NCBI RefSeq assembly: GCF_003574625.1
Contig: NZ_QNUJ01000003.1
Location: 372,001-436,000 of the forward strand
Length of the DNA stretch: 64,000 bases
Origin: Shinella zoogloeoides
Lineage (GTDB): Bacteria; Pseudomonadota; Alphaproteobacteria; Rhizobiales; Rhizobiaceae
Direction of reading: 5' to 3'
In this document: piece after piece, positions 1 to 64,000 of the stretch
Numbering within the stretch: the first letter of the stretch is position 1
How the letters are laid out: the number at the start of each line of letters is the position of its first letter
Made by a program: the position numbers and the translations under genes
Notes under the pieces: generated by a model
Told to the model about the DNA's origin: nothing
What the model saw: the letters and a program-made list of their open reading frames with translations, nothing else
Databases searched by the model: none

Positions 1-125
1 GCCACGATCAGCCGGCCGCCGGACGGCGCATCCTGAGCGAAGGCAAGGGTCGGCAGGGCCGTGGAGGCCAGCAGCGCCGCCGCGGCTTGCAAGAAGGTAC
101 GCCGGGTTGGGGTCACGGTCAGCAT
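1..125 (-). CDS. ABC transporter substrate-binding protein, N-terminal fragment
   Basis: Only the first 41 codons lie in the window; the gene continues past the left edge. Translation of the minus strand from an ATG at 125 gives a twin-arginine signal (TRRTFLQ followed by an Ala/Leu-rich core and a TLAFAQ cleavage region), then DAPSGGRLIVA. The GG-(R/T)-L-x-V start of the mature chain is typical of family 5 (peptide/nickel/opine) binding proteins, but that assignment rests on a few residues. A good ribosome site (AGGAG) lies 6-10 bases upstream of the ATG. It diverges from the M24 peptidase gene, which fits peptide import followed by cleavage, though that link is inference. Confidence 0.6.
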   Translation of the reverse strand, partial: MLTVTPTRRTFLQAAAALLASTALPTLAFAQDAPSGGRLIV

Positions 126-394
126 CTCTCTCTCCTGCTTCGACATGTCGTTCGCGATAGTGGTGGCGAATCGCCCTCGATGACAGAGAGGAAATTCTCT
201 CGACCCGCCTTGCAAGAACAAATTGTTGCGGGTCGGCCTTCGAGGCTTCCCGCCTCTCCATTGCAGCCTTGCCGCGGGCAGAGTATGCCGCGCTTTACGA
301 GTGCAATACGGTTGGTGTGCCGAGCCGCCGGGCTCGCGCGAAACGCCCTCGGCAGCCGTATCGTCATTCCCGCCACCTGAACGAGGACAAGACC

Positions 395-1498
395 ATGAAC
401 GAACAGACCGCCGCCCGACTCAAGGCCCTGCGCCAGCGCATGGCGGAGACCGGTACCGGCCTCGTCGCCGTCGCGCCCGGCTCCCACATGGACTGGGTTC
501 TGGGCTTCCATCCGCATCCCGACGAGCGCCCCTGCCTGCTGCTCATCGGCCCGGAGAAGGAGGCCTTCCTGATGCCGGCGCTGAATGCCGAGGGCACCCG
601 CGAATTCACCGATATCGCCTTCCATAACTGGGCGGATGAGGAAGGCCCGGATTCGGCCCTGCGTGCGGCGTTGTCGGCCATCGGCGCTGAAGCGCCGGGC
701 CTCGTCGCGCTGGACGAGACGATGCGGGCGGACTTCGCCCTGCTGCTCCTCGACGCGCTGCCCGCCGACACGCGCCGCGACTTCACGCCGGCAACGCTCG
801 GCGGCCTTCGCATGCGCAAGGACGGCAGCGAATATGCCAGGCTGAAGATGAATGCCGGCATCGCCGACCGCGCCATGGAAGCGGCCTTCGCGGCGATCAG
901 GCCGGGCATGACCGAGAAGGAGCTTGCCGCCGAAATCCGCGCGCACTTTTCCTCGGAAGGCGCTTCACCGCAATTCTGGATCGTCGGCGCAGGCGGCAAC
1001 GGCGCCTTCCCGCACCATTCGGCCAGCGACCGGGTCATCCGGGAGGGCGATGCGGTGGTGATCGACATCGGCGGGCGCAAGCAGGGCTTCCCCTCCGACA
1101 TCACCCGCATGGCCGTCGTCGGCATGCCGCCGGAAGGCTATGGCGAGATCCACACCATCGTCGAGAAGGCCGTGCAGGCCGCGCTGAAGGCCGCCCGCCC
1201 GGGCGTCGTGGCGCGCGAGGTGGATGCCGCGGCCCGCAAGGTCATTGCCGATGCGGGCTATGGCGAGTATTTCGTGCACCGCACGGGCCACGGCATGGGC
1301 ATCGACGGGCATGAACCGCCCTACATCACCGCGACCTCCGAAACGGTGCTGGAGGAAGGCATGGTCTTCTCCATCGAGCCCGGCATCTACCTGCCCGGCC
1401 GTTTCGGCATCCGCCTGGAGGACATCGTGATCCTGCGCGAGAACGGGCCGGAAGTCCTTTCCTCCCTCCCGCGCACGGTTCACATCGCGCGAATCTGA
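395..1498 (+). CDS. M24 family Xaa-Pro peptidase
   Basis: Metallopeptidase of the creatinase/prolidase (pita-bread) fold, expected to cleave Xaa-Pro bonds in cytoplasmic peptides. It is 367 aa with a creatinase-type N-terminal half and a C-terminal catalytic half holding the five metal ligands in order: Asp in VVIDIGGR, Asp in FPSDITRM, His in HRTGHGMGIDGHE, Glu in FSIEPGIY and Glu in IRLEDIVIL. The ATG at 395 is chosen because a GAGG motif lies about 8 bases upstream and the family usually starts near here; the open frame runs further back to 269. It diverges from a binding-protein gene across 269 bases that must hold both promoters. The exact substrate (dipeptide versus longer peptide) cannot be told. 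Confidence 0.88.
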   Translation: MNEQTAARLKALRQRMAETGTGLVAVAPGSHMDWVLGFHPHPDERPCLLLIGPEKEAFLMPALNAEGTREFTDIAFHNWADEEGPDSALRAALSAIGAEAPGLVALDETMRADFALLLLDALPADTRRDFTPATLGGLRMRKDGSEYARLKMNAGIADRAMEAAFAAIRPGMTEKELAAEIRAHFSSEGASPQFWIVGAGGNGAFPHHSASDRVIREGDAVVIDIGGRKQGFPSDITRMAVVGMPPEGYGEIHTIVEKAVQAALKAARPGVVAREVDAAARKVIADAGYGEYFVHRTGHGMGIDGHEPPYITATSETVLEEGMVFSIEPGIYLPGRFGIRLEDIVILRENGPEVLSSLPRTVHIARI

Positions 1499-1548
1499 CA
1501 TCATCGGGGGCGGCCTGCCTCGCAGCGCCGCCCCGGACGAAAACCTTC

Positions 1549-2175
1549 TCAATTGAGCGCGAGTCCAGCGTCGGCGACGGCGCGGGTGAAAAGCCGACTA
1601 TCTCCGACGGGAGCAAGGGCGGACCGCTCCTTCAGCAGTTCGAGGAAGTCGTGGCCCGCCGCCCACCGGCCGAAACCGCTCGCGACATTGATATGGCCGG
1701 CCGCGCCGATATCGATCAGGTCACTGCCCCAGGCTCGCGCGGTCCGGCGCAGCCGGTCGAGCGGCATGTAGGGATCGTTGAGGCTGCCGACCACGAGCGT
1801 CGGGAACGGCAGGCGGCGGAGCGGCATCGCACCGAAGCGGACGATACAGGGATGCAGCGTCTCGGTGGCGTCGAGGTCGCAGGGCGCGACAAGCAGCGCG
1901 CCGCGGATGCGCGCGGCGAGCGGGCTTTCCGCGAAATGCGCCGCCAGCACGCAGCCGAGGCTGTGACCGACGAGCCAGACGTCCCGGCCGATCATCTCGA
2001 CCTGCCGGGCCAGTTCCCCCAGCCAGCGCCCGCGATCCGGGCAGGCCCAGTCATATTGCTCGACGACGCGGCTCTCCGGATTGTCGCGCGCCCAATGGCG
2101 CTGCCAGTGCCCCTCCGGCGAGCCGTTGAGGCCGGGAAGAATGAGCGTATCGACGGGATGATCGAGCGACGGCAT
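1549..2175 (-). CDS. RBBP9/YdeN-type alpha/beta serine hydrolase
   Basis: Small 208-aa alpha/beta hydrolase of the RBBP9/YdeN family. The start MPSLDHPVDTLILPGLNGS followed by HWQRHWA is the hallmark of this family. The triad is complete: Ser72 in GHSLG, Asp134 in GSLNDPYMP, His161 in GHINVASGFG. There is no signal peptide, so it is cytoplasmic. The open frame extends far upstream to 2955 but that part is the shadow of the GntR gene; the ATG at 2175 has a strong AAGGAGG site. It lies downstream of, and on the same strand as, the GntR regulator with a 137-base gap. The natural substrate of bacterial members is generally unknown. Confidence 0.85.
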   Translation of the reverse strand: MPSLDHPVDTLILPGLNGSPEGHWQRHWARDNPESRVVEQYDWACPDRGRWLGELARQVEMIGRDVWLVGHSLGCVLAAHFAESPLAARIRGALLVAPCDLDATETLHPCIVRFGAMPLRRLPFPTLVVGSLNDPYMPLDRLRRTARAWGSDLIDIGAAGHINVASGFGRWAAGHDFLELLKERSALAPVGDSRLFTRAVADAGLALN

Positions 2176-2312
2176 GGCAGGCCTCCTTTGCGGGACGCGA
2201 TCTGCCGGAATGATGCGCGTGACTGTCGCCGGGCGTAAGGAAGGCGCTGCTCCAGTCTGCAAAATCCATAAAAATTCTTTGCAATTCACGTCGGGCTCGG
2301 ACGGTTGCCGGC

Positions 2313-2999
2313 CTAAGCGCTCCTGCCGCGCGCGGCGACCCGCTCGAAATGCCCCCGGCCGAGATGGCCCGCACCGTCGCGAATATCGGCGGCGATCGCG
2401 GCCTTCAGCGCGGCGGCGTCGCGGTTGACGATGGCGGCGAGCGCCTCGGCATGCCGGTCGACCTGATAGGTTTCCGACAGGGTCTCGCCGGCCCGGCGCA
2501 TGAAGGGGCCGAGACGTAGCCAGAGGGATTCGATGAGCGGCAGCATGACGGTGCCCGGCCGCGCCTCGTAGAGACAGCGGTGAAAGTCGAAATTGGCCTC
2601 CACCAGCCGCCCGAAATCGGCGGCGGCCAGCGCCTCGTCGGCAAGCCGGTCCAAAGCCCGCAGGCGCGAAAGCCGCGCCTCGTCGACGAAGGGCATGGCC
2701 CGCTCGGCGGCCCGCGTTTCCAGCGCGAGGCGGGCTTCCAGCACCTCCTCGAAGCTCTGGCGGTCGAGATCGGGAACACGGACGCGGCGGTTGTCGAGCA
2801 GTTCCAGCGCCCCGTCCGCCACGAGACGGTGGAGCGCTTCGCGCACCGGCATGGCGCTGACGCCGAGCGTCTCGGCAAGGCCGTTGATCGTCACGGGATC
2901 TCCGGGCTCGAACTGGCCCGTCATGATGCCGCGCCGCAGGACGCGGTAGACCCATTGCTTGGCGGATTCGGACGCCTCCCGGCCGCGTGCAACCAGCAT
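2313..2999 (-). CDS. GntR family regulator (FadR/FCD type)
   Basis: DNA-binding repressor or activator of 228 aa. The N-terminal winged helix-turn-helix includes GDPVTINGLAETLGVSAMPVREAL, the standard FadR-subfamily signature; the C-terminal half is the all-helical FCD ligand domain with metal-binding-type residues (EANFDFHRCLY and QVDRHAEALAAI). The ATG at 2999 is preferred over an upstream GTG at 3020 because GGAGGGAGGG sits immediately before it. It is divergent from the polyamine-type ABC operon that begins at 3256, so that operon is the probable target; palindromes in the shared 256-base gap are listed separately. Confidence 0.88.
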   Translation of the reverse strand: MLVARGREASESAKQWVYRVLRRGIMTGQFEPGDPVTINGLAETLGVSAMPVREALHRLVADGALELLDNRRVRVPDLDRQSFEEVLEARLALETRAAERAMPFVDEARLSRLRALDRLADEALAAADFGRLVEANFDFHRCLYEARPGTVMLPLIESLWLRLGPFMRRAGETLSETYQVDRHAEALAAIVNRDAAALKAAIAADIRDGAGHLGRGHFERVAARGRSA

Positions 3000-3118
3000 G
3001 CTGAAACCCTCCCTCCGCACGACGCCGCTCTCCCGGCGGTCATCGTCTCAGGGCTGAATTTCCGGGCTTTTGCACGCAGGGCGGATAAATCTGCAAAGCC
3101 CAAAATCGCCCTTTACAG

Positions 3119-3151
3119 ATTTGATCAAATTATGATTTGTTGTGATCATAA
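3119..3151. promoter_or_regulatory. Candidate GntR operator region
   Basis: Two inverted repeats lie in the divergent gap between the GntR gene and the ABC operon. ATTTGATCAAAT (3119-3130) is a perfect 12-base palindrome, and TTATGAT (3130-3136) pairs with ATCATAA (3145-3151) across 8 bases. The stretch is AT-rich against a GC-rich background. FCD-type GntR proteins bind short palindromes of this kind; assignment to this regulator is inference. Confidence 0.45.
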
Positions 3152-3255
3152 GCAAGTCAAGCCTATCACATAAGAGCCGTGATCAGCGGTCGGACAGAAA
3201 CAGCCGGCGGTTTGGGCAGAGGAAGCTCGGGCGCCGGTCGAAAAACGGGGAACCG

Positions 3256-4356
3256 ATGACTGAGACCCGAACGACCGCCGCCCATGGCGGTGCCATCGGC
3301 ATGCATGGCATCAAGAAGTGGTTCGGCAGCTTCCAGGCAGTCAATGACGTGACGCTGGATATCCGCCCGAACGAGTTCTTTACCCTTCTGGGGCCTTCGG
3401 GCTGCGGCAAGACCACGCTCCTTCGGATGATCGCCGGCTTCGAGCTGCCCACCGAGGGGCAGGTCCTGCTCGACGGCACGGACATTTCCCGGCTCCTGCC
3501 GAACCAGCGCCCGGTCAACACCGTCTTCCAGAACTACGCCCTCTTCCCGCACCTGACCGTCGCCGAAAACATCGGCTTCGGCCTGAAGATGCTCGGCAAG
3601 CCGAAGGCGGAGATCGACGGCGTCGTCGCCGACATGCTGAAGCTCGTGCATCTCGAAGGGCGCGGCGACAATCCGGTGACGCAGCTTTCCGGCGGCCAGC
3701 AGCAGCGCGTGGCCCTCGCCCGGGCCCTTGCGCCGAGGCCCAAGGTGCTGCTCCTCGACGAGCCGCTTTCGGCCCTCGACCTCAAGCTGCGCAAGTCCAT
3801 GCAGATGGAACTGAAGCGCCTGCAGCTCGAAACGGGCATCACCTTCGTCTTCGTGACGCACGACCAAGAGGAAGCCCTCACCATGTCCGACCGCATCGCC
3901 GTCATGTCGACGGGCACGGTGCGGCAGGTCGGCTCGCCCTGGGAGATCTACGACCGCCCGGCCGAGCGCTTCGTGGCTGATTTCATCGGCGAGACGAATT
4001 TCCTCGAGACCGACGTCGTCTCCGTCGCCGACAGCAAGGCGCGCGTGCGCCTCTCCTCCGGCGCGGAAATCTCCGCCACCTTCCCGGCCACCCTGACGCC
4101 GGCGGGCAAGGTCACCATCGTCGTCCGCCCGGAACACGCACAGGCCGGCGCCCCCTCGCCCGCCGCGCTGCTGCGCGGTATCGTCCACGAGATCGTCTAT
4201 CTCGGCACGGATACGCATCTTCACGTCCACCTCGACGACGGCAAGAGCTTCATGGTGCGCCAGCAGAATGCCCGCAGCGGCCATTGCGGTTTCTCCAAGG
4301 GCGACCCGATCGGCATCGGCTTCAGCGACGACGTCGCCCAAATCCTGAGGGATTGA
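3256..4356 (+). CDS. Polyamine-type ABC transporter ATP-binding protein (PotA-like)
   Basis: ATPase of a spermidine/putrescine-type importer, 366 aa. It shows Walker [10 protein letters not shown] (from residue 46), signature [15 protein letters not shown], Walker [13 protein letters not shown], the switch His in FVTHDQEEA, and a C-terminal TOBE-type regulatory domain beginning near [15 protein letters not shown]. The frame is open back to 3142; the ATG at 3256 is chosen for its GGGGAA site and family-like N-terminus. First gene of a four-gene transporter operon (3256-7149) with the TGA only 2 bases before the next ATG. The transported compound is not settled by sequence; the neighbouring hydrolases suggest an amine or amide. 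Confidence 0.92.
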
Positions 4357-4358
4357 CG

Positions 4359-5282
4359 ATGAACGACGCCCAAGAAGCCGCCGTCGCGGCCAGGAAAAAG
4401 GACATCCGCTCCCGCTGGCTGCTCAGCGCGCCGGCCCTCATCATCATCTTCGTCGCGGCCGTCGGGCCGCTCTTGGTCATGCTGCTCTATTCCTTCATGG
4501 CCAAGGGCGACTATGGCGACGTCCGGTTCGGCGAATTCTCGCTGGACGGCTGGACCTCGGTCTTCTTCGAGCGCGACATCTTCGACGACACGCTCGGGCT
4601 TGCCGATGCGCATCTCTCCATCATCTGGCGCTCGCTGCAACTCTCCTTCTTCACGACCATCCTGACGCTGGTCCTCGGCTTCCCGACGGCCTATTTCATC
4701 GCGACGCGGCCGCCGCATACCCGCGAAATCTGGGTCTTCCTCGTCACCATTCCGTTCTGGACGAACCTCCTGATCCGCACCTTCGCGATGCAGCAGGTCA
4801 TCCGCAACGAGGGGCTCCTGAACAACGCCCTCATCTGGCTCGGCATCATCAAGCAGCCATTGCAGATCATGTACACGGATACGGCCAACCTCCTCGGCAT
4901 GACCTACGTCTACCTGCCGCTGATGGTGCTGCCGCTCTATGCGTCGATCGAGAAGCTGGATTTCCGGCTGGTGGAAGCCGGATACGATCTCTATGCCACG
5001 CGCTTCCAGGTGCTCCGCCGGATCGTCATTCCGCTGGTCAAGCCCGGCCTCATCGCCGGCTCGATCCTCGTCTTCATCCCCTCGCTGGGCGCCTATGTCA
5101 TTCCGCGCGTGCTGGGTGGAGGCAAGAACATGATGCTGGGCAACCTGATCGAGATGCAGTTCGGCTCGGGCCGCAACTGGCCGCTCGGCGCGGCGATGTC
5201 CATCACGCTGATGGCTCTCGTCATGGTCGCGCTCATCGTCTATGTCCGCAACGCCTCGCGCGGAGGAGCCGGTCATGCTTAG
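4359..5282 (+). CDS. ABC transporter permease (PotB-like)
   Basis: Inner-membrane permease of 307 aa with about six transmembrane segments. The first follows a charged N-terminus (RWLLSAPALIIIFVAAVGPLLVM). The cytoplasmic EAA-type loop that docks the ATPase reads EAGYDLYATRFQVLRRIVIPLVKPGLIAG. The ATG at 4359 follows the ATPase stop by 2 bases and overlaps a GAGGGA ribosome site. The gene overlaps the following permease by 8 bases. Typical PotB/HydroxyMet-type permeases are 280-310 aa, so it appears full length. Confidence 0.92.
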   Translation: MNDAQEAAVAARKKDIRSRWLLSAPALIIIFVAAVGPLLVMLLYSFMAKGDYGDVRFGEFSLDGWTSVFFERDIFDDTLGLADAHLSIIWRSLQLSFFTTILTLVLGFPTAYFIATRPPHTREIWVFLVTIPFWTNLLIRTFAMQQVIRNEGLLNNALIWLGIIKQPLQIMYTDTANLLGMTYVYLPLMVLPLYASIEKLDFRLVEAGYDLYATRFQVLRRIVIPLVKPGLIAGSILVFIPSLGAYVIPRVLGGGKNMMLGNLIEMQFGSGRNWPLGAAMSITLMALVMVALIVYVRNASRGGAGHA

Positions 5283-6078
5283 ATCGCGTTTCGACGTCCG
5301 TGCCCAGCCCGGCTTCGGGCTCATCACCCTCTTCACCTTCTTCGCGCTCTACCTGCCGATCGCCGCGCTGGTCATCTACTCCTTCAACGGGGCGGAGTCG
5401 CTTTCCCGCTGGGACGGGTTTTCGACGCGCTGGTTCGTGGCGGCATGGCGGAACGCCGCCGTGCAGGACGCCGCCGTCCGCTCGATGGTCATCGCCGTAT
5501 GGGCCGCGCTCCTTGCGACGGTCGCCGCGACCATGGCCGCGCTCGCGACGACGCGAACGCAGCCCTATCGCGGCCTCACTTTCAAATATGCGCTCATCAA
5601 CCAGCCGCTCATGGTGCCGGAGATCGTCACGGCGGTCGCGCTGCTGATCGTCTTCTCGCGCATCAAGGTCTGGACCGGCTATTCCGGCCTCGGCTACCTG
5701 ATTGCCGCTCACACCGCCTTCTGCATTCCCTTCGCCTACCTGCCGATCCGCGCCCGCCTCGAAAGCATGGACCTGACGCTGGAGCGGGCGGCGGCCGATC
5801 TCTACGCGACGCCGTGGAAGACCTTCCGCTATGTCACCCTGCCGCTGCTGCGGCCGGCGATCATCGCGGGCTTCATGCTGGCCTTCGTCATCTCGCTCGA
5901 CGACGTCGTCATCACCGAATTCGTAAAGTCCGGTGGCCAGGACACGTTGCCGACCTACATGCTGGGGCAGCTCCGGCGCGAGACCTCGCCCGAGATCAAC
6001 GCGATTGCCACGGTCTTCCTTGCGCTCTCCACGGCGCTGGTCGTGGTCTTCTTCTTCATCAACAGAAAAAAGCAATAA
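5275..6078 (+). CDS. ABC transporter permease (PotC-like)
   Basis: Second permease of the heterodimer, 267 aa, about six membrane segments. The EAA loop is present as ERAAADLYATPWKTFRYVTLPLLRPAIIAG, followed by FVISLDDVVITEFV, a stretch highly typical of PotC. The ATG at 5275 lies inside the end of the upstream permease gene with a GGAGGAG site 5-6 bases before it, indicating translational coupling. The protein ends INRKKQ, a short positively charged cytoplasmic tail. The binding-protein gene follows after 30 bases. Confidence 0.92.
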   Translation: MLRSRFDVRAQPGFGLITLFTFFALYLPIAALVIYSFNGAESLSRWDGFSTRWFVAAWRNAAVQDAAVRSMVIAVWAALLATVAATMAALATTRTQPYRGLTFKYALINQPLMVPEIVTAVALLIVFSRIKVWTGYSGLGYLIAAHTAFCIPFAYLPIRARLESMDLTLERAAADLYATPWKTFRYVTLPLLRPAIIAGFMLAFVISLDDVVITEFVKSGGQDTLPTYMLGQLRRETSPEINAIATVFLALSTALVVVFFFINRKKQ

Positions 6079-6108
6079 GCATCGGACAAACCACAGAGAG
6101 GAACGGAA

Positions 6109-7149
6109 ATGAAAACGAAATGGATGACGACGACGGCGATGGCGGCGGTCGGCCTGCTTGCCCTTGCGAACGCCGCCTCGGCTGCCGGCGAGCTCAACAT
6201 CTACAACTGGGGTGATTACACCAACCCGGAACTCGTCAAGAAGTTCGAAGCCAAGTACGACGTGAAGGTCACGGTCACCGACTACGATTCCAACGACACG
6301 GCACTCGCCAAGGTCCGCGCCGGCGGCCATGGCTTCGACCTCGTCGTGCCCTCGGCCAACTACGTGCAGATCTGGGTGAAGGAAGGCCTCCTGCAGGAAG
6401 CCCGTCCAGACCAGATGGAGAACTTCAAGAATGTCGACGAGCGCTGGGTCGACGTTCCGTGGGATCCGGGCCGCCATTACACCGTTCCGTGGCAGTGGGG
6501 CCTGACGGGCATCGGCGTCAACACCTCCGTCTACAAGGGCGACATCAACACCTCGGCGATCTTCCTCGATCCGCCGCCGGAACTGGTCGGCAAGCTCAAT
6601 GTCGCGCCGGAAATGAACGACGTGCTCTTCGCCACGATCAAGTATTTCGGCGGCGACTGGTGCACCATGGACAAGGAGGTCCTGCGCAAGGTCCGCGACA
6701 AGCTGGTCGAGGCGAAGGCCAAGTGGCTCGCCATGGACTACAGCGTGACGGAGAAGCTGCCGGCCGGCGACTATGCCGGGGTCTATTACTGGAACGGCGC
6801 CATCATGCGCTCGCGCCTGAAGAACCCGGACATCAAGTTCGGCTATCCGAAGGAAGGCTTTCCCTATTTCATGGACAGTGTCGCGCTGCTAAAGGACGCG
6901 AAGAACACCGAAAATGCCAAGCTCTTCATGAACTTCATCATGGAGCCGGAGAACGCGGCGCTGATCTCGGCCTTCGCCAAATATGCCAACGGCATCAAGG
7001 GCTCGGAAAAGTTCCTGCCGGCGGAAATGCAGTCGGCGCCCGAACTGGTCGTGCCGCCTGAATTCGAGAAGGCCGGCGAATTCCTCGCGACCTGCGAGCC
7101 GGAGACGCAGCAGCTTTACACGAAGATCTGGACCGAACTGCAGAAGTAA
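6109..7149 (+). CDS. Polyamine-type periplasmic substrate-binding protein (PotD/PotF-like)
   Basis: Periplasmic receptor of 346 aa. A classical signal peptide (MKTKWMTTTAMAAVGLLALA, cleavage near ASAAG) precedes ELNIYNWGDYTNPELVKKFE, the usual first strand of PotD/PotF proteins, and VTDYDSNDTALAKVRAG. The GAGAGGAA site lies 5-8 bases before the ATG. It is the last transporter gene of the operon, unlike the other two Pot-type operons of this window where the receptor comes first. It is followed by a strong hairpin (7186-7209). Ligand specificity (putrescine, spermidine or another amine) is not resolved. Confidence 0.9.
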   Translation: MKTKWMTTTAMAAVGLLALANAASAAGELNIYNWGDYTNPELVKKFEAKYDVKVTVTDYDSNDTALAKVRAGGHGFDLVVPSANYVQIWVKEGLLQEARPDQMENFKNVDERWVDVPWDPGRHYTVPWQWGLTGIGVNTSVYKGDINTSAIFLDPPPELVGKLNVAPEMNDVLFATIKYFGGDWCTMDKEVLRKVRDKLVEAKAKWLAMDYSVTEKLPAGDYAGVYYWNGAIMRSRLKNPDIKFGYPKEGFPYFMDSVALLKDAKNTENAKLFMNFIMEPENAALISAFAKYANGIKGSEKFLPAEMQSAPELVVPPEFEKAGEFLATCEPETQQLYTKIWTELQK

Positions 7150-7185
7150 GCGGCAAGGCCGCGCAATATACGAGGACAGCCCCGG

Positions 7186-7209
7186 GCGGGAAGGCTTCGG
7201 CCTTCCCGC
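7186..7209 (+). promoter_or_regulatory. Hairpin after binding-protein gene (attenuator/3'-stabiliser)
   Basis: A perfect 10-bp stem GCGGGAAGGC / GCCTTCCCGC closed by a TTCG tetraloop. A T5 run occurs only 13 bases later, just before the next start codon, so it is a poor intrinsic terminator and more likely a partial terminator or a 3' end that protects the binding-protein mRNA. Confidence 0.6.
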
Positions 7210-7227
7210 GCTTCGGCTGAATTTTTC

Positions 7228-8409
7228 ATGATCAGGACCTTCAAGGACAGGCACGGCTTTGCCCGCGCCGATGTGACCCTCGCCAACTGGCGCACCGCCC
7301 CCTACAGCCGCTGGACCTTCCAGAACGTGCGCGACTTCGTGCCGACCGCGGTGATCGCCGCGGAGAACGCGGCGGCCGAAGTGCCGCTTGCCAGCGGCTT
7401 CTTCCTCGACATGGCGATGGAGACCGGCCTTGCCGGGGCCTCGACTGCGCGCGCCTTCCTCGAATTCGCGCAGACGGACGCCTTCGTCATGATGCGCCGG
7501 GGCGAGATCGTCGCGGAATATTACGCGCCGCATGCCGATCCCAATGCGCCGCATCTCGTCTTCTCCATTTCCAAGTCGCTGACCGCCGTCCTCTCGGGCA
7601 TCCTGGAAGCGCAGGGCCTCATCGATCCCGACCGACCGGTGACGGACTACCTGCCGGAGGCCAAGGGCAGCGTCTACGGCGACTGCACCTATCGCGACGT
7701 GCTCGACATGCGCGTCAGCCTCGATTTCGAGGAGGCCTATCTCGATCCCTATGGCGCCTTTGCGCGCTACCGCCGCGCCATGCTGTGGAACCCGCCGATG
7801 AAGGACGCCGAGCCGGAGACGCTCGCCTCCTTCCTCCTGACGCTGCAGAAGGCCGAGCGGCCGCATGGCGGCCCCTTCTACTATGCCTCCCCGAACGCCG
7901 ACCTGCTCGGCGTCGTCATCGAGCGCGCGACGGGCGCCCGCTTCTGCGATCTTACGTCCGATCTGCTGTGGAAGCCGATGGGCGCCAGGGGCAATGCCGA
8001 TATCACGGTGGATGCCATCGGCACGCCGCGCACGGCCGGCGGCGTCTCCATGACGGCGCGCGACCTCGCGCGCCTCGGCGAGCTCCTGCGCAATCACGGT
8101 GTCCGCAACGGCCGGCAGGTCGTTCCGGAGGGCTGGATCCGCGACATGCAGGAAAACGGCGACCGGGAGGCCTGGCAGCAGGGCCGCAATGTCGACCTGC
8201 CCAACGGACGCTACCGCAGCCAGTGGTACCAGTCCGGCGAAGCGGATGGGGCCTTCTGCGCCATCGGCATCCACGGCCAGTGGCTCTATGTCGATCCGAG
8301 CACGGAAACCGTCATCGTCAAGCTCTCCTCCCAGCCCGAACCGCTCGGCGACGAGGAGAACCAGGACATCTTCACTTTCTTCCGCGCGCTCTGCCGCCGG
8401 GCTGTCTGA
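7228..8409 (+). CDS. Serine hydrolase, beta-lactamase/class C fold
   Basis: A 393-aa penicillin-binding-protein-like serine hydrolase. The SxxK motif is S113-I-S-K116 and a Y-x-S-x-N type second motif occurs in YYASPNADLLG. Class C-fold enzymes of this kind are often esterases or amidases rather than beta-lactamases. There is no signal peptide, so a cytoplasmic location is expected, which argues against an antibiotic-resistance role. No clear ribosome site precedes the ATG. It sits 78 bases after the binding-protein gene and 9 bases before a YtcJ-like amidohydrolase, suggesting that the three act on one imported compound. Confidence 0.85.
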   Translation: MIRTFKDRHGFARADVTLANWRTAPYSRWTFQNVRDFVPTAVIAAENAAAEVPLASGFFLDMAMETGLAGASTARAFLEFAQTDAFVMMRRGEIVAEYYAPHADPNAPHLVFSISKSLTAVLSGILEAQGLIDPDRPVTDYLPEAKGSVYGDCTYRDVLDMRVSLDFEEAYLDPYGAFARYRRAMLWNPPMKDAEPETLASFLLTLQKAERPHGGPFYYASPNADLLGVVIERATGARFCDLTSDLLWKPMGARGNADITVDAIGTPRTAGGVSMTARDLARLGELLRNHGVRNGRQVVPEGWIRDMQENGDREAWQQGRNVDLPNGRYRSQWYQSGEADGAFCAIGIHGQWLYVDPSTETVIVKLSSQPEPLGDEENQDIFTFFRALCRRAV

Positions 8410-8418
8410 GGAACGCAC

Positions 8419-10089
8419 ATGCAGGCCGAAGCAAGCTTCATTATCCGCAATGCGCGGGTGCTGACGATGGACGAGGCGAACCCGCGCGCCGCTGCCGTCG
8501 CCATATCGGGAAACCGCATCCTGGCCGTCGGGTCCGAGGCCGAGATCGACGCCTATTCCGGCCCCGATACCCACGTGATCGACGCCAAGGGCGCGACCGT
8601 TCTGCCGGGCTTCAACGAAGCGCATATGCACATTTTCGGCGGCTCGGCCGAGCTGCGCGAACTGTCGCTGATGGGCGTCAAGGGCTTCGACGCCCTCGAC
8701 AAGGCGCTGAAGGCCTATGCGGCGGACTATCCGCAGCGCGACCTGCTGATCGCCCAGCATGCCGACTACACGATCCTGTCCGACGACGAGCGCGTGACGC
8801 GCCACCATCTCGACCGCATCCTGCCGGACCGGGCCGTGCTGATCTTCGCGCCGGATCATCACACCGCCTGGGCGAACACGCTGGCGCTGAAGATGGGCGG
8901 CATCCTCGAAGGCCGCGACGTCGGCATCGGCAACGAGATCGTCATGGGCGAGGACGGGCTTGCCAATGGCGAGCTGCGCGAAAGCAACGCCATCCGCCCG
9001 GTCTCCGCGCTCGGCGAAACCGGCGCGCGCGAGATGCTCGGCGTCGGTACCGGCGGCGATCCCGACCATGTAACGGCGGAGGAACGGGCAGCCGACATCG
9101 AGATCATCAGGGAAGGTCTCGCCTATGTCGCCTCGCTCGGCATCACCTCGCTGCAGAACATGGATGGCAGCCTCTACCAGCTCGAAATGCTGGACGAGAT
9201 CGAGAAGACGGCGGGCCTACCCGTGCGGGTGCGCATGCCCTTCCACATGAAGAACTTCATGCCGCTCTCGGACCTCGAAGCCAAGGCGGCGGCGTGGCGC
9301 GAGCGCTTCAATACGGATCGCCTGCGCTCGGATTTCGTCAAGCTCTTCATGGACGGCGTGACGGAATCGGGCACCGCCGTCTTCGTCGACGACTACAGCC
9401 ACCAGCCCGGCTGGAAGGGCGAGCCGCTGTTCTCGCAGGCGCATTTCGACGAGATCGCCATCGACGCCGACAGGCTCGGCCTGCCGGTCGCCGTCCACGC
9501 CATCGGCGACGGCGCGGTGCGCATGGTGCTGAACGGCTACGAGGCCGCCATCGAGGCCAATGGCAGGCGCGACAGCCGCAACCGCATCGAGCATATCGAG
9601 GTCGTGCATCCGGACGACGTTCCGCGCTTCAAGGAACTCGGCACCATCGCCTCCATGCAGCCGACGCACCCGCCGGGCAGTGCCGGCCTGCCGCTGGAGC
9701 CTTACCTGTCCTATATCGGCGAGGAACGCTGGCCCCATGCCTTCGCCTGGCGCACGCTCACCGATGCCGGCGCGCCCATCGTGTTCGCCACCGACTGGCC
9801 GGTCTCGCCGCTCGATCCAATGCACTGCATCCAGTGCGCCATGACGCGCACCGTCTGGAAGGAGGGCATGCAGGATCAGCGGCTTTCGCTGCACGAGACG
9901 CTCGCCGCCTATACGCGGACCAGCGCCTGGGTGGAGTTCATGGAGGACCGCAAGGGCGTGCTGAAGCCCGGCTATCTCGCCGACATCGTCGTGCTTTCGG
10001 CCGATGTGGAGGCCGCCGATTTCGCAGACCTCGCCGCCATCCGCCCGGTCACGACCATGTGCGACGGGCGCATCACCTACCAGGCCTGA
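8419..10089 (+). CDS. Amidohydrolase family 3 protein (YtcJ-like)
   Basis: Metal-dependent TIM-barrel amidohydrolase of 556 aa. An N-terminal beta domain (FIIRNARVLTMDEANPRAAA) leads to GFNEAHMHIFGG carrying the HxH metal pair. The remaining ligands are recognisable: Lys in VKLFMDGVTESG, His in AVHAIGDGAVRM, His in NRIEHIEVVHPDD and Asp in FATDWPVSPLDP. C-terminal LKPGYLADIVVL completes the composite site. YtcJ-like enzymes hydrolyse N-formyl, N-acyl or related amides, and the true substrate here is unknown. A GAGGAA site lies 6 bases upstream. It converges with the carbon-nitrogen hydrolase gene. Confidence 0.88.
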   Translation: MQAEASFIIRNARVLTMDEANPRAAAVAISGNRILAVGSEAEIDAYSGPDTHVIDAKGATVLPGFNEAHMHIFGGSAELRELSLMGVKGFDALDKALKAYAADYPQRDLLIAQHADYTILSDDERVTRHHLDRILPDRAVLIFAPDHHTAWANTLALKMGGILEGRDVGIGNEIVMGEDGLANGELRESNAIRPVSALGETGAREMLGVGTGGDPDHVTAEERAADIEIIREGLAYVASLGITSLQNMDGSLYQLEMLDEIEKTAGLPVRVRMPFHMKNFMPLSDLEAKAAAWRERFNTDRLRSDFVKLFMDGVTESGTAVFVDDYSHQPGWKGEPLFSQAHFDEIAIDADRLGLPVAVHAIGDGAVRMVLNGYEAAIEANGRRDSRNRIEHIEVVHPDDVPRFKELGTIASMQPTHPPGSAGLPLEPYLSYIGEERWPHAFAWRTLTDAGAPIVFATDWPVSPLDPMHCIQCAMTRTVWKEGMQDQRLSLHETLAAYTRTSAWVEFMEDRKGVLKPGYLADIVVLSADVEAADFADLAAIRPVTTMCDGRITYQA

Positions 10090-10117
10090 CCGAACCGGGC
10101 CCGGGCGGGGCGGCTTG

Positions 10118-10900
10118 TCATCCCGTCCGGCCGAGATCGACCAGATAGGTGTTTTCCGCCCGCGACACTGCGTAGTCCTCAGGGCGGATTTCCGCGAAGA
10201 GCAGGGTCTCGCCCTCCGCCGGGGCCTCGGCGAGCAGCATGCCGTCCGGGGCGGCGATGCGCGAGAGGCCGGCATAGCTGAAGCGGTCGTCGGCGCCGCA
10301 ATGGTTGATATAGGCAACGAAGACCTGGTTCTCGAAGGCGCGGACCTGGATCATGTGGCCCGCGATGAAGGTGCCGGCAGCGCCCTTTGGCAGGGCGGTC
10401 GGCACGATGACGAGCTCGGCGCCGGCAAGCGCCAGGCGGCGGACGTTCTCGGGGAATTCCACGTCGTAGCAGATCAGCATGCCGAGCCGGACGCCGCCGA
10501 GCTCCACCATGACGGAGGCCGGCACGCCGGGCCGGAAGGCATGCCGCTCGTAATCGCCGTAAAGATGGGACTTGCGATAGACGGCATTGGTGCCGATGCC
10601 GTCGGTGAAGAGCGCGCTGTTATAGACATGCGAGCCTTCCCGCTCGGCGAAGCCCGCCACGATGGCAAGCCTGTTCTCCTGCGCGATGGCGCTCAGCCGC
10701 GTCGCCACGTCGCCCGTCGCCGGCGAGGCGAGCCGCGCGAAGGCCGCATCGCCCGCGCCGTAGCCGGTGACAGCAAGCTCCGGCACGATCAGTAGCTTGG
10801 CGCCGGCGGAGGCCGCATCGGCAGCCGCGGCCGCGATGCGCTGGATGTTGGCTTCGTCATCGCCGGCGATGGCATGCATCTGGAGGGCGGCTATCCGCAT
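10118..10900 (-). CDS. Carbon-nitrogen hydrolase (nitrilase superfamily amidase)
   Basis: Cytoplasmic amidase of 260 aa with the Glu-Lys-Cys triad intact: Glu41 in VPELAVTGYG, Lys110 in VYRKSHLYGD and Cys144 in MLICYDVEFPE. That combination and length fit aliphatic amidases or N-carbamoyl hydrolases of the nitrilase superfamily rather than true nitrilases. The ATG at 10900 (AGGACG site) is chosen because the triad spacing is normal from there; the frame is open upstream into the permease gene. It is the last gene of the minus-strand operon 14775-10118, 10 bases after the permease, so it probably degrades the imported substrate. Confidence 0.88.
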   Translation of the reverse strand: MRIAALQMHAIAGDDEANIQRIAAAAADAASAGAKLLIVPELAVTGYGAGDAAFARLASPATGDVATRLSAIAQENRLAIVAGFAEREGSHVYNSALFTDGIGTNAVYRKSHLYGDYERHAFRPGVPASVMVELGGVRLGMLICYDVEFPENVRRLALAGAELVIVPTALPKGAAGTFIAGHMIQVRAFENQVFVAYINHCGADDRFSYAGLSRIAAPDGMLLAEAPAEGETLLFAEIRPEDYAVSRAENTYLVDLGRTG

Positions 10901-10910
10901 GGGTTTCGTC

Positions 10911-11708
10911 CTAATCCCGCGACGACATGGCGCCGAGCAGCTTGGGCAGATCGCCGAAGCGCGCGACGAGACCGAAAATGGTGGCGGCGATCGCCACGAA
11001 GAGGATCGTGACCGAGGCCATCGTCGGTGTGTAGCCATAGCGCAGCGCGTTGAAGATCTTGATCGGCAGCGTCTCCATCGTGAAGCCGATCGTCATGTAG
11101 GCCACGATATACTCGTTGAGCGACAGGACGAAGGCGAAGGCATAGCCGGATATCAGATAGGGCAGGATCAGCGGCAGGACCACCGTGCGGAAGATCGTGC
11201 GGTCGTCCGCCCCCATCGTCGCGGCCGCCTCCACCAGCGAGCGGTCGATGGAGGAGAAGCCGAGCGAGAGCGTCACCAGCGGCAGCGTCACGAAGAAGAT
11301 GGCATGGCTGATGACAGCGGTCGCCGGCTGACCGTAGAAGCCCGTCGTCGCCCAGAAGGTGAGGAGGCCAAGCGCGGTGATGACCGGCGGCAGCGTGAAG
11401 GGCGCGATGCCGAGAAGCTGGAAGATATTCGCCCAGGGCGCATCGCGCCGCCACAGGAACCAGGCGAGCGGCAGCGCGATCAGGAGCGCCACGGCGGCGG
11501 AGAGCGCGGCGAGCGTGATCGAGGCGAAAAGGGCGTTGCGCCATTCGACATTGGCGAAGATCTCGCCGTACCAGCCGAGCGAAAAGCCCTGCGGCGGGAA
11601 GGCGAGCGTCTGCTTCTCGTTCACCGAGACGCCGGCGACGACGATGATCGGCAGCGAAAGGAACAGGCCGACCAGGCAGAAATAGAGCCGTTGCAGCAGC
11701 GTGTTCAT
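10911..11708 (-). CDS. ABC transporter permease (PotC-like)
   Basis: Inner-membrane permease of 265 aa with about six segments. The EAA loop is VEAAATMGADDRTIFRTVVLPLILPYLISG, followed by FAFVLSLNEYIVAYM, typical of PotC/YdcV-type subunits. Its ATG overlaps the end of the preceding permease gene by 4 bases, indicating translational coupling. Order in this operon is binding protein, ATPase, permease, permease, amidase. Confidence 0.92.
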   Translation of the reverse strand: MNTLLQRLYFCLVGLFLSLPIIVVAGVSVNEKQTLAFPPQGFSLGWYGEIFANVEWRNALFASITLAALSAAVALLIALPLAWFLWRRDAPWANIFQLLGIAPFTLPPVITALGLLTFWATTGFYGQPATAVISHAIFFVTLPLVTLSLGFSSIDRSLVEAAATMGADDRTIFRTVVLPLILPYLISGYAFAFVLSLNEYIVAYMTIGFTMETLPIKIFNALRYGYTPTMASVTILFVAIAATIFGLVARFGDLPKLLGAMSSRD

Positions 11709-12559
11709 GCAGCTTCCCCCTTGCGGCCGGCATAGACGGTGAGCGCGACGAGGCCGAGCGTGACGAGCACGAGGAAGACGGCCATAGCGGCGGCGAAGGG
11801 CATGTTCGACTGGTAGATCGCCTGGTCGGTGATGAGCACCGAGAGCGTCCAGTGCTGCGGCCGGCCGAGGATCTGCGGCAGCAGGTAGGAACCGAGCGCG
11901 AAGATGAAGACCATGATCAAGGTCGCGACGATAGTGTTGCGCAGCGCCGGCACGACGACGGTGAAGAAGGCCTTGACGGGCGAGGCACCGAGCGTGCGCG
12001 CCGCCTCCGTCAGCGTCGGGTCGAGCCGCACGAGGGCGGGATAGAGCACCAGCACCGTATAGGGCAGCGCCTGGTAGACCATGGCGGTCAGCACCGCGCC
12101 GAAGCTCGGGTTCAGCGCCACCGCCTCCTTCAGGATGCCGAGCGCGACGAGGATGTTGGTGATGCCGGCCGTGCGCGAGAAGAGCGTCGACCAGGCAAAG
12201 CCGATGATGACCTCCGACAGCGACAGCACCGAGAGCAGAGCCACCAGCCAGAGCACCTGCGCGCGCCGCCCGGCGCGCGAGAGGAGATAGGTGAAGGGCA
12301 CCGCGAGAACGACGCAGCAGATGGCGACGGCGATCGCCAGGAACAGCGAGAAGCCGAGCACCTTGCCGAAGAACAGGCTGAGGAAGCGGGCGTAGTTGTC
12401 GAAGACGAAATCGGCCGAATAGAAGCCGGCCGGATCGCGCTTGAAGAAGGAGACCGCGATCATCGTCGCGAAAGGCACGACGAAGAAGACGATCAGCATG
12501 CCCGCCGGAAAGACCAGCGGCGCATAGTCCGAGAGTTTCTGCGGGGGCTCGCGTCTCAT
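11705..12559 (-). CDS. ABC transporter permease (PotB-like)
   Basis: Permease of 284 aa with about six membrane segments. The EAA loop reads TEAARTLGASPVKAFFTVVVPALRNTIVA. The ATG at 12559 forms an ATGA overlap with the ATPase stop; a TTG further upstream at 12577 would also be in frame but is less likely. No distinct ribosome site is visible, so translation is probably coupled to the ATPase gene. Confidence 0.92.
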   Translation of the reverse strand: MRREPPQKLSDYAPLVFPAGMLIVFFVVPFATMIAVSFFKRDPAGFYSADFVFDNYARFLSLFFGKVLGFSLFLAIAVAICCVVLAVPFTYLLSRAGRRAQVLWLVALLSVLSLSEVIIGFAWSTLFSRTAGITNILVALGILKEAVALNPSFGAVLTAMVYQALPYTVLVLYPALVRLDPTLTEAARTLGASPVKAFFTVVVPALRNTIVATLIMVFIFALGSYLLPQILGRPQHWTLSVLITDQAIYQSNMPFAAAMAVFLVLVTLGLVALTVYAGRKGEAA

Positions 12560-13590
12560 GACTTCAGCACCACGCAATCGGCCGGGTCGAGCCCGATGCC
12601 GACCTCCTGCCCGATGGCGACGTCAGGCCGGGCATTCGGCATGGAGACGGCGACGATCTGCTTGCCGCCGGCCTCCACGAAGGTCTCGATCGTGCCGCCG
12701 AGATCGCGAATGAAGGTGACCTTGCCGGTGATTGCGCCGTTGCCGGGAGCAGTCAGGCGCACATCCTCGGGCCGAACCGAAAGGATGCCGGACGAAAGGC
12801 CGGCCGGGAGGGCAAGGCCGGCGACCGGGCTGCCGAGAACCGAGGCGCCGGAGGCATCCGCGGAAAAATCGATGAGGTTCGTCATGCCGATGAAGTCGGC
12901 GACGAAGGTATCGGCCGGGCGGCGGTAGATCTCGACCGGCGGGGCGGCCTGGCGGATCTCGCCGCCGTTCATCACCACCACGGTGTCGGCCATGGTCATG
13001 GCCTCGCGCTGGTCGTGGGTGACGACGATGGTGGTGATGCCGAGGCGCTGCTGGAGCTGGCGCAGTTCCACCTGCATGGCCTCCCGCAGCTTGGCGTCGA
13101 GCGCGGAGAGCGGTTCGTCGAGCAGGAAGAGCTTCGGTGAGATGGCGAGCGCGCGGGCGATGGCGACGCGCTGGCGCTGGCCGCCGGAGAGCTTCGCGAC
13201 GGGGCGGTCGGCGTAGCCCGTGAGGTGGATCATCGACAGAAGCTCGTCGACGCGCTTCTTCTGTTCCTCCTTGCCGACGCCGCGGATGCGCAGCGAATAG
13301 GCGATGTTCTCGCCAACCGTGAGATGCGGGAAGAGCGCCAGCGACTGGAAGACCATGCCGAGGTCGCGCTTGTGCGTCGGGACATGGGTGATGTCCGCGC
13401 CGTCGAGCCGGATCTCGCCGCTCGTCGGCAGGTCGAGGCCGGCGACCATGCGCATCAGCGTGGTCTTGCCGCAGCCGGACGGGCCGAGAAGGCAGACGAA
13501 GGTACCGTGCGGCACGGTGAGCTGCACGTTCTTGACGGCCGTAAACGTGCCGAATTGCTTGGTGACGTTCTGAAGGGTCAGCCCGGACAT
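12556..13590 (-). CDS. Polyamine-type ABC transporter ATP-binding protein
   Basis: ATPase of 344 aa. Walker [13 protein letters not shown], signature KLSGGQRQRVAIARAL, Walker [12 protein letters not shown] and the switch region VVTHDQREAMTM are all intact. A C-terminal TOBE-type domain starts near DTFVADFIGMTNLI and ends DPADCVVL. It follows the binding-protein gene across a 96-base gap that contains a very strong hairpin, and overlaps the next permease gene by 4 bases. Confidence 0.92.
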   Translation of the reverse strand: MSGLTLQNVTKQFGTFTAVKNVQLTVPHGTFVCLLGPSGCGKTTLMRMVAGLDLPTSGEIRLDGADITHVPTHKRDLGMVFQSLALFPHLTVGENIAYSLRIRGVGKEEQKKRVDELLSMIHLTGYADRPVAKLSGGQRQRVAIARALAISPKLFLLDEPLSALDAKLREAMQVELRQLQQRLGITTIVVTHDQREAMTMADTVVVMNGGEIRQAAPPVEIYRRPADTFVADFIGMTNLIDFSADASGASVLGSPVAGLALPAGLSSGILSVRPEDVRLTAPGNGAITGKVTFIRDLGGTIETFVEAGGKQIVAVSMPNARPDVAIGQEVGIGLDPADCVVLKS

Positions 13591-13622
13591 TGGTTCTCCG
13601 CTCGGCGCGTTCGTTGTGATGA

Positions 13623-13661
13623 CGCCCGGCCGCCGGCATATCGCATGCGGGCGGCCGGGCG
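13623..13661 (-). promoter_or_regulatory. Strong hairpin between binding-protein and ATPase genes
   Basis: A perfect 12-bp GC stem (13623-13634 with 13650-13661, CGCCCGGCCGCC / GGCGGCCGGGCG) with an inner GCAT/ATGC pairing in the loop. No U-run follows in the direction of transcription, so complete termination is unlikely; a barrier that protects the upstream binding-protein mRNA is more plausible. Confidence 0.65.
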
Positions 13662-13686
13662 GGCATTCTTCGATCGCAGGCTTTTA

Positions 13687-14775
13687 TCAGCCGGCGATCA
13701 TCTCCGTCCACTTCTGGTTCAGCCAGTCGGCCTTGGTCGTGTAGAGATCGTAGCGCGGAATGATCGGCTCGATATCGGACGACACGGCGGCGAATTCCTC
13801 GGCCGAGAGGTCGAGCAGGTCCCGCTTGACGGTCGGCGCGGTACCGACCTTGCGCGACAGGATCGCCTGGATCTGCGGCTGGCACATATAGTTGATGAAG
13901 GTGTGGGCTTCCTCGGTCTTCTGCGAGGCGCGCGACAGCGCCCAGCAGCCCGAATCCATGATGCCGCCTTCCTTCGGGAAGGTCGAGCGGACCGGCTGGC
14001 CGTCCTTGGCGGCAAGGCCCGTCACGTCATGGTAATACTGGCCCATCGGGATTTCGCCCGATTTCAGCGACTGCTCGAACTGCGCCTCGTCGCGATACCA
14101 GAGACGGACGTTCGGCTTCACCTCGGCGAGCTTCTCGAAGGCCTTGATCTGGCCTTCCTCGGTGTCGAGCGCGTTCGTGCCGCCGAAATGGGTCTTGGCC
14201 GTCACTTCCAGAAGGAAGGAGTTGGAGACGAGCGCGAGCAGGCCGAGCTTGTCGGCATTCGCCGGATCCCAGAGCGCGGCCCAAGAGGTCGGCGCTTCCG
14301 GATAGACATTGGTGTTGGTGACGAGCGTGATGTACCAGGCGACCGCCCCGATGCCGGCGACGCGGCCGTCCGGATACTTGTTGACGAAATGGTCGATGAG
14401 GTTCGATCCGTTCGGGATCTTCGCCATGTCGAGCGGCGCCCAGAGCTCGGTCGACTGGCCCTTGAGCATGGCGACCTGCGACATCATCGAGACGTCGGCG
14501 GGGGCCTGGCCGGCGCGGGCGGCCTGCTCGAGCTGGACGAGCCAGGCCTCGCCGGTCGGCTCGGCGACCGATTCCACGGCGATGCCCGTTTCCTTGGTGA
14601 AGTCCGCGAAGATGTTCTTGTCGAAGGAATCCTTGAAGTAGCCACCGTAGACGCCGACCTTCAGCGACTTGTCCTGCGCGCGAAGGACCGCCGGCATGGC
14701 GAGCAGCGAAGCGCCGGCAACGCCCGCACCCAGTACGGCGCGGCGGCTGACATTGGTCTTGAGGATGTCACGCAT
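13687..14775 (-). CDS. Tat-exported ABC transporter substrate-binding protein (PotD-like)
   Basis: Periplasmic receptor of 362 aa for the transporter encoded downstream. It has a twin-arginine signal peptide (NVSRRAVLGAGVAGASLLAM, cleavage near VLRAQ), suggesting export in folded form. The mature chain opens SLKVGVYGGYFKDSF and belongs to the polyamine-type extracellular binding protein family. The frame is open to 14838; the ATG at 14775 is chosen for its AAGGAGAAAG site and because the signal then has a normal length. First gene of the operon, divergent from a LysR regulator that may control it. Ligand unknown. Confidence 0.9.
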   Translation of the reverse strand: MRDILKTNVSRRAVLGAGVAGASLLAMPAVLRAQDKSLKVGVYGGYFKDSFDKNIFADFTKETGIAVESVAEPTGEAWLVQLEQAARAGQAPADVSMMSQVAMLKGQSTELWAPLDMAKIPNGSNLIDHFVNKYPDGRVAGIGAVAWYITLVTNTNVYPEAPTSWAALWDPANADKLGLLALVSNSFLLEVTAKTHFGGTNALDTEEGQIKAFEKLAEVKPNVRLWYRDEAQFEQSLKSGEIPMGQYYHDVTGLAAKDGQPVRSTFPKEGGIMDSGCWALSRASQKTEEAHTFINYMCQPQIQAILSRKVGTAPTVKRDLLDLSAEEFAAVSSDIEPIIPRYDLYTTKADWLNQKWTEMIAG

Positions 14776-15084
14776 GGTCGTCTTTCTCCTTATAGGCCGG
14801 CCGGTCGATCCGGCCGGGAGTGTTCCCGTTGTCGTCATTCTATGTCAGGCCGTCGGCGCCACGGAAGGGCCGAAAGCCGTCAGGGTCGGATTTTCGTGAA
14901 GAAACCTGCATGCGGCCGGCGCGGAGCGTCGCCGCGCATTCCCAATCCGGCCGGAGCCTCCCGATCGTTCCCCAGGGCTTCGCCCTCGTTTTTGCCAGTA
15001 TCGTAATAAAACGCCTGGAAAAGCAATTGGCATTGTTATAGCGTTTGCCGTGAGAAAAACTCACGAAACAGGTTTCCCGCTTTC
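14776..15084. promoter_or_regulatory. Divergent promoter region with LysR-type box
   Basis: The 309 bases between the divergent binding-protein and LysR genes hold no gene. The right third is AT-rich and carries a perfect 6-bp inverted repeat CGTGAG-AAAAA-CTCACG at 15049-15065. Inside it lies the T-N11-A pattern of LysR operators (T at 15051, A at 15063). It ends 19 bases before the LysR start, so autoregulation is likely. Confidence 0.5.
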
Positions 15085-16101
15085 ATGGCCTCGCGCCTGC
15101 CGCCGCTCAATCCCCTGCGCGCCTTCGAGGCCACCGTCCGCCGGGGTTCCGTCTCCGCCGCGGCGCGCGAGCTGAGCGTCACGCATGGCGCGATCAGCCA
15201 CCAGATCCGCGCGCTGGAGGAAGCGCTCGGAACGGCGCTGTTCGAGCGCGGCGGCAAGCGGCTGAAGCTGACGCCGCAGGGCGCGCTGCTTCTGCCGGCC
15301 GTCACCAACGCCTTCGGCGAGATCGCGGCGGCGACCGCGCTGATGAAGCAACCGGAAACGCGCGGCGACATTTCCATCGCCTGCGTGCCCGCCCTCCTCT
15401 CGCTCTGGCTGCTCCCGCGCCTTCCCTCCTTCACCGAGCATTATCCCGGCGTGCGCCTCAAGCTGGTCGCCTCCAACGATCCCGAGCACCTGCGCTCGCT
15501 CGACACGGATGTCTGCGTGCTCTACGGCGACGGCAACTGGCCGGACTGCTGGACGCGGCTTTGGTCGAACCTGCAGCTCTTCCCCGTCGCCAGCCCCACG
15601 CTGCTCAACAGCCGGCCGCTGCGCTCGGTGCGCGACCTTGCCGACCATACGCTGTTCCACGGCGACGACGGGCGCGAATGGAATACCTGGCTTGCGGCGG
15701 CGGACGCTATCGACATGCCGCGCGGCCCGCAGCATTTCATGAGTGATGCGCGCCTTTCCACCGAGGCGGCGCTGCATGGCCAGGGCATCGCGCTCGGCGA
15801 CACGATCACCGCCAGCAGCCTGATCGCCCGCGGCGATCTCGTCGTACCCTTTGGCCTCACCGTGCCGGCGAACCATGCCTTCTACGTCGCCTGCCGGCAG
15901 GCGGCGCGCCAGACGCCCATCGTCAAGGTCTTCATCGACTGGCTCTTCGCCACGCTCGAGGAGGCCCTTCCCGAGCCACAGGCCTCCGCCCGCATGCCGA
16001 TGCGCGGGCGCGGCGGCCGCGCGGCCGATGCCCATCGCCCCCTTTCGGCACCGGCCCCGCGCCGGCCCGCTTCCAGCCAACCGCGCAAAACCCGCGCCTG
16101 A
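15085..16101 (+). CDS. LysR family regulator (GcvA-like)
   Basis: DNA-binding regulator of 338 aa. The N-terminal helix-turn-helix begins LPPLNPLRAFEATVRRGSVS and contains AARELSVTHGAISHQIRALE, the GcvA-subgroup form. The periplasmic-binding-like effector domain follows from about residue 90. The last 45 residues (PMRGRGGRAADAHRPLSAPA onward) are a low-complexity Arg/Ala/Pro tail longer than in most members and possibly disordered. The start has an AGG 12 bases upstream and is consistent with the family. It is divergent from the Pot-type operon and 15 bases upstream of an aminotransferase gene, so it may control both. Confidence 0.88.
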   Translation: MASRLPPLNPLRAFEATVRRGSVSAAARELSVTHGAISHQIRALEEALGTALFERGGKRLKLTPQGALLLPAVTNAFGEIAAATALMKQPETRGDISIACVPALLSLWLLPRLPSFTEHYPGVRLKLVASNDPEHLRSLDTDVCVLYGDGNWPDCWTRLWSNLQLFPVASPTLLNSRPLRSVRDLADHTLFHGDDGREWNTWLAAADAIDMPRGPQHFMSDARLSTEAALHGQGIALGDTITASSLIARGDLVVPFGLTVPANHAFYVACRQAARQTPIVKVFIDWLFATLEEALPEPQASARMPMRGRGGRAADAHRPLSAPAPRRPASSQPRKTRA

Positions 16102-16116
16102 ACGTCAGAGAAGACC

Positions 16117-17283
16117 ATGCCCCGTTTCAACCCGCTTGTCGCAAACCTTTCCGCCCCGCCGATCCCCTCGGTCTTCGCCTGGGCCTCCGCCTATGACGGC
16201 AGCAGCGGGCCGATGATCGACCTGTCGCAGGCCGTGCCCGGCTATCCGCCGCATCCCGAGATGCTGCGCCTGCTCGGCGAGAACGCCGCCTCGCGCGCCT
16301 ATACCGGCTACGGGCCGATCGAAGGTGAGGAGAGCCTGCGCAAGGCCTATGCCGCACATCTGTCCGAGACCTACGGCACCACTCTTGCCGCCGGCAACGT
16401 CCATATCACCGCCGGCTGCAACCAGGCCTTCATCTGCGCCGCCATGGCGATTGCCGGGGCGGGTGATGCCGTGCTGATGACCGATCCCTATTACTTCAAC
16501 CAGGAGACCACGCTCGCCATGCTCGGCGTGAGGACGTGCTTTGCGCCCTGCGACCCGGCGAACGGCTTCCTGCCAGACGTCGAGACGCTTGCCGCCGCCA
16601 TCACGCCGGATGTCAGGGCCATCGCGCTCGTCTCGCCGAACAACCCGACGGGCGCGGTCTATCCGCCGGAACTGATCGCGGCGATCTACGACCTCTGCGT
16701 GGCGCGCGGCATCTGGCTGATCCTCGACGAGACCTATCGCGATTTCCTGCCGATCGGCGCCGGCCGGCCGCACGATCTCTTCGCCCGCAAGGGCTGGGAG
16801 GAGACGCTGATCGGCCTCTACAGCTTCTCGAAATCCTTCTGCATTCCCGGCCACCGCCTCGGCGCCATCACCGCCGGCCCCGCCGTGGTGGAACAGGTGG
16901 CGAAGATCATGGACAATCTCCAGATCTGCCCGCCCCGCTCCGCCCAGGCCGCCGTCGCCACCGCCCTTCCGCTGCTGGCCGACTGGCGCGAGGAGAATCG
17001 CCGCGAGATCGCCCGGCGCGTCGAGGCGCTACGGACGACCATGGCGGGCGTCCCGGCCTGGCGCGTCGGCGCGGTCGGCGCCTATTTCGCCTTCATCGGC
17101 CATCCGTTCGAGGGTACGCCCTCCGCGCGCGTCGCGGAAAGGCTCGCCAAGGAGGCGGGCATTCTCTGCCTTCCGGGCAGCTATTTCGGCGAGCGGCAGG
17201 AGGGCTACCTGCGCTTCGCCTTCGCCAATGCGGATGTCGAGACCATTTCGCGGCTAAGGGAACGCCTCTCCAATTTCGGCTAA
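16117..17283 (+). CDS. Class I/II aminotransferase
   Basis: PLP-dependent enzyme of fold type I, 388 aa. The PLP lysine is Lys239 in YSFSKSFCIPGHRLG. Other family features are ITAGCNQAF, VSPNNPTGAVYPPELI (Asn and Pro of the substrate-binding loop), ILDETYRDF (Asp contacting the pyridine nitrogen) and the Arg in YLRFAFAN near the C-terminus that binds the substrate carboxylate. It follows the LysR gene by 15 bases with a GAGAAG site. Together with the nearby transporter and amidase it may act on an amino acid or amine released from the imported compound; the true substrate is unknown. Confidence 0.88.
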   Translation: MPRFNPLVANLSAPPIPSVFAWASAYDGSSGPMIDLSQAVPGYPPHPEMLRLLGENAASRAYTGYGPIEGEESLRKAYAAHLSETYGTTLAAGNVHITAGCNQAFICAAMAIAGAGDAVLMTDPYYFNQETTLAMLGVRTCFAPCDPANGFLPDVETLAAAITPDVRAIALVSPNNPTGAVYPPELIAAIYDLCVARGIWLILDETYRDFLPIGAGRPHDLFARKGWEETLIGLYSFSKSFCIPGHRLGAITAGPAVVEQVAKIMDNLQICPPRSAQAAVATALPLLADWREENRREIARRVEALRTTMAGVPAWRVGAVGAYFAFIGHPFEGTPSARVAERLAKEAGILCLPGSYFGERQEGYLRFAFANADVETISRLRERLSNFG

Positions 17284-17306
17284 GCGGCGTTGTGAAGAAA
17301 TCGGCC

Positions 17307-17337
17307 TTGACCTTCCCACAGGGGAAGGGTTCAGCAT
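17307..17337 (+). promoter_or_regulatory. CueR-type promoter upstream of HMA protein gene
   Basis: TTGACC (17307-17312) is followed by a 19-base spacer holding the dyad ACCTTCCC-ACA-GGGGAAGGGT and a -10-like CAGCAT at 17332-17337. An overlong 19-base spacer containing an ACCTTCC...GGAAGG dyad is the signature of CueR-activated copper promoters. It reproduces the Escherichia coli copA layout closely, and a CueR gene is present 2.8 kb downstream. Confidence 0.75.
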
Positions 17338-17361
17338 GGCGCAAACATCAGGAGATTGCCC

Positions 17362-17574
17362 ATGAGCGACGACAAGACCCTCGCCTTCACCGTTGAAGAC
17401 ATGACCTGCGGGCACTGCGCCAGGACGATCACCGGCGCGGTGCTTGCCGCCTACCCTGCCGCCAGGGTCGATATCGATCTTGCCGCAAAGCGCGTCTCCG
17501 TCGAGAATGCCGGCGACCGCGCCGCCGTCGCTTCCGTCATCGCGGCCGAGGGCTATTCGCCGGTTGACGCCTGA
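17362..17574 (+). CDS. Heavy-metal-associated domain mini-protein (CopZ-like copper chaperone)
   Basis: A 70-aa single HMA domain with the metal-binding loop DMTCGHC (Cys16 and Cys19) and the usual beta-alpha-beta-beta-alpha-beta length. Such free-standing domains shuttle Cu(I) to P-type ATPases. The GHC form (rather than ASC) is common in CopZ-like proteins. The ATG at 17362 has AGGAGA upstream; a TTG two codons earlier is in frame but less likely. It is preceded by its own CueR-type promoter and lies 75 bases before the CopA gene, which also has its own. Confidence 0.85.
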   Translation: MSDDKTLAFTVEDMTCGHCARTITGAVLAAYPAARVDIDLAAKRVSVENAGDRAAVASVIAAEGYSPVDA

Positions 17575-17590
17575 TGCGTCAAGTTGGCAC

Positions 17591-17621
17591 TTGACCTTGA
17601 CACGATGGGAAGGTGCACGAT
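17591..17621 (+). promoter_or_regulatory. CueR-type promoter upstream of copA
   Basis: TTGACC (17591-17596), a 19-base spacer and CACGAT at 17616-17621 embed the dyad ACCTT...AAGGT (17594-17614, with GGGAAGGT as the better half). Spacing equals that of the first CueR box. The 9-mer AAGGTGCAC recurs around 17610 and again just before the copA start, at the ribosome site. Confidence 0.72.
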
Positions 17622-17649
17622 CTATCCGACTTAGGATGAAAGGTGCACC

Positions 17650-20112
17650 ATGCTCACCGAAACCGACCGGCAGACCATCAAGCTTTCCATCTCCGACATG
17701 ACCTGCGCCTCCTGCGTGCGCCGGGTGGAGAAGGCCATAGAGAAGGTGCCGGGCGTTGCCGGCGCCGCCGTCAATCTCGCGACGGAAAAGGCCGAGGTGA
17801 CCTTTGCCGGCACGCCCGATATCGCGGCCGTCGCCGATGCCGTGCGCAAGGCGGGTTATGGCGTTGCGGAGGAGGTGCTGGAATTTCCCGTCGAGGGCAT
17901 GACCTGCGCCTCCTGCATCGGCCGCGTCGAGAAGGCGCTGAAGGCCGTGCCCGGCGTGCTGGAGGCCACCGCCAACCTTGCGCAGGAGCGTGCCCGCGTG
18001 CGCTTTCCCAAGGGGGTCACGTCCTTCGAGGAACTGGCCGCCGCCATCGAGCGCAGCGGCTACAAGGCCATTCGCGAAACGGCCGCCGCGCCCGAGGAGG
18101 ATCGGCGCGCCGCCGAGGCGAGGACGCTGCGGCGCGATCTTCTGATCGCCGCCGTGCTCACGGCGCCGCTCTTCGTCATGGAGATGGGGGCACATGCCTT
18201 CCCCTCCTTCGGCCACTACATCCATGAAACGCTCGGCATGCAGACGAGCCGGGTGATCCAGTTCGTGCTCGCGACGCTGGTGCTTCTCGGCCCGGGGCTG
18301 CGCTTCTTCCGCAAGGGCATTCCGAGTTTGTTGCGCCTTGCGCCGGACATGAATTCGCTCGTCGTCATCGGCACCTTCGCCGCCTGGAGCTTTTCCACCG
18401 TCGCAACCTTCGCGCCGGGCCTGCTGCCAGGCGGCACGGCCAATGTCTATTTCGAGGCGGCCGCGGTCATCGTGACCCTCATTCTTGCCGGGCGTTATCT
18501 GGAGGCCCGCGCCAAGGGGCGCACTGGCGAGGCGATCCGGCACCTTGCCGGCCTGCGCGCCAAATCCGCCCGCGTGCTGCGCGACGGCAAGCCGGAGGAC
18601 GTGCCGCTGGAAAGCGTCGTGCCCGGCGATATCGTGCTGGTGCGGCCGGGCGAAAAGGTGCCGGTCGATGGCGAGGTGACGGACGGCAGCTCGTATGTCG
18701 ACGAATCCATGATCACCGGCGAACCGATGCCGGTAGCGCGCACGGCGGGCGACATGGTGACGGGCGGCACGGTGAACACGACCGGCTCCCTCACCTTCCG
18801 CGCGACCCGCGTCGGCGCCGATACCGTGCTCTCGCAAATCATCCGCATGGTGGAGGACGCACAGGCGGCGAAGCTGCCGATCCAGGCGCTGGTCGACCGC
18901 GTGACGCAATGGTTCGTGCCAGCGGTCATCGCCGTCGCACTGGTGACCTTCGGCCTCTGGCTGGCGCTGGGACCAGACCTGGTCCTCGCCCATGCGCTGG
19001 TCAATGCCGTCGCCGTGCTGATCATCGCCTGCCCCTGCGCCATGGGGCTTGCGACGCCCACCTCCATCATCACCGGCACCGGGCGGGCCGCCGAGCTTGG
19101 CGTGCTCTTCCGCCAGGGCACGGCGCTCCAGACGCTTGAAGGCACCGAGATCGTCGCCGTCGACAAGACCGGTACGCTGACGCTCGGCCATCCGTCACTG
19201 ACGGAGATCGTGCCGGCGGCGGGCTTTGGCCGCGCCGACGTCCTCACCTTGGTCGCCGCCGCCGAGGTGCATTCGGAGCATCCGATCGCGATGGCCATCC
19301 ATGAGGCGGCCGTGGCGGAGGGCATCGACCTGCCGGCGGCGTCCGGCTTCGTGGCGACCTCGGGACAGGGCATTTCCGCAGACGTCTCCGGCCGCAGGGT
19401 GGAGGCCGGTTCGGTCGGCTTCATGCAGGCGCGCGGCCTCGATGTCGCTCCCTTTGCAGGGGATGTCGAGCGACTGGCCGCCGAGGGCGCCTCGCCTCTC
19501 TATGCCGCCATCGACGGCAAGCTCGCCGCGCTCTTCGCCGTCACCGACCCGGTGAAGCCGACGACGAAGGCAGCGGTCGCGGCCCTGAAGGCGCTCGGCA
19601 TCGAGGTGGCGATGATCACCGGCGACAACCGCCGCACCGCCGAGGCCGTGGCGGCGAAGCTCGGCATTACCAGGGTGATGGCCGAGGTGCTGCCGGACGG
19701 AAAGGTCGCCGCGGTGCGCGAGCTTTCGGCCAATGGCGCGAAGAAGGTCGCCTTCGTCGGCGACGGGATCAACGATGCGCCGGCACTGGCCGCCGCCGAT
19801 ACGGGCATCGCCATCGGCACCGGCACGGACGTCGCCATCGAGAGCGCCGACGTGGTGCTGATGGCCGGCGACATGCGAGGGGTTGCGACCGGCATCGCCC
19901 TGTCGCGGGCGACGATGCGCAACATCCGCCAGAACCTCTTCTGGGCCTTCGGCTACAATGTCGCGCTCATTCCGCTCGCCGCCGGCCTGTTCTACCCGGC
20001 CTTCGGCATCCAGCTTTCGCCCGCGCTGGCGGCGGGCGCCATGGCGCTCTCCAGCGTCTTCGTGGTTACGAACGCGCTGCGGCTGAAGCGTTTCAAGGGA
20101 GGTGCGGCATGA
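17650..20112 (+). CDS. copA: Cu(I)-exporting P1B-type ATPase
   Basis: Inner-membrane copper efflux pump of 820 aa. Two N-terminal HMA domains carry MTCASC at residues 17-22 and 84-89. Membrane helices start near residue 155. Further motifs in order are the actuator TGEP (in MITGEPMPV), the intramembrane metal motif Cys461-Pro-Cys463, the phosphorylated Asp505 in DKTGTLT, the P1B-specific SEHPIA, and the hinge GDGINDAPA from 704. CPC together with two CASC HMA domains specifies Cu(I)/Ag(I) rather than Zn or Co. Its stop overlaps the cueR start (ATGA), so pump and regulator are translationally coupled under the same CueR promoter. Confidence 0.95.
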
Positions 20113-20519
20113 ATATCGGCGAAGCGGCGGAGGCGACGGGCGTCACCGCCAAGATGATCCGGCATTACGAGCAGATCGGCCTCATCCGCGCGGCCGGCCG
20201 CACGGGCTCCGGCTACCGTGTCTACGGCCCGAAGGACCTCTCCACGCTCTCCTTCATCCGCCGCGCGCGCGACCTCGGCTTCTCCATCGCCCAGATCCGC
20301 GACCTTCTCACCCTCTGGCAGGACCGCGCCCGCGCCTCCTCCGACGTCAAGCGCATCGCCAGCGAGCATATCGACGAGATGCGGGCCAAGATGCAGCTGC
20401 TGCAGGAGATGGTCCACACGCTGGAACACCTCTCCGCCCACTGCCACGGCGACGACCGGCCGGACTGCCCGATCCTCGAGCAGCTGGCGAGCGGGAAAAG
20501 CGAAGAGGCGTGCTGCTAG
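20109..20519 (+). CDS. cueR: MerR family copper-responsive regulator
   Basis: A 136-aa MerR-type activator. The helix-turn-helix reads [21 protein letters not shown] with [17 protein letters not shown] following. The metal loop has Cys112 and Cys120 in [12 protein letters not shown], matching in position and spacing the two Cu(I) ligands of E. coli CueR. A CC pair ends the protein, as in several CueR homologues. The gene overlaps the copA stop by 4 bases. The two CueR-type promoters upstream are its likely targets, making the operon self-inducing by copper. Confidence 0.93.
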
Positions 20520-20522
20520 CGC

Positions 20523-20924
20523 CTAGCTATCGAGCCAATTCTCAAGCCGGAGGCCCGGATAGACCGCGAAGTCGCGAAGGTTGTTGGTGACAAGCACGAC
20601 ATCGGCGGCGATGGCGTGGGCGGCGATGAGCTTGTCGAGATGATCGGACTTCCGCTCGCGCGTCGCCATGCGCACCGGCCCGTAGGCGCCTCCCGCCAAC
20701 CGGTCGAACGGCAGGACGGGAATGAGCTCGACCAGATCGCTCAGATTCCTGCCCTCCCGCGCTGGATCGCTGGAAGCGGCGACACCGTATTGCAGCTCGG
20801 CATAGGTGATGGCGGACATCGCGACATCACCGACCTGACACGCCGCGAAACGGCGCGCCACCTGCTCCGGCTGGTTCTTCATGAGATAGATACACATGTT
20901 CGTGTCGAGCATGTAGCGCGGCAT
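20523..20924 (-). CDS. vapC: PIN domain toxin (VapC-like ribonuclease)
   Basis: A 133-aa PIN-domain RNase, toxin half of a type II toxin-antitoxin pair. Acidic metal-binding residues are Asp7 in YMLDTN, Glu43 in TYAELQYG and Asp97 in HLDKLIAAHAIA, with the late VTNNLRDF motif. This matches the MvpT/VapC tRNA-cleaving subgroup (start MLDTNMCIYLMK). Its ATG overlaps the antitoxin stop by one base (TGATG). It ends 3 bases from the convergent cueR stop. Target RNA is not known. Confidence 0.92.
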   Translation of the reverse strand: MPRYMLDTNMCIYLMKNQPEQVARRFAACQVGDVAMSAITYAELQYGVAASSDPAREGRNLSDLVELIPVLPFDRLAGGAYGPVRMATRERKSDHLDKLIAAHAIAADVVLVTNNLRDFAVYPGLRLENWLDS

Positions 20925-21160
20925 CAGAGCGTATCCCGCTCAGCCTGCTCCTGGTCGCCGCGTCCTTCGGCCATGAAATCCGGCGAGAAACGCGCGAAGC
21001 GATCGAGAACGCCGGCAAGCGAGCGTCGTGCCGGGCGGATACGCAGTTCGTCGCCGACGCGCTCGATCTCCATCTCGACTTCGGTATTCTCATAGGCGAG
21101 GTCCGATGGGATGCGGACCGCCTGGGAATTGCCGTTCCTGAAAACGCGGGTTCTGTGCAT
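20924..21160 (-). CDS. vapB: VapB-type antitoxin (AbrB/MazE-like fold)
   Basis: A 78-aa antitoxin. The N-terminal swapped-hairpin DNA-binding domain reads RTRVFRNGNSQAVRIPSDL, the classic VapB/MazE signature. The acidic C-terminal tail (SPDFMAEGRGDQEQAERDTL) is the part that neutralises VapC. The ATG at 21160 is chosen over the longer open frame because AAGGAG lies 8 bases before it. It is the first gene of the pair and probably autorepresses the short promoter region 21161-21223. Confidence 0.92.
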   Translation of the reverse strand: MHRTRVFRNGNSQAVRIPSDLAYENTEVEMEIERVGDELRIRPARRSLAGVLDRFARFSPDFMAEGRGDQEQAERDTL

Positions 21161-21223
21161 CGCCTGCTCCTTTGACAGAGGAATAGCACAAAAGCCGCGC
21201 AACGTACACACCTGTGTATGTAC

Positions 21224-21616
21224 TCAGGCCACCGCCGAAAGGTGTTCGTGTACGGCGAGCCAGTGGCCGGTGGGGTCGCGGGAAAAGACGATGGTTTCGC
21301 GTTCGTTGTTGGTCAGCCTTTCGCCGCCCACCGAAAGTTCGGTTTCGACAGCGTGGGTGAAGATGGCGACGTCGCCGAGGAGCTGGACGCGGCGGTCGGT
21401 GGAGCGGCAGGCGTGGATGCGGAAGCCGTCGCGTTCCTCCCAGAGCGCCCATTCGGCCTCGTAGGCGGCGCGGCCGTCGAGGGGGCGGTCGAGATTGTAG
21501 AATAGGAAAGTCGCCTGCGGGGCGAAGGCGGCGAAATAGGCGTCGCGGTCGTGGCGGGCGAAGGCGGCAACGAGGGCGTCGGCGGCGGAGAGGACGGCGG
21601 CTTGCGTGTCGGTCAT
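21224..21616 (-). CDS. NTF2-fold (SnoaL/DUF4440-like) protein
   Basis: A 130-aa cone-shaped alpha+beta barrel protein: an initial helix (AAVLSAADALVAAFARHDRDAYFAAFAP), then strands with FLFYNLDRPL, HAVETELSVGGE and WLAVHEHLSA at the end, as in SnoaL/ketosteroid-isomerase-like proteins. Enzyme or binding role is unknown. The ATG at 21616 lies 13 bases after the TetR stop, so both are in one transcript (22256-21224). It may bind or modify the effector of that regulator or a product of the divergent transporter operon; this is inference. Confidence 0.78.
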   Translation of the reverse strand: MTDTQAAVLSAADALVAAFARHDRDAYFAAFAPQATFLFYNLDRPLDGRAAYEAEWALWEERDGFRIHACRSTDRRVQLLGDVAIFTHAVETELSVGGERLTNNERETIVFSRDPTGHWLAVHEHLSAVA

Positions 21617-21629
21617 GCTTTTTCCGGGG

Positions 21630-22256
21630 TCAGACGATCTTGACGGTGCTGATGAGGGCGGCGATGGGCGCGTGCTGGGCTTCGACACGCGCCTTCAGTT
21701 CTTCGAGCGGCATGGTATCGACCTTGCAGAACTCGATGAACATCATGTTGAGGTTGTTGAAGAAAACCTCGCCCATGGCCTTGGCGTCGACGGTCGCATG
21801 CACGACGCCGCGCGCCTGCAGCGTCTCGACGAGCCGCACGACCTGGGCGGAAAGCTGGCCGTCGAGCTCGGTATAGCGGCGGGAGAGCGGGGTTTCGGGT
21901 TGCTGGATGGAGATCGCCATCGCCGTGCGCCACATCTCCTTGGAGAGATAGACGAGGGAGTGGTCGTAATATTGCGCGATCAGCGTGCGCAGCGCTTCGG
22001 CGACGTTGAGCGGGGGGCTCGCGACGATGCGCGCGCCGCCTTCCAGCACCTCGCTCACTTCCATCGCGACGGTGGCGACGAGGATGTCGCCCTTGTTCTG
22101 GTAGTAGTTGTAGAGCGTGCCGACGGAGACCTCGGCCATCTCCGCGATGACCTCGATGCGGGCGTTGTCGTAGCCCTCGCGGCGAAACAGCGTGGCCGCG
22201 GCATCGAGGATGCGGCGCGTCTTGTCCGCCTTCTGTTTTGCCCGCAATCCGGCCAT
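21630..22256 (-). CDS. TetR family regulator
   Basis: Repressor of 208 aa. The N-terminal helix-turn-helix reads RRILDAAATLFRREGYDNAR and VIAEMAEVSVGTLYNYYQNK, a near-consensus TetR domain, followed by the helical ligand-binding domain. A GGAGGGG site precedes the ATG. It is divergent from the ABC operon beginning at 22385; the gap contains a perfect TGAAC-TC-GTTCA palindrome between promoter elements, so it most likely represses that operon. Confidence 0.9.
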   Translation of the reverse strand: MAGLRAKQKADKTRRILDAAATLFRREGYDNARIEVIAEMAEVSVGTLYNYYQNKGDILVATVAMEVSEVLEGGARIVASPPLNVAEALRTLIAQYYDHSLVYLSKEMWRTAMAISIQQPETPLSRRYTELDGQLSAQVVRLVETLQARGVVHATVDAKAMGEVFFNNLNMMFIEFCKVDTMPLEELKARVEAQHAPIAALISTVKIV

Positions 22257-22289
22257 CGGCCCCTCCGCTGAATCTCTTCAAAAATGAGA

Positions 22290-22318
22290 TTGACTTAAAA
22301 AATGAACTCGTTCAATCT
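22290..22318 (+). promoter_or_regulatory. Promoter with TetR-type operator
   Basis: TTGACT (22290-22295), a 17-base spacer and CAATCT (22313-22318) form a promoter for the 22385 operon. The spacer contains the perfect palindrome TGAACTCGTTCA at 22303-22314. Position between -35 and -10 is the classic repressor site, and the adjacent divergent gene encodes a TetR regulator. Confidence 0.6.
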
Positions 22319-22384
22319 TTTTCTCAAGGCGCCATGACGAGCGCCATCCGCAAGGCCATGCGCCTTCAGCCAGAGGGAAAGACG

Positions 22385-23461
22385 ATGACGAAAACCGTTT
22401 CCGGCGGCCTTGCCCGCCGCATGCTTCTTGCCACCGCCGCCACCATTGCCCTTTCGCCCGCCGGCGCGATGGCGCAGGACGAGCTGAACGCCCTCGTCTG
22501 GTGCGACCACACCGACCCGGCGCTGGTCGAGCCCTTCGAGAAGGCCAACAACGTCAAGGTGAACCTCAAGGAATACGAGGGTACGGGCGCGGCGATCTCG
22601 ATCATCGAACAATCCCGCCCGGGCGACTGGGACGTGCTGGTCATCGACGCCGTCGACGTGCCGCGCGCCATCGACATGGACATTCTCGGCGAAATGCCGG
22701 CCGACAAGCTGCCACTCGGCGACCTCTTCCCCGAGGTGCGCATGGACGCGACGACGACCCGCGACGGCAAGGTCTACGCCGTCACGGAGAAGTTCGGCTA
22801 CAACACGATTTCCTACGACAAGACGAAGGTCGACCCGGCCGACATGGAAGACCTCTCGGTCATGTGGTCGGACAAGTACAAGGGCCGCATCGCGCTCTAT
22901 GACTACTATCTGCCCATGGTCGGCCTGACGGGCGTCGCCATCGGCAAGAAGACGGCCGATCTCAAGCAGGACGACCTGCCGGCAATCAAGGAAAAGCTCT
23001 TCGAGATGAAGAAGGTCTCCCGTCAGGTGAGCGACGTCGTCGCCTCGCAGACGGCGCTGGCGACCGGCGAAGTGGATATCGTCGTCGGTGGCGGCGAATG
23101 GCTGACGGCCGGGCTCTCGGCGGAAAAGCCGAACCTCGACTGGACGATCCCCAAACAGGGTGCGCTGCGCTGGGCGCAGTCGATCGGCGTGTTCAAGAAC
23201 TCCGAAAAGCAGGATCTGGCGCTGAAATTCGTGCAGTATATCGTGAGCCCCGAAGGGCAGGCACGGCTTGCCACGTCCTCGTGCTACTGGGCCATGCCTT
23301 CCAATGCCAAGGCCGGCGAGCACCTGACCGACCAGCAGAAGACGGCGCTGCGCTGGGACAAGCAGCCGGAATACCTGAAGAATTCGCAGCTCTATCCGGT
23401 GGCGGATACCGACATGGATGCGGCGATGCAGGATGTCTGGACGGAAATGCTGCAGCAGTAA
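22385..23461 (+). CDS. Polyamine-type substrate-binding protein
   Basis: Periplasmic receptor of 358 aa. The signal peptide is GGLARRMLLATAATIALSPA with cleavage near GAMAQ; the paired Arg makes Tat export possible. The mature chain begins ELNALVWCDHTDPALVEPFE and continues with VNLKEYEGTGAAISIIEQS, a divergent member of the PotD/PotF family. Cysteines near the start (VWCDHT) and end (TSSCYWAMPSN) could form a disulfide. The ATG at 22385 is chosen for its AGAGGGAAAG site. First gene of the operon running to 28603; followed by the RIME-like palindromic repeat. Confidence 0.9.
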   Translation: MTKTVSGGLARRMLLATAATIALSPAGAMAQDELNALVWCDHTDPALVEPFEKANNVKVNLKEYEGTGAAISIIEQSRPGDWDVLVIDAVDVPRAIDMDILGEMPADKLPLGDLFPEVRMDATTTRDGKVYAVTEKFGYNTISYDKTKVDPADMEDLSVMWSDKYKGRIALYDYYLPMVGLTGVAIGKKTADLKQDDLPAIKEKLFEMKKVSRQVSDVVASQTALATGEVDIVVGGGEWLTAGLSAEKPNLDWTIPKQGALRWAQSIGVFKNSEKQDLALKFVQYIVSPEGQARLATSSCYWAMPSNAKAGEHLTDQQKTALRWDKQPEYLKNSQLYPVADTDMDAAMQDVWTEMLQQ

Positions 23462-23505
23462 GGTTTGTGGCGTGACATCACGCCCGCGTATTGCTCCACA
23501 CGGTT

Positions 23506-23640
23506 GCCCCTCACCCTAACCCTCTCCCCGCAAGCGGGGAGAGGGGACTTGCCCTGCGAACTGTCAAAGGGTGGGATACAGCACGGCATATGCCTTCTCC
23601 CCGCCTGCGGGGAGAAGGTGCCGGCAGGCGGATGAGGGGC
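23506..23640. repeat. RIME-like palindromic intergenic element
   Basis: A 135-base element with short inverted ends (GCCCCTCA at 23506, TGAGGGGC at 23633-23640) and two perfect hairpins. The first is CCTCTCCCCGC/GCGGGGAGAGG (23521-23531, 23534-23544); the second is CCTTCTCCCCGC/GCGGGGAGAAGG (23593-23604, 23607-23618). The wording CCCTCACCCTAACCCTCTCC and the end GGCGGATGAGGGGC match the known Rhizobiaceae RIME1-type repeats as I remember them. It sits inside an operon, between the binding-protein and first permease genes. Confidence 0.85.
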
Positions 23641-23685
23641 GAAGCCGCACGGCACGCCCACGAAGCGCGAACGGAGAACCACCCC

Positions 23686-24549
23686 ATGACCGCCACAGCC
23701 CTCGAACGCGCGGAGCGCCGCAAGGCATGGGCCTTTGCCCTGCCGGGGCTGCTCTGGACCGCGCTGTTCTTCCTCGTGCCCTTCGCCTACATGGTGGCGA
23801 TCAGCTTCTGGACGCGGCAGGGGCGCGAGATCGTCGCGACCTGGACGCTCGACAATTACGTCGCCTTCTTCGCCAAGGCGCATTTCTTCAAGGGGCTGGT
23901 GGTCTCGCTGGAGATCACGGCGACCGTCACAGTCATCTCGGTACTGCTCGCCTATCCGCTTGCCTGGATCATCGCCGAGCGGGTGCCGAAGAAATGGCAG
24001 CGCTTCGCCCTCGTCATGGCGATCCTGCCCTTCTGGACCTCCTATGTGGTACGCTCCTATTCCTGGCTGCTGGTGCTCTCCAAGGGCGGCGTCGTCAACC
24101 AGGCGCTGCTCTCAATCGGCATCATCGCCGAACCGCTGGAGCTTTCGGCCAACCGCACCGGCACCGTGATCGGCTTCGTGCATTTCTTCGTCATGCTGCT
24201 GACACTGACGATCTACGCCAACCTCATCCAGCTTTCGCCGAACTATCGCCGCGCTGCGGCGGATCTCGGGGCGAACGCCTTCCAGACCTTCTGGCATGTC
24301 GTGCTGCCGCTGACGCTGCCGGGCATCATGGTCGGCGCGTTCCTGACCTTCGTCCTGTGCATCGGCGACTACATCACGCCGCAGATCCTCGGGGGCAACA
24401 ACGAGCTTGTGCTGCCACAGGTCATCATGCTGCAGCTCGGGCGACGGGCAGACTTCCCGATGGCCGCGGCGCTCTCGCTGGTGCTGATGGTGGTCGTCAC
24501 GCTCGCCTATATCGTCTGCGCCCGCTGGCTGAAGATGGAAAGGACCTGA
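23686..24549 (+). CDS. ABC transporter permease (PotB-like)
   Basis: Permease of 287 aa with about six membrane segments (first: AWAFALPGLLWTALFFLVPFA). The EAA loop reads RRAAADLGANAFQTFWHVVLPLTLPGIMVG and is followed by LCIGDYITPQILGG, very typical of PotB/PotH. The start is placed at 23686 (GGAG site, family-like MTATALERAERRKAW). The open frame runs back into the repeat element to 23491 but that part is translated repeat sequence. Confidence 0.92.
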   Translation: MTATALERAERRKAWAFALPGLLWTALFFLVPFAYMVAISFWTRQGREIVATWTLDNYVAFFAKAHFFKGLVVSLEITATVTVISVLLAYPLAWIIAERVPKKWQRFALVMAILPFWTSYVVRSYSWLLVLSKGGVVNQALLSIGIIAEPLELSANRTGTVIGFVHFFVMLLTLTIYANLIQLSPNYRRAAADLGANAFQTFWHVVLPLTLPGIMVGAFLTFVLCIGDYITPQILGGNNELVLPQVIMLQLGRRADFPMAAALSLVLMVVVTLAYIVCARWLKMERT

Positions 24550-24552
24550 TCC

Positions 24553-25341
24553 ATGCGGCACCTTTCCACCGCGCTCGCCGCGCTCTATGCCGGCCTCATC
24601 TATCTCTTCATCTTCCTGCCCGTCGTCGTGCTGGTGCTCTTCTCCTTCCAGGACGGCACCTTGCCAGTGCCGCCGCTGAACGGGCTGACGCTGCGCTGGT
24701 ACGAGGCGGTGTTCTCCGACGGCAAGCTGATGGCGGCGCTCGGCAATTCGCTGCTGGTGGCGGTGATCTCCTCGGCGGTCGCGTGCATCCTCGGCTTCCT
24801 CGCCGCCTATGCCTTCGCGCGCTATACGCTGCCGGCCTCCGCGCTTCTGCGCGGCCTCATCGTCGCGCCGATGACCGTCAGCACGCTGATCATCGGCCTC
24901 GGCCTCCTCTCCATGCTGAACGTGACGGGCATGCGGCTTTCGCTCCTGACGGTCGGCATCGGCCATGTGGTGATCAACCTGCCGCTCTGCTTTGCCATCA
25001 TCTACGCCTCGATGGGCGGGCATCAGGTGAATATCGAGCGGGCGGCGCGCGACCTCGGGGCGAAGGACTGGCAGGTCATGCTGCTCGTCACCGCGCCCAT
25101 GCTGCTGCCGTCGATCCTTGCCGCCTTCTTCCTCTCCGTCACCTTCAGCTGGGACGAGTTCATCGTCGCCTTCCTGCTGTCGCGCTTCGACGTGACGCTG
25201 CCGGTCGAGATCTGGAGCATGCTGCGCTCCGGCCTCGACCCCAAGACCAACGCCATCGGCAGCGTCGTCTTCCTCATCTCCGTCGTGTTCCTCATCCTCA
25301 TGGAACTCACGGTCTTCAGAAAAACCGGGAAATCCTCATGA
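24553..25341 (+). CDS. ABC transporter permease (PotC-like)
   Basis: Permease of 262 aa with about six membrane segments. The EAA loop is ERAARDLGAKDWQVMLLVTAPMLLPSILA, then VTFSWDEFIVAFLLSRFDVTLPVEIWSML, a PotC/PotI hallmark. The ATG lies 3 bases after the PotB-like stop with AGGA upstream. The gene overlaps the ATPase start by 4 bases. Confidence 0.92.
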   Translation: MRHLSTALAALYAGLIYLFIFLPVVVLVLFSFQDGTLPVPPLNGLTLRWYEAVFSDGKLMAALGNSLLVAVISSAVACILGFLAAYAFARYTLPASALLRGLIVAPMTVSTLIIGLGLLSMLNVTGMRLSLLTVGIGHVVINLPLCFAIIYASMGGHQVNIERAARDLGAKDWQVMLLVTAPMLLPSILAAFFLSVTFSWDEFIVAFLLSRFDVTLPVEIWSMLRSGLDPKTNAIGSVVFLISVVFLILMELTVFRKTGKSS

Positions 25342-26423
25342 CCGCCGACGTTTCCATCAAGAACGCCACCAAGGACTTCGGCGCGTTCCGGGCGCTCGAC
25401 GATGTCTCGCTCGATATCGCGGCCGGCGAGTTCATCGTGCTGCTCGGTCCGTCGGGCTGCGGCAAGACCACGCTGCTCTCCATCCTCGGCGGCTTCATCG
25501 AGCCGACGTCCGGCACGGTTTCCATCGGCGGGCGCGACATGACATATGTCTCGCCGGCCAAGCGGCCGACCACCACCATGTTCCAGGACTATGCGCTCTT
25601 CCCGCATATGTGCCTGCGCGACAATGTCGGCTTCGGCCTGCGCATGCGCGGCATGGGCAAGGCGGAGCGCTACGAGAAGGCCTTCTCCTATCTCGATCTC
25701 GTCGGCCTGAGGGCGTCCTCGGCCAAGAAGCCGCATGAGCTTTCGGGCGGCCAGCGCCAGCGCGTGGCGCTCGCCCGCGCTCTGGCGGTCGATCCCGACG
25801 TGCTGCTGCTCGACGAGCCGCTCGGCGCGCTGGACCTGAAGCTGCGCCGACAGATGCAGGACGAATTGAAGGCGATCCAGAAGCGTGTCGGCACGACCTT
25901 CGTGCACGTCACCCACGACCAGGAGGAGGCGATGGCGATCGCCGACCGCATCGTCGTGATGAACAAGGGCCGTATCGAGGATGTCGGCACGCCGGCCTCG
26001 ATCTATATGCGCCCGCGCTCGCTGTTTTCCGCCGGCTTCATGGGCGAGGCCAATTTCCTGCCGGCGAAGGTCGTGCGCACCGCCGCCGGCGAAGCCGAGC
26101 TGGAGACCGCGCTGGGCCGCGCCGTGCTGCCGGCCTCCACCTTCGTTTCCGGCTTCCCCATTGCCGGAAGCGATGTGACGCTCTGCATTCGCCCGGAGCA
26201 TTTCCGCTCGGCCAATGCCGATGTGCCCACCCTCTCGCTCGGCCACGGCCGCATCACCGGCAGCGCCTTCTTCGGCACGCATCATCGCTGCCATGTCGCG
26301 GCCAACGGCGCGACGCTCACCGCCCATCTGCCGCAGACCGAGACGCCCGAAGTCGGCGCCGAGCTTGACCTGCGGCTGAAGGCGGATAGCATCGTCGTGC
26401 TTCAGGACGGGGCGGGAGTTTAG
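25338..26423 (+). CDS. Polyamine-type ABC transporter ATP-binding protein (PotA-like)
   Basis: ATPase of 361 aa. Walker [13 protein letters not shown], signature [16 protein letters not shown], Walker [13 protein letters not shown] and switch [12 protein letters not shown] are complete. The C-terminal TOBE-type domain begins at SLFSAGFMGEANFLP. The ATG is in a 4-base ATGA overlap with the permease. The MBL-fold gene follows 5 bases after its stop, so the transporter and enzymes are one operon. Confidence 0.93.
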   Translation: MTADVSIKNATKDFGAFRALDDVSLDIAAGEFIVLLGPSGCGKTTLLSILGGFIEPTSGTVSIGGRDMTYVSPAKRPTTTMFQDYALFPHMCLRDNVGFGLRMRGMGKAERYEKAFSYLDLVGLRASSAKKPHELSGGQRQRVALARALAVDPDVLLLDEPLGALDLKLRRQMQDELKAIQKRVGTTFVHVTHDQEEAMAIADRIVVMNKGRIEDVGTPASIYMRPRSLFSAGFMGEANFLPAKVVRTAAGEAELETALGRAVLPASTFVSGFPIAGSDVTLCIRPEHFRSANADVPTLSLGHGRITGSAFFGTHHRCHVAANGATLTAHLPQTETPEVGAELDLRLKADSIVVLQDGAGV

Positions 26424-26428
26424 AATCG

Positions 26429-27157
26429 ATGCGACGCATCCGGCCGGAGGATTGGTACAGCGTTCGCCGTCTCGATGACGACGTGACCTATATCTGCGAA
26501 CCCTACATCCAGGAATTCTATCGCTGCAACGTCTGGCACATCCGCGGGCGCGACCGCGACATGCTGGTCGATAGCGGCATGGGTGTCGTCTCGCTCCGGC
26601 AATGGGTGCCGCTCGTCACGGAGCGCGACCTGATCGCGGTGGCGAGCCATACGCATTTCGACCATATCGGCTGCCACCACGAATTCGAGTGCCGCGCGGT
26701 GCATTCGGCCGAGGCCCGCCTTCTCGCCAATCCGACGCGGGAGAACACGCTGGCCGACCCTTACGTCACCGACGAGATCTTCGACGCGCTGCCGCCCGAG
26801 CCCTATTGCTCGAAATGCTACGCCGTGAAGAAGGCCCCCGCGACGCGCATCCTCGAAGATGGCGACTTGATCGATCTAGGCGACCGCCAGTTCGAGGTCA
26901 TCCACACGCCGGGCCACTCCCCAGGGGGTATTGCGCTCTACGAGAAGGCAACCGAAATTCTCTTCTCGGGCGACATCGTCTACGATGGCCCGCTGATCGA
27001 GGACACCTACCATTCCGACCTGACGGACTATATCGCCTCGATGGAACGGCTCCTGACCCTGCCGGTGCGGCTGGTGCATGGCGGCCATTTTCCAAGCTTC
27101 GGCGGGGAACGCTATCGCCAGCTCATAAGGGCCTGGCTCGACGAAAAACAGAAGTGA
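26429..27157 (+). CDS. MBL-fold metallo-hydrolase
   Basis: Metallo-beta-lactamase-fold hydrolase of 242 aa without signal peptide. The metal motif is SHTHFDHIGCHHEF (HxHxDH); further ligands are His in HTPGHSPGGIALY, Asp in LFSGDIVYDGPL and His in VHGGHFPSF. This resembles the glyoxalase II/lactonase branch rather than antibiotic-degrading enzymes. Four cysteines cluster in the middle (ECRA, PYCSKCYAV). It is embedded in the ABC operon between the ATPase and aldehyde dehydrogenase genes, so it presumably acts on the imported compound or its lactone/ester derivative. Confidence 0.87.
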   Translation: MRRIRPEDWYSVRRLDDDVTYICEPYIQEFYRCNVWHIRGRDRDMLVDSGMGVVSLRQWVPLVTERDLIAVASHTHFDHIGCHHEFECRAVHSAEARLLANPTRENTLADPYVTDEIFDALPPEPYCSKCYAVKKAPATRILEDGDLIDLGDRQFEVIHTPGHSPGGIALYEKATEILFSGDIVYDGPLIEDTYHSDLTDYIASMERLLTLPVRLVHGGHFPSFGGERYRQLIRAWLDEKQK

Positions 27158-27169
27158 CGGGAGAAAAGC

Positions 27170-28603
27170 ATGCTCGACAAGCGCAAATTCTACATCGACG
27201 GCCAGTGGGTCGATCCGCTGAAGCCCAATGACCTCCAGGTCATCAACCCGGCGACGGAAAAGCCGGTCGCGGTCATCACCATGGGCACCGCCGCCGATAT
27301 CGACCGCGCCGTCGCCGCCGCCAGGAAGGCTTTTGCGACCTACAGCCAGACCAGCGTGGACGAGCGCCTCGCCTTGCTCGAAAAGCTGCTGGAAATCTAC
27401 AAGCGCCGCTATGACGAGATGGCCCGTACCATCACGCTCGAACTCGGCGCGCCGATCAGCATGAGCACAGAGCAGCAGGCGGATGTCGGCGTCGGCCACC
27501 TCCAGGGCTTCATCGATGCGCTGAAGCGCCTCAAGAGCCGCGAAGTGCTGCCGAACGGCGACGTCGTGCGCCGCGAGCCCATTGGCGTATGCGGTCTCAT
27601 CACGCCCTGGAACTGGCCGATCAACCAGATCGCGCTGAAGGTGGTTCCGGCGCTGGCGACGGGTTCGACCTGCGTGCTGAAGCCCTCCGAATTCACGCCG
27701 CTCAACGCCATGCTCTATGCCGAGATGGTGCATGAGGCGGGCTTCCCGGCGGGCACGTTCAACCTCGTCAACGGCGACGGCATCGAATGCGGCGCGGCGC
27801 TTTCCAAGCACAAGGACGTCGATATGATGTCGTTCACCGGCTCCACCCGCGCCGGCATCGCCGTCAGCAAGGACGCGGCCGACACGGTCAAGCGCGTGAC
27901 GCTGGAACTCGGCGGCAAGTCGCCGAACATCGTCTTCGCCGACGCGGACCTGGAAGACCGCGTCGCCGGCAGCGTGCTGGAATGCTTCAACAATTCCGGC
28001 CAGTCCTGCGACGCACCGACCCGCATGCTTGTCGAGCGCTCGGTCTACGATAAGGTTGTCGAGATCGCCGAGCGCACCGGCAAGGAAGCCACCGTCGGCA
28101 ACCCGGAAGAGGAAGGCGGCCATATCGGCCCGCTCGTCTCGCACATCCAGTTCGGTCGCGTGCAGGCGCTGATCGAGGCGGGCGTTGCCGAAGGCGCGCG
28201 GCTTCTCGTCGGCGGCCCCGGCAAGCCCGATGGCTTCGAAACCGGCTATTTCGTCAAGCCGACGATCTTCGCCGATGTGAACAACAACATGCGCATCGCG
28301 CGTGAAGAGGTGTTCGGCCCGGTTCTCGCGATCATTCCCTTCGACACGGAAGAGGAAGCCATCGCGATAGCCAACGACACCGCCTATGGCCTTGCCGCCT
28401 ATGTGCAGACGGGCAATCCGGACCGCGCCGAGCGCGTCGCCGCCCGCCTTCGCGCCGGCATGGTGCACATCAATGGCGGCCCGCACCGCTACGGCAGCCC
28501 GTTCGGCGGCTTCAAGCAGTCCGGCAACGGCCGCGAAGGCGGCATGTTCGGCCTCGAGGACTTCCTTGAAGTGAAGACGGTACACCGGCCGGACGCGGCC
28601 TGA
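27170..28603 (+). CDS. NAD(P)-dependent aldehyde dehydrogenase
   Basis: A 477-aa ALDH-superfamily enzyme of normal length. Cofactor and catalytic motifs are in place: ITPWNWPINQIALKVVPAL, the KPSE region, general base Glu246 in LELGGKSPN and nucleophile Cys280 in NNSGQSCDAPTRM, plus EEVFGPVLAII. A GGGAGAAAAG site precedes the ATG. It is the last gene of the operon and is followed by a strong terminator. After a polyamine-type importer the obvious role is oxidation of an aminoaldehyde, but no aminotransferase or oxidase to make that aldehyde is in the operon. Confidence 0.92.
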   Translation: MLDKRKFYIDGQWVDPLKPNDLQVINPATEKPVAVITMGTAADIDRAVAAARKAFATYSQTSVDERLALLEKLLEIYKRRYDEMARTITLELGAPISMSTEQQADVGVGHLQGFIDALKRLKSREVLPNGDVVRREPIGVCGLITPWNWPINQIALKVVPALATGSTCVLKPSEFTPLNAMLYAEMVHEAGFPAGTFNLVNGDGIECGAALSKHKDVDMMSFTGSTRAGIAVSKDAADTVKRVTLELGGKSPNIVFADADLEDRVAGSVLECFNNSGQSCDAPTRMLVERSVYDKVVEIAERTGKEATVGNPEEEGGHIGPLVSHIQFGRVQALIEAGVAEGARLLVGGPGKPDGFETGYFVKPTIFADVNNNMRIAREEVFGPVLAIIPFDTEEEAIAIANDTAYGLAAYVQTGNPDRAERVAARLRAGMVHINGGPHRYGSPFGGFKQSGNGREGGMFGLEDFLEVKTVHRPDAA

Positions 28604-28618
28604 TCGGCACTCGATACG

Positions 28619-28648
28619 AACGGCCCGGAGACATCTCCGGGCCGTTTT
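28619..28648 (+). terminator. Rho-independent terminator of the 22385-28603 operon
   Basis: Perfect 12-bp stem AACGGCCCGGAG / CTCCGGGCCGTT with an ACAT loop and a TTTT run at its end. It lies 16 bases after the aldehyde dehydrogenase stop. Confidence 0.92.
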
Positions 28649-28771
28649 CCTTTGCACATCCGGCGGATGAAGCGGCCTGCGGCTTGCAATCGGGGCGTCG
28701 ATCAACGAGGTTGGCGCGAACCCGCCGGTCCCTCCCAGCCGGCAAGCCCAGTCCCATCGCCAGGAGCCGGC

Positions 28772-30076
28772 ATGGCCGTCAACGATATCGCGACCCGCAC
28801 CTACGATCACAATTTCCGCCTCGACCCGATCGTCCGCAGCCTGCTCGATACGGACTTTTACAAGCTGCTGATGCTCCAGATGATCCGGCAGCTCCATCCG
28901 GACGTGAATGCCACCTTCTCGCTGATCAACCGCACGACGAGCGTGCGGCTCGCCGACATCATCGACGAAGGCGAGCTTCGCGCCCAGCTCGACCATGCCC
29001 GCGGCGTTCGCTTCACCAAGAAGGAGCTGATCTGGCTCGCCGGCAACAGCTTCTACGGCAAGGCGCGCATGTTCGGGCCGGATTTCATCGCCTGGCTCTC
29101 GACCTTCCAGTTGCCGGAATACGAGCTGCGCAAGGTCGACGGCCAGTACGAGCTGCATTTCGACGGGCCGTGGACGCACACGACCATGTGGGAAATCCCC
29201 GCCCTTGCCATCATCAACGAATTGAAGTCGCGCGCGGCGATGCGCGATCGCGGTCGCTTCGCACTCGACGTGCTCTATGCCCGCGCCAAGGCGCGGCTAT
29301 GGGAGAAAGTGGAGCGGCTGCGCCAGTTGCCGGACCTCGTCATCTCCGACTTCGGCACCCGCCGCCGGCACGGCTTCCTGTGGCAGCGCTGGTGCGTGGA
29401 CGCCCTCAAGGAAGGGCTCGGCGACCGCTTCATCGGCACGTCGAACGTGCTCCTCGCCATGGATGCCGATCTCGAGGCCATCGGCACCAATGCGCATGAG
29501 CTGCCGATGGTCGCCGCCGCGCTCGCCGAAGGCGACGACGCGCTCGCTCACGCGCCATACCGGGTGCTGGAGGAGTGGCAACAGCATTATAACGGCAACC
29601 TCCTCATCGCCCTGCCCGACGCCTTCGGCACCACCGCCTTCCTCGCCAATGCACCGGACTGGGTGGCGGACTGGACGGGCTTCCGCCCCGATAGTGCGCC
29701 GCCGATCGAGGGCGGCGAGCAGATCATCGACTGGTGGCGCGCCAGGGGACGCGATCCGCGCGAAAAGCTGCTGATCTTCTCCGACGGCATGGATGTCGAC
29801 ACCATCGAGGAAACCTACCGGCACTTCCACGGCCGCGTGCGCATGAGCTTCGGCTGGGGCACCAACCTCACCAACGACTTCCGCGGTTGCGATCCCGATG
29901 GCGGCCACGGGCTCGATCCGATCTCGCTGGTCTGCAAGGTGACGAGCGCTAACGGCCGCCCCGCGGTCAAGCTCTCCGACAATCCGGTCAAGGCGACCGG
30001 CGATCCGGCGGAAATCGCCCGCTACCGCCACGTCTTCGGCGTGACCGAGCAGACGGCACGACCGGTCGAGGTCTGA
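28772..30076 (+). CDS. pncB: Nicotinate phosphoribosyltransferase
   Basis: Converts nicotinate and PRPP to nicotinate mononucleotide in the NAD salvage (Preiss-Handler) pathway. It is 434 aa, the normal bacterial PncB length. Recognisable stretches are [18 protein letters not shown] at the start, [11 protein letters not shown], the phosphorylated-histidine region [24 protein letters not shown] and [17 protein letters not shown] motif ([13 protein letters not shown]) near the C-terminus. The ATG at 28772 has CAGGAG upstream. It follows the terminator and has its own promoter in 28650-28771; cytosolic. Confidence 0.95.
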
Positions 30077-30120
30077 GGCGACAAGGTGGAACCGAAAGCC
30101 CGCTGCCGCATTCCTGCGCC

Positions 30121-30828
30121 ATGACCTACGAACTCTATTACTGGACCGGCATCCAGGGCCGCGGCGAATATATCCGCCTGGCGCTGGAAGCGGCCGGGGC
30201 GCCCTACCGCGACGTCGCCCGGGAGGAAGGCGACCATGTGATCGCGGAGGTCGGCAGGAAGCTTGCGACGCCGTCCTTCGCCCCGCCCTTCCTGAAAGAC
30301 GGTTCGCTGGTCGTCGGACAGGTGGCGGCGATCCTTCTCTATCTCGGCGACAGGCTGGACCTCGCGCCGAAGGACGAGCGCCTCCGGCTATGGACGCATC
30401 AGATCCAGTTGACCATCGCCGATTTCGTGCTGGAAGGGCATGACGTGCACCACCCCATCGGCGCGGGACGATATTACGAGGAGCAGAAGCCGGAATCGCT
30501 TCGGCGGGCGGAGGAATTCCGCAAGGAGCGCGTTCCCAAATTCCTCGACTGGTTCGAGACGATCCTCGCGCGCAACCCCGAAGGGCCGGCGCATCTGGTC
30601 GGTAGCCATCTCACCTATGCGGATCTTTCGCTTTTCCAGGCGATGAGTGGCCTGACCTATGCCTTTCCGAACCTCATGAAGCGGCTCGGGCCGAAATACG
30701 GCAAGATCGACGCGGTCTGCAAAAGGGTGGAGAAACTGCCGAGGATCGCGGCCTATCTCGCCAGCGACAGGCGCCTTGCGCCCAACGAGAGCGACCTCTT
30801 CCGCCACTATCCCGAACTGGATCCGTAA
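30121..30828 (+). CDS. Glutathione S-transferase
   Basis: A 235-aa soluble GST with an N-terminal thioredoxin fold (YELYYWTGIQGRGEYIRLAL, similar to the alpha/mu/pi-like YYWTGxxGRGExxR start) and a helical C-terminal domain with LVGSHLTYADLSLFQAM, the usual N-capping/hydrophobic staple region. It likely conjugates or reduces electrophiles with glutathione. No clear ribosome site is visible before the ATG, 44 bases after pncB. It converges with the Rrf2 gene 9 bases away. Confidence 0.88.
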   Translation: MTYELYYWTGIQGRGEYIRLALEAAGAPYRDVAREEGDHVIAEVGRKLATPSFAPPFLKDGSLVVGQVAAILLYLGDRLDLAPKDERLRLWTHQIQLTIADFVLEGHDVHHPIGAGRYYEEQKPESLRRAEEFRKERVPKFLDWFETILARNPEGPAHLVGSHLTYADLSLFQAMSGLTYAFPNLMKRLGPKYGKIDAVCKRVEKLPRIAAYLASDRRLAPNESDLFRHYPELDP

Positions 30829-30837
30829 GGCGGCGGG

Positions 30838-31302
30838 TCAGCCGACCCGCTTTTCCAGTTCTTCTTCCTCGATCATCGCGGCGGCACCCGGCACGGCGAC
30901 GAACTGTTCGAGCGTCATCGTATCGAGGATGGAAGCGATGGCGTCGCGCACCTCGGTCATGGCGCGCCGGACCTGACAGCCTTCCGGATCGGCGCAGTCC
31001 TCGCAGGCCTCATAGGCCGTGCGGCTTGCGCAACGGATCGGCGCCAGCGGCCCGTCGAGGACGCGGATGGCGTGGCCGATGCGGATTTCCGAGGCGGGAT
31101 GGGACAGGGAATAGCCGCCGCCCGGCCCCTTCTTCGAGCGCAGCATGCCGGCATTGCGCAGTTCGAGAAGGATGGTGTCGAGAAACTTCTTCGGAATGTT
31201 GTTGCGTAGCGCGATCTCGCTGACGAAAGCCGTTTCGCCCGGGGCGAGGCGCGCCAGGTCGACCAGCGCCTTCAACCCGTATTTTCCCTTTTTCGTCAGC
31301 AT
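30838..31302 (-). CDS. Rrf2 family transcriptional regulator
   Basis: A 154-aa winged-helix regulator. The start MLTKKGKYGLKALVDLARL and IPKKFLDTILLELRNAGMLRSKKGPGGGYSL are diagnostic of Rrf2. Four cysteines occur in the C-terminal half (IRCAS, EACEDCADPEGC), enough to hold an Fe-S cluster as in IscR or NsrR, though the spacing is not the IscR one. It is not RirA, which has a different N-terminus. It points away from the tauABC genes 0.9 kb to the right; regulation of sulfur uptake as by CymR-type relatives is possible but unproven. Confidence 0.88.
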   Translation of the reverse strand: MLTKKGKYGLKALVDLARLAPGETAFVSEIALRNNIPKKFLDTILLELRNAGMLRSKKGPGGGYSLSHPASEIRIGHAIRVLDGPLAPIRCASRTAYEACEDCADPEGCQVRRAMTEVRDAIASILDTMTLEQFVAVPGAAAMIEEEELEKRVG

Positions 31303-31642
31303 TTCGGCCTGCTTTCCATCGGCATGTGCGGCAGCGTGGACGCACGCTGGCGCCCGGCGATTTCATCCGTCGTCTTCGGGAAGATCGATCGGCTCACCCA
31401 TGACGGGTGATTCCGGCTCATTCTAGGCACCGAAGTGCGAAAAACATATAAAAACGGTATAATTTATCAGAGCGGCAAATACCAAGGAATTTCAGCCCCC
31501 AGACCGCCGTTTTCCGGCCATTTTGGCCTTGAACGTGCCCAATAGGCATCATTTTCGATGCCCTCCGGCGGCAAATGGCTTTCATCTGCGGCGTAGCGCC
31601 GCTTTTCGCATCGATTCGCACCGGGTTTGGCACATAGGCGCC
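31303..31642. promoter_or_regulatory. Non-coding region upstream of the Rrf2 gene
   Basis: No gene is visible. The stretch 31437-31475 is strongly AT-rich (for example AAAAACATATAAAAA and GGTATAATTTAT) and is the likely promoter and operator of the Rrf2 gene on the minus strand. ATAAA and TTTAT flank it as a weak inverted repeat. The rest is ordinary GC-rich spacer. Confidence 0.4.
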
Positions 31643-31672
31643 AAAAGGCCCGCCACCTTGCGGCGGCGGACC
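31643..31672 (-). terminator. Terminator of the KGG protein gene
   Basis: On the minus strand GGTCCGCC pairs with GGCGGGCC (31647-31672, with two G-T pairs) and is followed by TTTT (31643-31646). It lies 16 bases after the stop codon of the KGG gene. Confidence 0.7.
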
Positions 31673-31687
31673 CTCTGGAGTTGAAGG

Positions 31688-31876
31688 TTAGTGCTTGCCG
31701 CCCTTGCGGCCGGCTTCCGAGGCCCGTTCACGGTCTTCCGCGAAGTTGCCCTTGCCGCCGCGCTGACCGTCGTTCTGGTCGTGCTTGCCGGAGGCCTCGA
31801 CCTTGCGGTCCTCGTTCTTGTGGCTCTGCTGGCCAGCCTTCACATGCTGTTCATGGGTTCCGCCTTGGCTCGGCAT
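31688..31876 (-). CDS. KGG-repeat stress protein (YciG/Con-10 family)
   Basis: A 62-aa very hydrophilic protein rich in Gly, Lys, Glu, His and Gln. It carries the family repeats as GGTHEQHVKAGQQSHKN, QRGGKGNFAEDRERASEAGRKGGKH, the last being the KGG motif. Such proteins accumulate in stress and stationary phase and are presumed disordered. The ATG at 31876 has an AGGAG site 6-9 bases upstream. Single-gene unit with its own terminator. Confidence 0.88.
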   Translation of the reverse strand: MPSQGGTHEQHVKAGQQSHKNEDRKVEASGKHDQNDGQRGGKGNFAEDRERASEAGRKGGKH

Positions 31877-32171
31877 AATGCTTCTCCTGGGTTTCAAATG
31901 CAGGCGTTCATTCGCTTGCGCGGAGTCAACCGAAACGGCGGGCGGTCGTTCCCCGCTGAAACATATCGTGATGCAGATCCGGCCGATCTCACCGGCACGC
32001 AGAGAGCAGCCCGGGGAGTCGTCATTTCGATCATTCCGTCCGAAACGCAAAAGCAATTGCCGCACGGCCGGTAAATTGAGGTGAAAATTTCTCTACTAAA
32101 TTTATTGATTATATAGGTTTGAGAAACCGGCCCGCGGAGATTTCGGGCGACGGCAACTTGAGGAGAGGACC

Positions 32172-33176
32172 ATGACCATTACCCGCAGAGCCCTGCTCGC
32201 CGCGACCGCCGCCCTTGCCATGGCGGCTTCCCTCGGCGCGGCGCATGCCGCGGACGTGACACTCAACATCGGCTACCAGCCGATCGTCGAGCCGTCCCGC
32301 GTTCCGCAGGCCGACGGCACCTATGAGAAGGCGACCGGCGCGAAGATCAACTGGCAGAAATTCGACGGCGGCGCGGATGTGATCGCCGCTATCGCCTCCG
32401 GCTCGCTCGATATCGGCTATGTCGGCTCCTCGCCGCTTGCCGCCACCGCCAGCCGCGAGCTTCCCATCGAGACGATCTTCGTCGTCGGCCTCATCAGCGA
32501 GGCGGAAGCGCTCGCGGTGAAATCCATCGACAAGCCGGAGGACCTTGCCGGCAAGAAGATCGCGACGCCCTTCGTCTCGACCGCCCATTACAGCCTGCTG
32601 ACCGCGCTGAAGCACTGGAACGTCGATCCGAAATCGGTCGAGATCCTCAACCTGCGCCCACCGGAAATCGCGGCGGCCTGGGAACGCGGCGACATCGACG
32701 GTGCCTATGTCTGGGATCCGGTGCTCGCCCAGCTGAAGAAGGGCGGCAAGGTCCTCGCGACCTCCGCCGACGTCGCGGATTGGGGCGGACCGACCTTCGA
32801 CGCCTGGATCGTTAGCAAGAAATTCGCCGAGGAACACCCGGACGTCGTGACCGCCTTCGTCAAGGTGACGGGCGATGCGACGGCCGCCTATCGCGCCGAT
32901 CCCGATGCCTGGAACGCCACCTCGCCGGAAGCCGAGAAGATCGCCCGCCTCACCGGCGCCAAGCAGGACGAGGTGCCGGCGCTGCTGAAGGGCTACATCT
33001 TCCCGACGCTCGAGGAACAGGCCGGCGAAAAGCTGCTCGGCGGGGGCACGGTGAAGGCGGTCGCCGACACCTCGGCCTTCCTGCTGGAACAGGGCAAGAT
33101 CCCCGCGGCCCTTTCCGACTATTCGCCCTACGTCTCCACCCGCTGGGTGACGGACGCGGCGAAGCTCGCCTACTGA
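32172..33176 (+). CDS. tauA: Taurine ABC transporter substrate-binding protein
   Basis: Periplasmic receptor of 334 aa for taurine or a similar alkanesulfonate. Signal peptide ITRRALLAATAALAMAASLG with cleavage near AHAAD. The mature chain VTLNIGYQPIVEPSRVPQAD and IASGSLDIGYVGSSPLAATASRELPIE closely follow E. coli TauA. GAGGAGAG lies upstream of the ATG. First gene of tauABC; an AT-rich segment with CTACTAAATTTATTGATTAT at 32091-32110 is the likely promoter/operator. Supplies sulfonate sulfur, though no tauD dioxygenase is in the window. Confidence 0.92.
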   Translation: MTITRRALLAATAALAMAASLGAAHAADVTLNIGYQPIVEPSRVPQADGTYEKATGAKINWQKFDGGADVIAAIASGSLDIGYVGSSPLAATASRELPIETIFVVGLISEAEALAVKSIDKPEDLAGKKIATPFVSTAHYSLLTALKHWNVDPKSVEILNLRPPEIAAAWERGDIDGAYVWDPVLAQLKKGGKVLATSADVADWGGPTFDAWIVSKKFAEEHPDVVTAFVKVTGDATAAYRADPDAWNATSPEAEKIARLTGAKQDEVPALLKGYIFPTLEEQAGEKLLGGGTVKAVADTSAFLLEQGKIPAALSDYSPYVSTRWVTDAAKLAY

Positions 33177-33199
33177 CGCCTGAACCTTTGCGGCGGACG

Positions 33200-33229
33200 G
33201 GCCCGGTGGCGCGAAGGCGCTGCCGGGCC
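33200..33229 (+). promoter_or_regulatory. Hairpin between tauA and tauB
   Basis: Outer stem GGCCCGG / CCGGGCC (33200-33206, 33223-33229) with an inner GCGC-GAAG-GCGC hairpin. No U-run follows. It stands 23 bases after the tauA stop, comparable to hairpins behind the other binding-protein genes of this window. Confidence 0.6.
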
Positions 33230-33265
33230 ATCGACTGCCACCACGGCATTAATCTTGGAGGGCCC

Positions 33266-34072
33266 ATGAGCATCCTGACATTCCGCAACGTCGCGCTGCG
33301 CTACCCGGCAAGGCCGGGCCGGGGCAGCGCGGGCGAAAAGCTCGTCCTCGACGGCATCAACCTGCAGGTCGCTTCGGACGAGCTGGTCGCCATCATCGGG
33401 CGCTCCGGCTCGGGCAAGACAAGCCTGCTCAACCTTGCGGCCGGCTTCATCGCGCCGAGCGCCGGCACTATCGCGCTCGACGGCGAGCCGGTGCGCGGCC
33501 CCGGCGCCGACCGCGCGGTCGTCTTCCAGGACGATGCGCTCTATCCCTGGCTCGACGCGCGCGACAACATCGCCTTCCCGCTCAAGCTGAGGGGCATTCC
33601 GCTTGCCGAGCGCCGGGCGCGGGCCGATGCGCTTCTTGCCCGCGTCGGGCTTACGGAGGCCGGCGACCGGCGCGTCTGGGAGCTTTCCGGCGGCATGCGC
33701 CAGCGCGTCGGCATTGCGCGGGCGCTGGCGGCGGAGCCGCGCTTTCTCCTGCTCGACGAACCGCTCGGCGCGCTGGACGCGCTGACCCGAACGCGCATGC
33801 AGGAATTCCTCCTGCGCATAAAGGCCGAAAGCGGCGCGGGCGCCATCCTGATCACGCACAGCATCGAGGAGGCCCTGCTGCTCGGCACGCGCATCGTCGT
33901 GCTCTCGCCCAATCCGGGACGCCTGACGGCCGAGATCGAGGCGGGCTTCAATGCGGAGGTGCTGAACGGCGCCTCGGTATCCGCCGTAAAGGCATCGCCC
34001 CTCTTCAAACGCATGCATGCCGGCCTCACCGGCCTCATCCATTCCGGCGCAGACGAGGAGCTTGCCGCATGA
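33266..34072 (+). CDS. tauB: Taurine ABC transporter ATP-binding protein
   Basis: ATPase of 268 aa in the nitrate/sulfonate/taurine subfamily. Walker A [13 protein letters not shown], signature [16 protein letters not shown], Walker B [16 protein letters not shown] and switch [18 protein letters not shown] are typical of TauB/SsuB. The [24 protein letters not shown] region gives the Q-loop. The ATG at 33266 has TTGGAGGG 5-9 bases upstream. It overlaps tauC by 4 bases. Confidence 0.92.
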   Translation: [268 protein letters not shown]

Positions 34073-34911
34073 CCCTCTCCACCGACGTCACGCCCCTGCC
34101 CGAGGTTCCGGCGAAGGACCCGCCCTGCGAGCGCGCCGAGCGGCGACCGCTGCCCGTCGCGGCCATCTCCGCGATCACCGTCGCCGTGCTCGTCGGGCTC
34201 TGGGCGCTGGCCGCCGCCTATGCGCTGGTCTCGCCGGTCTTCCTGCCCTCGCCCCGGCAGGTGGTGGTCGCGATCTACAATCTCGTCGTCACCGGCTTCG
34301 TCGATGCGACCCTCGCCGAGCATCTCGGCGCCAGCCTCACCCGCATCTTCGGCGCGCTCGCCGCCTCCATCGCGATCGGCATCCCGGCCGGCCTTGCCAT
34401 CGGCACGAGCCGGATCGGCCGCGGCATCCTCGACCCGGTGGTGGAGTTTCTGCGCCCGCTGCCGCCGCTGGCCTATCTGCCGCTCATCATCATCTGGGTT
34501 GGCATCGGCGAGGCCTCGAAGATCACCGTCATCGCGCTTTCCATGCTGCCCTCGATCATCCTGTCGACGTCGGCCGGCGTGCGCGGGGTCTCGAGGGATC
34601 ACGTCAACGCCGCCCGTTCCCTCGGCGCGAGCCGGCGGCAGGTTTTGTCCGGCGTGGTGCTGCCGAGCGCGGTCCCCTCGATCCTCACCGGCATACGCAT
34701 CGCGCTCGGCGCGGGCTGGACGACACTGGTGGCGGCCGAACTCGTCGCGGCGACGAGCGGCATCGGCTTCATGATCCAGTCGGCGGCACAGTTCCTCGTC
34801 ACCGATGTCGTGATCGCCGGCATTGTCGTCATCGCGCTGGTGGCGATCCTGCTGGAAGCCATCGCGCGCCAGATCGAGCGGCGGCTCGTGCCCTGGGCCT
34901 CGCACCGTTGA
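34069..34911 (+). CDS. tauC: Taurine ABC transporter permease
   Basis: Inner-membrane permease of 280 aa, about six segments after an approximately 28-residue cytoplasmic N-terminus. LPPLAYLPLIIIWVGIGEASKI and the EAA loop NAARSLGASRRQVLSGVVLPSAVPSILTG are characteristic of TauC/SsuC. Start in an ATGA overlap with tauB. It ends only 4 bases from the convergent RpiR gene. Confidence 0.92.
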   Translation: MTLSTDVTPLPEVPAKDPPCERAERRPLPVAAISAITVAVLVGLWALAAAYALVSPVFLPSPRQVVVAIYNLVVTGFVDATLAEHLGASLTRIFGALAASIAIGIPAGLAIGTSRIGRGILDPVVEFLRPLPPLAYLPLIIIWVGIGEASKITVIALSMLPSIILSTSAGVRGVSRDHVNAARSLGASRRQVLSGVVLPSAVPSILTGIRIALGAGWTTLVAAELVAATSGIGFMIQSAAQFLVTDVVIAGIVVIALVAILLEAIARQIERRLVPWASHR

Positions 34912-34915
34912 GTTT

Positions 34916-35779
34916 CTAGTCGCCGAGCGGCTGGCGGTCGTCGCCGTCGCGGTGGCTGACGAGTTCTTCCTTGATGGCGCGCAGGGTCTTCAGCGCCTTC
35001 GGCCTGTCGGCATAGGCGACGAGGTTCGCCAGCATGTCGACGACGGCGAGATAGGCATAGCGCGTCGAGGTCGGCCGGAAGACGTTGGTCCCCTCCGGCA
35101 GGTCGACCGCGATCACCACGTCCGCCGCTTCGGCGACCGGCGAATGGCTCTGGGTGACGACGACGGTGGGAATACCGCGCTGCCTCGCCAGGTCGAGGCA
35201 GTGGACGAGGGCCGTGTCGCGCCCCGTGAAGGACGAGGCGAAGACCACCGTGCCCGGCCGGGCGGCGGCGGAAAGCATCGCATTCATGTTGTGGTCGTTC
35301 GAGGCGCAGATGCGGCAGCCAAGCCGGAACAGCCGGTTGTGCAGCTCGTTGACCACCATCGACGAATTGCCGCTCGCCCCGAAGGCGAGGATAAAATCCG
35401 CCCCGCGCAACAGGCCGGCCGCCTTTTCGAGCGCGGCAAGGTCGATCTGGCGGTGCAACTGGTAGAGCGCGGCCTGCGCATTCGCCAGCACGTCGTCGGC
35501 GACCTCCTGCGGCGTTTCGGTCAGGACTTCCGGCCGGACATAACGCAGGCCGACGGAGGCCAGCCGCGCGAGCTGCACCTTGAAATCCGGAAAGCCCCTG
35601 CATCCGAGCCGCCGGCAGAAGCGCGTCACGGTCGGCGGCGAGACGCCGGCCAGGCCGGCAAGCTCGCCGATGGAAGCATGCATGACGAAATCGACATTCT
35701 CCAGCACGAAATCCGCAAGCGTCCGGTCCAACCCCGAAAGGCCGCCCTCCTCGTCCGTCAATGCATGAAAGAGGTCCAT
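34916..35779 (-). CDS. RpiR/MurR family regulator
   Basis: A 287-aa regulator: N-terminal HTH_6 domain (SIGELAGLAGVSPPTVTRFCRRLGCRGFPDFK) and C-terminal SIS sugar-isomerase-like ligand domain from about residue 125 (FILAFGASGNSSMVVNELHNRL, FASSFTGRDTALVHCLDLA). The ATG at 35779 is preferred to the longer frame because of its GGAGAT site. It is divergent from the M81 peptidase gene; two similar 13-base palindromes in the 237-base gap are its probable operators. Convergent with tauC. Confidence 0.9.
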   Translation of the reverse strand: MDLFHALTDEEGGLSGLDRTLADFVLENVDFVMHASIGELAGLAGVSPPTVTRFCRRLGCRGFPDFKVQLARLASVGLRYVRPEVLTETPQEVADDVLANAQAALYQLHRQIDLAALEKAAGLLRGADFILAFGASGNSSMVVNELHNRLFRLGCRICASNDHNMNAMLSAAARPGTVVFASSFTGRDTALVHCLDLARQRGIPTVVVTQSHSPVAEAADVVIAVDLPEGTNVFRPTSTRYAYLAVVDMLANLVAYADRPKALKTLRAIKEELVSHRDGDDRQPLGD

Positions 35780-35814
35780 CCGATCTCCGCCGGCAAGGCC
35801 GCCCTCGCCTTCCT

Positions 35815-35827
35815 GAAAATGAATTTC
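35815..35827. promoter_or_regulatory. RpiR candidate operator 1
   Basis: GAAAATGAATTTC, a 13-base near-palindrome (one mismatch to GAAATT-N-AATTTC), 36 bases upstream of the RpiR start. It pairs in design with the perfect copy at 35883-35895. Confidence 0.5.
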
Positions 35828-35882
35828 ACGTGTCAAACGGTCATAGCACAGGCGGAAACCGCATCAATACGACGCCATGCGT

Positions 35883-35895
35883 GAAATTAAATTTC
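35883..35895. promoter_or_regulatory. RpiR candidate operator 2
   Basis: GAAATTAAATTTC, a perfect 13-base palindrome, 68 bases from the first copy. Spaced repeats of this type between a divergent RpiR gene and its target suggest shared repression; binding itself is untested. Confidence 0.55.
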
Positions 35896-36016
35896 CTATC
35901 TCGGCATTTTCGCCATCCATTCCCATAGAAACCCCTTGCAAACCGTCGCATGAGTGAAAATAAATAACAAGAAGAAACCGGCGGAAGCCGGGACCATATC
36001 ATCGGAACCTGTCACC

Positions 36017-37498
36017 ATGCGCATCTTCACGGCCTCGCTTGCCACCGAGACCAACACCTTCTCCCCCGTGCCGACGGACATGAATGCCTTCAAGGCCGCC
36101 TTCTATGCCGGCCCGGGCGAGCATCCGGATACGCCGACGCTCTGCTCTTCCGTCGTGCCGATCCTGCGTCGGCGCGGCCGGGCGGAGGGCTTTACCGTCA
36201 TCGAGGGCACGTCCTGCTGGGCCGAGCCCGCCGGTCTCATCCAGCGCCAGACCTACGAGACGCTGCGCGACCGGATCGTCGGCGAGCTCGAAGCCGCGCT
36301 GCCGGTCGATGCCGTCGTGCTCGGCCTGCACGGCGCGATGGTGGCGCAGGGTTATGACGATCCGGAAGGAGACTTCCTGTCGCGCATCCGCGCGCTTGTC
36401 GGGCCGGACGTGCTGATCGCCGTGGAATTCGACCCGCACAGCCACCTCACCGCCAGGCGTGTCGCCAATCTCGACATCATGGCCGCCTTCCTCGAATTTC
36501 CGCATACGGATTTCGAGGAGCGCGGCGAGCATGTCGTGGAACTCGCACTGCGCACCCTGAAGGGCGAGATCAGGCCCGTCATCTCCACCTTCGACTGCCG
36601 CATGATCACCATCTATCCGACGAGCCGCGAACCGATGCGCTCCTTCGTCGATCACCTGAAGGCCATGGAGGGCAAGGACGGCGTGCTGTCGATTTCCGTC
36701 ATCCACGGCTTCATGGCGGGGGACGTGCCGGAAATGGGCACGCGCATCGTCGTCGTCACGGATGGCGACAGGGCGAAGGGCGATGCGCTGGCGGAAAGGC
36801 TCGGCCATGAGCTCTACCGCCTGCGCAGGGAGACGGCCATGCCGATGCTGGACACGGAGGCCGGCCTCGATCGGGCGCTCGCGGTTCGCACCGCCCAGCC
36901 AGACCGCCCCGTCGTCATCGCCGATGTCTGGGACAATCCCGGCGGCGGGGTGGCGGGTGACGCGACCTTCATCCTGCGCCGGATGATCGAGCGCGGCTTC
37001 GAGAATGTCGCGGTGGCGACGATCTGGGACCCGATCGCCGTTTCCTTCTGCCATGCGGCCGGGCAAGGCGCGGAACTGGCGCTGCGCTTCGGCGGCAAGT
37101 CGGGGCCGGAGGGCGGCGAGCCGCTCGACCTTCGCGTCACGGTGGAGGGCGTCTTCGACGCCGGCTGGCAGAGCTTCCGCAACAGCCGCGTGACGCTCGG
37201 CAGCACGGCGGTGGTGCGCCCGGTCGGCACGACCATCGACATCGTGCTGATCACCAGCCGCACCCAGACCTACGAGCCCGACATCTTCTCCAACCAGGGC
37301 GTCGATTTTACCGGAAAGGCCTTCCTGCTGGTGAAGTCGACCAACCACTTCCATGCCGGCTTCCAGCCGGTCTCCTCCGAGATCGTCTATATCGCAGCCC
37401 CGACCTCCTATCCGACGGACCCGGCGACCACGCCCTACCGAAAGGCCCGGCTCGATATCTGGCCGCGCGTCGCCGATCCGCTGGGCCTGGAGAGCTAG
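36017..37498 (+). CDS. M81 family metallopeptidase (MlrC-like)
   Basis: A 493-aa member of the MlrC family, named after the peptidase that completes microcystin linear-peptide breakdown. The diagnostic start MRIFTASLATETNTFSPVPT, the metal-site stretch VLGLHGAMVAQGYDDPEGDF, EFDPHSHLT and FPHTDFEERGEH, and the domain GNPGG-type sequence DVWDNPGGGVAGDATFILR are present. The ATG at 36017 is chosen on family grounds (GGAA 9 bases upstream); a GTG at 35954 is in frame. Most non-cyanotoxin bacteria carry such genes with unknown, probably peptide or amide, substrates. Confidence 0.87.
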   Translation: MRIFTASLATETNTFSPVPTDMNAFKAAFYAGPGEHPDTPTLCSSVVPILRRRGRAEGFTVIEGTSCWAEPAGLIQRQTYETLRDRIVGELEAALPVDAVVLGLHGAMVAQGYDDPEGDFLSRIRALVGPDVLIAVEFDPHSHLTARRVANLDIMAAFLEFPHTDFEERGEHVVELALRTLKGEIRPVISTFDCRMITIYPTSREPMRSFVDHLKAMEGKDGVLSISVIHGFMAGDVPEMGTRIVVVTDGDRAKGDALAERLGHELYRLRRETAMPMLDTEAGLDRALAVRTAQPDRPVVIADVWDNPGGGVAGDATFILRRMIERGFENVAVATIWDPIAVSFCHAAGQGAELALRFGGKSGPEGGEPLDLRVTVEGVFDAGWQSFRNSRVTLGSTAVVRPVGTTIDIVLITSRTQTYEPDIFSNQGVDFTGKAFLLVKSTNHFHAGFQPVSSEIVYIAAPTSYPTDPATTPYRKARLDIWPRVADPLGLES

Positions 37499-37531
37499 CC
37501 TCCGGGTCATCCGGTCGTTCGACGCCGAAGG

Positions 37532-38941
37532 TCATTCCGGTCGGTCGGCCATGGTGGGCGCGATGTTCTGGTTCAGCGAGAACAGGTTCGAAGGGTCGTA
37601 CTTGTCCTTCAGTTCGACGAGCCTCCGGTAGTTGGGCCCATAAGCAGCCTTGACGCGCTCCGGTCCTTCGTCTCCGAGGTTGTTGACGTAAACCGCACCC
37701 GTCGAGAATGGACGAACGGCGGTCCATACGTCGCGCACCCAGGCGAGGTTTTCGCCATCCGCAGCCGGGTCGTCCCATATCGCGATGGGGAAGCAGTCGA
37801 ACTCGGCATCCCGGCCGGCATAGGCGGTCGCGGCAACGGGAACGCGGGAGATTGCGCCTCCAACCTGCTGCAGGACAAGGAGGGCATTGTCGCCCGGCGC
37901 CTTCCTGTAGGCATCGAGGAGCGCGTCGATCATGTCCGCGGTAAGCTCGCGCATGAACTGGGCCTTCCACGAATAGCGGCGGCCACGCGGAAACACCGCG
38001 TCGCCTGCCGACTGCACGGCGAGATAGGGCGTCGGCTCGACATGCGCGCTGACGGATTTTCCCTGCGCATAGGCGAAAAGCGGCGCGATGTCTCTCGCCG
38101 CCTGTGTCGGGACGCCGGAATGGAAGACGGAGATCGAGAACAGCCGTTCGCCCGCCGACGTGAACAGCGCGGCATCGAGGCTGAGTTCGTCCGGCGCATT
38201 CCGGGCGAATTCGTCATAGAATTTCAAGGCTTCCCGCGCCCTTGCCTCCGGGAAGACGACACTGCCGGCAAGAACCGTGGTGCCGATGGCATGAAGGCGA
38301 TAGTCGAAGCGGGTGACGATCCCGAAATTGCCGCCACCGCCCCGCAGCCCCCAGAAGAGATCGGGGTTCTCGTCGGCGCTCGCATGGAGCACCCTGCCGT
38401 CGGCTGTCACGATCTGTGCCGAAAGGAGATTGTCGCAGGCGAGCCCGAAGCGCCGGCCGAGCTTGCCGAAGCCACCGCCCAATGTGAGGCCCGCAATGCC
38501 GGTATCGCCGTTGACACCCATGGTCGTCGCGAGGCCGCAGGCTTGCGTGGCCCTATCGAATTCGGCGAGCGTCAGTCCCGCTTCGGCCGAAGCAAAGAGG
38601 CGGCTATCCTCCACCAGCCTGTTCTTCATCCGCGAGAGGTCGATGACGAGCCCACCCTCGCAGACCGACTTTCCCGCAACATTGTGTCCGCCGCTGCGCA
38701 CGGAAATCGACAGGCCACCCTCCCGTGCCGCGGCAAGCGCCGCGACCACGTCCTGCGCGCAGGCGCAATAGGCAATGGCAGCCGGCCGCTTGTCGACAAG
38801 ACCGTTCCAGACTTGCCGTGCGCGTTCGTAGACAGGATCTGCCCGGAGAACCAGCTCACCGCGAAGTGCCCGACGCAGCCGGGTTTCCTCTGGCAGGCTC
38901 ATTTCCACAGTTGCGGCAGGCTCCAGGGCGTCGGCTCTCAT
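37532..38941 (-). CDS. FAD-linked oxidase (berberine bridge-like)
   Basis: A 469-aa flavoprotein oxidase of the PCMH fold. SVRSGGHNVAGKSVCEGGLVIDLS holds the His that usually binds FAD covalently. GLTLGGGFGKLGRRFGLACDNL holds the possible second covalent Cys and FAD-binding glycines. The C-terminal BBE motif region is PNYRRLVELKDKYDPSNLFSLNQNI. There is no signal peptide. The ATG at 38941 has GGGAGAG upstream. Substrates of such enzymes are sugars, alkaloids or alcohols; here unknown. It is divergent from a LysR gene, its likely regulator. Confidence 0.88.
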   Translation of the reverse strand: MRADALEPAATVEMSLPEETRLRRALRGELVLRADPVYERARQVWNGLVDKRPAAIAYCACAQDVVAALAAAREGGLSISVRSGGHNVAGKSVCEGGLVIDLSRMKNRLVEDSRLFASAEAGLTLAEFDRATQACGLATTMGVNGDTGIAGLTLGGGFGKLGRRFGLACDNLLSAQIVTADGRVLHASADENPDLFWGLRGGGGNFGIVTRFDYRLHAIGTTVLAGSVVFPEARAREALKFYDEFARNAPDELSLDAALFTSAGERLFSISVFHSGVPTQAARDIAPLFAYAQGKSVSAHVEPTPYLAVQSAGDAVFPRGRRYSWKAQFMRELTADMIDALLDAYRKAPGDNALLVLQQVGGAISRVPVAATAYAGRDAEFDCFPIAIWDDPAADGENLAWVRDVWTAVRPFSTGAVYVNNLGDEGPERVKAAYGPNYRRLVELKDKYDPSNLFSLNQNIAPTMADRPE

Positions 38942-39019
38942 CTTGGCTCTCCCATCCTTGGCTCGATGGACGCTCTCACGGGAGGCGAACATTAGCAAAA
39001 TCAAAGAAATCAGGTGATG

Positions 39020-39036
39020 GATGAAATAAATTCATC
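39020..39036. promoter_or_regulatory. LysR-type palindromic box
   Basis: GATGAA-ATAAA-TTCATC, a perfect 6-bp inverted repeat that contains T-N11-A. It lies 12 bases before the LysR start and 78 bases from the divergent FAD oxidase start, so it can serve both genes. Confidence 0.5.
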
Positions 39037-39048
39037 TATGATCGCGCC

Positions 39049-39951
39049 ATGAGGAAACTGCCGCCCCTCAACGCATTGCGAGCCTTCGAAAGCGCCGCCC
39101 GGCACCTGAGCTTCCAGCTGGCGGCGGTCGAACTCGGCGTCACGCCCACCGCCATCAGCCATCAGATCCGTCTGCTGGAGGATATCTGCGCCCAGCCGCT
39201 TTTTTTCCGACGGCCGCGTCCCCTTCGCCTGACCGAAGCAGGGAACATGCTGTTTCCCGTGCTACGCGGCGGCTTCGACTCCTTCACCGCGGCGTTTGCG
39301 GCGCTCTGCGAGATGCCGCACCAGGTCCTGCGCGTCACCACGCCGAATGCCTTCGCAAGCCGGTGGCTCGTACCGCGTCTTCCCCTGTGGCAGGAGGCCC
39401 AGCCCGAGATCGCGCTCGAAATCATCGGTACGGACCGAACCCTGAGCCTCGAAAGCGGCGAGGCGGACGTCGCGATCCGCTATTCGCGGAGCATGCCGGA
39501 TGGTTGCGCCGGGCAGGAGCTGTTTCGCGACACCTATTTTCCGGTCTGCCGGCCCCATCTGCTTGCCGCTGGAAAACCGCTCGCGACGCCGCGCGACATC
39601 TATCGCCTGCCGCGCATCCACTATGACTGGATGAAAATCGATCCCGAGACTCCGACCTGGCGCCACTGGTGGAGCAAGGCGCGCGCGCTGGAACCGGGGC
39701 TGCCGCATGACGCGGAGACCTGCCGGCTCAGCTTCCGCGAGGAAGCACACGCCATCGCCGCGGTGCTGGCCGGTCAAGGCGTGGCGATCTGCAGCGATGT
39801 CGTCCTCGCGCCGGAGCTCGAGGTGGGCGAGCTGGTGAAGGCGCACGAACTCTCGCTGCCGGGTCTCGGTTACTATCTCCTGCACCGGCCTGACCATCCC
39901 CGCAAACGCGTGATCGCGCTGTTTGCCGAGTGGCTGCGCAGCGTCGTCTGA
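39049..39951 (+). CDS. LysR family regulator (GcvA-like)
   Basis: A 300-aa regulator with the GcvA-type start LPPLNALRAFESAARHLSFQ and helix-turn-helix AAVELGVTPTAISHQIRLLE, then a periplasmic-binding-like effector domain. No strong ribosome site precedes the ATG. Divergent from the FAD oxidase gene with a shared palindromic box; it probably activates or represses that gene and itself. The VOC gene converges 21 bases after its stop. Confidence 0.9.
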   Translation: MRKLPPLNALRAFESAARHLSFQLAAVELGVTPTAISHQIRLLEDICAQPLFFRRPRPLRLTEAGNMLFPVLRGGFDSFTAAFAALCEMPHQVLRVTTPNAFASRWLVPRLPLWQEAQPEIALEIIGTDRTLSLESGEADVAIRYSRSMPDGCAGQELFRDTYFPVCRPHLLAAGKPLATPRDIYRLPRIHYDWMKIDPETPTWRHWWSKARALEPGLPHDAETCRLSFREEAHAIAAVLAGQGVAICSDVVLAPELEVGELVKAHELSLPGLGYYLLHRPDHPRKRVIALFAEWLRSVV

Positions 39952-39972
39952 AGCGCTGCCGCGGGGCGGCCT

Positions 39973-40446
39973 TCAGCCGCGCCGGGCGGCTGCAATCGCG
40001 GCGACGTCGATCTTCTTCATCGTCATCATGGCACTGAAGGCGCGCTTCGCCTCGCCGCCCCCCGCCGCCATCGCCTCCATCAGGACACGCGGTGTGATCT
40101 GCCAGGAGATACCCCACCTGTCCTTGCACCAGCCGCATTCGCTTTCCTGCCCGCCATTGCCGACGATGGCATTCCAGTAGCGGTCCGTCTCTTCCTGGTC
40201 TTCAGTGGAAATCTGGAAGGAAAATGCCTCCGAATGCTTGAAGATCGGCCCGCCATTGAGCCCGAGGCAGGGGATGCCGGCAACCGTGAATTCGACCATC
40301 AGCACATCGCCCTCCTTGCCGGAGGGGTAGTCACCCGGCGCACGGTAGACACCGGTGACCGCACTGTCGGGAAAGACCTGCGCATAGAAGCGTGCGGCGT
40401 CTTCCGCGTCCTTGTCGTACCAGATGCAAACAGCGTTCTTTGACAT
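39973..40446 (-). CDS. VOC/PhnB-like glyoxalase-fold protein
   Basis: A 157-aa protein of the vicinal oxygen chelate superfamily, PhnB-like branch, often misnamed 3-demethylubiquinone-9 methyltransferase. Diagnostic pieces are AVCIWYDKDAEDAARFYAQVF, LMVEFTVAGIPCLGLNGGP, EAFSFQISTEDQEETDRYWNA and CGWCKDRWGISWQITPRVL. Function is unknown. The ATG at 40446 has AAAGGAA upstream; the longer open frame is not needed. Its C-terminal 25 residues (MMTMKKIDVAAIAAARRG) form the usual dimerising helix. Confidence 0.88.
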   Translation of the reverse strand: MSKNAVCIWYDKDAEDAARFYAQVFPDSAVTGVYRAPGDYPSGKEGDVLMVEFTVAGIPCLGLNGGPIFKHSEAFSFQISTEDQEETDRYWNAIVGNGGQESECGWCKDRWGISWQITPRVLMEAMAAGGGEAKRAFSAMMTMKKIDVAAIAAARRG

Positions 40447-40880
40447 TGTCGGTTCCTTTCGCTCGGTTCGTTGCCAGCGGCCACCGGCACGGGTTGAAGC
40501 CTTCCCCCATTGCCGGATCCACTCGGTCAGAGGACGAACAAGGTCGCCACGTTCCGACAAGAAAAAATCCCGACCCGGATCGTCCCGCTCAAAGCGACCA
40601 CCGGCTCATTCGCCATCCATCAGCCGGATTATGGGCGTTAAATTAGGGCTGGCCTTGCGGTTGAACAGCCCCGGGATCCGTCTCCGCCACCATGCGGAAC
40701 CGCAGAAATTCGTTGAAAGTCCCCGCACATCCGGCCCCGATTTCGAGCCTCGCCACCGCATTTATGGTCTCCATCGATAAGTTCAAACGAAATAAAACGG
40801 CTAATCAACCCAATCGCCTGCTGCTACCTAAGATGCATCACAAGCCGCCCGATCCGCATCCATGCAGGAAAAACCGCGTC
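40447..40880. other. 434-base intergenic region, no gene seen
   Basis: Short open frames here have compositions unlike proteins and no ribosome sites. AT-rich DNA at 40775-40815 (TTCAAACGAAATAAAACGG) is the likely promoter for the 40881-42695 genes; the left end must hold the promoter of the minus-strand VOC gene. No RNA gene or repeat is apparent. Confidence 0.4.
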
Positions 40881-41234
40881 ATGAAGATTCGCATCGCCTT
40901 TGCCGGCCGGACGATGATCGCCGCGCTGGAGGACAATTCCTCCGTCCGCGACTTCGCATCCATGCTCCCGCTCCATGATCTCCAGATCGACGATTATGCC
41001 CATAACGAGAAGATCGCCTACCTGCCGCGCAAGCTCACCGAAGCGGGCGGCGGCCGCTTTTCCGGCGAGCGCCCCGGCGACGTCTGCTACTATGCCCCCT
41101 GGGGTAACCTCGCCCTCTTCTACGGCGAATACCAATGGTCGCGCGGCCTGATCCGGCTCGGCCGTATCGACGGCAGCTTCGAACCCTTGCTGGCGCGGGG
41201 AAAATTCCCGCTTCAGATCGACATCATCCGATAA
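40881..41234 (+). CDS. Cyclophilin-like fold protein
   Basis: A 117-aa cytosolic protein of the bacterial cyclophilin-like family (cyclophil_like2/DUF369). Characteristic parts are the start [65 protein letters not shown] and [15 protein letters not shown]. Prolyl isomerase activity is not established for this family. No strong ribosome site (AGGAAAAA lies 12 bases upstream). It precedes a cupin and an alcohol dehydrogenase gene by 17 and 28 base gaps, a combination that recurs in bacterial genomes. Confidence 0.85.
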
Positions 41235-41251
41235 CAGACAGGAGAATGACC

Positions 41252-41647
41252 ATGGATATCTCACGCGCAGGATCGCGCTCATCCGCCAGGGGGCCGGAGG
41301 CATGGTTCACCGGCACGGTGCGCATCGACCCGCTCTTCAATCCCTTCGACGCCGAACGGGTGCAGGGCGCGCAGGTGACGTTCGAGCCGGGAGCGAGGAC
41401 GGCGTGGCACACCCATCCGCTCGGTCAGACCCTTCTCGTCGTTTCCGGCCTCGGCCGGGTGCAGCGCGAAGGCGGCCCGATGGAGGAGATCCGGCCCGGC
41501 GACGTGGTCTGGTTCGCCCCCGGCGAACGGCACTGGCACGGCGCAGCGCCGGATGTCGCCATGACCCATATCGCGCTCCAGGAGGTCAAGGACGGCAAGG
41601 TCGTCGACTGGCTGGAACATGTCACGGACACCGAATACGGCGCCTGA
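41252..41647 (+). CDS. Cupin domain protein
   Basis: A 131-aa single cupin. Metal-binding motif 1 is [25 protein letters not shown] and motif 2 is [16 protein letters not shown]. This matches the QdtA/ carboxymuconolactone-decarboxylase-associated cupins in bacteria, whose function is uncertain. The ATG at 41252 is favoured over the ATG at 41246 because AGGAG is 7 bases from the former and only 1 base from the latter. Lies in the 40881-42695 unit. Confidence 0.87.
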
Positions 41648-41675
41648 GACAGGCGCGACGCGAAAGGAATACCCC

Positions 41676-42695
41676 ATGCTTGGAACAGTGCTTTACAGCC
41701 CCGGCGACATCCGCTGCGAAGAGGTGGCGGAGCCGGAAATCCTCCAGCCCACCGACGCCATCCTGAAACTTGCCGCCACCTGCATCTGCGGCTCGGACCT
41801 ATGGCCCTATCGCGGCCTCCAGCCGCTGAACGGCCCCATGCATATGGGCCATGAATATTGCGGCGTGGTGGTCGAGGTCGGCAGCGCGGTGAAGACCGTC
41901 AAGCCCGGCCAGTTCGTCGTCGGCTCTTTCTGCTGCTCGGACAATACCTGCCCGCATTGCCGCTTCGGCTTCCCGTCCTCCTGCGAGAACCGTGAATTCA
42001 TGACGCGGGCGCAGGCGCCGCTGCTGCGCGTGCCGCTTGCCGACGGAACCCTCGTCGCGACGCCCTATATGCCGGACGAAGACCTGATCCCGAGCCTGCT
42101 TGCGGTCTCCGACGTGCTCGGCACAGGCTGGTACGCGGCGGATGCCGCGCGCGTGCGGCCGGGCGGCACGGCCGTCGTCGTCGGCGACGGCGCGGTCGGC
42201 CTGATGGGCGTTCTGGCCGCGAGGCAAATGGGCGCCGAAAAGATCATCGCGATGAGCCGCCACAAGAGCCGGCAGGACCTCGCCCTCGAATTCGGCGCGA
42301 CGCACATCGTCTCCGAGCGCGGCGACGAGGGCGTCGCCCGCATCAGGGACCTGACGGACGGTGTCGGCGCGGAATCGGTGCTGGAATGCGTCGGCACGCA
42401 GGAATCGATGTCGCAGGCAATCGCCTCCGCCCGCCCCGGCGGCTCGGTCGGCTTCGTCGGTGTGCCGCATGGCGTGGAGATCGACGGCCAGCAACTGTTC
42501 TTCGCCCAGAAGAACCTGCTCGGCGGCCCGGCCCCCGTGCGCCGTTTCCTGCCGGACCTGATCGAGCTGGTCATGACCCGCAAGATCAACCCCGGCAAGG
42601 TCTTCGACCTGGAACTACCTCTGCAGGATGTCGCCGAAGGCTACCGCGCCATGGACGAGCGGCGCGCGATCAAGACCCTGCTGCGCCTCTCGTGA
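41676..42695 (+). CDS. Zinc-dependent alcohol dehydrogenase
   Basis: A 339-aa medium-chain dehydrogenase/reductase. Catalytic zinc ligands are Cys in CICGSDLW and His-Glu in HMGHEYCGVV. The structural zinc loop has cysteines in CCSDNTCPHCRFGFPSSC. The Rossmann motif is VVVGDGAVGLMGVLAARQMGA, with MSRHKSRQDLALEFGA after it, a residue pattern that leaves NAD or NADP preference open. AAAGGAA lies 6-11 bases before the ATG. Last gene of the cyclophilin-like/cupin/ADH group. Confidence 0.9.
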   Translation: MLGTVLYSPGDIRCEEVAEPEILQPTDAILKLAATCICGSDLWPYRGLQPLNGPMHMGHEYCGVVVEVGSAVKTVKPGQFVVGSFCCSDNTCPHCRFGFPSSCENREFMTRAQAPLLRVPLADGTLVATPYMPDEDLIPSLLAVSDVLGTGWYAADAARVRPGGTAVVVGDGAVGLMGVLAARQMGAEKIIAMSRHKSRQDLALEFGATHIVSERGDEGVARIRDLTDGVGAESVLECVGTQESMSQAIASARPGGSVGFVGVPHGVEIDGQQLFFAQKNLLGGPAPVRRFLPDLIELVMTRKINPGKVFDLELPLQDVAEGYRAMDERRAIKTLLRLS

Positions 42696-42704
42696 ACCGC
42701 GACC

Positions 42705-42731
42705 GGGAGCCCTGCTGCTGCAAGGGCTCCC
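42705..42731. terminator. Hairpin between convergent genes
   Basis: GGGAGCCC / GGGCTCCC (8 bp, 42705-42712 with 42724-42731) with an 11-base loop in the 63-base gap between the convergent alcohol dehydrogenase and GGDEF-EAL genes. No T-run on either side, so it is a weak bidirectional terminator at best. Confidence 0.5.
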
Positions 42732-42758
42732 ATCCGCGACGTCCTTCGCAAGACGCCG

Positions 42759-44774
42759 TCATCCGCAGAGCAGGAGGTGGTGCTCCGACATCGGGCGGGG
42801 CCGGCCGTAAAGGAAACCCTGCGCCTCGCGGCATCCTTCCGCCCGCAGGAAATCCGCCTGTTCCTGCCGTTCGACGCCTTCCGCCACCACCGACATGCCG
42901 AGACTGTCGGCAAGCAGGATCGTCGCCTTGACGATGGCCGCGGAGACGGCGTTGGTCGTCACGTTCTCGATGAAGGAGCGGTCCATCTTGACCTTGTCGA
43001 AGGGGAAAACCTGCAATGTCGACAGCGACGAATAACCGGTTCCGAAGTCGTCCATGGCGATAGTGACGCCGAGCGCCTTCAGCCGTCGAATGACGTGGAG
43101 CGTGCGCGCCTGGTCCTCGATAAGGCTCGCTTCGGTGATCTCCAGTTCGAGACGAGCGGCGGAAAGCCCGCAGGACAGCAGGATTTCGTGAATGTCCCCG
43201 GCGATATCCGTCTGCGCGAGCTGGGCGGCCGCTATATTGACGGCCACCCGGTGGGTGACGTTCCAGCCAGCCGCGTCCGCACAGGCTGTCCGCAGGACCC
43301 ACTCGCCGATCGGCACGATCAGCCCCGTCTCCTCGGCGATCGGGATGAATTCGGATGGCGATACCAGGCCCCGTTCGCGGTGCCGCCAGCGCAGCAAGGC
43401 CTCATAGCCTGTCACTGCGCCGGTGCGCAGGTCCAGCTGGGGCTGGTAATGAAGCTCCAGTTCTTCCCGCTCGACGGCGTGGCGCAGCTCCATGGCAAGC
43501 GCGCTGCGCGCGCGACGGCCCTCGTCCATCGACGGTTCGTAATAGCGGACCGCATTTCCCGCCGCACGCTTGGCACGGTACATCGCGTGATCCGCCCGGC
43601 AGATCAGGTCTTCCTCGCTCGCCGCATCGGCCGGGCAGAGGCTGATTCCCACGCTCACCCCGACGGACAAGGCGTCCGCGCCGCGTATGACGGGTTGGAG
43701 GACGCAATCGACGAGGCGCTGGACGAACGCGTCGATGTCGCTCCGGCCCTGGACGGGATGCTTGACCGCGATGAACTCGTCTCCGCCGACGCGCGCGACG
43801 AATTCACCATTGCCCATCCGCAATGCGAAGCGTCGGGCGAGCGCCTGCAACAGGTAATCCCCCGCATGGTGGCCATGGACGTCGTTGATTTCCTTGAAAC
43901 GGTCGAGATCGATGACGACGACGGCAGCCTGCCCGCCCTGCTCACCGATCCGTTTCACGACGAAAGGCAGATGTTCCGACAGATAGGCGCGGTTCGGCAG
44001 GCCCGTCAACGGGTCGTGCCGGGCCGCATGGCGGAAGTTTTCGATGAGGTCGCGCTGATAACGCGTGTCCATGACATAGAAAATCAGCCCCGCGACCATC
44101 GCCATCGTCAACAGGACGAGCACGGCGAGAAGCTCGTTGGAAATGGTGTGCGACGCGGAAGGGGCAAGCGGATCGGGCACGATCGTCGCCGCACCCATGC
44201 CCGTGAAATGCATGGCGCAGATCGCAAGCACCAGCGTGAACACTGCCGTGACGCGGCTCGCACGCGAACGTTTCCGCGCCAGGAGATGGGCCGTCAGGGT
44301 TCCGAAGCCGAGGGCAAAGAGGGCCGAGGCTGCGACAAGCCCGCCGTCCCACACAATATGGGCGGAACCTTCCAGCCCCGCCATCCCGGTGAAATGCATG
44401 GCAAGGATGCCGATGCCCGCGACGATGCCGCCGGCCTCGGCGGGCAGCCAGCGGGGCGGTTCGACCGTCAGGCAGAAGCCGCCGGCGGTGAAGGCGATGG
44501 CGATCAGCAGGGATCCGACCGTCATCAGGGGATCGAATGTATGCGCTATGGGAATCTGGAAGCCCAGCATGGCGATGAAATGCGTCGTCCAGATCGCGGC
44601 ACCGCCGGCAATGCCGGAAAGAACGATCCACCAGAGCTGCCGCCCGGCGGGCAGGCGGCCGGCGCGGTCGAACAATCGCACGGTCATTACGGAGGCGATG
44701 ATGCAAATGACGGCTGCCGCGACGACGAAGGTGTAGTCGTGCTCATAGGCCAGGCAGGAAACGACTCTCAACAT
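42759..44774 (-). CDS. MHYT-GGDEF-EAL cyclic di-GMP enzyme
   Basis: A 671-aa membrane protein that should both make and break cyclic di-GMP. About seven N-terminal membrane segments carry three MHYT-type motifs (WTTHFIAMLGFQ, MHFTGMAGLEG, MHFTGMGAAT), proposed to bind copper and sense O2, CO or NO. The GGDEF domain has an intact ARVGGDEFIAV but no RxxD inhibitory site at the usual position (GNGE instead). The EAL domain has GYEALLRW, ELEITEASL, DDFGTGYSSL, KMDRSF and AEGVE, so both activities appear possible. Single-gene unit; weak ribosome site. Confidence 0.93.
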   Translation of the reverse strand: MLRVVSCLAYEHDYTFVVAAAVICIIASVMTVRLFDRAGRLPAGRQLWWIVLSGIAGGAAIWTTHFIAMLGFQIPIAHTFDPLMTVGSLLIAIAFTAGGFCLTVEPPRWLPAEAGGIVAGIGILAMHFTGMAGLEGSAHIVWDGGLVAASALFALGFGTLTAHLLARKRSRASRVTAVFTLVLAICAMHFTGMGAATIVPDPLAPSASHTISNELLAVLVLLTMAMVAGLIFYVMDTRYQRDLIENFRHAARHDPLTGLPNRAYLSEHLPFVVKRIGEQGGQAAVVVIDLDRFKEINDVHGHHAGDYLLQALARRFALRMGNGEFVARVGGDEFIAVKHPVQGRSDIDAFVQRLVDCVLQPVIRGADALSVGVSVGISLCPADAASEEDLICRADHAMYRAKRAAGNAVRYYEPSMDEGRRARSALAMELRHAVEREELELHYQPQLDLRTGAVTGYEALLRWRHRERGLVSPSEFIPIAEETGLIVPIGEWVLRTACADAAGWNVTHRVAVNIAAAQLAQTDIAGDIHEILLSCGLSAARLELEITEASLIEDQARTLHVIRRLKALGVTIAMDDFGTGYSSLSTLQVFPFDKVKMDRSFIENVTTNAVSAAIVKATILLADSLGMSVVAEGVERQEQADFLRAEGCREAQGFLYGRPRPMSEHHLLLCG

Positions 44775-44983
44775 GGACAGGTCTCAGACTGCATATGCAA
44801 TCTATGGTAAGGGGAAGAATCGTAATAAATCCTGAAGTTCATTCCTGAAATTCAACCGATGCCCTGATATATCGGGATGCAGCGGTGGCACTCGATGCCG
44901 AGCGGACACGGCACCCTCCGCCGGAGGGAACTTCGTGCAGGTTCGATGGTTGTATTGCCTTGAAACCGGTTCGGAGAAAGGCG

Positions 44984-45493
44984 ATGCGTCACGTCAATGC
45001 GGGATGTCTCATCTGCTGCGCCGCGGCGCTGCTTTTCACGCCGGCCCAGGCCAGCGAGGCGCAGTTCCTCGGTGGACTGAAAGGTCAGTATGTCGGCAAG
45101 GGGCAGGTGAGGCTCCGCACCAACCGGCAGCCGATCAATATAAGCTGCACCTTCACCTCCACCACGTCGCCGAGTTCCCTCTCGCTCAAGGGGCGCTGCC
45201 GTGGCCTGCTCGTCGTATCGCGCGCGGTAGGTGTCGACCTCAAGGCCTCGGGCGGAACCTATCGCGGCTCCTATATCGGCGCGGGCTCCGGCCCCGCCTC
45301 GCTTTCCGGCCGGCGAAAGGGCAACAGCCTCGCCCTCACCATCCAGTGGGCAAAGCCGATAAACGGCGACCGCCGCGCCAGCCTCACCGTCGCGCAGACC
45401 GGCGCGCGGGGGTTGAAGCTCACCACCTCCGACCGCGACCCCGCCTCGGGAAAGACCGTCGTCACCAGCCAGATAACGCTTCAACGCCAATGA
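44984..45493 (+). CDS. Secreted protein of unknown function
   Basis: A 169-aa protein with a signal peptide (MRHVNAGCLICCAAALLFTP, cleavage near AQASEA). The mature domain is beta-rich and basic: AQFLGGLKGQYVGKGQVRLR, CTFTSTTSPSSLSLKGRCR, YRGSYIGAGSGPASLSG and NSLALTIQW. The repeated Gly-x-Tyr-x-Gly and Leu-Ser patterns suggest a small beta-barrel or lipocalin-like fold. Two mature cysteines could form one disulfide. CGGAGAAAGG lies before the ATG. I do not recognise a named family; divergent from the cyclic di-GMP gene, which may or may not matter. Confidence 0.8.
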   Translation: MRHVNAGCLICCAAALLFTPAQASEAQFLGGLKGQYVGKGQVRLRTNRQPINISCTFTSTTSPSSLSLKGRCRGLLVVSRAVGVDLKASGGTYRGSYIGAGSGPASLSGRRKGNSLALTIQWAKPINGDRRASLTVAQTGARGLKLTTSDRDPASGKTVVTSQITLQRQ

Positions 45494-45497
45494 CCGC

Positions 45498-45525
45498 CGG
45501 GAGCAGGTAGCGATACCCGCTCCCG
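45498..45525. terminator. Hairpin between convergent genes
   Basis: CGGGAGC / GCTCCCG with an inner GGTA-GCGA-TACC hairpin fills the 44-base gap between the secreted protein and aldolase genes. It lacks a U-run but could stop transcription in both directions. Confidence 0.5.
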
Positions 45526-45537
45526 ACCAGGCCGCGC

Positions 45538-46434
45538 TCAAACCTTCACGACGCTCGCGGCGTAGATTTCGTCGATCGTCCCGGCAAGGCTGGCGTTGAA
45601 TTCCGCATCGCTCATCGTCACGCGCAGGTCTTCCGTCAGGGCCCGGGAGAAGCTGGCGATCATGTTGCGGTTGCGGCTGAGCTTCTCGCAGGCGACCGCG
45701 CGGCTGTAGCCGCCGGAAAGCGCGACGACGCGGGCGACAGACTTGTGGGCGGCCAGCGGCTCGTAGAGGCCGGCGACACTCGGCAGGGTCAGCTTGAGCA
45801 TCACCCGTTCGCCCGCAGGCAGGGCATCGAGTTCCCTTGCGATCTCGTCGCGCAGGATGGCCTCGGCCTCCTCCTTGCTCGGGCTCTTGATCGAAACCTC
45901 CGGCTCGATGATCGGCACGAGGCCGTGGCGAAGGATCTGCCGGCCGATCTCGAACTGCTGCCGGACGACGGCCGCGATGCCGGCCTTGTCGGCATGGCCG
46001 ATCACCGAGCGCATCTTGGTGCCGAAGATGCCCTTCTTCACCGCGCGGGCGAGCAACGCGTCGAGCTCGGGCATCGGCTTCAACACCTGGACGCCGTTCT
46101 CCTCGGCGGCAAGGCCCTTGTCGACCTTGAGGAAGGGCACGACGCCGCGATCCTGCCAGAGATAGGCGGGAACCGGCTTGCCTCCGGCCTCCCCGTCCAT
46201 GGTCTTCTCGAAGAGGATGGCGCCGATTACCTTGTCCCCCGAAAAGGCGGGCGCCGTCATGATGCGCACGCGCATCTCGTGCATGAGGCGGAACATCGCC
46301 TCCTCGCCGTCATAGTCGGAATCGGCGATGCCGTAGAGCCGCAAGGCGCCGGGCGTCGACCCGCCGCTCTGGTCGAGGGCCGCGATAAAGCCCTCCTTGC
46401 CGGTCATCTGCGCCATCATCCTTGCATCGGTCAT
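45538..46434 (-). CDS. Class I fructose-bisphosphate aldolase
   Basis: A 298-aa Schiff-base aldolase that splits fructose 1,6-bisphosphate into DHAP and glyceraldehyde 3-phosphate. The start GFIAALDQSGGSTPGALRLYGI is diagnostic for the bacterial class I group. KVDKGLAAEENGVQVLKPMP, GLVPIIEPEVSI, VMLKLTLP (Schiff-base lysine region) and ALSGGYSRAVACEKL follow. GGGAGG precedes the ATG. Cytosolic, glycolysis and gluconeogenesis. Single gene between convergent and same-strand unrelated genes. Confidence 0.93.
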   Translation of the reverse strand: MTDARMMAQMTGKEGFIAALDQSGGSTPGALRLYGIADSDYDGEEAMFRLMHEMRVRIMTAPAFSGDKVIGAILFEKTMDGEAGGKPVPAYLWQDRGVVPFLKVDKGLAAEENGVQVLKPMPELDALLARAVKKGIFGTKMRSVIGHADKAGIAAVVRQQFEIGRQILRHGLVPIIEPEVSIKSPSKEEAEAILRDEIARELDALPAGERVMLKLTLPSVAGLYEPLAAHKSVARVVALSGGYSRAVACEKLSRNRNMIASFSRALTEDLRVTMSDAEFNASLAGTIDEIYAASVVKV

Positions 46435-46539
46435 GCTCGCCTCCCTGTTCTATGCTAGCGGCCCCGGACGCGTTCCATCGCGCCCGACCCGCCTGCCGAT
46501 CCGCAGCCTATCATCGAGACAGGCGGATGTCCCACCGTG

Positions 46540-47259
46540 TCAGCGGCGGTCGTCCTCTTTCGTCTCGACCTCATCGAGGCGGCGGAAGGCATAGCCCTTT
46601 GCCTTGAGCGCCAGGACGCCCCTGGCGACACCCGCCCCCGAGGCCCGGCCCGGCTGGTTGATATGCGCGATGATGACATCGCCGTCCCGCGCATTGCCGA
46701 TGATCCTCTCCGCCTTGGCGGCCGGCACCGTGGCGCCGTAATCGCCGCTCAGCGAGTAGCCGCCGATGCGAAAGCCCATGGATTTGATCAGGTCCAGCGC
46801 ATCGGAGCTGTAGCGCGCGGTCGCGTCCCGATACCAGCCGGCCTGCACGCCGAAGTCCGCCGTGATGGCGCTGGCGCCGCCCTCGACCTCCGCCCTGACA
46901 TTCGCGAGGGTTCCCGCGGGCTTGATGCCGAAGACCGGTTTGTCGCCCACCACCGCCGGAACGTGGTTGCTGCCGTGGTTCTCGATTTCGAAGAGGTCCG
47001 GATGGGCGGCCAGCAGCTTGACGGTCGGACCGTTGCGGACGAGCCAGCGCCGCGTCACGAAGAGCGTGGCCGGGATGCGGTTGTCGACGAGCGTTTTCAG
47101 GATGCGTTCGTCGACGCCCCCGCTGCAGGCGTCGAATGTCAGGGCGACCTGCGGGTGGCCCGAACCGCCCTTCGCGATCGTCAGCCGCGGCTCGCGCAGA
47201 TCCTTGGCGACGGCGGGGGATGCCAGCGCCAGCAGAGCGAGAATGAACCAGAGCCGCAT
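46540..47259 (-). CDS. Exported polysaccharide deacetylase-like protein
   Basis: A 239-aa protein with a signal peptide (MRLWFILALLALASPAVA). The NodB-type domain has VALTFDACSGG (motif 1, with Ala in place of the second Asp of TFDD) and IENHGSNHVP (the His-x3-His metal pair). A late DVIIAHINQPG corresponds to the last motif. The loss of one motif-1 Asp is seen in a subgroup and leaves activity uncertain; the metal-binding Asp itself is kept. GGGAGAAG precedes the ATG at 47259. Possible target is cell-wall or capsule amino sugar. Confidence 0.85.
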   Translation of the reverse strand: MRLWFILALLALASPAVAKDLREPRLTIAKGGSGHPQVALTFDACSGGVDERILKTLVDNRIPATLFVTRRWLVRNGPTVKLLAAHPDLFEIENHGSNHVPAVVGDKPVFGIKPAGTLANVRAEVEGGASAITADFGVQAGWYRDATARYSSDALDLIKSMGFRIGGYSLSGDYGATVPAAKAERIIGNARDGDVIIAHINQPGRASGAGVARGVLALKAKGYAFRRLDEVETKEDDRR

Positions 47260-47457
47260 CGCGTCTTCTCCCGAAACTTTCTCCGCCGGAGCCATCTTCC
47301 GGCGGGAAACACGCGCCGCACTACGGCCGAGGCGGCGCGAAATTATGTCCATGCGCGCTATAGCCATCGGCGCGGCTTCCGTCATCCGCGCAGGTGTCGC
47401 ATCTTCGATTGCGGGGCGAATCCTGATAGGCGGCAGGAAGCCATCGAGGGAGGGGAC

Positions 47458-48648
47458 ATGGTTTTCGATTATTGCGTCGTGGGCGGCGGGATCGTCGGGC
47501 TGGCGACGGCGATGCGGCTTCTGGAGCGGCGGCCGGGCAGCAGCCTCCTGCTTCTGGAAAAGGAGGCGGCGCTTGGCCGGCACCAGACAGGGCACAACAG
47601 CGGCGTCATCCATGCGGGCATCTACTATCCGCCGGGCAGCCTGAAGGCCGAGCTCTGCCGCAAGGGCGCGGAGGCGACGAAGGCCTTCTGTGCGGAAAAC
47701 GGCATCCGCTTCGATGTCTGCGGCAAGCTGCTCGTCGCCACCTCCGATCTGGAGGTGGAGCGCATGGAAGCGCTGCATGCGCGCTCGAAGGAAAACACCA
47801 TCGAGGTGCATCGTATCAGTGAAGGCGAGCTGAAGGAGCGCGAGCCGAACATCAGCGGTCGCGGCGCGCTGTTCGTGCCCTCCACCGGCATCGTCAGCTA
47901 TGCCGAGATCTGCCTTGCCATGGGACGGCGCATCGCCGCGCTCGGCGGCGAGGTCAGGCTCTCGACGCGGGTCATCGGCATTTCCGAAGCGGTCGACGCG
48001 GTCGAGATCGCCGCGGAGGGCGAAAGCTGGCAGGCAAGGAAGCTCGTCGCCTGCGCCGGCCTGCAGTCGGATCGTCTCGCCGTCCTTGCAGGCCTTTCCA
48101 TCGAACATCGCATCGTGCCGTTCCGCGGCGAATATTATCGCCTGCCGGCCGAAAAGAACGATATCGTCCGCCACCTCATCTACCCGGTCCCCGATCCCGC
48201 CCTGCCCTTCCTCGGCGTTCATCTGACGCGCATGATCGACGGCAGCGTCACGGTCGGCCCCAATGCGGTGATCGGCTTTGCCCGCGAAGGCTATCCGAAG
48301 CTCTCGCTCAACCTTGCGGACATGGCCGACTATGCCCTCTTCCCCGGCTTCTGGAAGACCGTCCTCGCCAACCGAGCCTCGGCAATGACCGAGCTGAAGA
48401 ACTCGCTGTGGAAGCCCGGCTATCTGGAAGAGTGCCGGAAATACTGCCCGGGCCTCACGCTCTCCGACCTCTTGCCGCACGAGGCGGGCATCCGCGCCCA
48501 GGCGGTAAGCCGCGACGGCGCCCTCATCCACGACTTCCTCTTCGCCGGAACGGACCGGATGCTGCATGTCTGCAATGCGCCCTCCCCGGCCGCCACCTCG
48601 GCAATCCCCATCGCCGACATGATCGTCGACCGGCTGACGGCGGCCTGA
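47458..48648 (+). CDS. lhgO: L-2-hydroxyglutarate oxidase/dehydrogenase
   Basis: A 396-aa FAD-dependent oxidoreductase of the DAO family. The N-terminal Rossmann motif is CVVGGGIVGLATAMRLLER, then the diagnostic GRHQTGHNSGVIHAGIYYPPGSLKAELC. It oxidises L-2-hydroxyglutarate to 2-oxoglutarate, repairing a side product of central metabolism or completing glutarate breakdown, with electrons passed to quinone or O2. GAGGGAGGGG lies upstream of the ATG. Divergent from the deacetylase. No glutarate hydroxylase (csiD/glaH) is adjacent. Confidence 0.92.
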   Translation: MVFDYCVVGGGIVGLATAMRLLERRPGSSLLLLEKEAALGRHQTGHNSGVIHAGIYYPPGSLKAELCRKGAEATKAFCAENGIRFDVCGKLLVATSDLEVERMEALHARSKENTIEVHRISEGELKEREPNISGRGALFVPSTGIVSYAEICLAMGRRIAALGGEVRLSTRVIGISEAVDAVEIAAEGESWQARKLVACAGLQSDRLAVLAGLSIEHRIVPFRGEYYRLPAEKNDIVRHLIYPVPDPALPFLGVHLTRMIDGSVTVGPNAVIGFAREGYPKLSLNLADMADYALFPGFWKTVLANRASAMTELKNSLWKPGYLEECRKYCPGLTLSDLLPHEAGIRAQAVSRDGALIHDFLFAGTDRMLHVCNAPSPAATSAIPIADMIVDRLTAA

Positions 48649-48713
48649 CCGGTATCATCGGAATGGGCTCACATTCAGCCTGCGCGGCCACCTCTGCCGT
48701 TCGATTATAAATT

Positions 48714-48728
48714 TGACTTAATTACTCA
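48714..48728. promoter_or_regulatory. Candidate iron-responsive box (RirA-type IRO box)
   Basis: TGA-CTTAATTAC-TCA fits the TGA-N9-TCA consensus of rhizobial iron-responsive operators bound by RirA, and is extended to TTGA...TCAA. A -10-like TATAAA lies about 8 bases upstream (near 48706), which would put the box over the transcription start of the AraC regulator gene. RirA itself is not in the window. Confidence 0.6.
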
Positions 48729-48771
48729 AGTTAATATGCTCCGACCTCAACGCAAGGCGGACCCTATTCGC

Positions 48772-49776
48772 ATGACGCTGGAAAACCTGATCCCGCCGGG
48801 TGGCATGACGCCGAGCGACCTCGTTCGGCTCGGCGCCGAATTCGCGCTCGGAGTGGAGCCTGTCGAAATGGCGCCACAGGTTCTGGACACCCCCATCTAT
48901 ACGGGACGCCTTTTGGCGCATGAAGTACAGCCGGGCCTGATGCTCAGCGCCGGCGACGTGACCTATATCTGCGACCAGGGCTTCGCCGTCGAGATGGCGC
49001 CGGCCCTCGTCTGCGGCATCATGCTTTCCGGCCAGCCCGTGCGGACCGAGGTCGAGGGCCACGGCAGCTTCGTCCGCCTCCCGCACCAGGTCAATCTCAT
49101 GGGTTTCGACCGTCCCATCCGCTACACGACGCCGCTGGAGCGCGGGCGCAACTTTCGCACCGCCGGCTTCGTGCTCCAGCCCGCCTTCTTCGAACGTTTC
49201 GCGGAAGACATCGACGACGATGGCGTGAGCGCATTGCGAGAACTCACGACGGGTGGTTTCCGCACGGCGACCATCACCCATTCGCCGCGTATCGGCGAGA
49301 TCGCGCGGCTCTGCCTCGAACATCCCTATGGCGGCCAGCTCGGCAGGCTGTTCCTCGAAAGCAATGCGCTGGCCTATGTGATCGAGGTGGCGCAGGCGCT
49401 GAAGGACGAGCGGCGCCTCGTCGCGCTTCTCGGCAGGCGCGAATACGACCGGGTGGTCCATGCCCGCGAAATCCTCGACGGCGATCTCGTCAACACACCG
49501 ACCACGCTGGAGCTCGCCCGGCGCGTCGGCATCAACGTCACCACCCTGCAGGCCAATTTCAAGGCGGTGTTCGGCCGCACCATCTTCGCCCATGTGCGCG
49601 AGCAGCGGCTGATGATGGCGAAGATCCTGCTGCAGGAATACCGGCTTTCGGTGGCCGAGGCCGGACGCCGCGTCGGCTTTTCCCGCCCCTCGGCCTTCAG
49701 CGCCGCCTATCGCAGGCATTACGGCCACCCGCCGCGCTCGGAACGCCGCCAGTCCACGGGAATGCGGCCGGGCTGA
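48772..49776 (+). CDS. AraC family regulator, PchR/YbtA-like
   Basis: A 334-aa regulator (from 48772; an ATG at 48736 would give 346 aa). The C-terminal double helix-turn-helix reads TLELARRVGINVTTLQANFK and VAEAGRRVGFSRPSAFSAAYRRHYGHPP, the form seen in PchR, which activates pyochelin uptake genes when bound to ferric siderophore. The N-terminal ligand domain contains LPHQVNLMGFDRPIRYTTPLE. 48772 is preferred because AAGGCGG precedes it, while 48736 has no ribosome site and lies 7 bases after the iron box. Activates, presumably, the TonB receptor gene that follows. Confidence 0.85.
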   Translation: MTLENLIPPGGMTPSDLVRLGAEFALGVEPVEMAPQVLDTPIYTGRLLAHEVQPGLMLSAGDVTYICDQGFAVEMAPALVCGIMLSGQPVRTEVEGHGSFVRLPHQVNLMGFDRPIRYTTPLERGRNFRTAGFVLQPAFFERFAEDIDDDGVSALRELTTGGFRTATITHSPRIGEIARLCLEHPYGGQLGRLFLESNALAYVIEVAQALKDERRLVALLGRREYDRVVHAREILDGDLVNTPTTLELARRVGINVTTLQANFKAVFGRTIFAHVREQRLMMAKILLQEYRLSVAEAGRRVGFSRPSAFSAAYRRHYGHPPRSERRQSTGMRPG

Positions 49777-49795
49777 CGGCGCCGCGAACTATTGC

Positions 49796-49828
49796 GTTTC
49801 GCGAATGTTTGCCTGCGTCGCGCGAAAG
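49796..49828 (+). promoter_or_regulatory. Candidate AraC-type direct repeats upstream of the receptor gene
   Basis: GTTTCGCGAATG (49796-49807) and GTCGCGCGAAAG (49817-49828) match at 9 of 12 positions and are spaced exactly 21 bases start to start, two helical turns, as AraC-family dimers prefer. A -10-like TTATAT lies at 49834-49839, so the second repeat would overlap the -35 region as a class II activator site. Confidence 0.45.
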
Positions 49829-49897
49829 TCGAGTTATATCCTCAAGAATACCTGACCCGCTATTTGTGACGCTCATCATGACCAGGGGGCAAGGCAT

Positions 49898-52063
49898 ATG
49901 AACACCATCTCGCGCGCACGGCTGATCTCCACCACGGCGCTCGCGGCTCTTGGCATCGCGGTGGCGGCGGGCGAACCGGCCGCCGCTCAGGAGGCACAGG
50001 AAACGACGACGCTCGAAGCGGTCGTCGTCACGGGCACCAAGCGCCCGCAGGACGACGCCTCCCTGCCCGTCGCAACGACGATCCTCGGCCCGGAAAACGT
50101 GAAACCCTCCTCGCTCGACCCGGTCGGCGACGTCGCCCGCCAGACGCCGGGCACGAATTTCATGGATTTCGGCCGCTTCGGCGAAAGCTACATGACCATG
50201 CGCGGTCTCTCGACGCTCGGCTCGGCGATGAACTCGCTCGACAGCGTGATCGGCCTTTCCGTCGACGGCGTTCCGACGACGCTCTCGGCGATCGGCGCGC
50301 CCTTCCTCGATGTCGAACAGATCGAGGTGCTGCGCGGCCCGCAGGGCACGACCTTCGGTCGCAACGCCTTCGCCGGCGCGATCAATGTGGTGAGCAAGCC
50401 GGCCGACGGGACGAAGGAAACCATCGTCAGTACCGAGATCGGTTCCGATGGCCATGCCTTCATCGAGGGCACGACGGGTGGCTGGCTGATCGACGACCTC
50501 GTTGCCGGCCGCGCGACGCTGCGTTTCCAGAAGTTCGATGGCGACATTCCGAACCCGATCACCGGCAAGGACGAGGGCAGCGCGAAGCTCGGCGCGGCGC
50601 GCGGTACGCTGCGCATCACGCCGGACGACAGCTTCACCATCGATATCACCGGCGGCTTTTCCAGGGACACCCGGCACAACTCTGCCTTCCTCCTGCTGGA
50701 ATCGCCCGACTTCCCGATCAGCGGCGCGGACACCACGCCGGTCAACCGCCAGCAGATCGCGCACGGCTCGATCAAGCTCACCAAGGAATTCGAGCCCTTC
50801 ATCCTGACCTCGACGACGAGCTACCAGGACATCAAGCTGCACAATACCGGCGACTTCACCGACGCCTTCATCTTCTCCAACGCCACCGGCCTGCCGCCGT
50901 CCTTCTTCAACGACCCCAACGCGCAGAAGGTGGTCTTCGACGACCACGAGCGCATCTTCAACCAGGAGGTCCGCCTCAACTCGCATGAAGACGCGGCCGT
51001 GCAATGGGTCGTCGGCGCGAACTATTTCAAATCGGACTTCACGACCCATCGCGTGCAGGATGTCGGCAGCTACTCGCCGACGCTGAACGGCACCTTCGAC
51101 AACGCCATCGACAGCGAGACGATCGCGGCCTTCGCCGACGCGGCGGTGCCGCTCGACGAGCGCTTCACCCTTTCGGGCGGCCTGCGCCTTGCCCACGACA
51201 GGCAGACGCTCGACGCCAACTATGTCTCCAACGGCTTTCCCGGCACCATCCCGGCCTTCGCGCAGACCAATTCATTCAGCGACACCTACCTGACCGGCCG
51301 CATGGCGCTCTCCTACAAATGGAACGACCGCGCCATGAGCTATGCCTCCGTGGCGCGCGGCTATTCCTCCGGCGGCTTCGAGAAGACGACTGCCTATGCC
51401 GGCTTCGGCCTACCCTCGACGCCCTTCCTGCCGGCGACGTCATGGACCTACGAGATCGGCACCAAGGCTGAGCTGACCGATGCCATCCGCGTCAGCGGCG
51501 CGATCTTCTACAATGACGTGAAGGACGGCCAGCTCACGGGTTTCGATCCGGGAACCTTGCTGCCCTTCATGACGAACCAGGCCTTCGAGAGCTACGGCGT
51601 GGAAGCGAACGTGACCGCCACGGTGGCCGACGGGCTGGATTTCACGGTGGGCGGCGCGCTCATCAATTCCCGCCTCGTCGACGTCACGCCGCAATCGGCG
51701 CTCGCGGGGGCGCTGGAGGGCAACAAGGTGCCGCAGGTGCCCGGCTTCTCCGCCAATCTCGGCGTCACCTACCGGACGGAAGCCGATGCGCTCGGCTTTG
51801 CCGGCGAATTCTTCGTCGGCGCCAACTACCAGTATGTCGGCACCCGCTATTCGGACATCCAGAACAGCGCGAAGATGGCGGCCTACCACATCGTCAATGC
51901 GGAACTCGGCTGGGAGAAGGACAATCTGAAGGTCTACGCCTTCGGACGAAACCTGCTCGACGAGCGCCCGCTCTCCTACGCCTTCACCTACGCGCCGGGA
52001 ACGACGGCCGCCTATATCGGCCGCGGCCGCGTCGTCGGCCTGGGGGCGACAATCAAGTGGTAG
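49898..52063 (+). CDS. TonB-dependent siderophore receptor
   Basis: Outer-membrane receptor of 721 aa. Signal peptide RARLISTTALAALGIAVAAG with cleavage near PAAAQ; a TonB box candidate TTLEAVVVTGTK at the mature N-terminus; plug domain to about residue 160 with VEQIEVLRGPQGTTFGRNAFAGAINVVSK; then a 22-strand barrel ending GLGATIKW, with a C-terminal aromatic residue as required for outer-membrane insertion. Sequence style is that of the FyuA/yersiniabactin-type or alcaligin-type receptors. It lies between the PchR-like regulator and the IrtA-like fusion, so its ligand is probably a ferric siderophore. Confidence 0.93.
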   Translation: MNTISRARLISTTALAALGIAVAAGEPAAAQEAQETTTLEAVVVTGTKRPQDDASLPVATTILGPENVKPSSLDPVGDVARQTPGTNFMDFGRFGESYMTMRGLSTLGSAMNSLDSVIGLSVDGVPTTLSAIGAPFLDVEQIEVLRGPQGTTFGRNAFAGAINVVSKPADGTKETIVSTEIGSDGHAFIEGTTGGWLIDDLVAGRATLRFQKFDGDIPNPITGKDEGSAKLGAARGTLRITPDDSFTIDITGGFSRDTRHNSAFLLLESPDFPISGADTTPVNRQQIAHGSIKLTKEFEPFILTSTTSYQDIKLHNTGDFTDAFIFSNATGLPPSFFNDPNAQKVVFDDHERIFNQEVRLNSHEDAAVQWVVGANYFKSDFTTHRVQDVGSYSPTLNGTFDNAIDSETIAAFADAAVPLDERFTLSGGLRLAHDRQTLDANYVSNGFPGTIPAFAQTNSFSDTYLTGRMALSYKWNDRAMSYASVARGYSSGGFEKTTAYAGFGLPSTPFLPATSWTYEIGTKAELTDAIRVSGAIFYNDVKDGQLTGFDPGTLLPFMTNQAFESYGVEANVTATVADGLDFTVGGALINSRLVDVTPQSALAGALEGNKVPQVPGFSANLGVTYRTEADALGFAGEFFVGANYQYVGTRYSDIQNSAKMAAYHIVNAELGWEKDNLKVYAFGRNLLDERPLSYAFTYAPGTTAAYIGRGRVVGLGATIKW

Positions 52064-52084
52064 GGAGCGCGGCAGCATTCTCGC

Positions 52085-52111
52085 GCGGCCCGGTCTTGCC
52101 GGCCGGGCCGC
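52085..52111 (+). promoter_or_regulatory. Hairpin between receptor and transporter genes
   Basis: A 9-bp perfect GC stem GCGGCCCGG / CCGGGCCGC with a 9-base loop in the 76-base gap. The following ATCTTTCCGTTCTTTC is T-rich but broken, so partial termination is possible, lowering transporter relative to receptor expression. Confidence 0.6.
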
Positions 52112-52139
52112 ATCTTTCCGTTCTTTCGCGAGGCTGCTG

Positions 52140-54677
52140 ATGGGCGCGCGTTTCCAGCGGACGATGATGAAGGCTCTCGGAGCCACCGATCACGTCATGA
52201 CGGTGGTTTCGGCCACGAACCTCACGCCCGGCTTCCGCCGCATCCGCTTTTCCGCCCCGACCATGATCGACGGGCGCGAGACGCCGACGGCAAGCTATGT
52301 CCGCCTCTGGGCGCCCGATCCCGACGATCCGGCCAAGGTGCACCAGCGCGGCTATACGCTGGTCGATCCGGACCCGGCGCGCGGCGAGGTCAGCTTCGAT
52401 TTCGTGCTGCACGAGCCGATGGGGCCGGCCTCCGCCTGGGCGGCTGCGGCAAGGCCCGGCGACACGATCAACGCGTCCTACTATATGTTCCACAAGTTCG
52501 AGCCGCCGGAAAACCCGGAAGGCTACCTGCTGATGGGCGATCCCGCGGCCATCCCCGCCATCAACGGCATCCTCGGCGTCCTGCCGCCGGACGCCGCCGT
52601 CGTCGTCATCCTGCAGGCCCATCTGCCGGCGGACCGGGACATTCCCGTCACCTTCCATCCGGGCGCCGAGGTGATCTGGACCGGCGAAGGCACCGGCGCG
52701 CTCGCCGCCGCCGTGCCCGCCCGCGACTGGTCGAACTGGTATGCCTGGATTGCCGCGGAAAACGCCGCGATCAAGGACCTGCGCGCGAACCTCAACCGCG
52801 TGCACGGCTTCCCGCTCGCCGACATCAAGCACGCCGCCTACTGGATCCGCGGCAAGGCGATGCGCCTGCGCAAGGAGGCGGGCGAAGAGGCGGCGGCACC
52901 CGCTCCGCCACCGCCCGCCGCGCCCCCTCGGAAGGCCGCGCCGCGCTGGCGCTCGCAGCGCGGGCAGGAACTGCTCGCATCGCTGCGCTGGAAGCTGCGC
53001 GCCGCCGGCGCCCTGCAGGCCGTCATCTCGCTGATGCAGCTCACCCCGCTGGTCCTGCTCGCCGAACTCGGCCGCCGGCTGCTGGCGGGCGATGCCGGCC
53101 GGGAAACGCTGACGCCGCTGATCCTGTGGGCGCTCGGCCTTTTCGGCGGTGCCGCCCTGCTCTCGACCGTGCTGATGTTCTGGCTACATGCCGTGGATGC
53201 CCGCTTCGGCCATGAGCTGCGCCGCTCGATCGTCGCCAAGCTCGCCCGCCTGCCGCTCGGCTGGTTCACCGACCGCAATACCGCCAGCGTGCACCAGGCG
53301 GTGCAGGAGGATGCCGGGCGGTTGCATTACATGGTCACCCATGCCGTGCCCGACGTCGTTGCCGGCATCGTCACGCCGCTCGCGGTCATCGTCTATCTCT
53401 TCACCGTGGATGCGGCGCTCGCCGGCCTGCTCTTCCTGCCGCTCATCGCCTTCGTCGCCCTCTTCGCCCACATGATGCGCGGCGTCGCCGACAAGCTGGT
53501 GGAACATGCCGACTGGACCAGGCGCGCCAATGCCGCGGCCAGCGCCTTCATCGAGGCCTTGCCCGTCGTGCGCGTCTTCGGCGGCGACGGCAGGGCGTTG
53601 CGCACGGTGCTGAACGGCCAGGCGGCCTTTCTCAACGGCTGGCAGCGCCCGATGGCCGGCCGCAAGGTCGCCTCGCAGCTTGCGATCCAGCCGCCGGCCT
53701 TCCTGCTGCTCATCACGGCGGCCGGCTGCTGGCGCATCCTCTCCGGCGCCATGGCGCCCGCCGATCTCCTGCCCTTCCTCTTCCTCGGCACCGCCTTCGG
53801 CACGCAGATCACCGCCGTCATGTACGGCTTCGTGCCGATGCGCGAGGCGAAGCAGGCGGCAAGCCGCATCGGCACGCTGCTGGAGGAGCTGGAGCTCGAT
53901 CGCAGCCGCTCGCTGCGCGCCCTCTCGCCGGGCCCGCTCGGCCTGCGCTTCAAGAATGTCAGCTTCGGCTACCGGCCGCGCAAGCCGGTGCTCGAAGACA
54001 TCGACCTCGTGCTCGCGCCCGGCACGCTGACGGCGCTGGTCGGCCCGAGCGGCGCGGGCAAGTCCACCCTTGCCGGCCTGCCGGGCCGTTTCCACGATGT
54101 GACGGGCGGCGCGATCCGGCTGATCGCGGGCGAGACGGAAATCGACATTCGCGACGTCAACCCGCAGGTCCTCCAACGCACCGTCGGCTTCGTCTTCCAG
54201 GATGTACGCCTGATCAGGGGAACGCTCCGGGAAAACATCGCGCTCGCCCGCCCCGAGGCGAGCCAAGGCGAAATCGAGGCGGCCGCCCGTGCCGCCCATA
54301 TCCACGAGCGCATCGCAGAGGCGCCGAAAGGCTATGACAGCATTCTCGGCGAGGATATCCAACTCTCCGGCGGCGAGGCGCAGCGCCTTTCCATCGCCCG
54401 CGCGCTGATCGCCGATCCGCCGGTCCTCGTGCTCGACGAGGCCACCGCCTTCGCCGATCCGGAATCCGAACATCTGGTGCAGCAGGCGCTGGGCTCGCTC
54501 ATCGGCAGGCGCACGGTCCTCGTCGTCGCACACCGGCTGCACACCGTGGTGCATGCCGACCGTATCGTCGTCATGGATCGCGGCCGCATCGTGCAGCAGG
54601 GCCGCCATGCGGCGCTGATCGCCGAGCCCGGCCTCTACCGCGACCTCTGGCAGGCCGGCGAAAGGAAAGCCTCGTGA
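52140..54677 (+). CDS. Siderophore-interacting FAD domain fused to ABC transporter (IrtA-like)
   Basis: An 845-aa fusion with the architecture and length of mycobacterial IrtA (about 860 aa). Residues 1 to about 250 are a siderophore-interacting protein (SIP) domain: a flavin-binding barrel with RGYTLVDPDPARG (R70-T73 is the FAD motif) and a NADPH-type lobe (GYLLMGDPAAIPAINGIL). An Ala/Pro linker spans about 252-270. A six-helix exporter-fold domain follows, then the ATPase with Walker A GPSGAGKST from 635, signature LSGGEAQ from 742 and Walker B ending D766-E767. The N-terminal flavin domain faces the cytoplasm, where it would reduce Fe(III)-siderophore and release Fe(II). Coupled to the next gene by GTGA overlap. 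Confidence 0.9.
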   Translation: MGARFQRTMMKALGATDHVMTVVSATNLTPGFRRIRFSAPTMIDGRETPTASYVRLWAPDPDDPAKVHQRGYTLVDPDPARGEVSFDFVLHEPMGPASAWAAAARPGDTINASYYMFHKFEPPENPEGYLLMGDPAAIPAINGILGVLPPDAAVVVILQAHLPADRDIPVTFHPGAEVIWTGEGTGALAAAVPARDWSNWYAWIAAENAAIKDLRANLNRVHGFPLADIKHAAYWIRGKAMRLRKEAGEEAAAPAPPPPAAPPRKAAPRWRSQRGQELLASLRWKLRAAGALQAVISLMQLTPLVLLAELGRRLLAGDAGRETLTPLILWALGLFGGAALLSTVLMFWLHAVDARFGHELRRSIVAKLARLPLGWFTDRNTASVHQAVQEDAGRLHYMVTHAVPDVVAGIVTPLAVIVYLFTVDAALAGLLFLPLIAFVALFAHMMRGVADKLVEHADWTRRANAAASAFIEALPVVRVFGGDGRALRTVLNGQAAFLNGWQRPMAGRKVASQLAIQPPAFLLLITAAGCWRILSGAMAPADLLPFLFLGTAFGTQITAVMYGFVPMREAKQAASRIGTLLEELELDRSRSLRALSPGPLGLRFKNVSFGYRPRKPVLEDIDLVLAPGTLTALVGPSGAGKSTLAGLPGRFHDVTGGAIRLIAGETEIDIRDVNPQVLQRTVGFVFQDVRLIRGTLRENIALARPEASQGEIEAAARAAHIHERIAEAPKGYDSILGEDIQLSGGEAQRLSIARALIADPPVLVLDEATAFADPESEHLVQQALGSLIGRRTVLVVAHRLHTVVHADRIVVMDRGRIVQQGRHAALIAEPGLYRDLWQAGERKAS

Positions 54678-56383
54678 TCATCTCTGCCCTTCTGCCGCCG
54701 CAAACCCGCCCGCGCCTCGCGCCCTTTGCCGTTCTCGTCGTCGTCGCGGCCGCATTGCGCGCGACATCCGCCCTCGCCCTCGTGCCGCTGCTCGGCGCGC
54801 TGTTCTCGCCGGTTCCGCAGGACGCGCTTGCCTGGCTCGGCCTGCTTGCCGCAAGCGTCGCCGCAGGCTGGGCGCTCGAGCGCTTTCTGGTGATCCGCGC
54901 CTTCGATCTCGGCTTTGCCATGATGACGTCGATGAACGCCCGTCTCGTCGATCATCTCCTCGCCGTGCCGATCGGCTGGTTCGGTGCCACGCAGCGATCG
55001 CAGGCCAAACGCGCGCTCGCCGGCGCCGTGCCGGAGCTCTTCGCAAGCTCGGTCAACCTGGCGACACAGGCCTCCATCGCCGTCACGCTGCCCTTCGCCA
55101 TCGCCATCGGCCTTTTCTTCGTCGCCTGGCCGCTCGGCCTTGCGGCGCTTGCCGCGGCACCGATGCTGCTCGGCGCTCTCCTTCTCGGCGGGCGGCTGAT
55201 GCGCCGCGCCGAGGCCGATTTCGCCGCCGCCTCCAGCGAGGCCGCCGAGCGCACGGAGGAATTCGCCCACGCCCAGATCGTGCTGCGCGCCGCCGGCCGC
55301 ACCGGCATGGAGGGTACGCCACTCGGAGCAGCTATCGACGCCCAGAAATCCAGTGGACTGCGCGTCCTCTGGTTCGCCCTGCCCGGCATGCTACTCTTCT
55401 CGCTCGCCATGCAGGCGACGCTCATCGCCATGGTGGCCGTCCTGGCGTTCCTCTATATGGACGGCGCCGTCGATGCCGCCCGCACCGTGGCACTGATCGT
55501 CGTGGTCCTCCGCTTTCTTGAGCCGCTGAATACCCTCTCGGAGCTTTTCCCCGCGCTCGAATCCACCCACGCCGCCGCCGGGCGAACCCTCGCCGTGCTC
55601 GACGTCCCTGCCCAGTCGGTCCCCGCGCAGGACAGCACGCCCGGCACCCCGGACATCGAATTCCGCGATGTGCATTTCAACATCGACGGCACGCCGATCC
55701 TCAATGGGGTTACCTTCACGGTCCCGGCCGGCCGGATGACCGCGCTGGTCGGCCCGTCCGGTTCCGGCAAGAGCACGATCCTCACGCTGATCGCCCGCCT
55801 GCACGACGTCTCCGCCGGAGAAATCCGCGTCGCAGGCCACGACGTGCGCGCCTATGAGCCCGCGACCCTGATGGACCAGCTCTCCGTCGTCTTCCAGAAT
55901 GTGCAGCTCTTCGAGGGCGGCATTGCCGAGAACATCCGTCTCGCCCGCCCCGAGGCCGATGAAGCGGCGCTGCGCGCGGCGGCAGCGGCGGCCTGCGTCG
56001 ACGAGATCGTCGAGCGCCTTGGCGGCTGGGACGCGCCGGTCGGCGAAGGCGGCAACAACCTTTCCGGCGGCGAGCGCCAGCGCGTCAGCATCGCCCGCGC
56101 GTTGCTCAAGAACGCACCGATCCTGCTGCTCGACGAGGCGACGAGCGGCCTCGACACGCTGAACGAGGTCGCCGTCGCCACCGCCCTCACCCGCTTCGGC
56201 CACCACACCGCCCTCGTCGTCGCACATCGCATCGAGACCATCGCGAAGGCCGACCACATCCTCTTCGTGGAACACGGCCGCATCGTCGAGGCGGGCAGCC
56301 GCGACGACCTGATCGCCGCCGGAGGCCGCTTCGCCACCTACTGGAACAGCCGTCGCCAGGCGAAAGACTGGACGTTCGCATAG
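54674..56383 (+). CDS. ABC half-transporter (IrtB-like)
   Basis: A 569-aa exporter-fold half-transporter, partner of the preceding fusion; mycobacterial IrtB is about 579 aa. Six membrane segments, then the ATPase with Walker A GPSGSGKST (from 360), signature NLSGGERQRVSIARALL (LSGGE from 463), Walker B ILLLDEATSGLD and a switch His in VVAHRIETI. It has no SIP domain, as in IrtB. GTG start overlapping the upstream TGA with AAAGGAAAG before it. The heterodimer probably imports ferric siderophore across the inner membrane, as IrtAB and YbtPQ do despite their exporter fold. Confidence 0.9.
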   Translation: MIISALLPPQTRPRLAPFAVLVVVAAALRATSALALVPLLGALFSPVPQDALAWLGLLAASVAAGWALERFLVIRAFDLGFAMMTSMNARLVDHLLAVPIGWFGATQRSQAKRALAGAVPELFASSVNLATQASIAVTLPFAIAIGLFFVAWPLGLAALAAAPMLLGALLLGGRLMRRAEADFAAASSEAAERTEEFAHAQIVLRAAGRTGMEGTPLGAAIDAQKSSGLRVLWFALPGMLLFSLAMQATLIAMVAVLAFLYMDGAVDAARTVALIVVVLRFLEPLNTLSELFPALESTHAAAGRTLAVLDVPAQSVPAQDSTPGTPDIEFRDVHFNIDGTPILNGVTFTVPAGRMTALVGPSGSGKSTILTLIARLHDVSAGEIRVAGHDVRAYEPATLMDQLSVVFQNVQLFEGGIAENIRLARPEADEAALRAAAAAACVDEIVERLGGWDAPVGEGGNNLSGGERQRVSIARALLKNAPILLLDEATSGLDTLNEVAVATALTRFGHHTALVVAHRIETIAKADHILFVEHGRIVEAGSRDDLIAAGGRFATYWNSRRQAKDWTFA

Positions 56384-56444
56384 GCTGGGCAATGTCTGCG
56401 AACGGCACGGCCGGACCGAGCCGGCTTGGACAGGATGCCCAGCC
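56383..56444. terminator. Structured gap between convergent genes
   Basis: GGCTGGGCA (56383-56391) pairs with TGCCCAGCC (56436-56444), enclosing a second hairpin GCCGG / CCGGC (56410-56425). No T-run. Probably a bidirectional barrier between the siderophore operon and the oncoming demethylase operon. Confidence 0.5.
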
Positions 56445-56451
56445 AAGGCCC

Positions 56452-58872
56452 TTAAAGCCGAATGCGCTTGCCTTCGGGATCGTAGGCGCAACGGTCCACC
56501 GCCGTTGCCCTGCTGCGGCGACCGAACGCCTCGACCTCGATCTCCCGCAATGCCATATCCTCCCCCTTGAGATAGCCGAAGACGAGCGGGGCTCCGATGG
56601 TGTGGCCGAAGTCGCCGCTGGTGGTCATTCCCAGGATACGGCCGTTCGCCAGCATCGCCTCGCCGCCATAGACCGGCAGGGGATCGTCGAGCCTGAAACA
56701 GGCGAGCTTTCGCGCGATACCACGCTCCTTCTGCGCCGCGATGGCATCGCGGCCCTGGAAATCCCCCTTCTTCATCGACAGCGCAAAGCCCAACCCGGCC
56801 TCCAGCGGCGTGTCGTCGGGCGTGATGTCGGCGCCCCAGTAGAGGTAGCGTTTCTCCATGCGCAGGCTGGAAATCGCCTTGTACCCCACATTGGCGATTC
56901 CCAGCGGCGTTCCCGCTTCGCGCAGGATCTCGTAGACATAGGCAAGATACTCGCTCGGCACATGCAGTTCCCAGCCGAGCTCGCCGACATAGGTCACGCG
57001 GGCGGCGAAGACCGGCGCCCATCCGATCCGGATCTCGCGGCATGTCATGTAGGCAAAGGCAGCATCCGACACATCGTGCTCGGTGACGGCGGCTAGGACA
57101 TCGCGCGCCAGCGGCCCGCAGAGATTGATGACCCCATACGCACCCGTCACGTCCTGCATGGTCACGGATCCGTCGCGGGGCATGTGGCGGCGGATCCAGT
57201 CTCCGTCACGCGTGCCGAAGGCGGAGCCCGTGACGACATGGAAGCGGCTTTCCCCCCGCCGCATGATGGTCAGGTCGGCCTCGATACCGCCACGCTTGTT
57301 GAGCATCTGCGTATAGACGACAGCGTCCTCGCGACGATCGACATTCGCGGCCGCCAGCCATTGCAGGAAAGCAAGGGCTCCCGGCCCCGAAATCTCGAAC
57401 TTGGAGAAGGATGACTGATCGATCAGCGCGACGCGCTCGCGGACCGCCCGGTGCTCCCGGCCGATCACCTCGGCGTGGGGCGCCCGCTCGAAGGTTTCCA
57501 GCGGCGGCCTGTTCTCGCCGGGCGCCAGGAAATAGTTGGGCCGCTCCCAGCCGAACTTGGCGCCATTGACGGCGCCCTCGGCTGTCAGGGTCTGGTAGAG
57601 GGGCGAACGCCGCAATGGCCGGCAGGCCGAGCGCTCCTCCTCCGGCCACGCAATCGCATAATATTTGGAATAGGCCTCGATGGCGCTGTCGCGCAGATAG
57701 GCGAGCCCGCCATGCGGGTGGCCGAAGCGACGCAGGTCGAAGGCCCACAGATCCATGCCCGGATCGCCCTCCAGAATCCAGTTCGCCATGGCGCGGCCGG
57801 CTCCGCCCGAGGCGGCAATCCCGGATGTAAAGCCGCAGGCGACAAAGAAGTTCTCGAAGCCGCCGGCAAGGCCCATGACCGGTTCGCCATCCGCCGAAAT
57901 GGGGATGGGGCCATTGACCACGGAGCGCACGCCAAGCTCGCCGAGCAGCGGGATACGGTTCGAAGCGCCTTCGATCACCTCGGCGATGCGCTCCAGATCG
58001 TCCGTAAACAGTTCCTGGCCGAAATCCAGCGGCAGCTTGCCGAGCCCGTAGGCGGCCCGCGTCTGTTTCTCCCAGCCGCCGATCGCCATCGCGCCCGGTT
58101 CCGGCTTGACGTAGAAATTGGCGTCCGGGTCCCGCAAGGTCGGCAGGTCATCCGGCACCTTCGGCGACTTCTCGGTCACGAAATATTCATGCTCGACCAC
58201 GGTGACCGGCAGATCGATGCCCGCCAGTTCGCCGAGCTGCCGCGCCCAGAGCCCGGCGGCGTTGACGACGATCTCGCAGCCGACATCGCCTTCGGCCGTT
58301 TTTACCGCCGTGATACGCCGGTCCCGGATCGTGAAGCCGGTGACGGCGACGCCCTCGACGATGCGCACGCCGCCTGCCCGGGCTCCCTTCGCATAGGCAT
58401 GGGTCAGCGAATAGGGATCCACATGGCCGTCGGAAGCGATCCAGGTCGCGCCGCGCAAGCCCTTCGTATCGACAAGCGGAAAGAGGCGCTTGACCTCGTC
58501 CGGGCCGACGAGCTCCATGTCGAAACCGTAGCTTCTTGCGGCCGTATGCGCCCGCTTCAACTCCTCCCAGCGGGCATCGGAAGCGGCGAGCCGAAGGCTG
58601 CCGACATTCTTCCAGCCGACATCCTGACCGGTCTCCGCACCGATCCTGGCGCACAGGTCGGCGCTGTATTGCATCAGCCGCGTCAGGTTCACCTTGCTGC
58701 GCAACTGCCCCATGAGACCGGCGGCATGCCAGGTGGAGCCCGCCGTCAGCGCACGCTTTTCCAGGAGCAGGACGTCCTTCTCGCCCGCCTTGGCAAGGTG
58801 ATAGGCGATGCTGGTGCCGATGGCGCCGCCGCCGACGATGACGATACGGGCGTGAGATGGAAGCTTTGACAT
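56452..58872 (-). CDS. Dimethylglycine/sarcosine dehydrogenase-like flavoprotein
   Basis: An 806-aa two-domain enzyme. The N-terminal DAO-type FAD domain has VIVGGGAIGTSIAYHLAKAG and TAGSTWHAAGL, where His49 is the expected covalent FAD site. The C-terminal half from about residue 430 is a GcvT-type aminomethyltransferase fold that takes the one-carbon unit onto tetrahydrofolate (ending LRMEKRYLYWGADI and GFALSMKKGDFQGRDA). It should demethylate dimethylglycine or a similar N-methyl amino acid. The ATG at 58872 has GGAAAGA upstream. Second gene after the Rieske oxygenase, which would supply its substrate. Confidence 0.88.
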   Translation of the reverse strand: MSKLPSHARIVIVGGGAIGTSIAYHLAKAGEKDVLLLEKRALTAGSTWHAAGLMGQLRSKVNLTRLMQYSADLCARIGAETGQDVGWKNVGSLRLAASDARWEELKRAHTAARSYGFDMELVGPDEVKRLFPLVDTKGLRGATWIASDGHVDPYSLTHAYAKGARAGGVRIVEGVAVTGFTIRDRRITAVKTAEGDVGCEIVVNAAGLWARQLGELAGIDLPVTVVEHEYFVTEKSPKVPDDLPTLRDPDANFYVKPEPGAMAIGGWEKQTRAAYGLGKLPLDFGQELFTDDLERIAEVIEGASNRIPLLGELGVRSVVNGPIPISADGEPVMGLAGGFENFFVACGFTSGIAASGGAGRAMANWILEGDPGMDLWAFDLRRFGHPHGGLAYLRDSAIEAYSKYYAIAWPEEERSACRPLRRSPLYQTLTAEGAVNGAKFGWERPNYFLAPGENRPPLETFERAPHAEVIGREHRAVRERVALIDQSSFSKFEISGPGALAFLQWLAAANVDRREDAVVYTQMLNKRGGIEADLTIMRRGESRFHVVTGSAFGTRDGDWIRRHMPRDGSVTMQDVTGAYGVINLCGPLARDVLAAVTEHDVSDAAFAYMTCREIRIGWAPVFAARVTYVGELGWELHVPSEYLAYVYEILREAGTPLGIANVGYKAISSLRMEKRYLYWGADITPDDTPLEAGLGFALSMKKGDFQGRDAIAAQKERGIARKLACFRLDDPLPVYGGEAMLANGRILGMTTSGDFGHTIGAPLVFGYLKGEDMALREIEVEAFGRRSRATAVDRCAYDPEGKRIRL

Positions 58873-58978
58873 ATCCGTCTTTCCGAAGCCGACCCGCACT
58901 GCGCGTGGTCCCGTTGAATTCCCGGCAGCGGGCAAGCCGCCACCTTGTTGTCGGTGATCGAGAGCGCGGGCGGGAGCG

Positions 58979-60178
58979 TCAGGCGCTCATCCGCCCGACA
59001 TACCAGCGCACATAGCGGTCGACATTCGCCTCCTTGTCCGGCGCATAGGGGCCCGGCTCGAAGCTGGGCGAGGTGACGCCGCGCCACTGGCGGCGGCAGA
59101 TATCCCAGTCCTCGGACATGACCTGGTGATGGAAGGCGGCAATCGCCTCGGGATCGTAATCGCGCTCTTCGACGGCGTTTTCATCCACCAGCCAATAGGC
59201 CCGCACGATGGTCCGGGTCGGGGATACCGGCGTGATGCGCACGGTATGCGCATAGTCGGAATTGGCATGGCACCAGAAATTGATGTTGGTGTTGGCGCGG
59301 GCCGTTCCCATGTCGGGGTCGGTGAAACCGGCCATCAACACCTTGCAGACGAGCTGACCGTCCGGGCTTTCCGTCACCATGCCCTTGCGGACCGGGGTCC
59401 GGTTGGCGCGGAACCATTCCGCCGTGTTGTTGGACGAGGTGTTGACGCGCGCGACGTCGAGGCCGGCCCTTTCCCAGCGCCGGCGACACTCGCCCAGGCG
59501 CTCGGCGATCTCCCCCTTCAGAGCGGGATTGTCGTTCTCCGTATCATACTGCACGGAGACATAGCCGTGATGATTGCCCTCGCAATGGTAACATTCGCGG
59601 TTGTTCTCCACGACGATCTTCCAGTTCACATCCAGATCGTAGTCGCGGATCAGGGCGACCTTCGCCCGCGTCATGCCCTGGGATGCGAGAACCGGCGAAA
59701 GATGGTCGCGCAGTTCATGAAACGGAGACGGCGTCTCGGACAGGTTGACGAAGATCAGCCCGTCGAATTCCCCCACATGCGCCGGCTTCAGGCCATGCGC
59801 TTCCTTGTCGAACCCTTCTCCCATCATCGGCGCGCCGATCAGCCGGCCATCGTGCCCGTAAGTCCAGGCATGATAGGGACAAACCAGGCGGGCAGCCTTG
59901 CCCTTTTCCTTCGTGCAGACGAGGGAGCCGCGGTGACGGCAGATATTGTGGTGGGCGTGCAGCCCGCCGTCCTGATCGCGGACGACAACGACCGGCACAC
60001 CTCCAACGTCCAGCGTCAGGTAATCGCCCCGCCCGGCAACCTCGATGGAGTGACCGGCAAAGAACCAGCTGTTGCGGAAAATGCGGCGCTGCTCCTCGGC
60101 GAATATCTCCGGATCGGTATAGAACGAGCCCGGAAGGCCGTGGCCCGGTCGATAGGTATTCAGACAGTGAACGTTCAT
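58979..60178 (-). CDS. Rieske non-haem iron oxygenase (glycine-betaine demethylase GbcA-like)
   Basis: A 399-aa alpha subunit of an aromatic-ring-hydroxylase-type oxygenase. Rieske ligands are Cys80, His82, Cys100 and His103 (CRHRG, CPYHAW); the mononuclear iron site lies in ENNRECYHCEGNHH (His198 and His203), with the bridging residue region before it. GbcA/StcD-type proteins use this scaffold to remove methyl groups from glycine betaine or stachydrine. The ATG has TTGGAGAAA upstream. A ferredoxin reductase partner (GbcB) is not in the window. First gene of the operon, 106 bases before the dimethylglycine-dehydrogenase-like gene; divergent from LysR. Confidence 0.87.
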   Translation of the reverse strand: MNVHCLNTYRPGHGLPGSFYTDPEIFAEEQRRIFRNSWFFAGHSIEVAGRGDYLTLDVGGVPVVVVRDQDGGLHAHHNICRHRGSLVCTKEKGKAARLVCPYHAWTYGHDGRLIGAPMMGEGFDKEAHGLKPAHVGEFDGLIFVNLSETPSPFHELRDHLSPVLASQGMTRAKVALIRDYDLDVNWKIVVENNRECYHCEGNHHGYVSVQYDTENDNPALKGEIAERLGECRRRWERAGLDVARVNTSSNNTAEWFRANRTPVRKGMVTESPDGQLVCKVLMAGFTDPDMGTARANTNINFWCHANSDYAHTVRITPVSPTRTIVRAYWLVDENAVEERDYDPEAIAAFHHQVMSEDWDICRRQWRGVTSPSFEPGPYAPDKEANVDRYVRWYVGRMSA

Positions 60179-60280
60179 GGCGATTTCTCCAAAGGCCGGA
60201 TTGAAGCCATAGGAGACATTGTTGCCTGCGCGCGCAAACGCGATTACCTTGGGGAAAGCTTAAGTATTTCTAATGGTGCC

Positions 60281-61153
60281 ATGTCTCCCCTGCGCCCCTC
60301 GCTGAACTGGCTTCGCGCGTTCGAGGCCGCCGCCCGCCTCGGCAGTTTCGCCGCCGCCGCCGCGGCATTGAATGTCACACCCTCGGCCGTCTCGCAGCAC
60401 ATTCGGGCGCTTGAACTGAGACTCGGCAAGCCCCTCTTCGAGCGCCACGCCAATGGCGTGCGGCTCACCGACCGGGGCCGGCGATATGCCGAGGATCTGG
60501 GCCAGGCCTTCGACATGATCGACGAGGCGACCAGCAGGTTCGCCGGACGGAACGCGCGCGACCTGCTGGTCGTGCACGTGCCGACATCCTTCGCCAGCCA
60601 GTGGATCGCGCCCCGCCTCGACCTCTTCCGTGCAAGGCATCCCGACATAGACCTCAGGCTGACGGCGCTCGACCAGGGCGAGGACAAGGTCGATGCGACG
60701 ATTGCCTTCGGCGCGGGCCAATGGCCGAAATGCGAAGCCACCCGGTTGCTTGCGGACGAGGCCTTCCCCGTCTGCAGCCCGGCCTATGCCGAGGCGCTGG
60801 CCGTTCCCGAGGACCTCAGGGGCCGTGACCTGCTGCATGTTCCCGGTTATGCCGAGGAATGGGACACCTGGCTTGCGCATGCCGGGGTCAGGGGCGTCGA
60901 CACCTCGTCGGGTTCGTTCTTCGACCAGTCGATCATGGCGATCCGCGCAGCCGTCGAGGGCAAGGGCGTCCTGCTTGGCCGCGCCGCGCTGGTGGAGCGG
61001 GAACTGGCCAGCGGGCTACTGGTGGAGCCGTTTCGCGCCCGGCTTCCGGCCGCCGGTTCCTATTGGCTGCTCGTTTCGCAGCGCAAGGCGAAGCTGCCGA
61101 AAGTAACGGCCTTTCGCGATTGGCTCATCGACGTCACCACTACAACCGCTTGA
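60281..61153 (+). CDS. LysR family regulator (GcvA-like)
   Basis: A 290-aa regulator. Start LRPSLNWLRAFEAAARLGSFA and helix-turn-helix AALNVTPSAVSQHIRALEL are of the GcvA group, followed by the effector domain. No good ribosome site lies directly before 60281 (GGGGAAAG is 24 bases upstream), so the true start could be different. Divergent from the Rieske oxygenase operon and therefore its likely regulator. Converges with the next LysR gene at a 9-base gap. Confidence 0.85.
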   Translation: MSPLRPSLNWLRAFEAAARLGSFAAAAAALNVTPSAVSQHIRALELRLGKPLFERHANGVRLTDRGRRYAEDLGQAFDMIDEATSRFAGRNARDLLVVHVPTSFASQWIAPRLDLFRARHPDIDLRLTALDQGEDKVDATIAFGAGQWPKCEATRLLADEAFPVCSPAYAEALAVPEDLRGRDLLHVPGYAEEWDTWLAHAGVRGVDTSSGSFFDQSIMAIRAAVEGKGVLLGRAALVERELASGLLVEPFRARLPAAGSYWLLVSQRKAKLPKVTAFRDWLIDVTTTTA

Positions 61154-61162
61154 AACCGGGAC

Positions 61163-62032
61163 CTATTCCTGTGCCAGTCTCCGGGCCGTCGCGAAGAAGG
61201 CCTGGATCGCCTTGCCGTTGCGGCGGTCCTTCAGGCAGATCAGCTTCTCGTGCATCGTCAGCGGCTGGCCTTCGAGCGCGATCTTGACCAGCCTCGGGTC
61301 GTTGTCGAACTCGGCCTGCGAGACCATGCCGACCCCGACGCCGGCGGCGACGATGCGCCGGACGGCCTCGCGCCCCTCGGCCTCTATGGCGCAGCGAAGG
61401 GCGATGCCCTCCGCTGCGGCGAGCTTTTCCACCATCAGCCGGGTCCGCGACCCCTCTTCCCGCATGACCAGCGGCCACGCACTCAACGCCTGCAGCGACA
61501 GGCTCGCATGCCCCGCCAGCGGGTGGGATCGCGCGACGAAGAGCACGACCGGCGAGACATTGAGCGACAGGACCTCGAAGGGCCGCTCGTCGGCTAGCTC
61601 CCCGAGGACGCCGATATCCACGTCATAGGCGAGCAGATCCTCGACGATGCTGCTGGAATTGCCGCCGACGATCCTGATCTGGATGCCGGGAAACCGCTGC
61701 CGGTAGACCGTGAGCACATCCAATATGTGATCTACCGAATCGGCGGCGATGCGCAGCACGCCCGCCCGCAGCGAGCGTTCCTCCTGCAACACGTCGAGGG
61801 CTTCGCCTTCCGCGTCGAACAGGCGGCGCGTCGCCGCCAGCAGCCGCGTGCCCGCCGGGGTCAGCGTGAGCTGCCGGCGTTTGCGCACGAAAAGCGGAAC
61901 GTCATATTCCTCCTCGAGCCAGCGCACCTGATCGGAAATGGCGGGCTGGGTGAGGGAGAGGTCGCGCGCCGCCTGGGAAAAGCTCCCGGCGAGGGCGACA
62001 TGATGGAAAGCCCGAAGCTGGACATAGCGCAT
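61163..62032 (-). CDS. LysR family regulator
   Basis: A 289-aa regulator with helix-turn-helix SFSQAARDLSLTQPAISDQV and a periplasmic-binding-like effector domain containing VGMVSQAEFDNDPRLVKIAL. It belongs to the CysB/CbbR-like branch rather than the GcvA group of the neighbours. Ribosome site weak. Divergent from the class III aminotransferase gene; the 131-base gap has two TATCGAT copies 30 bases apart. In aminophosphonate clusters a LysR gene often sits in this place, so regulation of the aminotransferase is likely. Confidence 0.88.
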   Translation of the reverse strand: MRYVQLRAFHHVALAGSFSQAARDLSLTQPAISDQVRWLEEEYDVPLFVRKRRQLTLTPAGTRLLAATRRLFDAEGEALDVLQEERSLRAGVLRIAADSVDHILDVLTVYRQRFPGIQIRIVGGNSSSIVEDLLAYDVDIGVLGELADERPFEVLSLNVSPVVLFVARSHPLAGHASLSLQALSAWPLVMREEGSRTRLMVEKLAAAEGIALRCAIEAEGREAVRRIVAAGVGVGMVSQAEFDNDPRLVKIALEGQPLTMHEKLICLKDRRNGKAIQAFFATARRLAQE

Positions 62033-62163
62033 GGCGGATGAAAGCCTTTCGTGGAGGCCACAGTATCGATGAATTCTTCATTGCTGTCGAGAATATCGAT
62101 TTTATTTGCAAACCGAACGATGCGATAGCTCTCCTGTCGCAGGCAGACGGATCGGAGATAGCG

Positions 62164-63525
62164 ATGAAGACCACGGCATCCACGCTGGTTCACACGGAAG
62201 GCGAGGCCAATACATCCGCCGCACGCGGAGCCTGGAATGCGCGCCTCGGGGACGGGCGAACGCATGACCTCGTCTCGCGCGACGCCGCCGCCTTCCTGCA
62301 CCAGAGCCTTTCCAGCCCCTGCCTCAGCGCCATCGCAAAGGCGGAAGGCATCTGGATCGAGGATACCGCCGGCCGGCGCTACATGGATTTCCATGGCAAC
62401 AGCGTGCACCATATCGGCTACGGCCATCCGCGGCTGAGGCAGGCGATCAAGGAGCAGATCGACACACTCAGCTTCGCACCGCGCCGCTTCACCTGCGAGC
62501 CGGCGGTCGAGCTGGCGGAAACGCTCGGCCGGCTGGCGCCCGGCGATCTCGGCAAGGTGCTGTTCACGACGGGCGGCTCCGATGCGATCGAGGTCGCGCT
62601 GCGGCTCGCCCGCGCCGCGACCGGGCGCTTCAAGACACTCTCCTTCTGGGACGCCTTCCACGGCGCGGGCTTCGGCGCGTCGAGCGTCGGCGGCGAGGCG
62701 ACCTTCCGCTCGGGCATCGCCGGGCCGCTCCTGCCGGGAGCCGAGCATGTCGCGCCCTGGGCAAGCCGCCGCTGCGCCTACGGCCAGGACGATCTCGAAC
62801 GCTCCGCCAAGGCCTGCGCCGGCATGATCTCCTATGTGCTTGGCCGTGAGGGCGATTTCGCCGCGCTGGTCGCCGAGCCGATGCGCGCGACGCCCAATCC
62901 GCCGGCGCCGGGCTTCTGGAAGGCAGTGCGCGAGGCCTGCAACCGTCACGGGACCTTGCTGATCTTCGACGAGATTCCGACGGGCCTCGGCAAGACCGGC
63001 CGTTTCTTCGCCTGCGAGCATGACGAGGTCGTGCCCGACATCCTTGTGCTCGGCAAGGCGCTCGGCGGAGGTGTGCTGCCGATTGCCGGCGTCGTCGCCC
63101 GGCGGGACCTCGACGTGGCGGGTGACTATGCCATCGGCCACTACACCCATGAGAAGAACCCGGTGACGACCCGCGCGGCGCTCACGACGATCTCCATCAT
63201 CCGCGAGGAAGGGCTTGCCGAGCGGGCCGCCGAACTCGGCGACTACGCGATGGAGCGGCTTCGCACCTTCGCGGAGCGCTGCCCCGCCGTCGGCGACGTG
63301 CGCGGGCGTGGCCTGCTCTTCGGAGTTGAGCTCGTATCGGACCGCGCGGATTTCACGCCGGACAACGGGCTCGCCGAACGGGCCTATTATCGCTGCCTGG
63401 AGGCGGGGCTGAGCCTGAAGATCAGCCAGGGCAACGTCATGACGCTCTCCCCACCCATGGTGATCGCGCGCGAGGACCTCGACCAGGCCCTGACCATTGT
63501 CGAAACGGCGATCCTGGCGGGATGA
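62164..63525 (+). CDS. Class III aminotransferase-fold enzyme, PbfA-like
   Basis: PLP enzyme of fold type I, class III, 453 aa. The PLP lysine is Lys298 in LGKALGGGVLPIAG; LIFDEIPTGLGKTGRFFACEH holds the Asp that contacts the cofactor. The stretches MDFHGNSVHHIGYGHPRL and TTGGSDAIEVALRLAR resemble, from memory, the (R)-1-hydroxy-2-aminoethylphosphonate ammonia-lyase PbfA, which is usually annotated as an aspartate aminotransferase family protein. Ordinary omega-transaminase activity cannot be excluded. The ATG has GGAGATAG upstream. The D-2-hydroxyacid dehydrogenase gene follows after 10 bases. Confidence 0.85.
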   Translation: MKTTASTLVHTEGEANTSAARGAWNARLGDGRTHDLVSRDAAAFLHQSLSSPCLSAIAKAEGIWIEDTAGRRYMDFHGNSVHHIGYGHPRLRQAIKEQIDTLSFAPRRFTCEPAVELAETLGRLAPGDLGKVLFTTGGSDAIEVALRLARAATGRFKTLSFWDAFHGAGFGASSVGGEATFRSGIAGPLLPGAEHVAPWASRRCAYGQDDLERSAKACAGMISYVLGREGDFAALVAEPMRATPNPPAPGFWKAVREACNRHGTLLIFDEIPTGLGKTGRFFACEHDEVVPDILVLGKALGGGVLPIAGVVARRDLDVAGDYAIGHYTHEKNPVTTRAALTTISIIREEGLAERAAELGDYAMERLRTFAERCPAVGDVRGRGLLFGVELVSDRADFTPDNGLAERAYYRCLEAGLSLKISQGNVMTLSPPMVIAREDLDQALTIVETAILAG

Positions 63526-63535
63526 GGAGGACGGA

Positions 63536-64000
63536 ATGCAACGAAGCACGAGAGAATACCCCATGAAAGCCATCCGCACGGACCGGGAGCTCGAATGCCC
63601 CGACATCGACGCCGGCCTGCGGGCACGGGGCGTCGACCTCGTCACCCTGCCGGCCGACATTCCGCAGGAGGAACTGATGCGGGAGGTGGCGGAGGCCGAT
63701 CTCCTCCTGATGTGCTATACGCCGATCACCGCGCCCGTCATCGCCGCGGCGCGGCGGCTGAAGGGCATCGTCAAATATGGCGTCGGCATCGACGCCATCG
63801 ACATACCGGCGGCCATGGCGCGGGGCATTCCCGTCGTCAACGTGCCGGATTATGCGCAGGAGACCGTGGCCGAGGCGGCCTTCGCCCTGATGATCGCCCT
63901 TGCCAGGCGCCTGCCCGAGATCGGCCGGGCGATGGAGCGCGACGGCTGGCTCTGGCCGGAACCCCGCTGGCTCGGCCGCGATATCGCGGGCGCGACGGTG
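63536..64000 (+). CDS. D-isomer-specific 2-hydroxyacid dehydrogenase, N-terminal part
   Basis: Runs off the right edge after 155 codons. The catalytic-domain features are VKYGVGIDAIDIPAAMARGIPV and NVPDYAQETVAEAAFALMIALARRLPEI, both typical of the family's substrate domain; the NAD domain is just starting (GRDIAGATV). The ATG at 63536 has a strong GAGGAGG site 5 bases away and is preferred to a second ATG at 63563. It is cotranscribed with the PbfA-like gene. Possible role is reduction or oxidation of a phosphono- or ordinary 2-hydroxyacid. Confidence 0.85.
   Translation, partial: MQRSTREYPMKAIRTDRELECPDIDAGLRARGVDLVTLPADIPQEELMREVAEADLLLMCYTPITAPVIAAARRLKGIVKYGVGIDAIDIPAAMARGIPVVNVPDYAQETVAEAAFALMIALARRLPEIGRAMERDGWLWPEPRWLGRDIAGATV

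Follow-up and report, generated by a model that had tools for sequence, protein, structure and literature searches.

A Ybt-type gene cassette that appears to carry IrtAB in place of YbtPQ in Shinella zoogloeoides

Gene content of the cassette

The window analysed here is a stretch of 64,000 nucleotides of the Shinella zoogloeoides genome, and all positions are those of the window unless another sequence is named. Four genes lie in a row on its plus strand. An AraC-family transcriptional regulator of 346 amino acids (48736-49776; Pfam HTH_18, 68.4 bits) is followed by a FyuA-like TonB-dependent outer-membrane receptor of 721 amino acids with Plug and beta-barrel Pfam domains (49898-52063), by IrtA, a SIP-ABC fusion of 845 amino acids that matches the Pfam models FAD_binding_9, SIP, ABC_membrane and ABC_tran (52140-54677), and by its partner IrtB, an ABC half-transporter of 569 amino acids (54674-56383). 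IrtB matches ABC_tran, and its ABC_membrane match of 27.6 bits is slightly below the cut-off of 28. Within IrtA the SIP domain (FAD/NAD(P)H reductase) occupies residues 1-242 and the ABC half-transporter residues ~271-841.

A preliminary description of the locus had named these four genes in this order, with the last two overlapping by 4 bases and no gene for a periplasmic binding protein. Reading frames and Pfam matches bear out all three points: the overlap of irtA and irtB is at 54674-54677, and no binding protein is found by Pfam among the four genes. The locus start given there, 48714, is not a gene start and falls within a palindrome (48713-48729, see Regulation). The regulator had been called PchR-type; its membership of the AraC family stood, and no specific regulator model was matched over cut-off. 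The AraC DNA-binding domain is the sole model match of this protein, which is 26-36% identical, mostly over part of its length, to the regulators of related cassettes. The S. curvata regulator frame starts at a Met that corresponds to window position 48772, which is perhaps the conserved start.

Beside irtB, on the minus strand (56452-60178), are a GcvT/FAD oxidoreductase (dimethylglycine dehydrogenase-like) and a Rieske oxygenase, both absent from the cassettes of other species. Elsewhere in the window (17650-20519), the gene of a P-type ATPase for heavy metals, which has two HMA domains, overlaps by 4 bases the MerR regulator gene that comes after it.

Identity of IrtA and IrtB

The fusion and its partner had been likened to IrtA/IrtB, and full-length matches, trees and key residues all agree with this. 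The window IrtA matches IrtA 7wiu with 756 bits over residues 5-841, compared with 351 bits for the best other ABC protein, and the window IrtB matches IrtB 6tej_B with 451 bits. Its SIP part scores 199 bits against the IrtA domain versus 65 bits against ViuB. The phylogeny of SIP-ABC fusions that the preliminary description had named as a check gave the same picture: 22 IrtA SIP rows (the window and 21 others) split from 41 stand-alone SIPs with a branch support of 97, and in the ABC tree the window pair groups with IrtA and IrtB, with YbtP-like and YbtQ-like rows branching outside.

The residues of the SIP motif, which we take to be FAD-binding, are invariant in 81 of 81 IrtA sequences, the alphaproteobacterial ones included. 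ATPase motifs are intact in both proteins, at K641, S743-E746, D766-E767 and H798 of IrtA and at K366, S464-E467, D487-E488 and H518 of IrtB, where they are invariant in 19 sequences. The histidine triad of IrtA, located at 356/402/407 in M. tuberculosis according to the available text of PMC10246721, corresponds to residues 350/396/401 of the window protein, and these positions are His in 81, 80 and 81 of 81 IrtA, respectively. All four YbtP-like proteins likewise carry His at the first and third positions, and one of the four does so at the second. In the predicted IrtA model the SIP part has a pLDDT of mostly 71-92; fold comparison of the model outside its SIP domain recovered an exporter fold with no clear separation from other exporter-fold chains. 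Judged by sequence, the last two genes of the cassette are IrtA and IrtB and no look-alike fusion, and from their kin the SIP domain would be expected to bind FAD and to reduce ferric siderophores.

Other SIP-ABC fusions in Pseudomonadota were considered as candidates. Six long frames (G439, G578, G409:C3, G403, G392, G196) were rejected, an IrtA membrane domain lying beside the SIP domain in none, as was one locus (L061) in which the SIP gene stops before a separate FhuC-like ATPase gene. For the remaining SIP matches, among those listed in the phylum, Shinella and family searches, the criteria were the length of the frame and its score only.

Distribution and conservation

An IrtA-alignment scan of contigs from 84,980 species, with two exact peptide patterns that divergent forms would escape, yielded 211 stretches and 161 relatives, the best 80 of which were analysed. 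Among these 80, three are non-actinobacterial by title, namely Shinella curvata, Chelatococcus reniformis and Rhizobiales bacterium AFS012373. Their IrtA loci are 79-88% identical to that of the window, the next being Phytomonospora at 50%; actinobacterial IrtAB are ~45% identical to the window pair. In 79 of the best 80 of the 161 loci irtB follows irtA, and in the 80th the contig ends.

Searches with the SIP domain, in genome samples that overlap, found the IrtA type in 4 of 21 Shinella genomes and, at family level, in 2 of 247, again Shinella only. At the level of the order (1 of 397) and of the class (1 of 385), with E-values up to 1e-26, the single genome was in both instances the source genome itself. 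In the phylum sample of 398 genomes, the top SIP match beyond the source genome had an E-value of 3.6e-20 and was 31% identical in a frame of 256 amino acids. In S. zoogloeoides Teo12 the SIP match lies on plasmid NZ_CP131131.1 (906733-907467).

All four genes are present together in three other Shinella loci, with 86-99% identity, and in two further genomes, Chelatococcus and AFS012373, with 65-81% identity, the regulator being 65% identical in both. Gene order is the same in S. zoogloeoides Teo12, Shinella sp. PSBB067, S. curvata and Chelatococcus, and in AFS012373 the regulator and receptor stand in reversed orientation beside irtAB. Eight flanking proteins of the window were sought in five of these loci (18-21 kb); all eight were found in the same-species locus and none in the other four. 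A chance neighbourhood was rejected, because the four genes recur together in three Shinella loci and two further genomes, and are common between species, whereas the flanks are not in four of the five loci compared. Matches to the regulator or receptor (E 1e-8) were absent from the stretch around irtA in the other 77 of the best 80 of the 161 loci, all actinobacterial by title.

A second siderophore-type set lies just downstream of irtB in S. curvata (L056, 3490-8565), comprising an AraC protein, a TonB receptor (26% identical to the window receptor), a permease of the RhtX/FptX family (302 bits, below the cut-off of 356) and a methyltransferase-like frame. Bartonella HY761 has a receptor and a permease similar to those of this set (63% and ~50%). 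In the source genome, ~70 kb from the cassette (L058 = C21:484000-503000, ~9793-15519), frames resembling an AraC protein and a TonB receptor perhaps form, with a stand-alone SIP, a second locus for siderophore use.

Receptor and ligand class

The closest solved relative of the receptor is FyuA (4epa), the yersiniabactin/pesticin receptor, at 158 bits, the next solved chain scoring 39 bits; together with the Plug and barrel domains this upholds its earlier description as a TonB outer-membrane receptor. Its structure model, built on 4 sequences, had a pLDDT of 27.5 and was set aside as unusable.

The nearest kin outside the cassette are 34-37% identical, which is too distant for the ligand to be fixed from them. 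Three relatives at ~34% are plasmid-borne and stand beside YbtPQ-like pairs: in Pantoea sp. At-9b with NRPS genes, salicylate synthase and thiazolinyl imide reductase, in Shinella WSC3-e with an NRPS/PKS gene, and in Neorhizobium. A 30% relative in Bartonella HY761 is near a YbtPQ-like pair as well. Around the 35-37% relatives of Agrobacterium and Shinella H4-D48 no exporter-type ABC pair is found; close to the one in Agrobacterium Ach5 there is an iron transporter of the binding-protein type. On the sister branch of the IrtAB tree, Nonomuraea antri has two salicylate synthase matches over cut-off. Our best guess for the ligand, with an about even chance of being right, would be a salicylate-type hydroxyphenyl-oxazoline/thiazoline siderophore, and the window looks like a Ybt-type receptor and regulator cassette with IrtAB in place of YbtPQ.

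In the salicylate/thiazoline NRPS cluster on pPAT9B02 of Pantoea sp. At-9b (L153, 1-26516), a single receptor is accompanied by two kinds of ABC system, a binding-protein transporter and an exporter-type pair. The Shinella sp. WSC3-e plasmid (L156, 1-13309) carries an NRPS/PKS gene, a YbtPQ-like pair, an AraC protein, a FyuA-like receptor and an MFS permease, which may amount to a yersiniabactin-like system within the genus.

Siderophore synthesis genes

The preliminary description had noted that siderophore synthesis genes are lacking and had pointed to piracy of a foreign siderophore. Neither NRPS condensation domains nor NIS synthetases gave a match in the source genome, in Teo12 (G415) or in a third genome (G409), and salicylate synthase was matched in these three only far below cut-off. 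Thus, none of the three families is over cut-off in the source genome, and within the window no siderophore synthesis gene lies beside the cassette. AFS012373 likewise has no NRPS condensation and no NIS match. The absence of the three families fits piracy, which suits S. zoogloeoides and PSBB067; to judge from the missing genes, this Shinella probably takes up siderophores made by other microbes. Two NIS matches were found in S. curvata, and six condensation and two NIS matches in Chelatococcus; these are siderophore-type synthesis genes, so that piracy may not apply to all carriers.

Regulation

Two candidate regulatory sites were found on the plus strand. Upstream of the receptor gene there is a direct repeat, CGAnnGT-N14-CGAnnGT (49802-49829), which is present at the same place in the window and five other cassettes, and occurs once in the window versus 0.23 expected; the pattern, defined once the alignment had been viewed, is present in 17 non-cassette loci as well. 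A repeat spaced by two helical turns suits an AraC protein, and this one is likely to be the operator of the AraC protein. Upstream of the regulator gene lies the palindrome TTGAC-N7-CTCAA (48713-48729), a candidate RirA (IRO) site that fits TGA-N9-TCA, the RirA motif in the portion of PMC8822346 available. It is found once in the window versus 0.05 expected and is kept in all four aligned Shinella sequences; genome-wide it is hardly enriched, with 6 per strand versus 5 for a reversed control. RirA itself is encoded in the genome (NF008886, 287.7 bits, cut-off 193).

Evolutionary origin

Concatenated IrtAB trees were built from the window and 30 of the 80 loci, with a YbtPQ-like outgroup; a long Pantoea row was left out of the careful tree. 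The sister group of the alphaproteobacterial pair is Phytomonospora plus Nonomuraea, which puts the pair within actinobacterial IrtAB, with support of 96 in the quick tree and 99/96 in the careful tree. Actinobacterial IrtAB form a single clade in 1% of 200 bootstrap trees, and the AU test on an actinobacterial origin is borderline (p 0.034 for the quick tree, p 0.081 for the careful tree). A transfer of irtAB from actinobacteria is likely on this phylogeny, though not proven. GC content is 0.702 in irtA and 0.695 in irtB versus 0.659 in the window, and third-position GC is 0.89 and 0.865, respectively, versus an average of 0.874 over 10 further genes of the window. Because the third-position values are so close to those of the other genes, any transfer would not be recent; base composition gives no sign of a recent one, which was rejected.

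In the Phytomonospora stretch (L068), a frame at 7017-7484, ~1.5 kb upstream of irtA, resembles a Fur-family regulator by eye.

Proposed function and alternative explanations

The cassette quite likely serves the use of a foreign ferric siderophore via the FyuA-like receptor and IrtAB. In such a scheme the receptor would bring the ferric siderophore through the outer membrane, energised by TonB, and the IrtA-IrtB heterodimer, an importer of exporter fold, would move it across the inner membrane without a binding protein, as IrtAB is described to work in the available text of PMC10246721. The SIP domain of IrtA would hand electrons from NAD(P)H via FAD to Fe(III), and iron would be freed at the membrane. 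In iron plenty RirA would repress the regulator gene; once RirA leaves its site, the AraC protein, whose inducer would most likely be the ferric siderophore, would turn on the receptor through the direct repeat. An irtAB of actinobacterial source would have been joined to a Ybt-type receptor and AraC regulator, where YbtPQ-like pairs otherwise stand. Here the direction of import, the reduction, the regulation, the foreign origin of the ligand and the direction of transfer are what we infer. A more specific version is put forward tentatively, with the balance somewhat against it: IrtAB, captured from actinobacteria and set behind a FyuA-type receptor, would let alphaproteobacteria pirate hydroxyphenyl-oxazoline siderophores of actinobacterial make (carboxymycobactin/nocobactin kind) across two membranes, with reduction at the inner membrane.

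The same import-and-reduce machine might handle a different type of ligand, be it a catecholate, a hydroxamate or another metal complex, with the likeness to FyuA and the Ybt neighbourhoods of distant receptor kin being misleading, and with a receptor only ~34% identical to kin of known neighbourhood, and Agrobacterium kin apart from salicylate genes, this has perhaps one chance in four of being correct. It has to contend with FyuA as the sole solved receptor with a strong match (158 versus 39 bits), and with the YbtPQ-like pairs that accompany three receptor relatives, in one case along with salicylate synthase and thiazolinyl imide reductase. That the strain re-imports a siderophore of its own, made by a pathway outside the three families sought, appears improbable: NIS or NRPS genes do occur in other carriers and the absence covers three families only, but none of the three is over cut-off in the source genome, G415 or G409, and the window has no synthesis gene beside the cassette.

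Slightly less probable still is that the pump exports something, or that the SIP domain is a relic with transport alone left. In favour are the exporter fold and mycobacterial import of carboxymycobactin without need for the SIP domain, as given in PMC10246721; against are the SIP motif residues, invariant in all 81 IrtA including the alphaproteobacterial ones, and the conservation of receptor and pump together. Hardly credible is an independent proteobacterial origin of the SIP-ABC fusion, by joining of a local SIP to a YbtPQ-like pair. The ingredients occur in Rhizobiaceae, other Shinella included, but the SIP tree sets the 22 IrtA rows against the 41 stand-alone ones (branch 97), and the ABC tree places the pair with IrtA and IrtB, away from YbtP-like and YbtQ-like rows. 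Use of a foreign ferric siderophore through the receptor and IrtAB is the reading that we prefer.

Comparison with known systems

IrtAB has been studied as a mycobacterial machine, and a Gram-negative version would give a non-mycobacterial host in which one can ask why pump and reductase are linked, and whether the pair functions without lipid-bound mycobactin. The cassette also lets one ask how one inner-membrane importer can replace another beneath the same kind of outer-membrane receptor. If the origin suggested by the trees is true, a working importer pair crossed from actinobacteria into cells with a different type of envelope, where it became part of a Ybt-type cassette. A literature search, with most subscription papers outside its scope, found no description of a Gram-negative IrtAB; in the part of PMC8891985 available, reduction by a transporter domain is a rare case, with M. 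tuberculosis IrtAB as the example.

The Shinella pair shares with IrtAB of mycobacteria and other actinobacteria (7wiu, 6tej) the fused SIP domain, the exporter-fold heterodimer, adjacent irtA and irtB, the histidine triad and the ATPase motifs. What sets it apart is an alphaproteobacterial host and a position behind a TonB receptor, together with an AraC regulator; it is ~45% identical. Stand-alone SIPs such as ViuB and YqjH have the same FAD-binding SIP fold, unfused to a pump. A FyuA-like receptor and an exporter-type ABC pair are what the cassette has in common with YbtPQ-FyuA (yersiniabactin) and PchHI-FptA (pyochelin), as far as the available texts of PMC10967856 and PMC10846271 describe them; the ABC pairs there are without a SIP domain, and synthesis genes, absent here, are part of those systems. 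An AraC regulator is a further shared feature, the one of the yersiniabactin system being YbtA. IrtAB itself is already known, and what appears to be new, by sequence comparison, is that it occupies the YbtPQ position in a Ybt-type receptor and regulator cassette.
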